Assembly (NCBI GenBank): GCA_037367355.1
Contig: CM074695.1
Span: forward strand, 4,712,001-4,776,000
DNA from: Neoscytalidium dimidiatum
Taxonomy: Eukaryota > Ascomycota > Dothideomycetes > Botryosphaeriales > Botryosphaeriaceae
Reading direction: 5' to 3'
DNA length: 64,000 nt
The notes under the pieces are model-generated. The model ran no database searches. It was not told where the DNA came from and was given only the letters and a program-made list of their open reading frames with translations. The stretch's first letter is position 1. Every line of letters begins with the position of its first letter. Below are positions 1 through 64,000 of this stretch, one piece after another. A program made the translations under genes and the position numbers.

Positions 1-1094
1 TGTACTACCCGCTGGAAAAAATCACGCTCCCAGCGCAGACGCCCGGGCCGACGCAGCTCACGGTCCGGCTGTCGGCGGCGGCGCTCAACCACCGCGACCT
101 GTTCATCCGGCAGCACCTGTACCCGGGCACGACGTTCGGCGTGCCGCTGCTGGCGGACGGCGCGGGGGTCGTCGTGGCCGCCGGCGCCGCGCCCGACGCC
201 CGCCGCTGGCTCGGCCGGCGCGTCGTGCTCAACCCGGGCACGGGCTGGAGGGACGACCCGGCCGGCCCGGAGAGCGAGGGCGGCGGGTACGCCATCCTCG
301 GCGGCACGAGGCTGAACCCGCTCGGCACGCTGGCCGACGAGGTCGTCGTCGACGCCGGCGAGGTCGAGCTCGCGCCCGCGCACCTGACCGACGTCGAGGC
401 CGCCGCGCTGCCGCTGACCGGCCTGACGGCGTGGAGGGCCGTCGTGACCAAGAGCGGGAACGCGGCGCCGGGGAGGAATGTGCTGGTGACGGGGATCGGC
501 GGCGGGGTGGCGCTGATGGCGTTGCTGTTTGCGAGCGCGAAGGGCGCGCGGGTGTTTGTGAGCAGCGGGAGTGAGGAGAAGATTGAGAGGGCGAAGAAGT
601 TGGGGGCGGCGGGCGGGGTTAACTACAAGGAGGAGGGGTGGGAGAAGAAGTTGCTGGGGCTGTTGGGGGGTGGGAAGTTGGACGCGATTATTGATGGGGC
701 CGGCGGCGATGTTGTGGAGAAAGGAGCGAAGCTGTTGAAGGTGAGTCGGTGGAGGAAACGGTGATGAGAATGAGCAAGTTACTGACTGGGTGCGCAGAAT
801 GGCGGCGTCATCGTATCCTACGGGATGACTCTTGGCCCCAAGATGCCCTTCCTCATGAGCGCGGTCCTTAAGAATATCGAATTGAAGGGCTCAACGATGG
901 GATCACGTCTTGAGTTCAAGCAGATGGTTGAGTTTGTCAATGAGAAGAATCTCAAGCCTGTTATTTCCCGCGTGGTATCTGGGATTGACAACATTGAAGC
1001 CATTGATGGGCTGTTCGAAGATATGAAGAAGGGAAGTCAGTTTGGCAAGCTGGTGATTGAGATTGCAAAAGAGGGAGAGAGCAGTAAGTTGTGA
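1..1094 (+). CDS. MDR-family (quinone oxidoreductase-like) dehydrogenase, 5' truncated
   Basis: This is the C-terminal part of a medium-chain dehydrogenase/reductase; the start lies before the window. Reading begins in frame at base 3. Exon 1 runs to 740, an intron GTGAGT...GCGCAG covers 741-797, and the last exon ends with TGA at 1092-1094. The N-terminal part shows the catalytic-domain pattern ALNHRDLFIRQ. The nucleotide-binding fold follows, with VLVTGIGGGVALMAL in place of the usual AxGGVG motif, then FVSSGSEEKIERAKKLGA. The zinc-ligand cysteines of classical alcohol dehydrogenases are absent, so it belongs with the zinc-independent quinone oxidoreductase/YogA-like branch. The substrate cannot be told. 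It is separated from the polyketide cluster by unrelated genes and is probably housekeeping. Confidence 0.85.
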
Positions 1095-3211
1095 ATCAGA
1101 CTGCGGAAATAATGTATATAGGCTTATGATGAATGATAGAATGAAATGACTCTGCATATCCCAATTGAGTCTGACGATTGATGGCAAGCATGGATGGTAC
1201 CCAGGTCCTTGTACGTTATACCAGAATTATAAGTTGATGTATCCCAGGCGGAGTATACGAGCTGTATACTGTTGAATGGATCAACAGGTGAGTTTAGGAG
1301 AACCCGTGATAGGGGAAGTGCAACCCGCGATAACTTGAGGAGTGTGTGACCAGATATGTATGGTTGTCGGAGTTTGGACACATCCGATATTAGGTCATTG
1401 GGAGTATTCACCTAATCCCGTCCGATTATCGCGCCAATATCAAAAGGCCAACGTCCTCTAATCTACCATCGACAACCTTCGTATCTCACTAGCTCATTGC
1501 AGACTGTCTCGTCGATCAGAACAGCGTATTACATCACGTAGAAAAGTTGAGACCTGATATCACGGGAAATTTTAGGAAATATTTACCTCAAGACACAATG
1601 CAAGCAATACTCCCTTGGCCCGAGCGATCTACACGGAATCAAGGGAGCCACGCTAAGCACTAACTTTACTCGTTGATAAATTCACGCAACAAAATTTGGC
1701 TTACAACGTGAAGTCATACTAAAACTGTTCAAGCTAATCACAACGGGTTTACTGTCCGTTGAAAATAGTAACTGATTGCCGTGTGTATATGCCCCATCTT
1801 AGAAAAGAATTCAGAGGCGAGTATACCAACACATATACTTGTGTCAGGGAAAATTCTCGGATTCATCTTTCCAAATTTTGGTTTCAAACAAGACGTCTCA
1901 TAGCACCGCTAATTTCCATCTTTTGCTCTTAGAATTCAAGGCGGGCACGATCATGATTAGGAGATTCGAGAAGTGTCAGATCTCGGGATCTGGAAATCGG
2001 AATAGTAGGGAAAAGACAACGGTAAGCTGGCTAGAGAGTGGGAACTAATGACGCATTTATAAACAGCCAACCGGAGTAGAAGATGCGAATTGAGAGATGG
2101 TGATGGTTGGTGCTGGCTGGGCAAGCCTAACGTAGATGCTTGGCGACGAAAGGTTTGACGTGATAACACAAGACTTGCGCCACGTGTTCTCGGGCCCTCT
2201 TCAATAAAGAACCTTGCTCCTGAGGAACGGGGTTCGGGGTTTCCCCCGCCTGCTGGAGTCCGGATCGAGGGTTCCGGTGGAGAGAGCGGAGAAACAGACT
2301 GCAAGGCGGGTGATCGGAGGGAGAATCTGACGATCTTGTCATTTGCCATGCCTTTCTACGACATCGGATCCAAATGTTCTGCGACAGCAAGCAGCTGTGA
2401 GCACAGCGAGTGGAAACAGCCGTCCGGACGTAGATGTGTGAAGATGCTGGTAACATTGAGGCCCGGACGACTTGCTCAACTCCCCACGTAGTGATTTAGT
2501 GGCACTTTCGCATCGGTGGATAGGTACCTGGTCGACTCACCCAGTCACAGTGGGCTAGTCGCTGCCGTCGGCCACGGTCTCTGTGCGACAAGCACATGAG
2601 CCAAGGCTTGGGATTCTAGAAAATGTCGGTGCAGGCTCTGATAGCTGACTGCCAAGCACGCAGGGCGTCATGGGCGGCGGGAATGGTCGCTCCAAGAAAC
2701 GAGCAACTGGAGGAACCGGGCTGGGCAACCCCGGGGGCATGGGGAAAAAACATCAGTGCCCCAGGCCGCAGTGCCGCCGTGGGGGGAGGGGACACAGACA
2801 CGGACACAGACACAGACACATACGCAAGCCAGCAACACCACGAACCCGGCGTCAGATCCGGACCATCAACCCCGCCAGTGTCGACGAGTAGTCCATGTCA
2901 ACGGGATGGCGTGCTCGCGGCAGAGTCAGCCCTACCTTTGCCTCAAGAAAAGCAAGAGGAAGCTTGACGCGCTTGGTCTGGCTCGCTGCCAAGAGCGACA
3001 ACGGGGCCAATCACGACTCCGAGCACGCCATTGCGCTATCGCCGCCTCTCTTGCGCGACCTGGTGGGTTTCTGCCAAGTGCCCAGCATCCCGCGGTGAGG
3101 TAACAACATTTGTCTACTATTTCGCTCCGAAGGGTTTTATACCGCCTTTGCGCAGCCTTCTCTGCGTCCATCGGCTGCTCCGCCTCCCAGCTCTTCACCA
3201 CCGCTGGCACC
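1095..3211. other. Intergenic region, no gene recognised
   Basis: About 2.1 kb without a convincing coding region; open frames on either strand are short and of low complexity. A short imperfect (ACACAG/ACACGG)n microsatellite sits at about 2791-2822. The last few hundred bases are presumably the promoter of the permease gene that starts at 3212. Confidence 0.6.
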
Positions 3212-5124
3212 ATGGCCGACTACGACGACGGACGCAAGAGGGGCGACGAGCTCTTTGTCGATGCAGAGGTGCGCTCCGACGAGCAGCCTCGTGATGGCGA
3301 TTTCGCGCCTCTCAAGCGCAAGCTCAAGTCCAGGCACCTGCAGATGATCGCCATCGGAGGTATGTCTTTGCTGCGGATTGCTCCTTTCTCACCACTGTCC
3401 AGCCGTGCTAATTTCCTCTCAGGCATCATTGGTCCTGGTCTGCTCGTTGGCTCTGGAAATGCTCTTCGTCTCGCTGGTCCCGCTGGCATTCTCATCAGCT
3501 TCACGCTCGTCGGCATCATCGTCTTTTTCGTTATGTAAGAGTTTGCTTCCCCACGGGGAATGCCTCCGCTGACCGTCCCCACAGGCAATCTCTCGGAGAA
3601 TTGGCTACCCTGATTCCCGTTACTGGTTCCTTCACCGACTACGCCGGACGATTCATTGATCCCGCTCTTTCCTTCGCCTTAGGTTGGGCCTATTGGTACC
3701 TCTGGGTGACTGTAAGGCCCCTGACACCCGAATGTGGGTCCACATGCTCACGCCACATAGGTCCTGGCAAACGAATACAACGCCATCTCTTTGGTTGTCA
3801 TGTATTGGACAGATGTCGTACCTCAGTGGGCATGGATCCTGATATTCTGGGCTCTCTTCATCTCTTTAAGTATGCTTGGTGTCCTTGCCTACGGCGAAGT
3901 CGAGTACTGGTTGTCCTTGTGAGTCACCCGACGCCAAAGACGGATGTTCCGTACTTATTCCCAGCAGGATCAAAGTTATCTCTATTTCCGTCTTCTTCAT
4001 CCTCGCTATCTGTATTTCTGCCGGTGGCATTGGTCCCCAGAAGATCGGATTCAAGTACTGGGATGACCCAGGCTCTTTTGCCGACGGCATCAACGGTGTG
4101 GCAAGGACTTTTGTAATTGCTGGTACGCTGTACGCTGGAACTGAGATGTAAGTCTATCGCCTTTGCAGTATGGCAGCATCATCGAGTAACACTCTCAGGG
4201 TCGGTATTACTGCCGGTGAATCCTCCAACCCTCGCAAAGCCGTGCCCCGTGCCATCAACCAGGTCTTCTGGCGCATCCTGATTTTCTACATCGGCATGAT
4301 GTTTTTCATTGGCATTCTCATCCCCTACAACGATGAGCGTTTGATCGGAAAGGGTTCCAAGACTGCTTCCTCCCCCTTGACCATTTCCATGGCCGACGCC
4401 AACATTGCGCCCGCTGCTCACCTGATCAACGCCTTGATTGTTATCTCTGTCATCTCAGCTGGCAACTCCGCCCTCTACGTCTCATCCAGAACTATCGTCC
4501 ACATGGCACGTTCCAACATGGCACCCAAGTTCTTGGGTAAGACTAACAACGGCGGCGTCCCATGGGCAGCCCTTCTTTTCTCCAACTTGTGGGCATGCAT
4601 TGCCTTCTTGTCGCAATCTTCAAACGCTGGCGTCCTGTATGAGGCTCTCATTACACTCTCTGGTGTTGCCACATTCATCGTTTGGGCCGTGATCGAACTG
4701 GTTCACATTCGTTTCCGTCAAGCCATGAAGGCCCAGGGACAAAGCATTGAGGACTTGCCATTCAAGGCCCTTTGGTATCCTTACGGAACTTATGCATGCT
4801 TGGCTGCTAACATTTTCCTAGTATTTTTCCAAGGTGAGTGGCTCCCCCAGTATGGTTTTATTCCGCTTACTGACCTCATACACAGGTTACACAGCTTTCC
4901 TGAACCCGTTCAGCGCGCAAGATTTTGTCATCAACTACATATTGATACCCGTGTTTGTTCTTATGTACCTTGCTTACAAGTTCTGGAACAAGACACAATT
5001 CGTGAAATTGGAGGAGATGGATATTTATACTGGACGTCGTGATGACTTGGTCCAGGTGACGGAAGTGGAGGAGGTGAAGAAGAGGTCATTATGGTACCGA
5101 TTGAGAAACGTGGTTGTAGGGTGA
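3212..5124 (+). CDS. Amino-acid permease (YAT/APC family)
   Basis: A plasma-membrane amino-acid transporter of the fungal YAT type, predicted 532 aa. Seven exons: 3212-3359, 3423-3534, 3585-3711, 3761-3918, 3968-4147, 4199-4833 and 4886-5124; all introns are GT-AG and the phases close. The start is the ATG in CACCATGGC. Family hallmarks in order: a hydrophilic N-terminus, LKSRHLQMIAIGG before TM1, GIIGPGLLVGSGNAL, the GELATLIPVTGSFTDYAGRF stretch between TM2 and TM3, EYWLSLIKVISISVF, GITAGESSNPRKAVPRAINQ, and a C-terminal cytoplasmic tail. Substrate specificity cannot be read from the sequence. No link to the polyketide cluster is evident. Confidence 0.93.
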
Positions 5125-5313
5125 AGTACTTCACTTAGTATTCCCGCTACCCATGCGTTGAGCGCCTTGCAAACGAAATATACATCATTCACAGTAGATT
5201 ATGCACTGTTATGTCCTTGGTCGTCTTTTTCCTTTTCTCCATCTCTGTACCCTTCCACAGCGATCATTTCTCTGCTACACTTCATTTCCGCGCACATCGA
5301 CCGCCAGCATACC

Positions 5314-6694
5314 ATGGACAATGGTAATGTCCAATCGTTGCCTGCCCTCACAGCTTCACACGATTTTGAAGATGAAGCCGCTTCTACAGAAGGCTATGCG
5401 GCACGTCCTCCTCTCACTCACATACCATCCTCCTCCCTCACCCACCCTTCCTCACAGCGCCTCCGCAAAGCCTTCTTCCGCGCAGCTTCTTTCCTACAAG
5501 ACGCCTATTACACCTGGCGCGAGCATACCTACGATCAAGCGCTGATCCCGCGCATCGTCCACATCACCAGCAACACCACCCAAATCCACCTCCACCACGA
5601 TCCGTCCATGGAAGCCCTCGACGGCCCCTACGATCTCTGCGAACTCACCCTCTTCCCCTTCCCGCACGCAACATGTCCGAACGAAACAGTGAAAAAAGCC
5701 CTCCTCGCAACCTGCATGTGCGAAGACGCCGCAATCGTCATGGCCGACATGATCGCCCGAGTCCTCGGCCGTACGTCTTCCGCCCTGCATCACCACCACC
5801 ACCTCCTCCCCTCGCACGGAGAAAAAAACACTTCCCAAAAAAAAAAAAAGCTAACACACCCCACCAGCACTGACAACCCACACCCACGAAATCTCCATCC
5901 GCACCGCGCCGAACCCACCGCTCACCGTCCACCTCGTCCCTTCCTCCCCGGCCAACTCCCCGCCCGACCCCGCCGTCCTCAACCACTACGCCCACCACCT
6001 CCGCCTCCTCTCCGGCGAGCGCTTCGCCCTCGACCTCACCGCCGCGCAGTACGGCTACGACCGCGCCGAAGCCGCAGCCGTCCCGTGGACCACCTACCTC
6101 GACCAGCGCGTGCAGACGTACTCCTTTGGCGTCCCCGCCGGCGCGCTGCGCGCCGCGGACGACGCGTACGTCGCGGCGATCAGGGACGGCGAGGGGTGGA
6201 CCGGGGTAGCCGGGGACGATGACGACGACGACGACGACGAGGAAGAGAAGGAGAGGAGGAGGGACGTGGCGTGGTGGTGTTTAGGGCGCGCGTGGGACGC
6301 GGCGTTGCGGGGGTGGGAGGCGCAGAACGGGCGGGTCGGCGAGTGGGCGTGGTGCGTGGACGAGGCGGTGTGGGCGGCGAAGAGGGCGGCGGTGCTGGGG
6401 GCGCTGGGGAGGGGGATCGAGGCGGCCGTGGGGGGGTTGGAGGGCGTGGTGGCGGCGTTTGGGGGCCGGTTGGGCGAGGGCGAGAGGAGGGAGGTTGGGG
6501 AGAGGGTCGGAGCGTGGTCTCGGGGGGTGTATCCCGCGTTGGAGGGGCTGTGGGAGAGGCGGTTTTTGAGGGAGGGTGGGGGGAGGATGGGGTTTGTTGA
6601 GGTGAGGGGTCTTCTTTGGGCGGGGTGTGAGGTTGAGGAGTGGAGGGGTGAGGGGGAGGAGGAAAAGGAGGGGCAGCGTGGATGGAATAGGTGA
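5314..6694 (+). CDS. Uncharacterised fungal protein with acidic tract
   Basis: Predicted 427 aa in two exons (5314-5770 and 5868-6694); the intron begins GTACGT and ends CACCAG and restores the frame exactly. The start is the first in-frame ATG with a good context (ACCATGGAC). The N-terminal half contains a conserved-looking segment LTTHTHEISIRTAPNPPLTV followed by ERFALDLTAAQYGYDRAE, a pattern I associate with uncharacterised fungal proteins, sometimes linked to MYND zinc fingers. No zinc finger is visible here. Eight aspartates followed by glutamates lie near residue 260, and the C-terminal half is rich in Gly, Glu and Trp. No function can be assigned. The 3' half is GC-rich and generates many spurious open frames on the other strand. 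Confidence 0.7.
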
Positions 6695-7883
6695 AGGATG
6701 GTTCTGGGTCTCTTTGCGTAGCACGACCGGCATCGAAGGCAAAGTCAATCAAGGGTGCATGAAGCAATGAAAGTTTCTGAGCTAAAGAAAATGAGAAAAG
6801 ATAGTACTTTAGCATGAGACTGATGTGGAAAAGAAGCAAGAAAAGCAAACAAAGGATCATTCGATTAATGAAAGGATTACTGTGGATAGGAATGCATAGG
6901 CCACTTCGTGCCTATGAGTCACTTCAGCTCTAGTTGGGGTGGCCACTCACGCACGAACTAATAGTTCCGCACAAAACTTGGAGCCCAGCGCTGCCGACCA
7001 TCATATTTTGGCTACACCGTCTTAGTATACCGTCACGAAATTGTCATTTGGCAGGGTAGAGCTCTGTTTACGAGGGTGAAACGCTGAGAGTTTTATACTG
7101 ACGAAGACAATAGCGTTTCTAGAATCCATCCTATATGCAGGGTCCAGTCTGGTCCATGCAACTGTCCCGATCCGGTAATGCTTTATAACATCGAACGTAG
7201 AGTCAATAGAAGTGGATATATATAGTCTTCCCAGCATATACTATTCTTAGGATGCCAAGCACTGATACGAAATCGGTAGGGAGTAAACTGGACAAAGCAA
7301 CGTGCTGATTGAAAATAGCAGCAGGAGCAAGAGTAAAACTTCACATACACAAAGGTCTCGGGTATTCGCGAACACTGCGGGATGGCAATCACGCTAACGA
7401 AATAGGTAATTGAAGTGTGCAGTGCCACATCCTAGCGCGGAGCGGGCATAGTGACATGAAAATTGTGAGCATCTTACTTAGAGCGCTTGAATTTCGTGGC
7501 CAGGACTCGTACATAGAGCGCATCCATCTCATTTGGTAAAGCAAATACAGCTCTCAACAACTCTGCTCCATAGTTCGATCTGCTCATAGTGACACTGGTG
7601 TGATGCCAACCTCTGCATGTATCATACGTCTCGGCTTTCAGGGATTCCAAGAAGATATCCTTAGCAGTGTACCCGCAGTTTCTGACTTGTGGCAGTAGAG
7701 ACAAGTCTTTAAGTTGAACGACTAAAGTTGGCCAGTACAGTCGCCTGAGCTACCTAACAGGCAACGCAAGTTATAGGAGAATACATCTATAGCCAATTTC
7801 TCAATTAATTCTACTTGTCATGTTATTCTGATATTCCATCATTGACTGCAGTGCTCCCTAAGAGATTTTTTCTTCTTCTTAAT
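6695..7883. other. Intergenic region, no gene recognised
   Basis: About 1.2 kb, moderately AT-rich. Only short open frames, the longest 76 codons on the minus strand at 7474-7704, without recognisable motifs or splice-supported extensions. Confidence 0.5.
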
Positions 7884-8777
7884 TTACCGCAGTATCAAGT
7901 TATTACAACATTCTTCGAAGCCATGCAGATCTTGTATAGGTACTGTGGCTTCTGAGGCTTCCACCATCGGCGCAAACGCTGTGAAGCCATACGGGCCACA
8001 AGGCCAGACGTGTAGCTCTGCCTGGACCCCGCACTTCCATAGATTGACCGTGTACGCGATGTCTTCGTCTCTGGAAATTTCCGTAGAGCTCATATCAATG
8101 AAAGCGGGTGGAAGACCCGACAGAGCCGTCGCCTGCGCTGGTGCAGCGTAGTAGCTGGGATCATGCCCCTTTGAATCCGCGCCAAGCAGATATTTACATC
8201 CGAAAATGTTCTGAGCCCTATTACAAGTTCCACCTGTCTCAGATTGCCGAGCAGATAGGCTAGAGCTCCGGTAATTCAGCATTGGACATCCGAGCAGCTG
8301 TCCGCAGAGCTTTGGCTCCCTTTTATCCCTCACTACTATCAGCGCTGTGGCCGCTGAAAATCCACCACCCGCGGAGTCACCCGCCATCAAAAGCTTCTCA
8401 GGATCGATTTCCAGCTCTTGCAGATGACTGCCTACCCACAGTAGCTCGGTGTAACAATCTTCAACAGGTGCGGGGTGCGGGTTCTCTGGCGTCAGTCTGT
8501 ACTCGACCGTGACCACAATCGCGCCCAGGTCCTTAGCCCACTCAATCAGTGTGGTCACGCCGAGAAGGCGGTTGCCATAGATCATGCCACATCCATGGAT
8601 GTAGTAGGTACTGGGCCGTAGTTCGCCAATATTTTCCTTTTTTGGTGCGGGGATTGAGAGCACAATATTGCCTCTAAGCCCGGGGATAGTGCGCTCGGTG
8701 TGCGTAATAGTTAGGTCTGCAAGCCTTGCGTGCCCGGCCTGCGCTAACATGGAGTCACATATATGGAATTGATTCAA
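7884..8777 (-). CDS. Alpha/beta-hydrolase (HSL/Abhydrolase_3-like), catalytic His replaced
   Basis: A 297-aa protein resembling fungal and actinobacterial esterases of the hormone-sensitive-lipase fold. The nucleophile elbow is intact (GDSAGGG, near residue 135) and VEYRLTPENPHPAPVEDCY and FIDMSSTEISRDED match the family. Two key sites deviate. The oxyanion-hole motif HGGG is HGCG (YYIHGCGMIYGNR), and the position of the catalytic His, normally in a WPGxxHGF context, is Tyr (HVWPCGPYGF, TAT codon at about 7991-7993). The protein also starts close to the oxyanion hole, so about 50 N-terminal residues of related enzymes are missing or lie in an unrecognised upstream exon. The frame is open throughout. 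It is probably a catalytically dead or decaying hydrolase beside another broken gene. Confidence 0.7.
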   Translation of the reverse strand: MNQFHICDSMLAQAGHARLADLTITHTERTIPGLRGNIVLSIPAPKKENIGELRPSTYYIHGCGMIYGNRLLGVTTLIEWAKDLGAIVVTVEYRLTPENPHPAPVEDCYTELLWVGSHLQELEIDPEKLLMAGDSAGGGFSAATALIVVRDKREPKLCGQLLGCPMLNYRSSSLSARQSETGGTCNRAQNIFGCKYLLGADSKGHDPSYYAAPAQATALSGLPPAFIDMSSTEISRDEDIAYTVNLWKCGVQAELHVWPCGPYGFTAFAPMVEASEATVPIQDLHGFEECCNNLILR

Positions 8778-8928
8778 AGAGCGGTTAGATAGGGGTTCCG
8801 ATTAAATTTAAGGTGTTGTAGTGGAATATTTGTACGAAGACGTGTTCTGGAGCTTGTGGGGTGCGCAGCTCACTGGTGAAGCACGTTATTCTTCCTATTC
8901 TGAGAGTATAAGGGACTAAATTATAGTT

Positions 8929-11010
8929 TTACAAAGCCCCACCATGCTCGCGAAGGATGTCATCTGTAGCTTTCTCAATAAGCATAAAGATCGGGAGAAC
9001 GGGGAATGCTCCGGGAACACGATGGAAAGAGCTTCCATCGACCACCCGCAAGCCCTGTACACCTCTAACTCGAAGTTGAGAGTCAACCACAGCCATAGGA
9101 TCGTCGCCCGCGCCGATTCTGCAGGAGCTGGTTGCATGATGGGCAAAACCATGACCCATAATGTGACTAATTGCTTCGGCATCGCTTTCGCAGCCGCCAT
9201 CGCATGGGAATTCCTGTGTGAATGGACCGATGGGGCTTGAAACTGAGTCAAGAACTCTCTGAGCGAACTTAGCCCCTTCAAGTAGACCCTGCAAGTCTAC
9301 AGAATCTGATCCAGCCTCGGAGTAAAAGTTGAAGAAGATTTCCAGGGTATCTCGCGGATTGGCCGAGCGTAAAGAGACAGTTCCGTTGCTGCCGCGCCGG
9401 TGCATCTTGGCCATGAGGAAACAAAAAGTATTGCGCAATTCAGGGCCAGGGATCCCTGGAGCTCGAGGGTAGAAGCCGCGGAATGCCCCTGGAAACTGCC
9501 AGATAAGCAAGTCGTTCTCGTCGCTGGCCGAGGCGTTGGTACGATATTGAGTTATGCCAATACGGCCTTGCGTGTATGGGCCTTCGCCCCTACGCCAAAG
9601 CTCAAGGCAGGGGTCGTCCTCTGTAGCACCCATCGTACATGCAGGTCCGTTGTTCTCGAAGTCGGTTGAGGCGTGCGCAACAACGCTAGTTTCGTAGTTG
9701 TCTTGCAGATTGTTGCCAACTCCCGGTAGATCCACAACGACGGGAATGTCGAAACGTGATAGTTCGTCAGCTGGGCCTATGCCACTCAGCTTCAAAATCT
9801 GAGGTGAGTTAAATGCACCGCCAGAGACGATTGCTTCTTTCTTCATTTTCACGACACCCGACTCGCCAGCCGAGTTTGCGTTGTACCGCGGATCGGCACT
9901 ATACATGGCAGATCCCCAGAGAAACTCTACACCAGTAGCCCTAGGCGTATTTCCTGTGGTGGCGTTGTCAAACAAGACGCGAGTGGCGAGAGCGTTGAAC
10001 ATGACGTCCAGGGGGCATTTTTTGGAACCATCTGGATTGGTAGCGGTAGAGACCTCGTAAACACAAGTACGCGCATCACTGCGCCTGACCTGTGCGTCGA
10101 TGTGCTGAGTGAAGCCATACAGTCCCTGCGTTGTGCCCCGTTGAGGACTGGCACTATTGACATCGCCGCGAAGCAGCTCTTCAATGGGTTCGTTATGACC
10201 TAACTCGGCAGCGAGGCTTTCGAGAACCTCTGAAAACTGGGGCTGCTGTTCCAAAATTGCAGGGTCTGGCTGAGACTGTCCAAGGTATCCACTGAAGCCA
10301 TGCCCTTCGGTGCCGTTGGGAAAGTAATGATTGCGCTCAAGGCGTTGGAACAACCGATGCATGTTCGAAGGTCTAAGAGGAAACATTAGAATCCTTAAAA
10401 TCCAGCGTGACAAATAGAACTCACCCCCAGGTATCATCTCCAGTAATATTCGAGATGTATTCCCAGTCGCTCGCAGGGGGTAGGATGGAAATCACGGCGT
10501 TGCGGGTCGCAGATCCTTTTTATAATTAGCATAGTATCGACTACGAGAACGTTTCAGGTACCTACCTCCAAGCGTTCCGGCACGCGGATAATATGCTCCA
10601 AGTCTTTCCGACCCCGTTGGAGGGCTCTGGCCCACACAGTACGACCCGTTCGAGATCCGTCAAGTAAAGTACTCGTAATTGTTGTGCAGATCATGGTTGG
10701 CATGGTATCGCACAAAGAAATCCCAGCGTTGGTCAGGGACATGAATTGCCTGAGGGTAAAGCTCGGGCACCTGCTGGACTAGAGTTTCTCCATGGTCATC
10801 ACCCGCTTCCAGGAGCAGGACAGAATGGCCTGCTACGGCAAGATTTGCCGCCAACGGCCCACCACCTGGTCCGGAGCCAATGACAACAAAGTCGTACGTC
10901 CTGTTGGCGATGTCGGCCGGCTTGACGCCGGAAATGGATTGAGATTGAACATGCCGGCTAAGTAACAGTGCAGCACCATACAAAAGCATGGGACGATTGA
11001 GAAAGACCAA
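8929..11010 (-). pseudogene. GMC oxidoreductase (FAD-dependent) with in-frame stop
   Basis: A glucose-methanol-choline oxidoreductase. Three exons (11010-10566, 10515-10425, 10372-8929) with GT-AG introns whose phases close to 660 codons. The N-terminus is a probable signal peptide (MVFLNRPMLLYGAALLLS), followed by the FAD-binding motif DFVVIGSGPGGGPLAANLA. The C-terminal domain has HHATSSCRIG and GLRVVDGSSFHRVPGAFPV. Exon 1 contains one TGA at 10660-10662 (codon 117), inside YEYFT-stop-RISNGSYCVG. The family has Trp in a YFTW motif here, so the change is most simply TGG to TGA. The protein would end after 116 aa, just past the FAD-binding motif. Everything downstream remains open and conserved, so the lesion is recent or a sequencing error. 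Confidence 0.85.
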
Positions 11011-14000
11011 TCAAGATAACATAACGAGTTTAGATCGTGGGTATTCACTTGCGGTAGAGGAGCTTGGTAGAAGCCGGGTGAAGGATAGAACTTTGAGCTT
11101 GTTGCTTTTCCACCCGCTGCGATACCCAAGTATTTATATGTGTAGAACGATTCAAGGGATCTTGATAGTAAGCTGCTGATGCCTTGGATGTCCACAGATA
11201 TGACGCGTCGAAATGAACAGTGTACGATAGGCTAAGTATACTTGGTCCAAGTGTCAGAAGGCTCGACCTTACTCTATCCTACCTGTTGCTAATCGAAGCA
11301 ACAGACGAGAGAAGATCATCCGCGGAGAAAGTAGGACGTGTAATCAAGAGTGAATGCAAATACGAAGCCTTGGCCGTTGGCATCTCTCTTGGCATCCGTG
11401 TCTCTCTTAGCTGCAGGCGTCTTTCCTGGCCGCTGGTCTCTCTCTTACTATAATTCTGGTCAAATACTTAGTACGCTACGTACAAGGGAACTAAATACGC
11501 TGTAGTATCATAGAATAAATGCCCTTATACTATTGTATAACATATTATACGAGACGTCTGACAGTGTTTGATGGTGCTCTGCTGTAAAAGCTGTCCGCCT
11601 GTGCATACAGATTTCATGCCAAGCAACACTAACTTTGTACAAGCTACAAAGCCTCCCCTTACGACTCGGCTGTTTCCGAGCGGCTCCCGAGCGGTTTCCA
11701 AATGATATTGGGCCTGTGGCAGTGTTGATTGGCCTAAGACCACCATTTACCTGGTAGTTTCAGGCGTTCAACATAGAAAGTCGATGGAAGCAGAACGTGG
11801 AATGGAAAGTATGCCTTGACTCGGCTTCCTAGAAGTACATGACACGTGCTGTAGTTGCAGGCGAGAGTGTCGTTAGTGCCTCCGCCGCGAAAAGGGTTAA
11901 AGAAGTCCGTGCGAAGCTAGGCCAACCAATAGAATATCGTAGAATCGCTGCACACGGGGACTAATGGCACCATGTGGACGTTCGCCTGCAACTGCAATGT
12001 TCTGCCCACCGCTGGCTCAGCCACCGCAACGACGAACAAACAGATTCCCGGGATTGCTGTCACAGGGGCGTCGTCGCTTCACCGCTACGGAGGAACCTAA
12101 TCGTCGTTTGACCTCAACTGACGGACCGCATATCGTGTAGAACTTCAAAAATATCCTAGCAGTCGGCCGGCGAGGGGGATGGGTTACTGAAAGAGTTCAT
12201 AAACAAATTTTCATGCTTCAGCTGATGACGCAGCCCCAAGAAAATGATTCATGCTGCGCTTGTGGCAATACGGGGTACATCAACGTGCAACCTTAAAAAG
12301 TTAGCCCATGTAGCAATAGTCATGGAGGTTTGGCAAAATGCCTTAGTGTGAACTTTAGGAACAAATACGCATCTTGAAGCGACACTAGACTTCGCAGGCA
12401 GAGAAGCCACCTCCGTGCGGGGCTGCTGAATCGGTCATAGCATTGGAAAAAGGTCATACGATGATGACGTGTCTATAATTTCTAACTGCATTGAAAAAAA
12501 AGTAGGTAATTCATAGGAGAAGTGAAGGCAGAGAATACTTACACATGATGTCTAGCCTGGCATACGACGAGATGCGCATTAGTCTGGCAAAGGTTCTTTG
12601 GCATTTTGATCTAGACCTATGCGCTGACAGTGAGAATTGGGCAGATCGAGAAACTTACTCGCTTTGGGAAAAGCCAGAACTGTGGATGCGGGCGAAGCCA
12701 CTTTAGTAGTTAAAATCCCCTATTCTCTTCATTAGAGACTTGGAGAAGAAGCAGATCCGAGAAAGGGAACGTCGGTTGCTGTCTAGTCTCCAATCATTTA
12801 CCGATCGTCTTCTCCGCTACTGATGGAATTTGCAAATAAGAGATGTCTAGAAGTGCCTGAAGCCACAGCTGACGCCAAGATAACGTAACTTGGGCTTAGC
12901 GGTTCGCTTAACTAGCTTAGCTGGGACCCTGAACCGAAGATCACAAGCTTGACCTCCACTCCTCGCTGCTTCTACAGTGACCTCCTTCAGCATACAACCA
13001 CTGTTCCTAGCCGCTTTATATCCCTCAGCATCTACACTGTCTTTGACATCGGGGCCTCGGCCCGAACTGGCCTCTCAGATGGAACGCCATAATTCGAGGC
13101 GAGGCGTGTAGCAGCCCGCTTCTCGTGAACAAGTGGCAAACTGTAGGACTATATTAAGGCCACTAGCCAGCACTGAAAATCAGTGCGGCGTCGTACTTTT
13201 TCAGTTCGACACAAACTCTTGTTGCAGGACTACTTCGCCGCTACAACGACAATAAACCACTATATTACTAGACACACAACGTATGCGGGCCTATGCCTCT
13301 TGAGCTACATAGGCTAGAGCTGCTTCCTGACGCCCTGCTACCGCCTATACACCGCTCCCCGCGCTGTTGCATCGTATCCCAGGCAGAGGTATTGCCCACC
13401 AATGTAATTTCACTGCTAAGAACCGCTCGTTACGTGACATTACTGGCGCTCTAGTCGTACTGCTGTGCTGTGCCTCATTGTCGCCTAGGTGGGGCGCTAC
13501 TACCATTCCGTGATCGATCTACGCTGTCGCGATCCGACCCTCGAGCGCCGGTTAGAGCAGTCCCTGCTCTGTTGGAAATCTCTCCCTCCCACCTAACAGA
13601 TCTATCACCAGCTGGTTGACAGCTATCGCATCCTCGGGCTACTCTTGCCCCGCCAAGCCCGCCGTGCGGTCAGCAACAGTTCTGCCGCGGATGTCGCAAG
13701 CCCTGTCGAAGACGAGCATCCGCCCCTTGGGGAACTGGTCACCAAAGCCCTCAGTATCATCGCTTCCAACCCGCCTTTTCCCAGAGCGTCCGCGTTCGAG
13801 GAATGCTGCTGCTCGTCATGGGTCCCGAAGTGGGCTTCGACGATCAGGCCTAGTGGCCGCGCGCTCATCACCGACTGTTTCGCCCGCTTTCACGCTCTCA
13901 CCCGCGTCCGACACTTCATCCTCGCTTCAGAGTCTGTCAGCGAAACTTGGCGTCTTCGAGATTCAGGCTCTGGCTCGAGCTCTGTTGAAAAGAAGCTAAC

Positions 14001-15326
14001 CCTCGTATTGATCTGACCGCCCTTTGTGCTCAGTCCTCATGGGGGATCAACGTCGAGTGCAGGACTGGTAAAGTAAATACGGAAGAGCACAACGACTATT
14101 GTATGTCCCCCTCTTTGACCGGGTCTAAAATCAAAGAACCAAGCGAGCCTAGTAGCTTGGCGCGCATGAAGTGTTGGCTGGCATCTGAGTGACCTCGACT
14201 AGACAGCCCGTTGGTCGAGGAGCACATTCTGTGAAGCAAAGGAATTAGGTTTCAGTTGATAAAATAGTGGCACTGAAAAGTGTGGGTGTTTAGAGGAGAA
14301 AAAGTCGTTAGAAAGAAAGAATGAAGGGAAAAGCTAATGACCGACTCGGCCTCGGAGTTTCTATTCCCTTCACTCCATCCTCCGCAGCACCACGATATTC
14401 CGACACGCAGACATCTCCATCTCTCAGCCAGCCCCGTCTCAATCGCTTCTCTCGGTTCGGACTTTGTTAGTCCAAGAGAGAATGCCTCTGCTTCGTATCC
14501 AGGCACGCGGTACGGTCGCAAGCTTTTTTTTTTTTTTTTGTTCTTTTCTTTTGGCGCGTGTTGAATTTCCTGACTAAGGGGAGCAAGACGCGGAGCAAAG
14601 CAGCTCGTGGTGTCTGAGTGGGCCGAGTAATTCCGCAATAGCCACTTCCAGCCCTGTGAAGACAACGCCAAAGGGGGGTGGATATGTCTTCAGCTGTACA
14701 TCGCGGCGAACTCCAGCTTCGAGAATGCGCTCTCGCTTCAGAAAGTCGCGCATTTTAGACGCTGCTCACGCTAGTTGTCCAACCAGAATCAGACTTTGCG
14801 GCTGTCGGTGGAGCCTCAGACGCACGCCGCTGGTCTGGACCAAGAGCCAATTCCCAGGTATGAGGCTCGCCTTATCGTCCCCGACACCGTGGTCCCGCGT
14901 GGCCATTGCAGGCCACTCCCGGACGGCCTGCCCCGCCGCCGTTAAACCTTGGAAGCCCGCTAGGCTGACCTCGGGTACTCGCCCCGCCAGGCGGATTGCG
15001 ACAAACCGCGAGCTGCTCGTCATCATTGCTTGGACCTCTCACGCGCATAACCGTCAATCTGCCCCTTGTGCCAAACACGGAAACGGAGACTATTCTTTGC
15101 TGTAGTTCTAAGCCTAATTCGGATGACCCTATCGGACCTCGCCGAGACCCAGCAAGGTGCCCCCAATAAGCTTCCCGTTGCGATCGCAATGCGCCTCTTC
15201 ACACATCTACCGCCCAGGTATAGTACATATGATCCTCTAAAAATGACGTTGGCCATAGCGACCGTTGGATCTTCGTCATTCGTAAGACAATGAGTGCGAG
15301 CAAAGACAAAAGAGAAAGGGAAGGCG
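11011..15326. other. Gene-poor stretch, 4.3 kb
   Basis: No gene recognised on either strand. The longest open frames are 123-149 codons (plus strand at 13616-14016 and 14656-15105; minus strand at 14252-14671), overlap in several frames, and lack domains or codon patterns that convince. It separates the degenerate hydrolase/GMC pair from the cluster regulator and may hold decayed gene or transposon remains. Confidence 0.5.
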
Positions 15327-17298
15327 TTATAATGCCTGCGATTCCCATCTACTCAGGCAGTCCTGTGCAATCTTGCTGACATGCACGAGGCCCCTCAACG
15401 CCTCCTGGAGCGACACCTGCATCTCAAATGCCGGATCCAGATGCGGGTTTGACCTGAGGAAATCGAGACAGAAGTACACGAGAACTGGCATGAAGGGGTG
15501 AACCTGACGGGTCCGCATCACCAGGGATTAGCGAGTGCTTCTTGCAAAGCGGAGATGCCGGCTGCGGCAGGCTTACCTTGAAGTGGCTTAGCTGGGCGAG
15601 CGATTTCGAAAGAGTGACCATCTGCTGGGCGGCGGCGGCGGCGCGGTCCTCGTACTCGTTGATGACGCTTTGGTGGTCGTCCAGGCCCCAAGGTGCCGCC
15701 CGGCTGGCCTTGTGGAGCATCAGCACCGCGGCCTGCGCCGCCATGTGCGTGAACAGGGGCATCGGGTCTATGTACACCAGGGCACACGGATCGTACGCGG
15801 ACATGCTTTCCAGGCGCTGCGTGAGCCGCGTGTCTAGCCGCCGGTGCCGGTCCCAGAAGTCGAGCGAGAAGTAGCCGTACGTATGCTCGACGGTGCCCTG
15901 CTGATGGTGCGAGAGGCTCTGTCCGCACAAGGTGACAAGGCGGATGAATTCCGCAAAGGTAGAGTGTGCATTTGTCTGGCAGCCGAGGTCCAGCTCCGAA
16001 AGAAAATCCATGACGATTACCTGCTCGCTTTGAAACTCGTTCTCGGGAGCAGGGAGTCGAGTCAGGATCTGGAAGAATTCAATCAGTCGGGCCCCGTCCA
16101 CCCGGATTCCCACCTGGAGGGGGGAGGGGCCATACTCACCACGTGTTGGTCGAATGTCAACGGCAGGTGATCCAGGAGACTGATGAAGCGGTCGATGGTG
16201 TAGGCCATCCAGAAAGTTCTGCGCCGCTCTTCTACCTCCGCCCAACTCAGCGTCGATGGTGACTCGACGCCGACTCCGTCAGGGCCGTCGATATTGTGCA
16301 GCTTTATTAGCACCGCGAACCGGAAGCACTTCCCCGCGCTTATCCAACCTTTCTGGTAGCCAACGCGCATGAGCTCGTAGATTGACAGTAGCGCCAAAGC
16401 CTGGACCTGCTCGATCTGGATGCAGTCTGCGTGCAACGTGTCCAGGCTGTCCAGCATCAATCGTGCGTGTGCGTACAAGTCATCCTGCAGGTACTGGAAT
16501 TGGCTGGACGTAGACACGGCCAGCGTCCACATGGCGTGCTGCAAACAGGAAAAAGCATTCACCTCGCTCAGCTGCGAGCACCTAGTCCGTGAGAAGTAGT
16601 GGCGCTTGCAAAGGATTGGGCAGAAAGTATGCGCTCTGTCAAAGTAGAGGTGGTCCCTACCGTTCCCCCATACGATCAGCCATGCGTCAAGATTTCCAAA
16701 GATCGGGTCGTCTGCAGAACGTACAGATCTGCCCGTACCAAGTCGGAGATGCGGTCAACCGGGGAAATTCCAATTAAGGGAGGCGTTCTCAGATCCACAG
16801 CGGAACCGTTGGGCGACAGGCTGCATTCTACGTGCTTATCCTGCATGCTATCGTGCATGTTCTGGACAAGCATTCCATCGAGAAACTGGACGGGGGCCGC
16901 ATTGGACTCATTCTCGTCTGGAAACGTCATAAACTCGTTGTCGAACGTATCTCCGATATTCTGTTCCTCGAGGATCTGATCGCTCAAGCGGCGTTCGAGT
17001 GCTACTGTTAACATTGTCAGTTTGATGAAATACACTGAACGAGGGGTCGTGATTCACTAATACGGGACTGCAATGCCCGAAGGTGGCCCTTCTTGGGCCC
17101 ACGAGGCTGGCGAGTGGTGGTTCTATTGCAAATAACTCCGGACTCCTTGCACACACCGCAGGACGGCTGTCCACGATCGCATCGCAGCTTCCGCCTGCGG
17201 CACTCATCGCAAGCGAGGCCTCCTTGTTGGCGAGAACGGGGAGCTACCGATAGAGGTGAGTCCTCTTGGGTCGTAGTCTTGGGGCTTGAGGGCATCAT
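15327..17298 (-). CDS. Zn2Cys6 transcription factor, likely cluster regulator
   Basis: A fungal binuclear-zinc transcription factor, about 566-568 aa. The N-terminus carries [11 protein letters not shown] and [11 protein letters not shown], the full six-cysteine Zn2Cys6 pattern, followed by a basic linker. The rest is a fungal_trans middle homology region ([15 protein letters not shown], then [20 protein letters not shown]). Five exons: 17298-about 17058, 17004-16725, 16656-16140, 16068-15577 and 15503-15327. The first donor could be GTGAAT (17057) or GTATTA (17063); both keep the frame. It is divergent from an FSH1 hydrolase and lies at the left edge of the polyketide cluster, so pathway-specific control is a reasonable inference. 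Proteins of this class bind CGG triplets; see the CGG-containing promoter repeats listed below. Confidence 0.9.
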
Positions 17299-17852
17299 TG
17301 CTCTTGACGGCCCCGACCATGCACCCTTGGAGGGGGCTTTTTGTAGATGGCGTCCTCGCTACATGGACAATTGCGAGTCGCAATTAGGAGCTGATTCGCA
17401 CCTAGATGCGACCATGCTTAGGTCGTGTCATAACCCTTCCAAGGCCTGATTACCGGCAGACCGCGGGTTGAGGTGCTTTGCATGTGTACGTGGGCAAACC
17501 GGTCTCTCCGTGACACACTTCCCTATCACAGGGGTGGCGCCTTAGTCATAGTACATTCGAAGAAAAAGGTAATAATAAGCGAAAGTAGAACCCGCCCTAT
17601 GATCCGTGCCGGGAACCACCAACAACGCTGCTGTTGTGGACAACTTTAATCCTCCCAGTCTGAGTACAATACAAGTGCGTCGCTCGTGTTATGCAGTTTA
17701 AGATTAGAGGGGCTGGTGCCCATCACCGAACTTCTCAGCAGGGCTGATATCCACCTCCGAACCTCTTAGCAGCGCCACAACCCGCTGCACAACCCCGACC
17801 TGTGTCATCACCATTCCGCCGCTGAGTGCCGCAGAAATATTCGTACGCAATA
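17299..17852. promoter_or_regulatory. Divergent promoter, regulator / FSH1 hydrolase
   Basis: A 554-bp spacer between two divergent starts. It contains an inverted CGG-N5-CCG element at 17500-17510 (CGGTCTCTCCG), a classical layout for Zn2Cys6 dimers. The same layout occurs in the PKS1/PKS2 promoter. Use by the neighbouring regulator is inference. Confidence 0.4.
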
Positions 17853-18605
17853 ATGGACAGTCAGACCGAGGCCACCACGCTCCACCTACCCCGCATTCTC
17901 TGCCTTCACGGCGGTGGTACGAACGCACGCATCTTCCGAGCTCAATGCCGCAGCCTGTCTAGCCTGCTTCGACGTAAGTTCCGGCTCGTATTTGCAGACG
18001 CGCCGTTCCCCTCCGAGGCCGGGCCAGACGTGCTCTCGGTGTACAAGGATTGGGGTCCCTTCAAGGCCTGGTTCCAGTGGGCCCCCGACGAGCCGGAGCG
18101 AGATATTGAAGCCCACTACGCGGCAATACAGACCAACTTGGACTCGGCTATGCGCGAGGACGACCGGAAGGGAGCTACAGGCGAATGGGTCGCGCTGCTT
18201 GGTTTCAGTCAGGGCGCCAAACTGGCGGGCAGCCTACTTCTGCTCGAGCAGCAACGTCGTGCCAGTCTGCACCTTGGCACGCCGCCTGAGAAGCTGGGTC
18301 CTAGCCTGAGATTTGCGGTCCTGCTGGCCGGACGGGCGCCCTTGGTGAATCTCCTTCCTGTCGGGGACGACGCGCAGGCCCCGGCACTGCTGCAACTGCC
18401 GACAATCCACGTGCACGGACTGTTGGATCCAGGGTTGTCGTTGCACAGGCAGTTGCGGCAGCAATGCTGCGAAGAGAAGTCCACGAAGCTGGTGGAATGG
18501 CAGGGAAACCACCGACTGCCCATCAAGACTCAAGACACGGTGGCGATCGTTCAGGCCATCCTGGCAACCGCTGAAGAAACTGGGGTGCTGAATAGCGGTG
18601 TTTGA
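17853..18605 (+). CDS. FSH1-family serine hydrolase (LovG/AfoC-like)
   Basis: A single-exon alpha/beta-hydrolase of 250 aa (259 if the upstream in-frame ATG at 17826 is used). It starts with the typical FSH1 signature PRILCLHGGGTNARIF. It has FADAPFPSEAGPDV, the nucleophile elbow LLGFSQGAKLAG, and the late His in EWQGNHRLP; the Asp is probably in VHGLLDPG. In fungal clusters this family trims or releases polyketide chains from PKSs that lack a thioesterase (LovG) or removes aberrant chains. A similar hydrolase accompanies NR-PKSs with R domains in azaphilone and citrinin-type clusters. It is divergent from the regulator. A second member lies at 60817-61701. Confidence 0.9.
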   Translation: MDSQTEATTLHLPRILCLHGGGTNARIFRAQCRSLSSLLRRKFRLVFADAPFPSEAGPDVLSVYKDWGPFKAWFQWAPDEPERDIEAHYAAIQTNLDSAMREDDRKGATGEWVALLGFSQGAKLAGSLLLLEQQRRASLHLGTPPEKLGPSLRFAVLLAGRAPLVNLLPVGDDAQAPALLQLPTIHVHGLLDPGLSLHRQLRQQCCEEKSTKLVEWQGNHRLPIKTQDTVAIVQAILATAEETGVLNSGV

Positions 18606-19126
18606 ATCACGCATTCGCTTATACGTACGAACTTAAAAAGGAACATGAAAATCAGGTACTTCCGCAAGCCCTGAGGGCATATTTCAGACCTTCACATCCA
18701 GATTCTACTTAGTACCCCGTGGTAGTTCAAACATCAATTTGGAGATTGGCTGGCCCGATCATAGGTTGCTGAAAAGCTTGCCGAGGCTAGCGTGGTGCTT
18801 GTAGGCTTCTCTCCCGTCCAGACTACCAGTGACTAAAGCAGTGCATAGCCTCATGAACCCACAATACCACCGAAGCCGAGCAGTAGTTCAAAGTATAATC
18901 GGGCGTCTCTCGGGTGCGTTACTTGATACCGTGATTCGAAAATGAAACGGAGTGGGTCGTACCAGCAAGCCTTAACGGGCACCGGAGGCGAAGCATTCAA
19001 TCGGTGCCGTGTTGGAGACTTCGGTTAACTTTACACATGGCACCTTGTGATGTCTTTGGAACTAGCACCGGGATGCCCGCTGACACTAACCGAAGCTGCC
19101 CAAGTCCCCGCAGGTGGACACGTGCT
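18606..19126. other. Intergenic region between convergent genes
   Basis: About 520 bp between the 3' ends of the FSH1 hydrolase and the DUF2306-like gene. Nothing recognised. Confidence 0.5.
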
Positions 19127-20269
19127 CTAGTAGGAGCCTCGGCGCGCCGGTATCCAAGGGTCTGCGTCCCCAAGCTTCTCGACGGTCAGGCCAGCATTGC
19201 CAGGGTTCCGCATTCCAGCCTGCAGCTGCCGTTTGTATGAGAAAAGTCGTAATCGTTCGGCCTCTCGCGGAGTAAGTTGCAACTAAGAGGAGCGCGGTCA
19301 GCTCCCTGATTCGTGTCAGAGTACGGGCGAGCGGGACCAAAGTGCAGCTCACATATACTTCCACTCCGATTGCGTGGAGAGCAAGAGCGAGCCACAGAGC
19401 CATGCCGAACGTGACTCCCAGGGCTGCGCTTGCTTCGGCGGCTGTGCTGCCAAAATTGGCGTTGACCACTACTTGCTGGCCGGGATTCGAGCCGTCGTAG
19501 AAACTGATACATTCCGGATAGTGCTGAAGTGTGGCTTCCATCTGGGAGTTGAAGATGTAATCCAGTTGACCGCATGGGCGCGCTGTGTAGTAGTTTTTCT
19601 GTCTCGCCACGATCCTGGCTGCGGTGATGACAATAATGCGAACGGTAATAATGCAGCCTGCCTGCTATGAGTCAGCAGCAGCCGAGGAGGACCACGGTGG
19701 GGAGATACTACATAGAGCCAGCCCCTCAACATCCATGCCCGATGCTGGTCGATTTGTAACATCTTTACGTTGTAGTACGCGAGCGACATAGCGCCCACCG
19801 TCATGATCGCCAACACCCCTGAAGCGACTTGTGTCTCGACTTCTCCGCCAAAGGAGTACCGGACAAACATGAACATCCCGGCGGTGCCGATAAGAAAAAG
19901 CGCCAGAACGAGGTAGCCGTTGATCCGGTGGAACCTCATGGCCTTGTGGCGTACGACAGGTACGAATTGAAAGACAGCGAGAAACCCCGCAGGCAGGACG
20001 CTCCCGAGATGCATGAGCATTCCGACTCTGTAGATTCCGTGGTCATACCAGTAACATTCCCCGGGTGATGCCGTACTGATGGTGCGACCTATCCTCTCCC
20101 GGTTGCAGTAAACTCCATCATAGTCCAGGTACTGGAATTTGGCCAGAGTAAACCCCAGCATAGCGCCACCGAAAACAATGAATAATATAAAGTTGTATCC
20201 CTTGGCAAAGCCGCTCCCGCGCCGGATTTTCGCCCATGCTGTGGCTTCGAATGGACTGAGGATCCGCAT
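19127..20269 (-). CDS. DUF2306-like multi-pass membrane protein
   Basis: Predicted 340 aa in three exons: 20269-19712, 19661-19353 and 19282-19127. The last exon was chosen over two alternative readings because it gives LTPREAERLRLFSYKRQL and NPGNAGLTVEKLGDADPW, the conserved C-terminal pattern of this family. Hydrophobic segments include NFILFIVFGGAMLGFTLA, YLVLALFLIGTAGMFMFVRY, VLAIMTVGAMSLAYYNV, and another around the exon 2/3 boundary. HRAWMLRGWLY is the characteristic His/Arg motif on the membrane side. Members are predicted membrane proteins of unknown role and recur in fungal secondary-metabolite clusters. A role in redox chemistry or export cannot be told from the sequence. Confidence 0.8.
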
Positions 20270-20399
20270 TTCGACTGGCGAGCTCCTGTGTTTGTTCTTG
20301 TCTGATCCGACCTGACGCGCATTCTCTCCCGTGCTTTTATGGCAGTCGGACGTGCACTTCGATCCCGGATTACTATCAACTGATTGTCTAAATGTGCCG

Positions 20400-21436
20400 A
20401 AGATCGAGAATTAACATCGCTAATTCTTAGTTATAAGACCGAAAATCTAAATATATAAGAATAAAGTCGGCGCTAGCACTAAATAATTTCCAAGTAGATA
20501 GATAACGTAATCGGAGTATCTATACTCAGACGGAGAAACTTTAAAAAATAGCCGTAGCTTAAAATAATAAATTTAAAAATAGAACTTAAATTCTAACTTT
20601 TATTTCTACTAATAAATAATATTACTATTTTATTATTTTCTATTATTTATTAGCTTTCTAGATTTATATAAAAAATTAAATATAAATAAAGAATTTAAAA
20701 ATATTAATAAATAAAAATAATAAATAAATAAATAGTAAATAATATTATATAAATAATATAAAAGCTAATAGTTTCTATATATTTTATAATAAAATTAATT
20801 TATATTTAATATAAATTATAAAATAAAAATTTACTATATAAAAATATAAGTTTTTAAAGATATTAAAAATATATAAAAATTATATAATAATTTAAAAGTT
20901 AATAAAGAAATAAAATTAAAAAAAAATTAAAAAATTAGTATTTATAAATAGATAATTTAATTAAAAAAAGTTTAATTAGTTAATTTTAATTAAAATTATA
21001 TTTTTTTTATTTTATTATTAGAATTTTATTAATTATATATTAATAGCCTTTTTTTTATAATAGTTTTTAATTATTTATCTATCTATAGTCTAGTATATAA
21101 TAAAATATATATAATTTTATTTTATTAAAGAATATTTATTAGTAAATTTAAATATAATTTAAATAAAATATTAAATTATAAATGAATAGTTAAAAAGACT
21201 TATATAATTTTTATATAATTATTATTATAATATGGTCTTTATAAAAAGAATATAATAATTTTAAAAAGAAATATAAGAATCTAAATAGTAGAATAAGATA
21301 TTATATAAAAAAAGCTTATATATTTAAAGTTATATAGAATCTACTAGTACTCTTAGATAATAGTATACTAAGAGTACCGCTAATAGATAATATAGAATAT
21401 TTTTATAAAATAGTATATAAGTTCTTATATATTAGA
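20400..21436. repeat. Extremely AT-rich block, probable RIP-mutated repeat
   Basis: About 1 kb almost without G or C; the 60 bases from 20641, for example, contain only five. No open frame of note. Boundaries on both sides are sharp. This composition in Pezizomycotina is typical of transposon copies heavily mutated by repeat-induced point mutation. The original element cannot be identified. Confidence 0.7.
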
Positions 21437-21780
21437 TTGTTACGAACCCCACGGGCTTTATAGCCGCGAGGGCCGCGAGCCCGCACGGGAAGACCAGGAA
21501 CACGGGACAACGGTGCGCACGAGAACACCAGCAGGCAACAACGACTGCCCGCACGGGAAGGACGCCTACGGGCGCAACGACTAGGAAGAGGGCACGGGCC
21601 AACGTAGAGCCGCAGGGGACGAAGGACCGCACGGGCGGGAATTAGGAAAGCCGACAAGGATAAGAGTATCGCGGTAATATCGTCCGCTAGCACTAGCAGA
21701 AGTCGGATTCCCGAAAAGCAGGCTTTAGCGCCCGAGTCACGTAAAACCCATAGGACCCACACGGGATCAGAACTAATCCA
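21437..21780. repeat. GC-rich island with recurrent CACGGG words
   Basis: A 340-bp segment inside the AT-rich block with normal to high GC content. The word CACGGG recurs at least seven times, with one TACGGG variant. It begins TGTTACGAACCC, which recalls the start of fungal Ty3/gypsy LTRs, but no matching 3' terminus or target-site duplication was found. It does not look coding, although one minus-strand frame is open for 119 codons. Confidence 0.4.
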
Positions 21781-21820
21781 AACCTCTAATCTAAGGCTCT
21801 AATCCAATACTATAATCCCC

Positions 21821-22070
21821 AGATTGCCATAGCTTTTCTACAGTATATAGACACACTCGTTAGATAGTATTTTGACCCTCGTAGTCAACTTAAAGTTCTA
21901 ATTTAATACTATATTAACTTAGAGGTAACAAGGCCTACTAAACTCCCACGTTACGTAACTTCTTATTCTATTATTACTCCCCTTTCCTCGTCTTTAAGGT
22001 AAACCCTTCGATAAATCCGAACCTACTAGGTGACTCCGAAGCCTAGTGGTAGAGGCCCCGTCGTTATATA
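21821..22070. repeat. Direct repeat, copy A
   Basis: About 250 bp, repeated 269-270 bp downstream. The last 150 bp is best conserved, from AGAGGTAACAAGGCCTACTA to the CCCCGTCGTTATA end. Near the 3' end, GCCTAGTGGTAGAGGC looks like a tRNA D-arm / pol III A box. This copy keeps C and G where copy B has T and A. Confidence 0.8.
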
Positions 22071-22089
22071 GATATATAATAGTTTTATT

Positions 22090-22339
22090 AGATTATATAT
22101 ACTTTTCTATTTATATATAAGCTATACTTTTTAAATAGCTTTAACCCTTATAGTTAACTTAAAATTCTAATCTAGACTTAAAGTCTAATTAGAGGTAATA
22201 AGGCCTACTAAACTTCTATATTATATAACTTCTTATTCTATTATTGCTTCTCTTTCCTCGTCTTTAAGGTAAACCCTTCGATAAACCTAAACCTGCTAGG
22301 TGACTCCGAAGCCTAGTGGTAGAGGCCCCGTCGTTATAA
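22090..22339. repeat. Direct repeat, copy B
   Basis: The second copy of the 250-bp unit. Relative to copy A most differences are C-to-T or G-to-A (for example CCCTCGTAGTCAAC against CCCTTATAGTTAAC), the RIP signature. The terminal AAGCCTAGTGGTAGAGGCCC segment is identical in both copies. Confidence 0.8.
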
Positions 22340-23510
22340 CTATATTACGATATACGGCTTAATATCGATAGGCGTGCCACGGTGGCGCTTAAAGCTTCTT
22401 ACCCTGCAAGTTATCTAAAAGGCGTCCATTTCGCCTGCTCGCCGTTAAGTTTCTCCGAATCCCGCAGCGTCCATAGTTTTTCGCCACTTCCGCTTTGCCG
22501 CTCGAAATAGCAATCGTATCATCATCGCAGTTCACGACTCTCATTCTCTGCCTGTGTCGCATCACAATTGGCCAGGGGAAAAAATGTCAACAAGCGCCTC
22601 GTATTCCCAACCAACGTGTGTGTCAGCCTCCCGCGGCCTTGCGGCGCCAATCTTGCCGAAGCTAGCTTACTCGACTGCAGGGCGCGATTGCAGTCTTGAG
22701 TCAAAGCATATCAGACTGCATTACCGGCCGTGTACCGCGCAAATATGCCCAACGTTGCGTATTAGTGCCGACTTTCCCTTAATGCTCGCCAGCTACTAGG
22801 CAAACCGCCCTCACCGCCGCCAATAACCGGGATTACTTCCTCTTCCAGAGGCGCAATTTGCTGCTTCCAACTGACAAGCACACCGACATCTGCCAACTTT
22901 CGCAGTTCCTGCCCACCGCCATTTACGGTTTGCAATCCTTCGGGATCCGATGTGAATTTGCAACCCACTTCCCTCCCACACCCCACACCCGGTCGAGACG
23001 GCTGTCGACACGTGATTGTGGAACGGTATTTCCACCGCCGGTGTTGATTTCTCCCGCATCCTACGGTGCCTGTAGCGTCATGACCCATCGGCGATGCTTA
23101 ACGTGCAAAGCTTGAACTAGAGAGAGAGAGAGAGAGAGACCGAAAGTGCGGCCAGCCGAATTGAAGAAGATGCCCGCAGCCCGTAAGACCAGCGTTGATT
23201 CGACCATGCGCATGACGGATTCAGCTCCTCGTCCGACGGCCGTGCTGCTTTCAACTGTTATCACCGCATTCCCGCGGAAGGTCTCATTGCAGTGACCGGA
23301 CAGTCATCTTAGAAGTCGAACATGTGCTCAGATAAGTATATGAATTAAGAGTGACAAAGAGAAAATAAAAACCACCATTTTTAACTCCTATAGGGACCAA
23401 GAGAAACACTATTCTATCCCTAACGCCGCACAACATCTCCTTAAAACCAAAAAAAAAAAAAAAGAAACCAAAAAAACCGGCCCGATTTCTGACTCTATAT
23501 AGTAACTTCC
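22340..23510. other. Intergenic region downstream of PKS1
   Basis: About 1.2 kb of ordinary composition. Short open frames only. A (GA)n microsatellite of about 18 bp lies at 23122-23139 and a poly-A tract near 23450. The PKS1 terminator probably lies in the last 200 bp. Confidence 0.5.
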
Positions 23511-26500
23511 CTACGCCGCGGCAACTGCAGACGCCAAGGCCGGGCTGATGTGGGAGCTCTTGCCAGCAATCGTCGTCGCCAGCGCGGTCAGACTCGCGGC
23601 CTGCATGATGTCGAAGATGGATACCTCGGCGCCGGCCTTGAGGGCCAGAGCGTTGCGCAGCTCGACGGCCGTCAGCGAGTCGACGCCGAACTCGGCCATC
23701 GATTTGTTCGGAAAGACCTCCGCCTCGGGGATCATGAAGATGTCCATGAGCTTCGCCGTCACCTCGGCCGCGACGGCGCCCGCCGCCTCCTCCATCGTCT
23801 TGGCCCGCGCGATCCGACGCGCGAGATTGTCAGCCTGATCGTCCGTGTCGCCCCCGTCTCCCGCGCCGCTGCGGAACTTGGCGGGCCAGAAGCGCAGGTC
23901 GCGCGCGGCGGGCCCGCCCTCGTCCCAGAAGGCGCTGCTGGGCGACGTGTTGATGCCGAAGATGAGCTGCCCGGCGTAGGGATCCGTCACGGCGCACTCG
24001 AGCGCCTTGAGCACGTCGCCCTCGCTGAGGATCATGTGCCCTTGCTTCTTGAGGTACGCGTTCGTGTCTTCGTGCTCGGCAACGTAGCCGACGTTTTTGA
24101 CGGCGCCGATGTCGATGGAGACGGCGGGCAAGCCCTGAGATATGCGGTACTGTGCCAGCGCGTCCTGGAAGGAGCCGCCGGCGCCGTAGTTGCACTGCGA
24201 GGCGATGCCTATGACGCCGGCCACGGAGGACAGGATGACGAAGAAATCGAGCGGGGTTGAAGCGAAAGTGGTGTGTAGGTTCCAAGTGCCCTGCACCTTG
24301 GGCCGCAGCCCGGCTGTGTAGTCCGAGAGCGACATCTGCTCGAGGATCGAGTCCTGCGGAGAAACGTCAGTCTAGGAGTAGTAATTGGAGGCATGCACGG
24401 CGATTACTCACCCGCAGGACCATTGCGCCCTGGATTACACCGCGAACCGGGGGCATGTCGTCGGCGCAGCTCGCAATCGCACGCTTGACGTCTGCCTCGT
24501 CGGCAATGTCGCAGCCGATGGGCTTCACCTCGCAGCCCAGCTTCCTCAGCTCGGCCAGAAGCGGCGCTGCTTTGTCCGCGCTGCTGGCACTGCGGGACAG
24601 AACGATGAGGTTTCTGGCACCGTGCTCGGCCAGCCAGAAGCAGATGCTCTGGCCAATGCCACCGAAACCACCGACAACGACGTAGGATGCGTCCGGGCGC
24701 AGCTTGGCTACTGGAGCATGGGGGATTGTCTACCACATTTGTCAGAGGCCTGCGTCCATGGAGCACATGGACATCTCCACTTACCGGAACCAAACTGTCA
24801 GGCTTCACTGACAGCACAGTCTTGCCTGGAGTCTTGCCGGATGAGGCATTACGGAACGCCTGCACCACATCCGAGATATCGTGCCTCGAAACGGGCACGC
24901 CGCGGATCTTCCTGGTCTTGACGAGGTCGAAGACCGTGTGCAGGGCCCGGCTGACCTGCTGTCCCTTCCGCTCAGCCAGCATCACCAGGTCGACGGTCGA
25001 GAAGGAGACGCCACGGGCAAAGGCGGCCATGTCGAGGCGGCTGCTCTGCTCGACGTCCTTCTTGCCCAGCTCAACGAACCGGCCCAGCGGCGCCACGCAA
25101 TCGAGACTCTCCCGCAGCAGCGCGCCTTCCAGCGTGTTCAGCACCACGTCGACGCCCCTGCCGCCCGTCCTGGCCAGCACGCCGGCGGCGAGCCTGTCAT
25201 CGGCAGGGAAGATACGGTCCTGCGGCACGCCCAGCACGCCCCTGACGAAGCTCGTCTGGTCTGGGCTCGCGACGGTGACGAAGACGTCGGCGCCCGCGTG
25301 CTTCGCGAGCGCCACTGCCGCCTGGCCAACGGCGCCCGCTGCATCGTGGACCAGCACGCTCTCGCCCTCGGCCAGCCGCGCGGCGTCCATCAGCGCGACC
25401 CAGGCCGTCGCGTACGCAACCGGCAGCGCGGCGGCCATCTCAAAGCCCATGTCGTCGGGAACGCGCACGGCGCTCGTCCACGGCACGCGTACGCGGCTGG
25501 CGATGCCGTCGCCGTGCAGCAGGGCGGCCACGCGGTCCCCGGGCTTGAAGCCGGTGGCGGCGGACGCGCGGACGACGAGGCCGGCGCACTCGAAGCCCAT
25601 GCGGCGGTCCTGCAGCGCGCCCGTGGCGACGCTGACGTCGCGAGACGAGATGCCGAAGGCGCGAGGGGCGATTTCGAGCTCGTCTTCGGCAAGGCTCTGC
25701 TCGCTGCGCGGGCCGGCGGGGCCGAAGACGAGCGAGTCCAGCTGGCCGGGCCTCTCGACGGTGAGGCGCAGCGGGGCGTCGGGGCTGGCGAAGGGCTGGG
25801 GCACGGCATGGGTGGTCTCGGTGGGGTTGGGGAACCACGTGCTGTTGCGGGTGTGGTCCTTGAAGTAGCGGAGGATGTTGACGGCGCCGCCGCGCTCGGC
25901 GAACTCGTAGTCGCGCGGCTCGCTGGCGGGAGCGGAGAGGTCCGCAAAGAGCTCGGAGACGACGCTGGCGATGGCGTCGACAGAGGGAGCAGACCAGGCG
26001 TCGCGTGAGGGGTCGAGGTCGAGGGTGCCGATGCGCTTGCCGACGTACTCGAGGCGTAGGATGCGCGTGAAGCCCTGGGCCAGGCTGGCGAGAGGATCGC
26101 TGACGTCGACGGCACCGCCGCGGGTTACCCAGAGGAGGCCCTTGGACGTGGTGCACAGGGTGCGCAGGGCTTCGAACTGCGCGTCGTCGGGGCTCGCGAG
26201 GACGGAGCTGCTCAGTTCGCCGACGAAGATGACCATTTTGCCCTCGCAGTCGACGCTGTCGTAAGGCTGCACGGCTGGCACCGCGCCGGTGATGGCAGAG
26301 ATGGAGCTGCTCAGCATGTCGAGCCAGGGCTGAGGCGGCGCGGTCTTGGGAGTCGCGACGACGACTTCGGGCTGATAGGCGCTAGCAGGCGTCTCCGCAG
26401 ACGACGCCATGACGCTGTAGGTGTACAGGTCGTCGCTCTCGCAGTCGCGCACATGGAGCTCAACGCCGCCAAAACCGCCACGACGCAGCTCCGTGTCCCA

Positions 26501-29500
26501 CTGCTCGACGCTCAGCAACGGGCTTGTCCGGCGGGCTTCCTCGGTGCCCAGCCACTGGTCGGGCAGTAGTCCCAGTGCGAGCTGCACGTCCAGCTGCTCC
26601 TTGGTCGGCTCCATCAGCAGCAGCGTGCCGCCGGGCTTCAGCAGCTTGCGAACGTTGGACACGGCGGCGGCGACGGACGTCGTCTTGTGCAGCACCTGGC
26701 TGGCGAGCACCAGGTCGTACGACTCGGGCTCGAAGCCCTGCGCGGCCGGGTCCTGCTCGATGTCGAGCTTCTTGAAGGCCAGCAGGCCCTTCCAGTCCTG
26801 CAGGTCCTCCTCGGCCGCGTCGAAGAAGGCTTCGGACACGTCGGTGAAGTCGTACGCGGCGGCGAGCGGATCCTCGACGCCGAGCGCCCTCAGCGCATGC
26901 CGCGTCGCGCCGCCGCTGCCCGCGCCGATCTCGAGGATGCGCGCGCGCGGCTTCTTGTGTGCGTGCAGGCGCACCAGCTCGGCGAGCTGGCTGCGGCTGC
27001 GGTCCAGCTTCAGGCCCTCGGCGTAGAAGCGGTACAGCCGCTGGTCCTCCTGCATGAGCGCGAGGGGCGACACCAGCCCGCGCAGCACGTCGGCCAGGCG
27101 CGGCCCCAGGCTGCAGACGAGCTCGCCGTTGATGCTGCGGGCGGCGACCTTGGCCGCGAGCGCCGCCTTCTCCTGCGGACTCGTGGTGGCGGCGGCGGCG
27201 GCGGCGGCCGCGGCGTGCTGCTGCATCCACGCGTAGTAGCGCTTGAAGTGGCCCTCCAGCGCGCGCGCTTCGGCCGGGCTGAGGGCTGCCAGAGCGTCCT
27301 GGATGAACCAGGAGCTCACGCGCTTCAGGTCGGCCAGCGCCTGCGCTTCGGCGGCGTCGGGCTCGGCCGCGAGGTGCTTCTGCAGCAGCGCCGGCGCCGT
27401 CAGGGTCGGGTCGGGCACCCAGCGGGCGGTCAGGAACTTGTCGTTCTCGCAGGGATCGCGGGCGCCCAGGGCGCTGCCGATGGACTGGAAGAAGAAGTCG
27501 TCGATGCGCACGACGGGCTCTTCGGCCGCCTCGCGCGTCACCGTCACGCCCGCCCTGAAGCCCTCCTTGTCGGCGTCGCGCACGCTCGAGAAGGCCCGGA
27601 AGCGGTCGCCGGGCGCGGTGCGGGCCATGTCGCCGGCAATCCACAGCTCCTTGATCGAGCGCGGCACCTGCGCCGAAGTCATGCTGGCGCCCGCGTCGGG
27701 CAGGGCGGCGTAGACGGCCTGGAAGACGCTGTCCAGCGTCGTGGGGTGCACGACGTGCGGCTGCTCGTGCTGGTACGGCATGGTGGCGGCCGTGTCGACC
27801 ACCTCGAGCGTGGCCAGCGAGCCCGCGTCGCGCGCCCGCACCGCCTTGAGGTTCTGGAAGATGGGCCCATGCTGGATGCCCACGCGCCGCATCGACTCGT
27901 ACACGTCGGCCGGGCTGATGCGGAAGCGGAAGTCGCTCTCGTCGCGCACCGGCTCGGTGCTGCTGCTGTTGTTTTTGTCGACGTTGCTGCTGCGGCGAAC
28001 CGGCAGCGCTGCCTGCTTCGTCGCCACGCCGTGGCTCGCCGGCTCTTCGTTTGCGGTGGCGCTGTCTGGCGTCTTGCGGCCGGGAGCACCGTCACTCGCC
28101 GGTGAGATGTAGCCGCTGTCGTGGGCGCTCTCGGAACTGCCGCCGTCGTCGTCGCCGCCGCCGCCGCCGCCCGCAGGAGCCCCCAGCGCCGCGTTCAAGC
28201 AGGCGAGCAGCCCCGGCAAGTCGGTGATGGCCATCAGCTGCTCCTGGGGGAGCGTGCACTTGAAGGCCGTCTCGATCTCGCGCGCCATTTCCATGCCCAT
28301 CAGCGAGTCCACCCCGATGTCGGCCAGCTCGGTGTCGTCCTTGATCTCCTCCGGCTCGAGGCCGGATATGTCGGCCAGGATCAGCTTGAGCTCCTTGACC
28401 GTGGCCGCCGCCCTGGGCGGCGCTGAGGGAGCGGCGACGGGCTCGGCGCGAACCGCGGGCGCAGAGGGCGCGATGGGGCCGGCAGGCGGGTTGGCATGGG
28501 TGGCCGTGTCCGCGGCGGCCGTCAGCCTGGTCAGGAGCTTGCCCATCGACGCCTTGGACACCCTCGCGTAGTTGATGCCCAGCACGACCTCGGCCAGGCC
28601 GCCGCTCTTTGCGTCGAAAACGAAGATGTCGGTGAGAAACGAGCTGCCGTCCGGCGCGCGCGCGTGCTGGGCCAAGACGTGCCATTCGTCGGCCGCGGGC
28701 AGGCCCCGGGGCGACCGCACCCACTGGCGGATGCCGTTGGCAATGTACATGTCCGCCGGGTCGCGGTCGGTCATGCAGTTGGCCCAGATGCCGCCGACCT
28801 GGCAGAAGGCGTCCGCCAGGAAGGCGTCCAGCCAGGACCGGCCCGAGTGCTTCTTGACGACGCGCCCGGCCGACGCGTCGCCCTTGGCCACCAGCTTCTG
28901 CAGCCCGCGGTACTGCTCGCCGTAGTCGACAATCTCGGCGAAGACGCGGTAGATGCTGCGGCCCTGCATCACCTCGTCGGCGCCGTCGTCGTCGAGGAGC
29001 CGCAGGCAGCCCTGGTGCGTGACGCTCTGCTCGCACCGCGCGAACTCGGACTGCTCGCCGCCGCGCAGCACCAGCTCGCCCGTGACGTGCGTGGTGGGAG
29101 CAGCGCCCGACGCGCCCGTGCTGGCCATCTTCCACGCCCACGTCAGGCGGGCCGGGTCCAGCGCCTCGAGGTCCAGCCAGACGGCCCTCGTCGGGTCGAC
29201 GCACACGGGCACGAGGTTGGCGACGTTGCGGACGTGGCTCAGCGGCGCCGCGCCGGCGTGCAGGCTGTGCAGCGCTTCGATGGCGAGGTCTATCTGCACC
29301 GTGGCCGGGCAGATGGGCGCCGCGCCCGCGATCTTGTGGCCCGCAACGAGCTTCTCGTACTCGGCCGCCGCCGTGTTGACGCGGAAGCGGGCCGCACGCT
29401 GCTGGCTGTCCTGGTACCCGACGAACGTCCAGAGCCCGCCGCCGCTCGTCACCGCCGTCGGCCTGGGGGGCTCCTTGAGCTCGAGCCAGTGCCTCTGCCG

Positions 29501-32500
29501 GTCGAACTGGTACGGCGGCAGCAGGATGTGGGCGTATTCGTGCGTTTGGTGCCTCGAATGGCCCCAGAACGCTACGCGGAGCCCCGCCTTCCAGAGACTA
29601 ATCGTCGTGTCGACGAGCTTCTGGAGGCACTGCGTGCTGGAAATGTTCACGGCCTGGAAGTGGTGCGAGCTGGGCGCTTCCAGCGCTTTGGAGGCCATGT
29701 GCGTCACCGTCGCATTCGAGCCGGCCTCGAGCCAGATGGCACTGGGGTGCTCCCTGGCGATGCGTTGGATTGCGTGGTTGAAGTAGACGGGATTTCGCAG
29801 GTGCTCGGCGAAGAAGTCCTCCGAGAAGCTGGCCGTCGACCGCTCTTCCGTCGCCCTCTCCAAGGGAATCGTGGCCTCGTTGAAGGTCAAACCTTCGCCT
29901 ATCTTGGCCAGCTGCGGCTTCAGCTCATCGACCAGAGTGGAATGATATGCGTTGGAGACATTCAACCTCTTGAATCTCGTGGCGGGGAACTTGGACTTGA
30001 TGGTTTCGACGACCGCGTCAACGGTCGCGACAGACCCTGCCACAGTGTGACTCGTCGGGCCGTTGAAGCAGGCAATTGTCGCAGGCGTGCCGGACTCGTT
30101 GATGAGCGCCGCAACTGCGTCGGCATCGGCCTCCACGGCCAGCATCGACCCCTTTTCTGGACCCCACGCATCTCTGATGATCGTCGCGCGCCTGACGACA
30201 GCCTTCATGGCGTCCCGCAGGCTGAGGACGCCGGAGATGCAGAGCGCGCTGATCTCGCCGAAGCTGTGCCCAACGACCGCCACCGGCTTGACGCCGCAGC
30301 CGATCCAGCTCCGGGCCGCCGAGTACTGCAACGAGAAGAGCGCCGTTTGCAGGGAGACAATGTCTTGGAGAGGCTCCTTCTGAAACACGTGCGGGTATAT
30401 GCTGCCGGCACCAAGGCTTCGAGCCACGGCGTCGCACGTGTCGAGATGTCTGCGCAGGATGGCGACGTTGTCATAAACCTGGCGGTCGAGGCCGACGGAG
30501 GTGTTGATCTGTCCGCCAAAGCAGAGGACGACGGGCCTCGACGGTGGCAGGGAGACTCCACCGGCGCTCTCAAGTGCCGCCAGCTTCTCGTCCAGCTCCT
30601 CGGTGGACGCAGCCGTGAATATGGCCGCCCGCTCCAAGTGTCGGTTGGACTGGCGTGCCATGTTGAACGAGAGGTCAGCGATCGAGGAGTCCGTCTTGGT
30701 CTTTCGGAAGCGGCGGAGCCTCGCCGCGTAGGCGCGGATGCTCCTGTCGTCGGATCCGCACAGCCAGAACGGGTACTTGAGTCCCACAGGCGCGGCAGAG
30801 CTTCCGATCGACTTCGCCGGCTTCGGCGCCTGGGTGACGACCATGGACGCGTTGGAGCCCGAGGCACCGTAGTTGTTGATGAGCGCGGCCTTGAAGTCGG
30901 CGTCCCACGGCTGCAGCTGGGTGGATATCTGCATCTTGTCTTCCGGCGTGGCGTGGATCGAAGGGTTCATCTTGGAGAAGCTGGCCTGGGGTGGGATGCG
31001 GCCTTCCTGCATCATGAGCAGGATCTTGGCCAACGAGACCACCCCCGATGAGCCTTCGGTGTGCCCAACCAGCCCTTTCACCGACCCCAGCTGCAGCGGC
31101 TTGCTGCGCGTGTGGCCGCCAAAGACGCTGCGGATGCTCTCGTACTCGGCGGGGTCTCCCACGGGGGTGCCCGTTCCATGTGCCTCGACCACCGACACTT
31201 GGCTGGGCTCGAGTCCGGACCGACGCACGACGGTGCGGAAGAGGTCGGACAGCGAGGGCGCGTTGGGCACGACGATGGGCGTGCAGTTCTCGTTCTGCTG
31301 GACCGCGGTGCTGGACACGACGCCCAAGATCTGGTCGCCGTCGGCGACGGCGGCGGACATGTCCTTCAGGAAGACGGCGGCGACGGCTTCGCCGCGGCAG
31401 TAGCCGTCGGCCAGGGCGTCGAACGGCTTGCACTGCCCGGTGGGGCTCAAGAAGGAAGCGCCCGCCAGGTTCTGGAAGAGCAAGGGGTGCGTCATGATGT
31501 TGGTCCCGCCGGCAAGAGCAGCGATGCAGTCGCCGCTGAGGATGGCGCGGCAGGCCTGGTGCACCGCCACGGCGGAGCCGGAGCAGGCTGTATCGACGGT
31601 CAATCCGGGGCCGGTCCAGCCGAAGTAGTGGCTGATCTTGCCCGCGATGAAGCCGCGCAGGTTCCCCGTCGCGGTGAAGGCGTTCGGCGGGTGACAGGCG
31701 ACGTTTTCGGCGTAGTCGGTGCCGCAGACGCCAACAAAACAGCCAATGCTCCTTTCCTCGCGGGCGGACTCGAAGTAGCCCGACTGCTCTACAGCCTGGT
31801 AGGCGACCTGCATGAGCAGCCGCTGCTGAGGGTCCATGGATGCCGACTCTCTGGGAGTCTTCTTGAAGAACTTGTGGTCGAAGGTGTCGTGGTGGCTGAC
31901 GAAGTTTCCATACCACGTCTTCTTCGCGTCATTCTCGCGGAACACCGTGTCGAAGCCGAAGCGGTCGCGCGGCACCGGCATGTGCTGTGATTTGCCCTCG
32001 GCGAGCAGCTGCCAGAATTCGCCCGCATCGTCGGCGCCGGCAACGTTGATGGACAGGCCGACCACGGCGACCTCGTTCGGCGAGCGCTGCGGGAGCGCCA
32101 CGTCCTCAAAATGGAGCACTTGCGTGCTGAGGCTGCGGAGCAGAGACGGGGGAACGCACCGCTCGGGCCCGAAGCAGACCATCTTTGCGTCCTTGCTGGC
32201 CAGTCGCGACGATGTGACTTCCGCGAGCGTGTTGTACCATTCAGCCCTCTCGAGGAGAATGGCCCTGAGAGCGACTTCGTGGAGAGCTCCGCTGTTCGCA
32301 AACCCCCCCTTCGAATTGGACCGCACAGGAGTCCGGACCGACGAGGCATCCGGCAGGGAAAAGTCAGAGTTCGCGCTGCAGAATTGCAATATTTCGTCGA
32401 TGGAGGAACCGTGCTTCTGGCTGTGGAAACGTCCGCACAGGCCGATTTCTGCGACAGTAAACCCCGCGAGCTTGAGCTCCCGCTCCAAAGCCGCAGCCGA

Positions 32501-33387
32501 TCTACGAGAGGTGGTAATTGAAACGCGGTTCTCGTCATACACTACCGACACGTAGGCCTGCTTTCGTCAGCATTGTTCTGACACGCAAAGGAGGAACAGG
32601 TAGGGTGGGTTGCGTCACTGGTCCGATTGTAGGAGTGTCGGCAGTGAAGCGTCCGGCACATGCAAGACCGACACCCTTTGGATCCAGGCGAAGGATGTTT
32701 GAAACTAATCAAGCTTTGCTAACCACAGCTGCCAGAGCAAACTTTAAATGGAAGCCGTGCTCATGGCCATTGACTCACATCTGCAAACGGATCGATCACC
32801 TTCGCCACTTCCTTCTCGACGTCACGAGTCTTGGAAGCTACCGTAAAAGTAGTGGACGGACCACTCTCGTCCAAGGCATCCTGAGCATCTACGACGGCCC
32901 CGGTAAGCATTGCGAGTCGCACAGCCGCCGCTGCGTTCTTCTCGAACTCCCTTTTGGTGGCGCTGCTGGACACAACCAGGGCACTGAGGAGGCCGGTACA
33001 GAAACCCACGGCTTCCGACGCTGGGAGTGCCTCGGGCTCGCGGAGGCTGACGTAGGTTGTATATTGAGTCAGCTGCGACATGACAACGAGAGGACTCAAC
33101 AGGACGTTAGGTAGGTGATGCGCGCCCAAAGTGCCATCCTTGATCCAGTTGCCCAGTTCTGGCAGGTGAGAGGCGCCTGCAGCAGCGCTGAGCTTTGGAA
33201 ACTTCTTGCAGAGGAGGTCCAGTTGCTCTGGCAGCTCCTCGACGATGCGCAAGGCCCAATTGTGGTTCGGTGAGCTCAGCACGGTGGAGCTTAGTTTTCG
33301 GAACGATGGTTGGTCAAAAGAGAGGGCTTGCGAGCCGAAAAGAAGAACAGTTTCCGTGTTCGGAGAGAGTGGAAGGGGGCTAGCCAT
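23511..33387 (-). CDS. PKS1: chimeric SAT-KS-AT-PT-ACP // DHc-MT-ER-KR-ACP synthase
   Basis: Predicted 3,180 aa; exons 33387-32779, 32557-24785, 24729-24412 and 24353-23511. An ATG at 33408 is possible. Non-reducing half: SAT (GFCTG Cys; GRFHS His), KS (DTACSGS near residue 528, EAHGTGT, GHTEGSSG), AT (GHSFGE near 967), PT (GHKIAGAAPICPA near 1276; DAFCQVGGIWANC near 1450) and ACP (GVDSLMG near 1619). After a low-complexity linker (residues about 1663-1745) the protein turns into a highly reducing PKS from mid-DH. DH C-lobe: VGIQHGPIFQNL and HPTTLDSVF, without the N-lobe HxxxGxxxxP. Then MT (EIGAGSGGAT near 2079), ER (AAGAVGQAAVALA near 2612), KR (VVVGGFGGIGQS; NYGAGGSFQDALA) and a second ACP (GVDSLTAVELRN near 3123). 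No TE or R domain. The 3' half completes the enzyme begun in PKS2. Confidence 0.9.
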
Positions 33388-33883
33388 AGTCGAAGATAGG
33401 CGGTTCAAGTCTCGGAGGGGACTCGAAGCGACGAGGGAGGCAAATTGATGACCACTTGAAGAGAACGTTTGCGACAGATGCTATAGCTTGTTGAACAGCC
33501 GCTTGCCGGGGATCACAGGGAAACAGCAAGGGAATCAAGTCCTCAAGTAAGCAATCTGTTCGAGGGAATAGAGGCATGACCGGCATCACCAACGGCAAGT
33601 TCCTTCGGATACTCCGGTGCGGACTATCTTCTTTGTTTCATGCTCGGAGTAACTTCTCGGATTCTGGCCGGCACTTGCCAATACCCCGACGATCTATCAG
33701 ACATGCGGAGGCATTCCAGCTCTCCATGTGTGGAAAGTGCCCTTCATAAATAAAAACAAATTTGAAAGGTTCAACAGAGACTTTAGGTACACACAGGCCC
33801 CAGACGTATTCCCATTAGCTTTTCCCCCTCGCTCAGGCATCGCGGAGGTTACTTTGTCTGCAGAATCTCAACTCAACGTTATT
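33388..33883. promoter_or_regulatory. Divergent promoter, PKS1 / PKS2
   Basis: A 496-bp spacer between two head-to-head PKS starts. It contains a CGG-N5-CCG inverted element at 33606-33616 (CGGATACTCCG) and two TCGGA words in direct orientation near 33643-33661, possible Zn2Cys6 sites. Under the inversion model this promoter lies inside the inverted segment and so still drives the same two N-terminal halves. Confidence 0.5.
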
Positions 33884-45501: not shown

Positions 45502-46082
45502 AGAACTTGATTGTACGACAAGCTTTCATCTTCTGTCACTGGGGAGGATCGTGTAAACTCCAAGTGCCCCGAACCCCACACGGCTTGAAAAGGAGAATAA
45601 GATACGCAATTACTACATGATTGAGTAATATCGCTATCCGCGACATTTTTGCGACTGCATGAAGCTCTTTTCATCTTTCGGTGGCTGATCTCCACCGGTG
45701 TAATCTGTGGAGCATTCACTGTTAGCGCACAAGGCGAAGTGATTCAACATGTGCGCCGCTTCAAGTTTTCAGCGACCACCGAAGTCCCGCCATTCGATCA
45801 TTCGCCTCAGGCTACTTTCTACGTGTGATCGTTCCTCGCTTGTTTCACTTTGAATCTGTACACGGAAGCAACACCGGCATAGCTCAATATATGCGGCAAG
45901 GCAAGATCTAGGAATACTCCGACGGACGGGACGATAATGGCTCTTTTGACATGTGACGATCAGATGAGAGACGAAACGCAAATGACATGTGCAATCATTA
46001 GAAGCAAGATGTAAATGTGGCTGGAATTTCATTTCTCGTCTAATGACTCCGTGTCTCCGAACGCGAGAAAGCATTCAGAATG
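45502..46082. other. Intergenic region between convergent genes
   Basis: About 580 bp, nothing recognised. Confidence 0.5.
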
Positions 46083-46754
46083 CTACTGCGCGGCCTGTTG
46101 AGCGGCCTTGTGTTCCGAAATCCACTTGGCTTTCGCGGCCTGCACCTCGGCGAACCGCTGTTCGCGCTCCTCCGGCGGCCCCTGAAAGACGCTGATAGTA
46201 TCGACGAACAGCTTGTTCAGCCTGTCAAATGACGCTTCCGCCTCCTTCAGCGCGGGACCTGTCAGCCGCGCCTTTACGGCCTCCTCGAACTTCTTGAAGG
46301 TCTCCTCGTGGTGCTCAGTGAGGCCGAGGCCGACGTTCCAAGCCATGATGATGGTCTCGAGCGGACGGATGAGCGTGAACTGGTGCATTAGGAGGCCCAT
46401 GGTGCGCTCCACGTTGGCGATCTCTGCCGCAACGGCGCTCGAGTCTGCGGGTGACAGCGGCTCCAGATGGTCAAGGATGCATTTGGTGCGGAAAAGCGTG
46501 GCTGCCATGGTGTCGAGGCAGGTATGGAAGACGACGTCCTGCTCGTCGGTTGGCTTCTGCGACCACTGCCAGACGGTGCCTTCGAGCCAGCCGTTCTCGA
46601 TTGAGTACTGGTGAATGCCCGAGACGACGTCCTGCGCGCTCCACCTGGGACCGAAGCGTGCGCGTCTGGCAGCATCTAGTGGGGGGCTGGTATAATTTTC
46701 GACTGCCAAAGGCGTGGCCGGGGGCTGGCTCTGAGGGGCTGCAGCGGTGGTCAT
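46083..46754 (-). CDS. Uncharacterised small cluster protein
   Basis: A single-exon frame of 223 aa with a consistent, non-repetitive composition: a Pro/Ala-rich start, a Trp-rich segment (RFGPRWSAQDVV, then GTVWQWSQKP), and a mostly helical C-terminal half with many Lys and Glu residues. I see no signal peptide, membrane segment or catalytic motif and do not recognise the family. The ATG at 46754 is the first in frame and there is no competing splice model. It lies between the monooxygenase/transporter fusion and the trans-ER-like gene, so it may belong to the pathway. Confidence 0.65.
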   Translation of the reverse strand: MTTAAAPQSQPPATPLAVENYTSPPLDAARRARFGPRWSAQDVVSGIHQYSIENGWLEGTVWQWSQKPTDEQDVVFHTCLDTMAATLFRTKCILDHLEPLSPADSSAVAAEIANVERTMGLLMHQFTLIRPLETIIMAWNVGLGLTEHHEETFKKFEEAVKARLTGPALKEAEASFDRLNKLFVDTISVFQGPPEEREQRFAEVQAAKAKWISEHKAAQQAAQ

Positions 46755-47290
46755 GGCCGTGAGGAAGGATGAAATAGAAGGGTGATGGTTGAGTGTATTT
46801 ATTCAAGCGATGGGTAAGATTTTTATGAAGCCGTCAAATTAACAAATAAATAATGACGCGAAAAGCACTTGAGGAGGGTTTGATAGTAGATTCCGGTCTG
46901 TTCGTCATCCCTCATTCGCAGTATTTCCGAGCGAAACAGGGAATGCGTTTCTCGGACTTTCTTTGAACTGTCGGAGTATCTCAGTGAACCTAGGCGCTCT
47001 TAAGATGCCGCAGCTAGTTTTGGTTCTCTCGGGTGCCATTGGAAGAGCAAGTAGCACTACTACCCAGTGCTGAGTGATAGGCTTGTGAACATTATGTCAG
47101 GATCCGAACTTTACATGAAGACAGGTGTGATGATCTAATCAAATATGCAAACAAATCGATAGAGTAATTGCACTACGATGAGCTTCCACACTAGCGCGAC
47201 AATGATATATATCACTGAATTAAGGATACTGATAGAGCGGGTGAGAATCTATTGAAAATGCTGAAGAAAACGACGACAACACAGCAAGCA
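46755..47290. other. Intergenic region
   Basis: About 540 bp, AT-rich in its middle, nothing recognised. Presumed promoter of the small unknown gene and terminator of the MDR enzyme. Confidence 0.5.
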
Positions 47291-48409
47291 TCACAAAGTC
47301 ACAACAACCTTCCTTGCAGAAACGCCCTTCTTCACAATATCCAAAGCGTCCTGGATATGCTCAAGCCCTTTCCCGACCACATAGGGCTCGGGCGCGGCAA
47401 CATATCTGCCAGAGGCCAATGCGTCTGGAAGAAAGCGCTCGTATATGGCGCTGCCAACTTCGTTTGCCATGAGGTCGTCTCCCCAGATGAACTTGGCGCC
47501 AATTCCCTTGACTTTGCACTGGAAAAAGGTCGAGACGTTGAACCATAAGAATGATGCGATGAAGGAGACGAGAGCCATGCCCTGGGGTGGGATCTCCGCG
47601 GGCATGGGCACGCTGGCCTGCGCGATAAACTTGCGCCCCTGCGACGCGGCCACGATGTCGATGCAAGCTTCCATTGAGCCCTGGCCGATGGCGATGGCGC
47701 CAACGCTTCGTTTGCCCTTCAGCGCGGCGATGATGTCGGCCACAGCTGTGGGGCTGCGGTAGTCGAAAACCTTGCTGGCTCCCAACTGGGTGACGTAGTC
47801 GAAGTTCTTGGGTGAGGCGGTGGTGATGACTTCGTATCCCGCCGCGACCGCGAGCTGGATGGCATTGCTACCGAGACTGGTCGAGCCACCCCAGACGAGC
47901 AGAGTCTGGCCTGTTGCATTCTTGGCCGTCTTGAGTGAGGGGTGGTCGAGGGCGAGGAAGTCCTTCATGAACAGTCCGCAGGCGGCGGTCGAGAGGCAGA
48001 GCGGCAGCACGCACGCCTTCTCATAGGATAGATCATCGGGGAGCGGCGACACGAGATTGGTGCGAAGGACGACGTAGTGTTGGAACGCGCCTTCGCATGC
48101 GCGGTTGCTCCTCTTGTCTATGCTGACGGCGTGGCCAAGCACTCGATCGCCGGGCTTGAAGCGGGAGACGCCGGGGCCGACTTGAACAACCTCGCCGGCA
48201 ACGTCGTCGCCCAGGATGAACGGGTATTTGATCCATCCCATCATGTTGTCTCCCATGGCCTGCTTCATGGCATCTACCGGGTTGACGGCGATTGCGCCTG
48301 CCTTGACGACAACTTCATTTGGGCCCGGCTCAGTGTAAGGCGCATCTTTGACCTGCAGAGGCCTGACTTGCTTGCCGACCAGCCATGCTGCTTTGTTGAC
48401 AGGTGACAT
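47291..48409 (-). CDS. MDR oxidoreductase, trans-enoyl-reductase type
   Basis: A single-exon protein of 372 aa starting at MSPVNKAAWL (Kozak-like CCAAGATGTC); the frame is open upstream to 48529 but that extension looks non-coding. It is a zinc-independent medium-chain reductase. The catalytic-domain pattern is IAVNPVDAMKQAMGD then YPFILGDDVAGEVVQVG. The nucleotide-binding domain is TLLVWGGSTSLGSNAIQLAV, then VFDYRSP. This is the pattern of the fungal LovC/ToxD-like family, members of which supply enoyl reduction in trans to PKSs or act as tailoring reductases. Both PKS3 and the PKS1 C-terminal half have their own ER, so a tailoring role is at least as likely. The candidate element at 48686-48697 lies 277 bp upstream. 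Confidence 0.88.
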   Translation of the reverse strand: MSPVNKAAWLVGKQVRPLQVKDAPYTEPGPNEVVVKAGAIAVNPVDAMKQAMGDNMMGWIKYPFILGDDVAGEVVQVGPGVSRFKPGDRVLGHAVSIDKRSNRACEGAFQHYVVLRTNLVSPLPDDLSYEKACVLPLCLSTAACGLFMKDFLALDHPSLKTAKNATGQTLLVWGGSTSLGSNAIQLAVAAGYEVITTASPKNFDYVTQLGASKVFDYRSPTAVADIIAALKGKRSVGAIAIGQGSMEACIDIVAASQGRKFIAQASVPMPAEIPPQGMALVSFIASFLWFNVSTFFQCKVKGIGAKFIWGDDLMANEVGSAIYERFLPDALASGRYVAAPEPYVVGKGLEHIQDALDIVKKGVSARKVVVTL

Positions 48410-49379
48410 CTTGGTGGCAACGGAGTGACTGTGGCGAGGAAACGTCAAGATGACTTGGGAAAATGGGCTTCTTGGTTTAGCAAGCTGCCTGACAAAGGTG
48501 GTGAAGAGGTGCGTTGGGCTCGGCAGCATTTGGACAGAGAGGTTTTTTTTTTCGTCATGGCAGCGGCGGGGGGGATCACGTTCCTCATTTGGGGCTTCGA
48601 CTTTGCTTCGAACTCTGACTCGTCAGTGAGGCTTGTGCGGGGAAACAGACCAGTCCGAACCATCCCAGTGGGCAGCACGCACGCCCGGAGTTCGGAGTTT
48701 CTAGGAACGGCCCAGTCGAGTTGCCCCGCTCCGTCTCCTGTCGCTGACTCTGAGATACTACTAAGGTTCTAGTGCCTGAGTATGACCTATTACGTTGGAG
48801 CCCAACCTCGTAAGTACTTGTATTCGTTGTTGTTGTCTGTTTTGTCTCTAAAGAAAGCGAAGGAGCTAAAATACCCAGCGCCGCGCTAAGCGTACCTGCC
48901 ATAACATATTGCGAGCATACTACATGAATTTCGTTTCCAATAAAGACACCCAAAATCACAGGCTGCTGCCAAGATAAAGATAAAAAGAAATGGGTCGGTT
49001 CACTTGTCGACGGGTCATATGGAGGGACGGCTGTCTGGGAACGAACTTGAAAGAGGTCAAGGTATTTTAAACTTTGAAGAGCGCGCATCGAATGCTTTAG
49101 CGTTAGGGTAGAGTGTAGAAGAATTATATTTTCGGGCTCAAGGTCTCTTTTTTCTTCCTTTCCTTTTGGTCCAGAAGTCCAGAAGACCAAATAAAGAAAC
49201 GTTTGGTGTCATGCCGCAGGAGAAAGGAGGTGGGCGGTCTTCGTTATCAATTGGCCTCATGCGTTGGGTGATGATGATGAAACATGAGACTACACTCCTC
49301 CATCGTCCTTCATTTATATTCGACTCTATGCGCGAAGAAACCCCGAAACACCACAATGAAGAAATATAACAGCAGCTCA
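48410..49379. other. Intergenic region with promoter of the MDR enzyme
   Basis: About 970 bp between the MDR start and the PKS3 stop, both minus-strand genes. Apart from the CGGAG repeat at 48686-48697, nothing recognised; short open frames only. Confidence 0.5.
48686..48697 (+). promoter_or_regulatory. Candidate regulator site CGGAGTTCGGAG
   Basis: A direct repeat of CGGAG with a TT spacer, the same layout as the CGGACTTCGGAC elements at 41766-41777 and 60666-60677. It is upstream of the trans-ER-type gene. Confidence 0.4.
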
Positions 49380-52300
49380 TCAAGACGCCGCCACCGCCGC
49401 CTTAATCTTCAGTACAATCTTCTCACACAGCCCGAGCAGGCTCTTTGCGTTCGTGATGTCCAACGCGGTCAGTTCGACCTGTAGATCCTTGCGAATTGCG
49501 TTGCGCAGCTCGACCGCAGCAAGCGAGTCGAGACCATAGCTGCTTAGCGCCTTTGCCGGCTCAACAGGCTCGGGCAGGCGCAGTACCTTTTGGAACTGCC
49601 TGTTGACGATGTCGACAGCGGCATCCAGTGCACCATCGCTGCCACTGCGTGCGAGACGGAGGAAAGCCGCGATCTCTGCGTCTTTGCCATCACGGCTGGG
49701 TTTGTCGGCCTCGCTGCCACCAATGCAGAGAGTGGCGAAGCGGCCGTCGGACAGCAGCGATGACTCGGCACCCAGGGGCACAGCAAGGCCGGTTATGAGC
49801 TGGTTGTCGCGAGCTGGATAATCAGGGTGCACTTGCTGCAGAATGGACTGTTCGACAATGCGCAGGAAGAGGCTTTCGTTGATGGGTGCCCAGGTGTTGG
49901 CGTCGAAAATCTGAAGCAGGTCGGCGTTGCGACTGATGTAGCCGACCTCCTCGACGGCTCCGAGGTCGATGGAGTTGGCCGGGAGTCCGAGGCCGCGACG
50001 GTAGGCGGCAAAAGCGTCGAGGAAAGCATTTGCAGCGGCGTAGTTCGCTTGGCCCCGCTGCCCGACGACGCCAGAGATGCTGGAGAGCATGGAGAAGAAG
50101 TCGAGCTCCTGCTTCGTCTCAAGTGCAACGTTGTGCAGGTTCCATGTGCCTTTTACCTTGCACCCAACAGCCTGGTGATATTCCTCAATGGACATAGAAG
50201 TGTAGATCTTATCCTGCTCGAGTGTTAGCTCCATGTCCTCGCAGCAAACAGGGGCGAAAGCATACGCGAAGAACCATGGCGCCTTGGAGGACGCCTGCAA
50301 TCTTTCTTGTCGCTTCCTTAAAGACCCGGCGAACGTCCTCAAGCTTAGATACATCGCCGACCACGAGCTGACACCGACAGCCTTCAGACTCGATGTTGGC
50401 AATAGCCGCTCGAGATGCATCGTCATCGTACCCGCTGCGGGCCAGGATGATAAGGTGCCTGGCGCCTCTGCGCGCGAGTTGGACGGCCAGGCTTCCGCAA
50501 AGTCCCTTGAGGCCGCCAACAAGAAGGTATGAAACGTCTTGGCGGAGTCGCAAAACACGGGGCTGTGGGCGCATCTGATATTCTGTTAGAAGCTGGCTGG
50601 CATGAAGGAGCAGGGGCTTTCTTACCTTCACGGCAACATCTGTCTTCGAGCCGTTAGATATGACGACCTTGCCCATGTGCTTGCCGCCTCTGATGTAACG
50701 GAAAGCAGCAGGGATGTCGTCGAATGGGAAGACTTTCATGGGCGCGATGGGCTTGACGATGCGTTGCTCCACAAGCGGCATCAGCTTGTTGAACAGTCTG
50801 TTCGGTTGTCAGCACGAGTCAAATCCGGTTGATCAACGGTCTTACCTGTCCACGAACTCTGCGGTAATGTCCCTGTGGCCCATGTCGAAAGCATGAAAGG
50901 ACACGTTCCTAGCGAAAGGCTCCATTGGCAGGTAGTTGCGATCGAGAATGTCCTTCTTGCCGAGTTCCACGAATGTTCCGCCTTCGCGGATGCAGCGCCA
51001 TGACTCCTCCAGCAACTCGCCAGTAAGCGTGTTGATAACAACGTCGACCCCTGCATCATCAGTCGCCTCCATAAGCTCGGCGGCAAAGCCGGTCGTCCGA
51101 GAGTGAAAGATGTGTGAGTCTTGAATGCCGTAATTTGTTCTCAAGAACTCTCGTTTCTCGTCACTGCCAACGGTGACGAATATCTCGGCACCGATGTGCT
51201 TGCAGAGCTGGATGCAGGCTATGCCAACGCCGCTGGCGCCGGAGTGGATCAGCACGCGTTGGCCGGGCTGGGTGTCGGCTAGATCAAACAGCGAGTAATA
51301 GGAGATCATGTAGACGCTCGGGATTGATGCAGCCTCTTCGAAGGTCATCCAATCTGGCATCCTATGCACGCGGCCTGCCTCGGTGATGACACGGTTGGCA
51401 AAGGTTCGTTTGGAGAAGGCAATGACGCGATCGCCGGCTTTGAAGGCTGGCGAAGCCGAGCGGCGAATAACTCCGGCACCCTCGTGGCCTAGAACCCACT
51501 CGTTCTCCGCAACGGTGCCCATGACGATGGCCAAATCCTTGAAATTCATGCCGGCGGCGTGTAGCTCCACCTCAACGTGGCCCTCGAGCAAAGGCTCCTC
51601 GTTCTCAGAAACCTCGTAGTAGGACAGCGCTTCGAGAGACCTGATTTGCTCGGCCCTGAGCCTCACAGTGCCGGGATGCTGGTGCAATTTGATATCTTGA
51701 AATTCGCGGCCATCGGACTCCTCTCTGGCCACCTTGTTGACTGCGTCGTTTGGCAGGACTCTGCTGACGTAGACCCAGCCGTCTCTGATGGCGTATTCAC
51801 TGTCACCAGGGCCTGGGGCTTTCGCCTGTTGGAGCTTGAACAAGCTCGGCCGAAGCGCACCGAACACTCGAGGACCAGTAGCACCCTCTTCAAGGTCAAG
51901 AGTTGCGAAATTGACACTGGGGTCCTCAGCCCTCACTGACCTTACCAGGCCGTGTATCATGGCGTTCGTGGGCCTGGTAACCCTGTACTGGGATCCCTCG
52001 GTGAGCCAGAGAATTGGAGACCCCGAGGTCAGGAGTGACTTTAGTGCATCCCACTGCTCAGCGTTGATGTCGGCTAAGAGAGGGGAGTCGAGCTCGTCAA
52101 CGACAATGACCGGACCGCTGATCTGGGATGCGCCGGAGATCGGATAGTCAATCACGGACCAACCAATTCCCTCGAGCTCCTTTGTCACCTCTTCATGCCT
52201 CGACGTCCTTTCACGAAAGCGGACCATCTTGACTGTCGTGTCCAACTGCCACTTGATGGGAGCTATGGCAATTAGCCAAGCGTTGGCCCCAGGAAGCGGA

Positions 52301-55300
52301 TGGCAAGGGCCAAACCCTTGGCTCTGAAGGAGGGTTCTTGTCCGATCTTGGTCGGTGCTCTCCTGCTCGACGACGTAAATGTACCCATTTGCGTGGCAGA
52401 GCGACACGGCGTACTTCAGAAGCTCCGCAGTGATGGCATCCTAAGTTATGGAATAGTGTTAGCCGATCACCTTGTTGACGGTCGCAAAAAGGGTGACTGA
52501 ACTTACCGTCCGTATGATTGCGAGATCAGACCCCAGCTTCAGCGGCTTTGTCAGATCAAAGAGCTGGAAGTCAGCTGCAGGCACGCTGGAATACTTCTCT
52601 TGGGCCGCCATCAGCGCTTTCGCATCGTTCGAGAAGTAAGTGAACTTTCGAGCGGTGCTGCGGCCACCAACACCCGCATCCACCCAGACGCTAGAATCGT
52701 TGGCGCGCAGCAGATTGAGCTCGGATACATTCAGAGTGGGCATCTTAAACGCGACGAGGTCCATGAAATCGTAGGGGTTGAGCTTGGCAAAGTAAGGATC
52801 GTTGTGATTGAGGAAGGTCAAATCCGGTTTCCACTCGAGTCGGATGAACGGGTTAATCGGCCGGTTCGACTCTCCGTTGTTATCCAGCTTGTGGAAGCGC
52901 AAGCCCTTGAGCTGGAACAGAAGAGAACCAGTCGCCGGGTGGTACACCCGGGCGTTGGCCATGTAGTTCTTGTTGTCTTCTGGACGTCCTAAACCAGCAT
53001 ATTTCGCTGAGGCCAGGGAGATGCCCCTCTCGACTGGAGTCGTCTTTGACGGGCAAATCAGGATCTCGTCAATGACCGCGGGGATCAAGGCAGTATCCAC
53101 AGCGCTCCTGTTACCTTTCCACACGGCCGGCACGACAGTTTGCAGACATCCGTCAATACACGCCGGATGCAGGGGGTACTTCGACTGGCCCCAAGTGCTG
53201 GGGGGGATGCAGAGGTCCACAATGGAGCGATTATGGCGTTGTCCGGAGAGGGCCTCGACTTCCAGATGTTTCCGAAAAGCTGGACCGAATTGGAAGCCGG
53301 CGAAATCAAGAGCCTTGTACCATAGTTCCCCAGGAGTTACATGCTTCAGCGGCCTAAGGTCTTCTGCCGCCGCGTCTTCGAGTTTCGTAGTCAGTCGCAT
53401 GGCCTTTTGCATTTCAGACATCAGACACTTACTTTTGGTCCTGTTCTCCTCCACACGCACGAGGCCACGGCAGTGTTCAACCCATCCATCGCCTACCAGA
53501 GACGATACTTTGTATTCGTACCACGGATCATCCTTGCTTGGGCGTCTTGCTAAACTAAGGAGTAGCTTTGTCGGCGTGGACTCGTCTAGGACGAGTGCTC
53601 TGGGGAAAGTACTATCCCGTACTCTATAGCAAGGGTCCGCGGGCTCGGGAATGTCATCAATATTGGCGAGTGCATAAGTGACCTGCCTCACGCCTTCGAT
53701 GGCCATGGCCATGAAACCGGCCGCTGGGAACAGAATTTCTCCTCCGATCTGGACTTGCGTTAGCGGAGCGATCGATACTCAATCGTGAAGTCTACCTACC
53801 GTGTGGTCCTTCAGCCAAGGCAGGTCTGCCAGCGAAAGAGACTTTTTCCAGGACGGGGAACGCCATGATGTGCCCAAGACTTTTGTCCCAATGAGATCAT
53901 GGTGTGGAAACATGCCGTAGCGCCAATCCTTGCTGGATTCATTCTCGTACCAGTATTTGATGGAATGGTTCCAACAGTAGTTCGGCAAGTCAACGATGAC
54001 CGACGGTCTGATGGACGTGAGGCGGTTGACTTTCAGGAGGTCGACATCGGCGCCAGCGATGAAAAGGCGGCCAGCAACGTCGAAGAGGGAGTCGATGGCG
54101 TTCTTGCCTCGGCTGAGAGTTCCGCAATATTCGATATTGGCTCCGCCAGGCAACAGGTCTTTGATCTGGGCCACAGGCCCGGCTAGGGCTTTCGCTGGTC
54201 CGACCTCGATGAGAAAGTTGGCCGCCCCCTCGCCGGAAATCATCTGCTCAAGTGCCTTGTCGAATAGCACAGGAGAGACCATGTTCGTTTTTAAATACTC
54301 CACATTGGCTGGAAGGTCCATCGCGCGGCCAAGTACGGACGAGAACATCTTCGGCCCGGCTTCTGGAACGGCATTGAAGCTGAAGTCACGCTCTAGCATA
54401 CGCTCGTACACATCGCCAATTTCGGCCATGTACGTCGAATGATATGCGAGATTGACTTGTAGTAGGCGAGCAAAGTGGCCATCCTGAACCAAGGAGTCTT
54501 TTAGTTCGTTCAGCGCCGAAATCGAACCCGAGACGGTGACGCTTTTGGGGCTGTTGAAGCAGGCAATTTGAACCCTGTCTTCGAAGCCCGTGAGGTATCC
54601 GGTCATCTGATCTGGTCCCAAGCCAACGGCGAGCATTCCAACGTCGGACTGTGCTCCTTTGACCTCACCGTCAGCAGCGGCTTGACCTCTGTAAAAGGCG
54701 GCCTTAATGGCATTCTCTTCCGTCAGAAACCCTGCAACAGAAGCTGCAGCAATCTCACCGGAGGAATGCCCGACCACTGACTGCGGCCTAATGCCAAAGC
54801 TGCTGAGAACTTCTACCAATGCTAGCTGTAAGGCAGTCACCAGTGGCTGTGAGAACTCGGGTTGCCTCAGAACCTGCGGGTTCCGCGCCTCCACGAGCTC
54901 GGTCAGCAAAGACCACTTGGGCGGATTCGGCACGGTCTGCAGAGCTTTGTCCAGGCGCTGGAGCACTAGCTTCGCGCATGGGAACGTATCGACCAGTTCT
55001 TTCCCCATCTGCGACCATTGTGCACCCTGACCGGTGAAAACAAAGCCAATGCGAGGCGCGGCGTTCCATTGCTTCCCGATCGTCAAGGAGCTCTCGTCGA
55101 CAGTGGATGACCTGGATGTGAGGAATCCTCGATTGAAATGCCTCGTCCTCCGCTCGGAGAGAGTGTATGCCAGGTCGTTCAGTTCCACGCTCACCTCGGG
55201 ACTCATGAGGTGCCTGGACAAGGAAGAGACATTGTTGCGGAGCGACAACTCATCGTTGGCAGAGAAGACCAGGAGGCGAGGGGGCTGCTCGGTCTGCTGT

Positions 55301-56928
55301 TCTCCATTACCAAAGAAATCATCGAAGTCATCCGCCTTCCTGTACGAGGAGATCTGCGGCGGCGCCGACCATTTCCGGGTTTCGTCAAGAATCACATGGG
55401 CGTTGGATCCACCGTAGCCAAAGGAGTTCACGCTTGCTCGCTTGAAGGGCTTCTTAGGCCAAGGGACTAGAGTACGTGAGGCGCGGACTTGCAGACGGTC
55501 GAAATCGACTTGAGTGAGAGGTCAGTGAGGCATCTGGAGTGCGGTGTGGAAGAAGGTCGGACTGACTCTTAGGACTCGGATCCACAAAGGTAGGGTTGCC
55601 TGGAATGACGTCATGCTCGAGCGCAAGGATGGCTTTTATCAGGCCGGAGAGGCCCGCTGCGGGCTCCGAATGCCCAACGTTGCTCTTGATGGAGCCAATG
55701 ATCAGGGGTTCGCTTCGCTCCTCCGTGGCAAACACTGAGGCCACGCCGGACACCTCGATGGGATCACCTGCCTGCGTGCCGGTGCCGTGGCACTCCACGT
55801 ATGATGTGTCACCAAGCTCGGAAATGCCGGCGTTAGCATATGCCGCCCGCACGGCTGCCGCCTGGGCTTCGGAGCTGGGACTGGCGATTCCAGGAGTGTA
55901 GCCGTCACTGTTGGTCGCAGTCCCACGGATGACGGCTCGGATGGGGTCTCCGTCTCTAATCGCATCGTCTAGTCTCTTGAGCATGACCGCATTTACAGCC
56001 TCACCCTTGATGTAGCCATCGGCTTTGACATCAAACGTGTGGCACCTGCCGCTTTTCGATGCCGCCGCCTTCATCGCGCCGCCTTCGTCCGTGTCAGCCT
56101 CGATGACCGGAAAGGTCGTCACTGATCTACTTACGGTCCATGCAGTGTTCGGGGTTCAGGTACAGATTCGCAGCCGCAACAATGGCGCCGTCAACCTCTC
56201 TTGTCTGCAAATATCTGCATGCCACGTCAAGCGACACCAGCCCTCCCGAGCAAGCTGTGTCAATCGTCATGCTGGGCCCCTTGATGTTGAGGAAGTGACT
56301 GATTCGGTTGCTCAGCATTGCCCTTCCGATGCCCACAGTCACGCCAGGCGCCCTATCTTGCGGGTCTCGTGACTGTATCGTATCGTAATCTGAGAGCGAT
56401 TAGCATCGACTGTCATGCAGACCAGCTTGGAGACATTGCCGAAGACGCACCAACCGCATAGGATCCCACCAAGCAGGCTACAGCTGCACCGTCCAGAGAT
56501 TCCATAGGGATTCCGGCGTTCTCCAAACACTCGTAGACCACCTCGAGTAGCTGCCGCTGCTGCGGGTCCATGGCAGTAGCTTCGGTCGATGAAACGGAAA
56601 AGAATGCGGCATCGAAATCCTCGGGGTCCACTTTCTCCAGAAACATGCCTCCTGGTGAACCCATCGTACCTGGCTTCCCCGAGCCATCGTAATGGGTGCT
56701 GAGCCTGAAGCGCGATGCCGGCGGCTCGTTCCGAGCAATGCCCCCTCTCTCCAAGAATTTCCAGAGAGCATGCGGCGAGTTACTCTCTCCTGGCAGGCGG
56801 CAACCCATGCCAATGACCGCAATCGGATCATGCTGCGGAGGCTTTTTGTGCTTTTCGTTGCCCTTTCCAGTAACGACGGGTTTGCCCTCGCGAACAGGCC
56901 GTCCAAGCTTGGTGTCATTAATGGTCAT
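49380..56928 (-). CDS. PKS3: highly reducing PKS, KS-AT-DH-ER-KR-ACP
   Basis: Predicted 2,369 aa in nine exons: 56928-56451, 56389-56135, 56082-55567, 55508-53800, 53748-52507, 52440-50846, 50797-50626, 50574-50266 and 50213-49380. All are GT-AG and phases close. Splice choices were fixed by family motifs, for example [12 protein letters not shown], which only the acceptor at 53749 gives. Domains: KS ([44 protein letters not shown]), AT ([17 protein letters not shown]), DH (HxxxGxxxxP as above; [10 protein letters not shown]), a middle region where the methyltransferase would sit but no SAM-binding glycine motif is visible, ER ([16 protein letters not shown]), KR ([23 protein letters not shown]) and ACP ([13 protein letters not shown]). 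No release domain, so the chain must leave by transfer or by a hydrolase. The divergent hydrolase at 57530 is a candidate. Confidence 0.93.
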
Positions 56929-57529
56929 GGTGGGCGGCAGGCAGAGGGTGAAGAATGCAGTGTTGAACGTAGCATGGATGACATACTCTTTATTTTAAAT
57001 ACGCCTCACGATGCTTTCTGTTTCCTATGATTCTCACTCCTTCCTGCGGACCGGGAGCCGAAGGACTTTGAGAGAGGCCGAGGGCCGAACTAAACCATAA
57101 TCGGCACGCAAGAGCAAAGGAATCCAACTCCGGCTCGAAATGCCTCTGGAAAGCATCTTCTTACAGCACACGCGTGCGGGAATGAGGTGCGTACTGTCTT
57201 GGCTCTGATTGGTCGTCTCTAATCTCGCCCTCAGACCGTGAATCGTGACCGCGACCGGGTGCTGAATCATGCTCTCGCTTGGCGCCGCTTGCCACATCGA
57301 TCCCTGAGCCCAGTGGAGTTTCTCGGCTTCCGACCTGAATTCTCGCCCCTGCACACGGAGTATAGAAATGCCCGCGACAGCACAAATCAAGATCCGCGAC
57401 ATGCGCCGTGGTGACCTTCATTCCGCCATTTCCCACCCCCTTTTATCGGGTACACGCTCTTAATCAATGCGTAGTCGAGATGGCAGAGCGCTCTGAATGG
57501 TGTTTTTACCATTGACCACAGTGACGATT
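56929..57529. promoter_or_regulatory. Divergent promoter, PKS3 / alpha-beta hydrolase
   Basis: A 601-bp spacer between divergent starts. It has CGG/CCG words (a CGG-N3-CCG, CGGCTTCCG, near 57324-57334) but not the 12-bp repeat element of the other promoters. Confidence 0.4.
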
Positions 57530-58537
57530 ATGAGTCGTCAAAATATCGAGTTCAAGACCCTGGACGGCCTGGTGTTGCGGGGATGGCTCTACCCTACCGA
57601 TACCCGGAGCCCCGGCATCGTCATTGCCCCCGGAGTAAGCACTCCCGCATGCTCCGATCAGAATGCCTGATTTGACTAATTTGACTGGACATCTACAGTT
57701 TAACTGCGTTAAAGAAATGTTCGTACCGGACGTGGCCGAGACATTCCAAAAGGCTGGTATCAACGCCCTAGTGTACGATCAACGCACGCTGGGAGACAGC
57801 GACGGAGTCCCGCGGAATGATATCGACCCACTGCAGCAGGTATCTGACTACTCCGATGCCCTCTCATTCCTCAGGACACAGCCGTCTGTTCATGAGGATC
57901 GGGTTGCATTCTGGGGCATGTCCGTTTCAGCCAGCGTGGCGTTATGCGCCGCCGCCTTTGACAAGCGTGCCAAAGCTTGCGTAGCCATCTGTCCTATGCT
58001 CAACCTGGAGCCTCCATCAGACAGGCTGCTTGGAGTTCTCGCCAAGTGTATGCAGGATCGTCAGTCGCAGACTATTGGAGGCAACGGTCCTACCTACATC
58101 CCGTTGCTTGACAAGGATGGCCGCAACCCTGCCGGTTTGGGATTTCAGACGGGCCCTGATGAACTCGCTTTTATGACAAGCGCAAAACAGCATGGCGCGC
58201 CTAATTATGAAAACAGGACGACACTACAGGTAAGGCCTTCCAGCGTATGTAATGGAAGCGGGCTAATGTCTCGTAGACATACTACAAGCTCCTCACGTGG
58301 AAGCCACATAGAATCATGGAATATCTTAGCGAAACGGCCACAATGATGATCATCCCCGAACTTGATAAGATTTCCCCTCCAGAAGAGCAAATTTCTCTCT
58401 TCCAGAAGCTCCCAGAACCGAAGCTGAGTCAGATTGTGCTCGGTAAGGGCCACCTGGATGTCCTTAGCGGCGAACAATTCACACCATTGATGGCGATGCA
58501 GGTAGAATGGCTGCAAGAATGCTGGAACAGGGTGTAG
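57530..58537 (+). CDS. Alpha/beta-hydrolase, fungal polyketide-transferase (Fma-AT-like) type
   Basis: Predicted 298 aa in three exons (57530-57634, 57699-58229, 58277-58537). The pattern FKTLDGLVLRGWLYP, then IVIAPGFNCVKEM, LVYDQRTLGDSDGVPRNDID and the nucleophile elbow FWGMSVSASVA (Ser in GxSxS) is that of the fungal DltD/af380-like family. Its known member Fma-AT transfers a polyketide chain from an HR-PKS to a terpene alcohol in fumagillin biosynthesis; others hydrolyse chains from HR-PKSs. The catalytic Asp is probably in MMIIPELDKISPP and the His in LGKGHLDVLSG, both present. It shares a promoter with PKS3, so release or transfer of the PKS3 product is the likely job. Confidence 0.88.
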
Positions 58538-58938
58538 CACAGAGTAACATTAATTTAATCCGTCATCACTTCGCTCTATAGCAGCTGAAGGAAGATCAAC
58601 CTTGGCCCATGAGTTTTTCATTTTATCTTTGCAGTGGCAGTCTTCTCGTCGGGTTCGAAATGCAATCGTAAAACACCAGCACCACTTTTACTTTCTTACA
58701 TCATTCAAAAAAAAAAAAAAACTTTCTTCTGTTCAAATGAATTTACAATAACATAATCACGATCTACTAAGCAATAGCATCACCTGAAATTTTATACTTG
58801 CTCCTACCATTGCAAAATTCACAAAACGAACCTCGCTCTCCAAGCAGCCCCAGTTCTCACACCTCATCTTCTCTCAGCAAAATCCATATGGTGTAAGATC
58901 GTTCACGAGGATCCAATACTAAGACAGCATGCTTTCTC
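58538..58938. other. Intergenic region between convergent genes
   Basis: About 400 bp, AT-rich, with a poly-A run near 58709-58722. Nothing recognised. Confidence 0.5.
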
Positions 58939-60593
58939 TTAGTCAATCACAATCCGCACTCCTTTGCTTCCTTTCCTGGCTTTTGGCGCGAACATGTCCC
59001 TCGACATTTCGACGTCCCGCTCTTTGACCGTATCGTACAAGCGCGCGGTGGCCGCAAGAGGGCTCCTGAAGAAACTGGCGATCGCAATGTAGATCTCGGC
59101 ATAGGCGAGCTGCATACCGGTGCAATTGCGGGTGCCACGGCCAAAGCTGACCATGTAGCGGCGGAGTAGCCTTCCGTCAGGAGCGCGCGGCGACGGCCCC
59201 AGCCAACGGTCGGGCAGGAAGGAAAACGAGTCGGGGAAGATACTCTCGTCATGCGAAACAGCATAGTTGTCCATGCTCACCATGGTGCCGGGGGGGATCG
59301 TCCATTCGTGGTACTGCAGCGCGCCCCCGGGCCAGGCACGCGGCATCCGCGAGCTCGGGCCGTATGATAGGCGTAGCGCCTCCTCCACGCAGGCGTTGAG
59401 GAAAGGTAGCTGTTCGAGAACCGTCCAGCTTGGCATATCAGCAGGATCGGGAATGGCAGAGTGAAGTTCGGCTCTAAGCCTTTCGAATATGGACGCGTTC
59501 GACAGAATGTGGAAACAGGCGATGCTAATAGCACGGCCGGTCGACTCGCTGCCTGCGCCAAGGATGCTGATACCCTCATGGAGCAGCCGGGTCAAACTTT
59601 TCTCAGATGCAGGTAAGTCGGAGCGGAGAAGAGAGGGGAACACGCCGTCGCCTGTCTTTTCGCCTCGCTGTTCGGCTGCTATAACTTCTTGAATGTTGGA
59701 TTTCAGGTCCTGGAAATGGTCAGACGGGCCTTTCATTTTAGGGAGAGCGAGAACTTGGTACAGCTGTGAAGTCGACGATTGACGCAACTTGTGGGGATAG
59801 TGTCTTGACGACTCTGTCCGGAAGACTTTGGGTGAACTTTGCAAAGTAGGGTATGTAGGTGAGCAAATGAACAGCTTCAGCCATGTCTCCAAAACATCGA
59901 TTGAGTTCGGAGTCAAACTCAGGAGTGTCAAGGAAGGAGGACGCCCGGTCGAAAGCAAAGCTGACAACCACGTCGGAGGCGAGGCAGCCCCACATCTTAG
60001 ACAAGCTGAGTATTCTGCCTGTACCTTTGTATTCCTTTTCAAGTCGCTGCAAGGTTTTGTCCACGAGCTTCTGGATCTCTGGGCCGAAATCCGCAACTTT
60101 GCGTTTTGAGAATGAAGGGTTAAGGGCGCCGCGGCGCATCCGATGGAGGGCGTGCTCAACAGTTGAGTTGGCCGAAGATGCATTCGAGAAGCGGTCTCTG
60201 AGGTAGTGAGGCTTCTCGACTGGTCGTGATGGAGAGAAGAAGTATTCATGGTATTCGGAGTCCTGAATGTGAATCTCATCAGGATTGATCCTCACGATAG
60301 GCCCTGCATATTTGGATCATCAGCCGCCGGAACGCATCACTTAGCATCCGAGATGGGTTGATGAACACGCACAACATACCGTACTGTTCGTGCCACCTGC
60401 GGTACTCCCAAACAAATTGTCCTCCTTCCTTATGAAACATGTTGAAGTAAATTTCCACCAGATGAGTAGCAGCTGCAAGCTTAGGGCCGGGGAACCTGGC
60501 GAGAGGGTGGAAGTAGAGACGGTAGATGACTCGGAAGGCCGCAGAAACGATAAAAATGAGTGCTACAAGGCCAAAGAGCTGAATTATCTCCAT
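58939..60593 (-). CDS. Cytochrome P450 monooxygenase
   Basis: Predicted 508 aa in three exons: 60593-60380, 60303-59762 and 59709-58939. The second intron (GTACCA...TTCCAG) was chosen because it joins IVDFTA to DLKSNIQEV in frame. The N-terminus is a membrane anchor (IQLFGLVALIFIVSAAFRVI) followed by the proline-rich hinge HPLARFPGP. I-helix GAGSEST near residue 307, ExxR in EEALRLS, PERF-like region FLPDRWLG, heme motif FGRGTRNCTG (Cys ligand near residue 444). It resembles the trichodiene-oxygenase-like P450s frequent in fungal clusters. It shares a 223-bp promoter with the second FSH1 hydrolase. The substrate is presumably a cluster polyketide. Confidence 0.93.
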
Positions 60594-60816
60594 GGTGTCG
60601 GTATTTTGGAATGCTTGGGTGGGACGAAGACAAAGAAGAAGGGCTTTAAATATTAAGTCTCCCGTCGGACTTCGGACAATCGCCGAGGAAGTAGCAAGGT
60701 ACATCGTGCCGACTGGAAAGGAAAGTAAACGCTACCTTTTAGACAATGTCTACTTAAGATGCACTCTCTGCATTCCACGTCATCGATTTCGGCAGCTTTT
60801 CACCGGCGACATCAAA
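60594..60816. promoter_or_regulatory. Divergent promoter, P450 / FSH1 hydrolase
   Basis: A compact 223-bp bidirectional spacer that includes the direct-repeat element at 60666-60677. Confidence 0.5.
60666..60677 (+). promoter_or_regulatory. Candidate regulator site CGGACTTCGGAC
   Basis: A direct repeat of CGGAC with a TT spacer, 73 bp upstream of the P450 start and about 140 bp upstream of the FSH1 start. The identical 12-mer occurs on the other strand at 41766-41777. Confidence 0.45.
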
Positions 60817-61701
60817 ATGACCATTCGGGTTCTCTGTCTCCATGGCATGGGTGTCAATGCCAACATCTTTGCAGCTCAGACGGGTAAGATGGAATCTAAC
60901 GTCTCCCCAAAAACGATTCCTAAGAATTACTGTACAGCATATTTCCGCACCATGCTGCCTTCCAGCTACGAATTTGTGTTCCTACCAGCAACGCAGCCCG
61001 GCGAAGCCGCTGCAGGGATCGCAGAATTCTACCCTGGCCCGTACAGGTGCTGGTACGACACCCCCACGACAGTCAACATCGAAAAAGCGCAAGGAGCCGT
61101 GCTCAACTATGTGCGGAAAGCCGGTCCCTTCGACGGAGTTATCGGCTTCAGCCAAGGCGCAGCGCTCGCGGCGTCGATCTTACTGCGTTGTCAAGCGCAC
61201 GGAGAAATCCCGCCTTTCAAATTCGCCGTATTCATGGGCTCCGCGCTGCCATTCTCGGAGTCAACAGAGCACGGAATTGACTTGCGAGTCCCGTTTGGAG
61301 CTGTCGTCACGAGGCCGACCACCACTACCAGCATACCCGAGCATCTCCTGGATGGACCGACGCCCGATGATAGCAGGGCCAGCGTCACAGAGCGATTCAA
61401 ATCCAGCCGTGGAGAAGAGGAGTTCTATCAGATGTACCACCCTCTCGTAGACCAGGTCCGGATTGAAATTCCGACAGTACATGTCATCGGCGCCAGGGAT
61501 AAATGGCGGGCACAGTCTCGCGACTTGGTCGGCTTGTGCATCAAGGAAATGGCGATGATTCTTGAGCACCCACTTGGACACGAGATGCCGCCAAGAACCA
61601 TGGCGGAAGATCTGTGTGATCTCATAGAAGCGGCAGCTGCAGCTGCAATCGCATCGTCCGACTCGTGCGCTGCCGAAGTGTCTAAGAGTGGAGGGTTGTG
61701 A
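60817..61701 (+). CDS. FSH1-family serine hydrolase, second copy
   Basis: Predicted 276 aa; one 54-nt intron at 60884-60937, whose removal restores the family spacing (ANIFAAQTAYFRTML). Signature start RVLCLHGMGVNANIF, FVFLPATQPGEAA, nucleophile elbow VIGFSQGAALAAS, Asp in VIGARDKWR, and a His near LEHPLGHEMPP. It is clearly paralogous to, but quite diverged from, the hydrolase at 17853-18605, so this is not a recent local duplication. Such enzymes can offload or edit polyketide chains. Neither PKS1 nor PKS3 has its own release domain, so each of the two hydrolases may serve a different PKS. Confidence 0.9.
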   Translation: MTIRVLCLHGMGVNANIFAAQTGKMESNVSPKTIPKNYCTAYFRTMLPSSYEFVFLPATQPGEAAAGIAEFYPGPYRCWYDTPTTVNIEKAQGAVLNYVRKAGPFDGVIGFSQGAALAASILLRCQAHGEIPPFKFAVFMGSALPFSESTEHGIDLRVPFGAVVTRPTTTTSIPEHLLDGPTPDDSRASVTERFKSSRGEEEFYQMYHPLVDQVRIEIPTVHVIGARDKWRAQSRDLVGLCIKEMAMILEHPLGHEMPPRTMAEDLCDLIEAAAAAAIASSDSCAAEVSKSGGL

Positions 61702-62236
61702 GTTTGCGCGGCGGAGTTCCGTCACGGGATGGAGCGGGTCTTGGATAGCCCGAGGAGAAACTCCGAGCTCCAGCCAGTACTGAATTTGATTGGAAGGATT
61801 CAAGATATCTCAAACTCCTGCCAATCTAAGATGAGCTCTTATCTTCGTCTCGGGGGAAAGTGACCTAGATTGCAATATGTTGAGCTTTCTTCATAGGCGC
61901 CTTGGTCTTTGACAACAAATTTATCAGTCTTCGCGAATGGTTCTTCACATATCACGTTACAACTTCTAGCGCAATGGATAGCGGGCTGTGAGCCGTTGTC
62001 TTCGTACTGTCAGAGAAATTTATTGTGAGTTGCTAAATACTGAAGAACAGGATGGCGGACGTCATGTCGTGTCACGCTTAACATGCATCCGTCATCCACC
62101 GTCACTGCCAATGATGGACAATGACGGCGGATGGATGACGGACGCTTTTTTCAACACGTGACTGACGTTCGCCACCCTACGGTAGAATTTGAGACCCGGC
62201 CGATACAGCTGGGTCAGTTTGGTTCAAACTTGATCC
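61702..62236. repeat. Intergenic region with imperfect inverted repeat
   Basis: About 535 bp between convergent genes. It contains a hairpin-forming repeat: left arm 62088-62104 (TCCGTCATCCACCGTCA) and right arm 62122-62142, which matches the reverse complement apart from a few inserted or changed bases, with a 17-nt loop. It may be a terminator structure or the remnant of a small element. Confidence 0.5.
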
Positions 62237-63380
62237 CTATACACCAAAGGTCTTTAGCATTTTCACTGTATCCACCACACACTTCCGCAGCGGCGTAAAA
62301 TCTGTCCCCAGGATTTCTCGCGCTCTCGCGTAATCAACCTTGTAGACGCCACCCGCTGGATACCCGACGCTGTCCCACTGCTCCCTCGGCGGCAGACGAT
62401 GCCTGAACTCCGGGAACTCGTCGTACATGATCTCGATGATTTCTTTATTCGAAAACTGCTCCGACGATGTGAAGAAGATGCGCTCGCCCGCCGCCGAGGG
62501 ATCTTCCATCGCTTTCACGTGACCCAACGCCAGATCGCGCACGTCTATCCACGAATAGAAAGTCGTTGGTAGGAGCATTCCTTGGAGAAATGCGACGAAG
62601 CGCCTATTGGAGTTGTTCAGTGCGTCGAGTCCAGAGAGATAGTGGACGACGGGCCCAAAGACGAAAGGCGGGCATAGCGTTGTCAGCTCAAACCCAGGCC
62701 GCTTACGCGCGACAAAGTCCCAGGCCGCACGCTCTGCGAACGTCTTGCTACCACGGTATCCCGCCACGGCATCTGTTAGTGCTTCCTCGTGTGTGATTGG
62801 GTTCCAGTCGGTGCTGTTGTACGTATGCGACGGTCGGTCACCCTTGGACAGGTCAATCATAGCCGCCAGCGAGGACAGCACGACCACGCGCACGACGCTA
62901 GGCGCGAAGGTTGCAACGGACGAGAGCAATCCGACCGTCCCATTGATTGCAGGGTCGAGCACTTCACGCTGCACGTCTGTGATGCTGAGACAGAGAGGAC
63001 TGGCGGTGTGGATCACGGAGTCGAAAGGCGGGTCTGACTGCACTGCGGCGTCGAAGCAGCCAGGCACGGCAATGTCTGGGACGATGGCGAAGTCAAGCCT
63101 GTCTTTCGTGAAACCAGGGTGTGCCTCTTTGATCTTATTCGCCTTTTCCTGATTACGGACTGTCGTCACGACCGAGTGGCTATTGAATCGGAAGGCTTGT
63201 GTCAGCAGCATTGTACCGATGCTCTGTATTTCTGAGCAGACGACCCACCCGCGCTCGAGCAAGGCGTCGAGAACATGTGCAGCGATGAAGCTGCCAAATT
63301 GATATCAGTATGAATGCTTGCATTCTTTCGGCACATTTCGTATGGACTCACCCGCTTCCACCGGTCAAAAGAACGTGCAT
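62237..63380 (-). CDS. Extended SDR reductase (dihydroflavonol/cinnamoyl-CoA reductase-like)
   Basis: Predicted 337 aa in three exons: 63380-63352, 63290-63249 and 63179-62237. The first tiny exon supplies MHVLLTGGSG, which with the second gives the Rossmann motif GGSGFIAAHV. The 69-nt second intron is a multiple of three and could be missed, but removing it gives the family's LLERGHSVVTTVRNQEK. The catalytic Tyr and Lys are in GYRGSKTFAE (YxxxK). The C-terminal half has SWIDVRDLALGHVKAME and VDYARAREILG. It is an NADPH-dependent ketone/aldehyde reductase of the ketoreductase/Gre2 type. At the right edge of the cluster it could reduce the aldehyde left by an R domain or a side-chain ketone; this is inference. 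Confidence 0.9.
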
Positions 63381-64000
63381 GTTGAGCGCTTGATGTCGAA
63401 GATGGACCTGACGAGAACGCCGTGGCCTCTTCTTCTTCTTGTTTGGTTTTGAAGCCTTGCTGCTGTATGGTTTTAGTAAGTGCGCTTTCGGACCAAAGAT
63501 TAAGCCTTTGTAAGTCCGAAGGAGTAATAAATCCTCCGTATACTTTATATTACTCTTCCATGTAGTATAACTAACATAGTCATCTGTATGCACAACCTCT
63601 TGACTTATTCCATAACTGATCTTTAAATAAAGAGATATAACATTCTACTTAGATATTTAAGATAAACCAAATTCATGACAGCTGTAGCATGCGGCAGGCG
63701 ATCGCGGACTATTACGTAGTATTAAAGCTGGAGCTAAGAGGAGCAACTGGAGTTCTGTCTACGAAATTAGAAGTGCGCAGCTACAGCACTTAAGAATATC
63801 GCTTACATTCGCTAAAGCCGAATATACTTATAGGATAGATTAAGGGAAAGTTCAGAGACGCCTCTTTCATTGCGGAATTGTTTGATCCAACGTCAGCTCT
63901 CTCTCTCAACCTACCTAGCGAATGTCCTAATGTCTCCGATCGATCAACCGGTCATTCCCTAGAGACTCTACCGTGTTTAGTAGATATGCCAATAGGCTTA
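63381..64000. other. Right-end intergenic region
   Basis: About 620 bp, AT-rich in its first 280 bp. It holds the presumed promoter of the SDR gene, with TCGGAC at about 63489 and GTCCGAAG at about 63513. No gene recognised up to the window edge. Confidence 0.5.

What the first reader, a model, noticed from the sequence alone, without database searches (positions are those of the whole stretch)
23511..39633. PKS1 and PKS2 are reciprocal NR/HR chimeras explained by one 9-kb inversion
Seen: PKS1 (minus) has an NR-type N-half (SAT-KS-AT-PT-ACP) and an HR-type C-half starting in mid-DH (DH C-lobe-MT-ER-KR-ACP). PKS2 (plus, head to head) has an HR-type N-half ending in mid-DH (KS-AT-DH N-lobe) and an NR-type C-half (CMeT-R). 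The parts each gene lacks are exactly the parts the other holds. Known: NR-PKSs with CMeT-R and HR-PKSs are often divergent neighbours in azaphilone-type clusters, and a fungal DH is a double hotdog with the catalytic His in the N-lobe and Asp in the C-lobe. Inference: inversion of the segment from 27.93-28.18 kb to 37.15-37.21 kb, including the shared promoter, swapped the 3' halves. Both junctions are in frame, which random breakage would give only about one time in nine, so the event may be selected and functional. An assembly inversion is the main alternative.
Basis: partly seen in the sequence, partly recalled or inferred. Interest (0 to 1): 0.96.

Follow-up and report, generated by a model that had tools for sequence, protein, structure and literature searches.

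The report
Two fungal polyketide synthases swapped halves
In a fungus that looks like a member of the Botryosphaeria family, an old DNA inversion exchanged the back halves of two neighbouring giant enzymes and split one catalytic domain between two proteins; related genera keep the same swapped forms, which suggests that the pair works as one shared machine.

Summary
PKS1 (minus, 33387-23511) is SAT-KS-AT-PT-ACP joined to DH C-lobe-MT-ER-KR-ACP. PKS2 (plus, 33884-39633) is KS-AT-DH N-lobe joined to CMeT-R, with no ACP. An intact Neofusicoccum NR-PKS tiles over both genes, as does an intact HR-PKS. Junctions lie in linkers at 27937-28097 and 37176-37201. Assembly error is very unlikely: Diplodia intermedia has the PKS1 fusion, Macrophomina phaseolina the PKS2 fusion. 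Of 196 fetched homologues 105 have NR order, 86 HR order, one each is fused like PKS1 or PKS2, three are unclassified. Each of four quarter trees needs one change to the chimera. So this is an old inversion, kept in at least three lineages; catalytic motifs are present and the DH lobes are as conserved as neighbouring domains. A SorC/TropB/AfoD-like flavoprotein and an O-acyltransferase beside it suggest an azaphilone-type product. I infer one two-chain system: PKS2 borrows ACPs from PKS1 and the DH is rebuilt from two chains. Not shown: both chimeras in a second genome, expression, association, product.

The parts
23511..33387 (-). PKS1 chimera gene, exons 33387-32779, 32557-24785, 24729-24412, 24353-23511; 3180 aa: SAT-KS-AT-PT-ACP / DH C-lobe-MT-psiKR-ER-KR-ACP
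   Evidence: Pfam; spliced model; homologue P0001
33884..39633 (+). PKS2 chimera gene, exons 33884-34069, 34117-34203, 34255-39633; 1883 aa: KS-AT-DH N-lobe / CMeT-R, no ACP
   Evidence: Pfam; model; homologue P0121
33388..33883 (.). shared intergenic region (probably a bidirectional promoter), inside the inverted segment
   Evidence: gene models; sequence; promoter role inferred
27937..28097 (-). junction J1: NR ACP-CMeT linker fused to the HR inter-lobe linker
   Evidence: ACP-to-DHC gap 84 aa here and in Diplodia P0001
37176..37201 (+). junction J2: HR DH inter-lobe linker fused to the NR pre-CMeT linker
   Evidence: DHN-to-CMeT gap 22 aa here, 23 aa in Macrophomina P0121
28184..33387 (-). 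NR N-half: SAT, KS (30815-32080), AT (29435-30814), PT (28547-29434), ACP1 (28184-28405); boundaries approximate
   Evidence: tiled by P0035; tree NRN
27467..27934 (-). DH C-lobe with LDSVFQ (catalytic Asp) motif at 27736
   Evidence: 74% identical to Diplodia
23514..27466 (-). rest of HR C-half: MT (26378-27466), psiKR (25778-26377), ER (24718-25777), KR (23838-24717), ACP2 (23514-23837); boundaries approximate
   Evidence: tree HRC
33884..36741 (+). HR N-half: KS (33884-35325) and AT (35326-36741)
   Evidence: tree HRN
36742..37155 (+). DH N-lobe with HALQGTVVYPG (catalytic His) motif at 36844
   Evidence: 90% identical to Macrophomina
37219..39630 (+). NR C-half: CMeT (37219-38367) and R (38368-39630)
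   Evidence: citrinin PKS chain 5mpt, E 1e-117, for the CMeT part; tree NRC
40192..41610 (-). trichothecene 3-O-acetyltransferase-like O-acyltransferase
42053..43696 (+). FAD monooxygenase, nearest solved relatives SorC, TropB, AfoD
44330..44959 (+). TRI12-like major facilitator exporter (part)
17826..18605 (+). FSH1-type serine hydrolase, possible azaphilone serine hydrolase; that it belongs to this cluster is not shown

Best explanation
Origin (shown by comparison): an azaphilone-type pair of head-to-head genes, one HR-PKS and one NR-PKS, underwent a single inversion of the about 9-kb central segment (NR front half, shared promoter, HR front half). This joined NR front to HR back (PKS1) and HR front to NR back (PKS2). 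The breaks fell in the ACP-CMeT linker of the NR enzyme and between the two hot-dog lobes of the HR dehydratase. Both fusions stayed in frame and are found in other genera. Mechanism (inferred): the two proteins now work as one obligate two-chain system, probably made from one promoter. PKS2 has no ACP, so its KS-AT, CMeT and R must act on ACPs of PKS1. The HR dehydratase is rebuilt from the N-lobe of PKS2 (His) and the C-lobe of PKS1 (Asp). The HR chain built on ACP2 is handed to SAT on the same PKS1 chain, extended, methylated by CMeT and released as an aldehyde by R of PKS2; the neighbouring SorC/TropB/AfoD-like flavoprotein and acyltransferase then make an azaphilone-type product. My estimates: inversion origin 0.95; both proteins functional 0.85; DH rebuilt across two chains 0.55.
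For: Intact relatives tile across the two genes. The same junctions occur in Diplodia (PKS1) and Macrophomina (PKS2). Census of domain order in 198 proteins (196 fetched hits plus the two window proteins): 105 ACP>CMeT, 86 DHN>DHC, 2 ACP>DHC (window, Diplodia), 2 DHN>CMeT (window, Macrophomina), 3 neither. Four quarter trees: window plus the other chimera form a clade at 99, 100, 100 and 100 SH-aLRT, and 'chimera' needs one change in each of the four. Every catalytic motif looked for was found in the chain that should carry it, and no ACP motif in PKS2 (patterns recalled). Conservation: DH N-lobe 90% against KS 91, AT 88, CMeT 85, R 78 and linker 48 (window vs Macrophomina); DH C-lobe 74% against ER 74, PT 73, AT 75 and linker 35 (window vs Diplodia). 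Positions invariant in the intact rows are kept: DHN 47 and 46 of 48, DHC 33 and 34 of 36. Bootstrap intervals of stem/total and crown/total length of the DH lobes overlap those of most other domains. GC3 is 0.97 in DHC and 0.88 in DHN. In the own genome the best other match to PKS2 is 43% identical over the KS-AT-DH part, and only two other HTH_51 loci exist. One ACP-like GxDS(L/I/M) hit in 10.0-23.5 and 39.6-49.3 kb, in a frame with stops. Flavoprotein and acyltransferase fit the azaphilone signature described in PMC8596599.
Against: Both chimeras were seen together only in the window; Diplodia gave only PKS1 and Macrophomina only PKS2, and a third search, for shorter proteins, gave no named Botryosphaeriaceae protein among its 16 hits. 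No transcript, protein or product data. Distance ratios relative to Neofusicoccum are highest for DHN, DHC, ACP1 and MT (1.30-1.59; others 0.83-1.23); the first three lie beside the breakpoints, which could hint at relaxed or changed selection. One search points instead to short Neofusicoccum tips in DHN, DHC and ACP1. A double hot-dog DH rebuilt from two chains has no PKS precedent that I know of. The Diplodia protein lacks about 145 residues of MT (218 of 363 aligned), by gene model or deletion. In 3 of 4 quarter trees an AU test rejects a clade of the chimeras plus Neofusicoccum (p 0.0436, 0.00788, 0.0104; the fourth 0.0805), so the family history is not simply vertical. PKS1 as a protein was not searched in the own genome: the request did not complete.
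Confidence: 0.72

Rival explanations
1. Assembly error: the segment 28.0-37.2 kb is drawn in the wrong orientation and the real genes are intact.
For: Reads cannot be checked here. Head-to-head related KS-AT domains could in principle mislead an assembler.
Against: Deposited proteins of Diplodia and Macrophomina carry the same fusions at the same place. The junction DNA has no second long copy.
Confidence: 0.02
2. The chimeras are kept, but the DH and perhaps other separated domains are idle: PKS1 and PKS2 act as new enzymes, for instance a PKS1 that builds and reduces without dehydration, with PKS2 supplying CMeT and R in trans.
For: A split DH has a cost; PKS2 has no ACP motif and so cannot extend by itself. 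Distance ratios of DHN and DHC relative to Neofusicoccum are among the highest (1.31-1.59).
Against: Both lobes keep His and Asp motifs, nearly all positions invariant in the intact rows, and conservation like that of neighbouring domains.
Confidence: 0.22
3. Decaying remnants: the inversion broke both genes and the frames survive by chance.
For: No expression data.
Against: Frames of 3180 and 1883 codons open in the window, 1885 aa in Macrophomina and 3042 aa in Diplodia, with catalytic domains conserved well above the linkers and GC3 0.68-0.97 over the PKS1 domains and 0.80-0.88 over the PKS2 domains.
Confidence: 0.04
4. Two independent fusions or horizontal gains of ready-made fused genes rather than one inversion of a resident pair.
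For: The chimera clade groups with Pleosporales rather than with Neofusicoccum in 4 of 4 quick trees (support 83, 99, 96, 97); AU p below 0.05 in 3 of 4.
Against: The two fusions are complementary, head to head and adjacent, and the four quarter trees agree on the place of the chimeras. A later transfer of the already inverted cluster between fungi remains possible and would not change its origin.
Confidence: 0.06

Closest known systems
Azaphilone-type HR-PKS + NR-PKS pairs (AzaB/AzaA, AfoG/AfoE, CazF/CazM)
   Same: Same total set of domains, same proposed starter hand-over, FMO and O-acyltransferase in the cluster (PMC8596599 passages)
   Different: In the known pairs each enzyme is one complete chain; here each chain holds half of each enzyme
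Intact HR/NR pairs of Pleosporales and Pleopsidium (P0003/P0122, P0013/P0044, P0010/P0048, P0009/P0052, P0021/P0060) and the Neofusicoccum proteins P0002 (N. parvum) and P0035 (N. ribis)
   Different: DH N-lobe followed by C-lobe, and ACP followed by CMeT, in one chain
SorA/SorB and SorC of sorbicillinoid clusters (recalled, except SorC)
   Same: HR + NR pair and a dearomatising flavoprotein
   Different: PKSs not swapped
Fungal fatty acid synthase, whose malonyl/palmitoyl transferase is built from two chains (recalled)
   Same: A catalytic domain of a type I megasynthase shared between two polypeptides
   Different: Unrelated event and different domain; here a PKS dehydratase
LovB/LovC-type trans-acting domains (recalled)
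   Same: A PKS depends on a domain of another protein
   Different: There a whole stand-alone ER is supplied, not half a DH and the ACPs

Membership tests
Group VII non-reducing PKS (SAT-KS-AT-PT-ACP-(CMeT)-R in one chain) | all domains present in the locus | tested here: met
   Pfam and motifs; PT by homology to P0035
Group VII non-reducing PKS (SAT-KS-AT-PT-ACP-(CMeT)-R in one chain) | domains in one polypeptide in that order | tested here: not met
   ACP is followed by the DH C-lobe; CMeT-R lies on PKS2
Highly reducing PKS (KS-AT-DH-MT-ER-KR-ACP in one chain) | all domains present in the locus | tested here: met
Highly reducing PKS (KS-AT-DH-MT-ER-KR-ACP in one chain) | contiguous double hot-dog DH | tested here: not met
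   N-lobe in PKS2, C-lobe in PKS1
Azaphilone biosynthetic cluster (signature in PMC8596599) | nrPKS and hrPKS homologous to AzaA and AzaB, clustered | tested here: inconclusive
   right domain types, as halves, and kin of Hypoxylon Hfaza1A in the NR trees; AzaA and AzaB not compared
Azaphilone biosynthetic cluster (signature in PMC8596599) | FAD-dependent monooxygenase (AzaH type) | tested here: met
   SorC 6.9e-111, TropB 1e-97, AfoD 7.2e-95; AzaH itself not compared
Azaphilone biosynthetic cluster (signature in PMC8596599) | O-acyltransferase (AzaD type) | tested here: met
   TRI-like_N + Transferase, trichothecene 3-O-acetyltransferase structures; AzaD itself not compared
Azaphilone biosynthetic cluster (signature in PMC8596599) | serine hydrolase (AzaC type) | tested here: inconclusive
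   FSH1 proteins at 17826-18605 and 60583-61701, not adjacent; not compared with AzaC. PMC8596599 notes it is not always present
Azaphilone biosynthetic cluster (signature in PMC8596599) | azaphilone product | not testable with these tools
   no metabolite data
Two-chain trans-complementing megasynthase | both chains retain catalytic residues and constraint on the separated lobes | tested here: met
Two-chain trans-complementing megasynthase | physical association and joint activity | not testable with these tools

The most novel reading that the evidence does not exclude
A natural experiment in megasynthase engineering: one inversion turned two separate iterative PKSs into an obligate two-protein synthase in which the HR product is handed to the NR enzyme on the same chain, one protein has no ACP, and the double hot-dog dehydratase is assembled from lobes on two different polypeptides. 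The arrangement has been held by selection across several genera.
Probability: 0.55. Interest if true: 0.93.

Novelty: new variant of a known kind. Interest (0 to 1): 0.86.

Why it matters
I know of no natural reciprocal exchange of halves between an HR-PKS and an NR-PKS, and none showed in the titles and abstract starts listed by ten searches (open-licence PMC only; one search listed 20 of 43 papers and 12 of 390), nor in the passages seen of three papers. It shows where nature tolerates cuts in these enzymes (between ACP and CMeT, and between the two DH lobes), and gives a testable case of trans-acting DH lobes and ACP sharing. It is also a warning for genome mining (my inference): cluster tools may read such genes as two broken or odd PKSs and predict the wrong product.

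Tried and rejected
Assembly error: rejected on the other-species homologues. Pseudogene decay: rejected on frames, motifs, conservation and GC3. Inverted repeats as the cause: none of the 25 inverted pairs shown (of 57 found) joins the two junctions; the event is old, so traces could be gone. HR MT and NR CMeT are homologous in part (weak cross-matches) and would have lain in opposite orientation, but the breaks do not lie inside them, so recombination between them is an unlikely cause. Accelerated evolution of the DH lobes: suggested by the ratios, not supported by stem/total and crown/total lengths with 30 bootstraps per domain. A stand-alone ACP next to the genes: a motif scan of 10.0-23.5 and 39.6-49.3 kb gave one hit, in a frame with stops; Pfam was run on 30 of the 48 flanking ORFs listed. 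A second copy elsewhere in the genome: none for PKS2 or its CMeT (one search scored 26 of 89 candidates); eight other matches to the SAT model were not followed up; PKS1 as a protein could not be searched. Partner chimeras in Diplodia (PKS2) and Macrophomina (PKS1): not found; one search lists 120 of 151 hits, 120 of 431, and searches scored only the top 7998 and 8000 candidates. The N. parvum HR-PKS also covers 83% of the PKS2 junction query but has HR order. Trees used 13 or 14 rows and 12 or 13, chosen by me from the hits (named, near full length, mostly paired); Podospora rows were dropped, for a long branch in the NR trees. Species of the window: not determined; Botryosphaeriaceae is inferred from the nearest homologues. 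I obtained no species tree of the genera: the passages and the one section read of PMC8905617 and PMC8336260 do not give the order of genera.

Full report
What is there. The minus gene PKS1 (33387-23511, four exons, 3180 aa) and the plus gene PKS2 (33884-39633, three exons, 1883 aa) start 0.5 kb apart, head to head. Pfam and motif scans give PKS1 = SAT-KS-AT-PT-ACP-DH C-lobe-MT-psiKR-ER-KR-ACP and PKS2 = KS-AT-DH N-lobe-CMeT-R. The PT domain rests on homology and motifs, since no Pfam model for it appears. PKS2 shows no phosphopantetheine site.

Tiling. The NR-PKS of Neofusicoccum ribis (P0035, 2542 aa) covers PKS1 with residues 1-1713 (33387 to 28094) and PKS2 with 1714-2540 (37153 to 39627). 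The HR-PKS of N. parvum (P0002, 2496 aa) covers PKS2 from its start to the DH N-lobe (to about residue 1056) and PKS1 from residue 1070 (27937) to near its end. No domain is missing and none is doubled. Junction alignments place the switches in linkers: J1 between 28097 and 27937, J2 between 37176 and 37201.

Not an artefact, not recent. A search with the PKS1 junction (ACP-linker-DH C-lobe) returned one protein that covers it: 3042 aa, Diplodia intermedia, 62% identical over 98%; the other 119 listed hits cover at most 60%. A search with the PKS2 junction returned one protein covering 100%, at 82%: 1885 aa, Macrophomina phaseolina MS6; the next best coverage is 83%, by the HR-order N. parvum protein. 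A census of domain order in the 196 fetched hits plus the two window proteins gave 105 ACP>CMeT (NR), 86 DHN>DHC (HR), 2 ACP>DHC (window PKS1, Diplodia), 2 DHN>CMeT (window PKS2, Macrophomina) and 3 neither; the census looks at these neighbouring domains only, and many of the proteins are fragments. The ACP-to-DHC gap is 84 aa in both PKS1-type proteins; the DHN-to-CMeT gap is 22 and 23 aa. Caution: each of the two species gave only one of the two chimeras, and a third search, for shorter proteins, named no further Botryosphaeriaceae protein among 16 hits.

History. Trees of the four quarters (NR front, HR back, HR front, NR back; 13 or 14 rows chosen from the hits) put the window with the other chimera at 99, 100, 100 and 100 SH-aLRT, and one change from intact to chimera suffices in each. 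Intact relatives lie on both sides: Neofusicoccum outside, Pleosporales as nearest relatives. So the intact order is ancestral and the chimera derived. Against a simple family history, a clade of the chimeras plus Neofusicoccum is rejected in three of four quarters (AU p 0.0436, 0.00788, 0.0104; 0.0805 in the fourth). The Neofusicoccum genes may belong to another lineage of the cluster, or one of the two was transferred.

Constraint. Window against Macrophomina: KS 91, AT 88, DH N-lobe 90, linker 48, CMeT 85, R 78% identity. Window against Diplodia: SAT 71, KS 86, AT 75, PT 73, ACP1 76, linker 35, DH C-lobe 74, MT 67 (218 of 363 positions aligned), psiKR 71, ER 74, KR 85, ACP2 79. The DH His motif HALQGTVVYPG (36844) and Asp motif LDSVFQ (27736) are both present (the motif patterns are recalled). 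Positions invariant in the intact rows are kept 47 and 46 of 48 in the N-lobe and 33 and 34 of 36 in the C-lobe. Ratios of distance to Pleosporales (chimera over Neofusicoccum) were highest for DHN (1.45, 1.59), DHC (1.46, 1.31), ACP1 (1.47, 1.31) and MT (1.30, 1.55), against 0.83-1.23 elsewhere; this could mean changed selection next to the breaks. With 30 bootstraps per domain, stem/total is 0.050 for DHN (KS 0.053, AT 0.042) and 0.032 for DHC (0.004-0.031 for the other HR back domains, intervals overlapping), crown/total is 0.048 for DHN (the lowest of the 15 domains) and 0.112 for DHC (ER 0.116, MT 0.153), and the Neofusicoccum tips in DHN, DHC and ACP1 are short, which probably explains the ratios. 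GC3 is 0.97 in DHC and 0.88 in DHN. I read this as ordinary purifying constraint on both lobes after their separation.

How it probably works. PKS2 shows no ACP, no stand-alone ACP was found nearby, and no second copy of PKS2 or its CMeT was seen in the genome (PKS1 itself could not be searched). So PKS2 most simply acts on the ACPs of PKS1. The set of domains of the two proteins equals that of one HR plus one NR enzyme, from one shared intergenic region, so matched amounts are plausible. The flavoprotein at 42053-43696 is nearest to SorC, TropB and AfoD, the acyltransferase at 40192-41610 to trichothecene 3-O-acetyltransferases, and FSH1 hydrolases lie at 17826-18605 and 60583-61701. PMC8596599 (passages) lists nrPKS, hrPKS, serine hydrolase, FMO and OAT as the signature of azaphilone clusters. 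I therefore propose an azaphilone-type product made by a two-chain synthase with a DH shared between chains.

Novelty. Ten searches of open-licence papers (titles and abstract starts; passages of PMC8905617, PMC8336260 and PMC8596599 and one section of PMC8336260) showed no report of such a swap. The parts are known; their exchange, the ACP-less PKS and the divided DH are new to me, hence 'new variant of a known kind'.

Noticed in passing
49380-56994 (-): A second, unswapped HR-PKS-like gene in pieces (KS, AT, DH with PF14765 and, just under cut-off, PF21089, ER, KR, ACP), beside an alcohol dehydrogenase (47291-48622) and a P450 (58939-60291): a second cluster or an extension of this one.
   Followed up: partly
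20400-22800: AT-rich stretch (GC 0.29-0.33 over 20001-22000) holding a repeat at about 21478-22068 with 44 further matches of 77-92% identity in the genome (lower bound): probably a solo LTR or other transposon relic beside the cluster.
   Followed up: partly
Neofusicoccum P0002/P0035 against the chimera clade: Neofusicoccum proteins fall outside chimera + Pleosporales in all four quick quarter trees, against family membership: transfer or old paralogy.
   Followed up: partly
P0001 (Diplodia intermedia): About 145 residues of the HR MT domain are missing from the deposited protein, by gene model or real deletion.
   Followed up: no
C5:3.79 Mb and C3:2.29 Mb of G000: Two other HTH_51 (CMeT) PKS loci in the same genome; matches to PKS2 there are 32-40% identical.
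   Followed up: no
16083-16754 (-): Fungal_trans domain of a transcription factor upstream of the cluster; could be its regulator.
   Followed up: no
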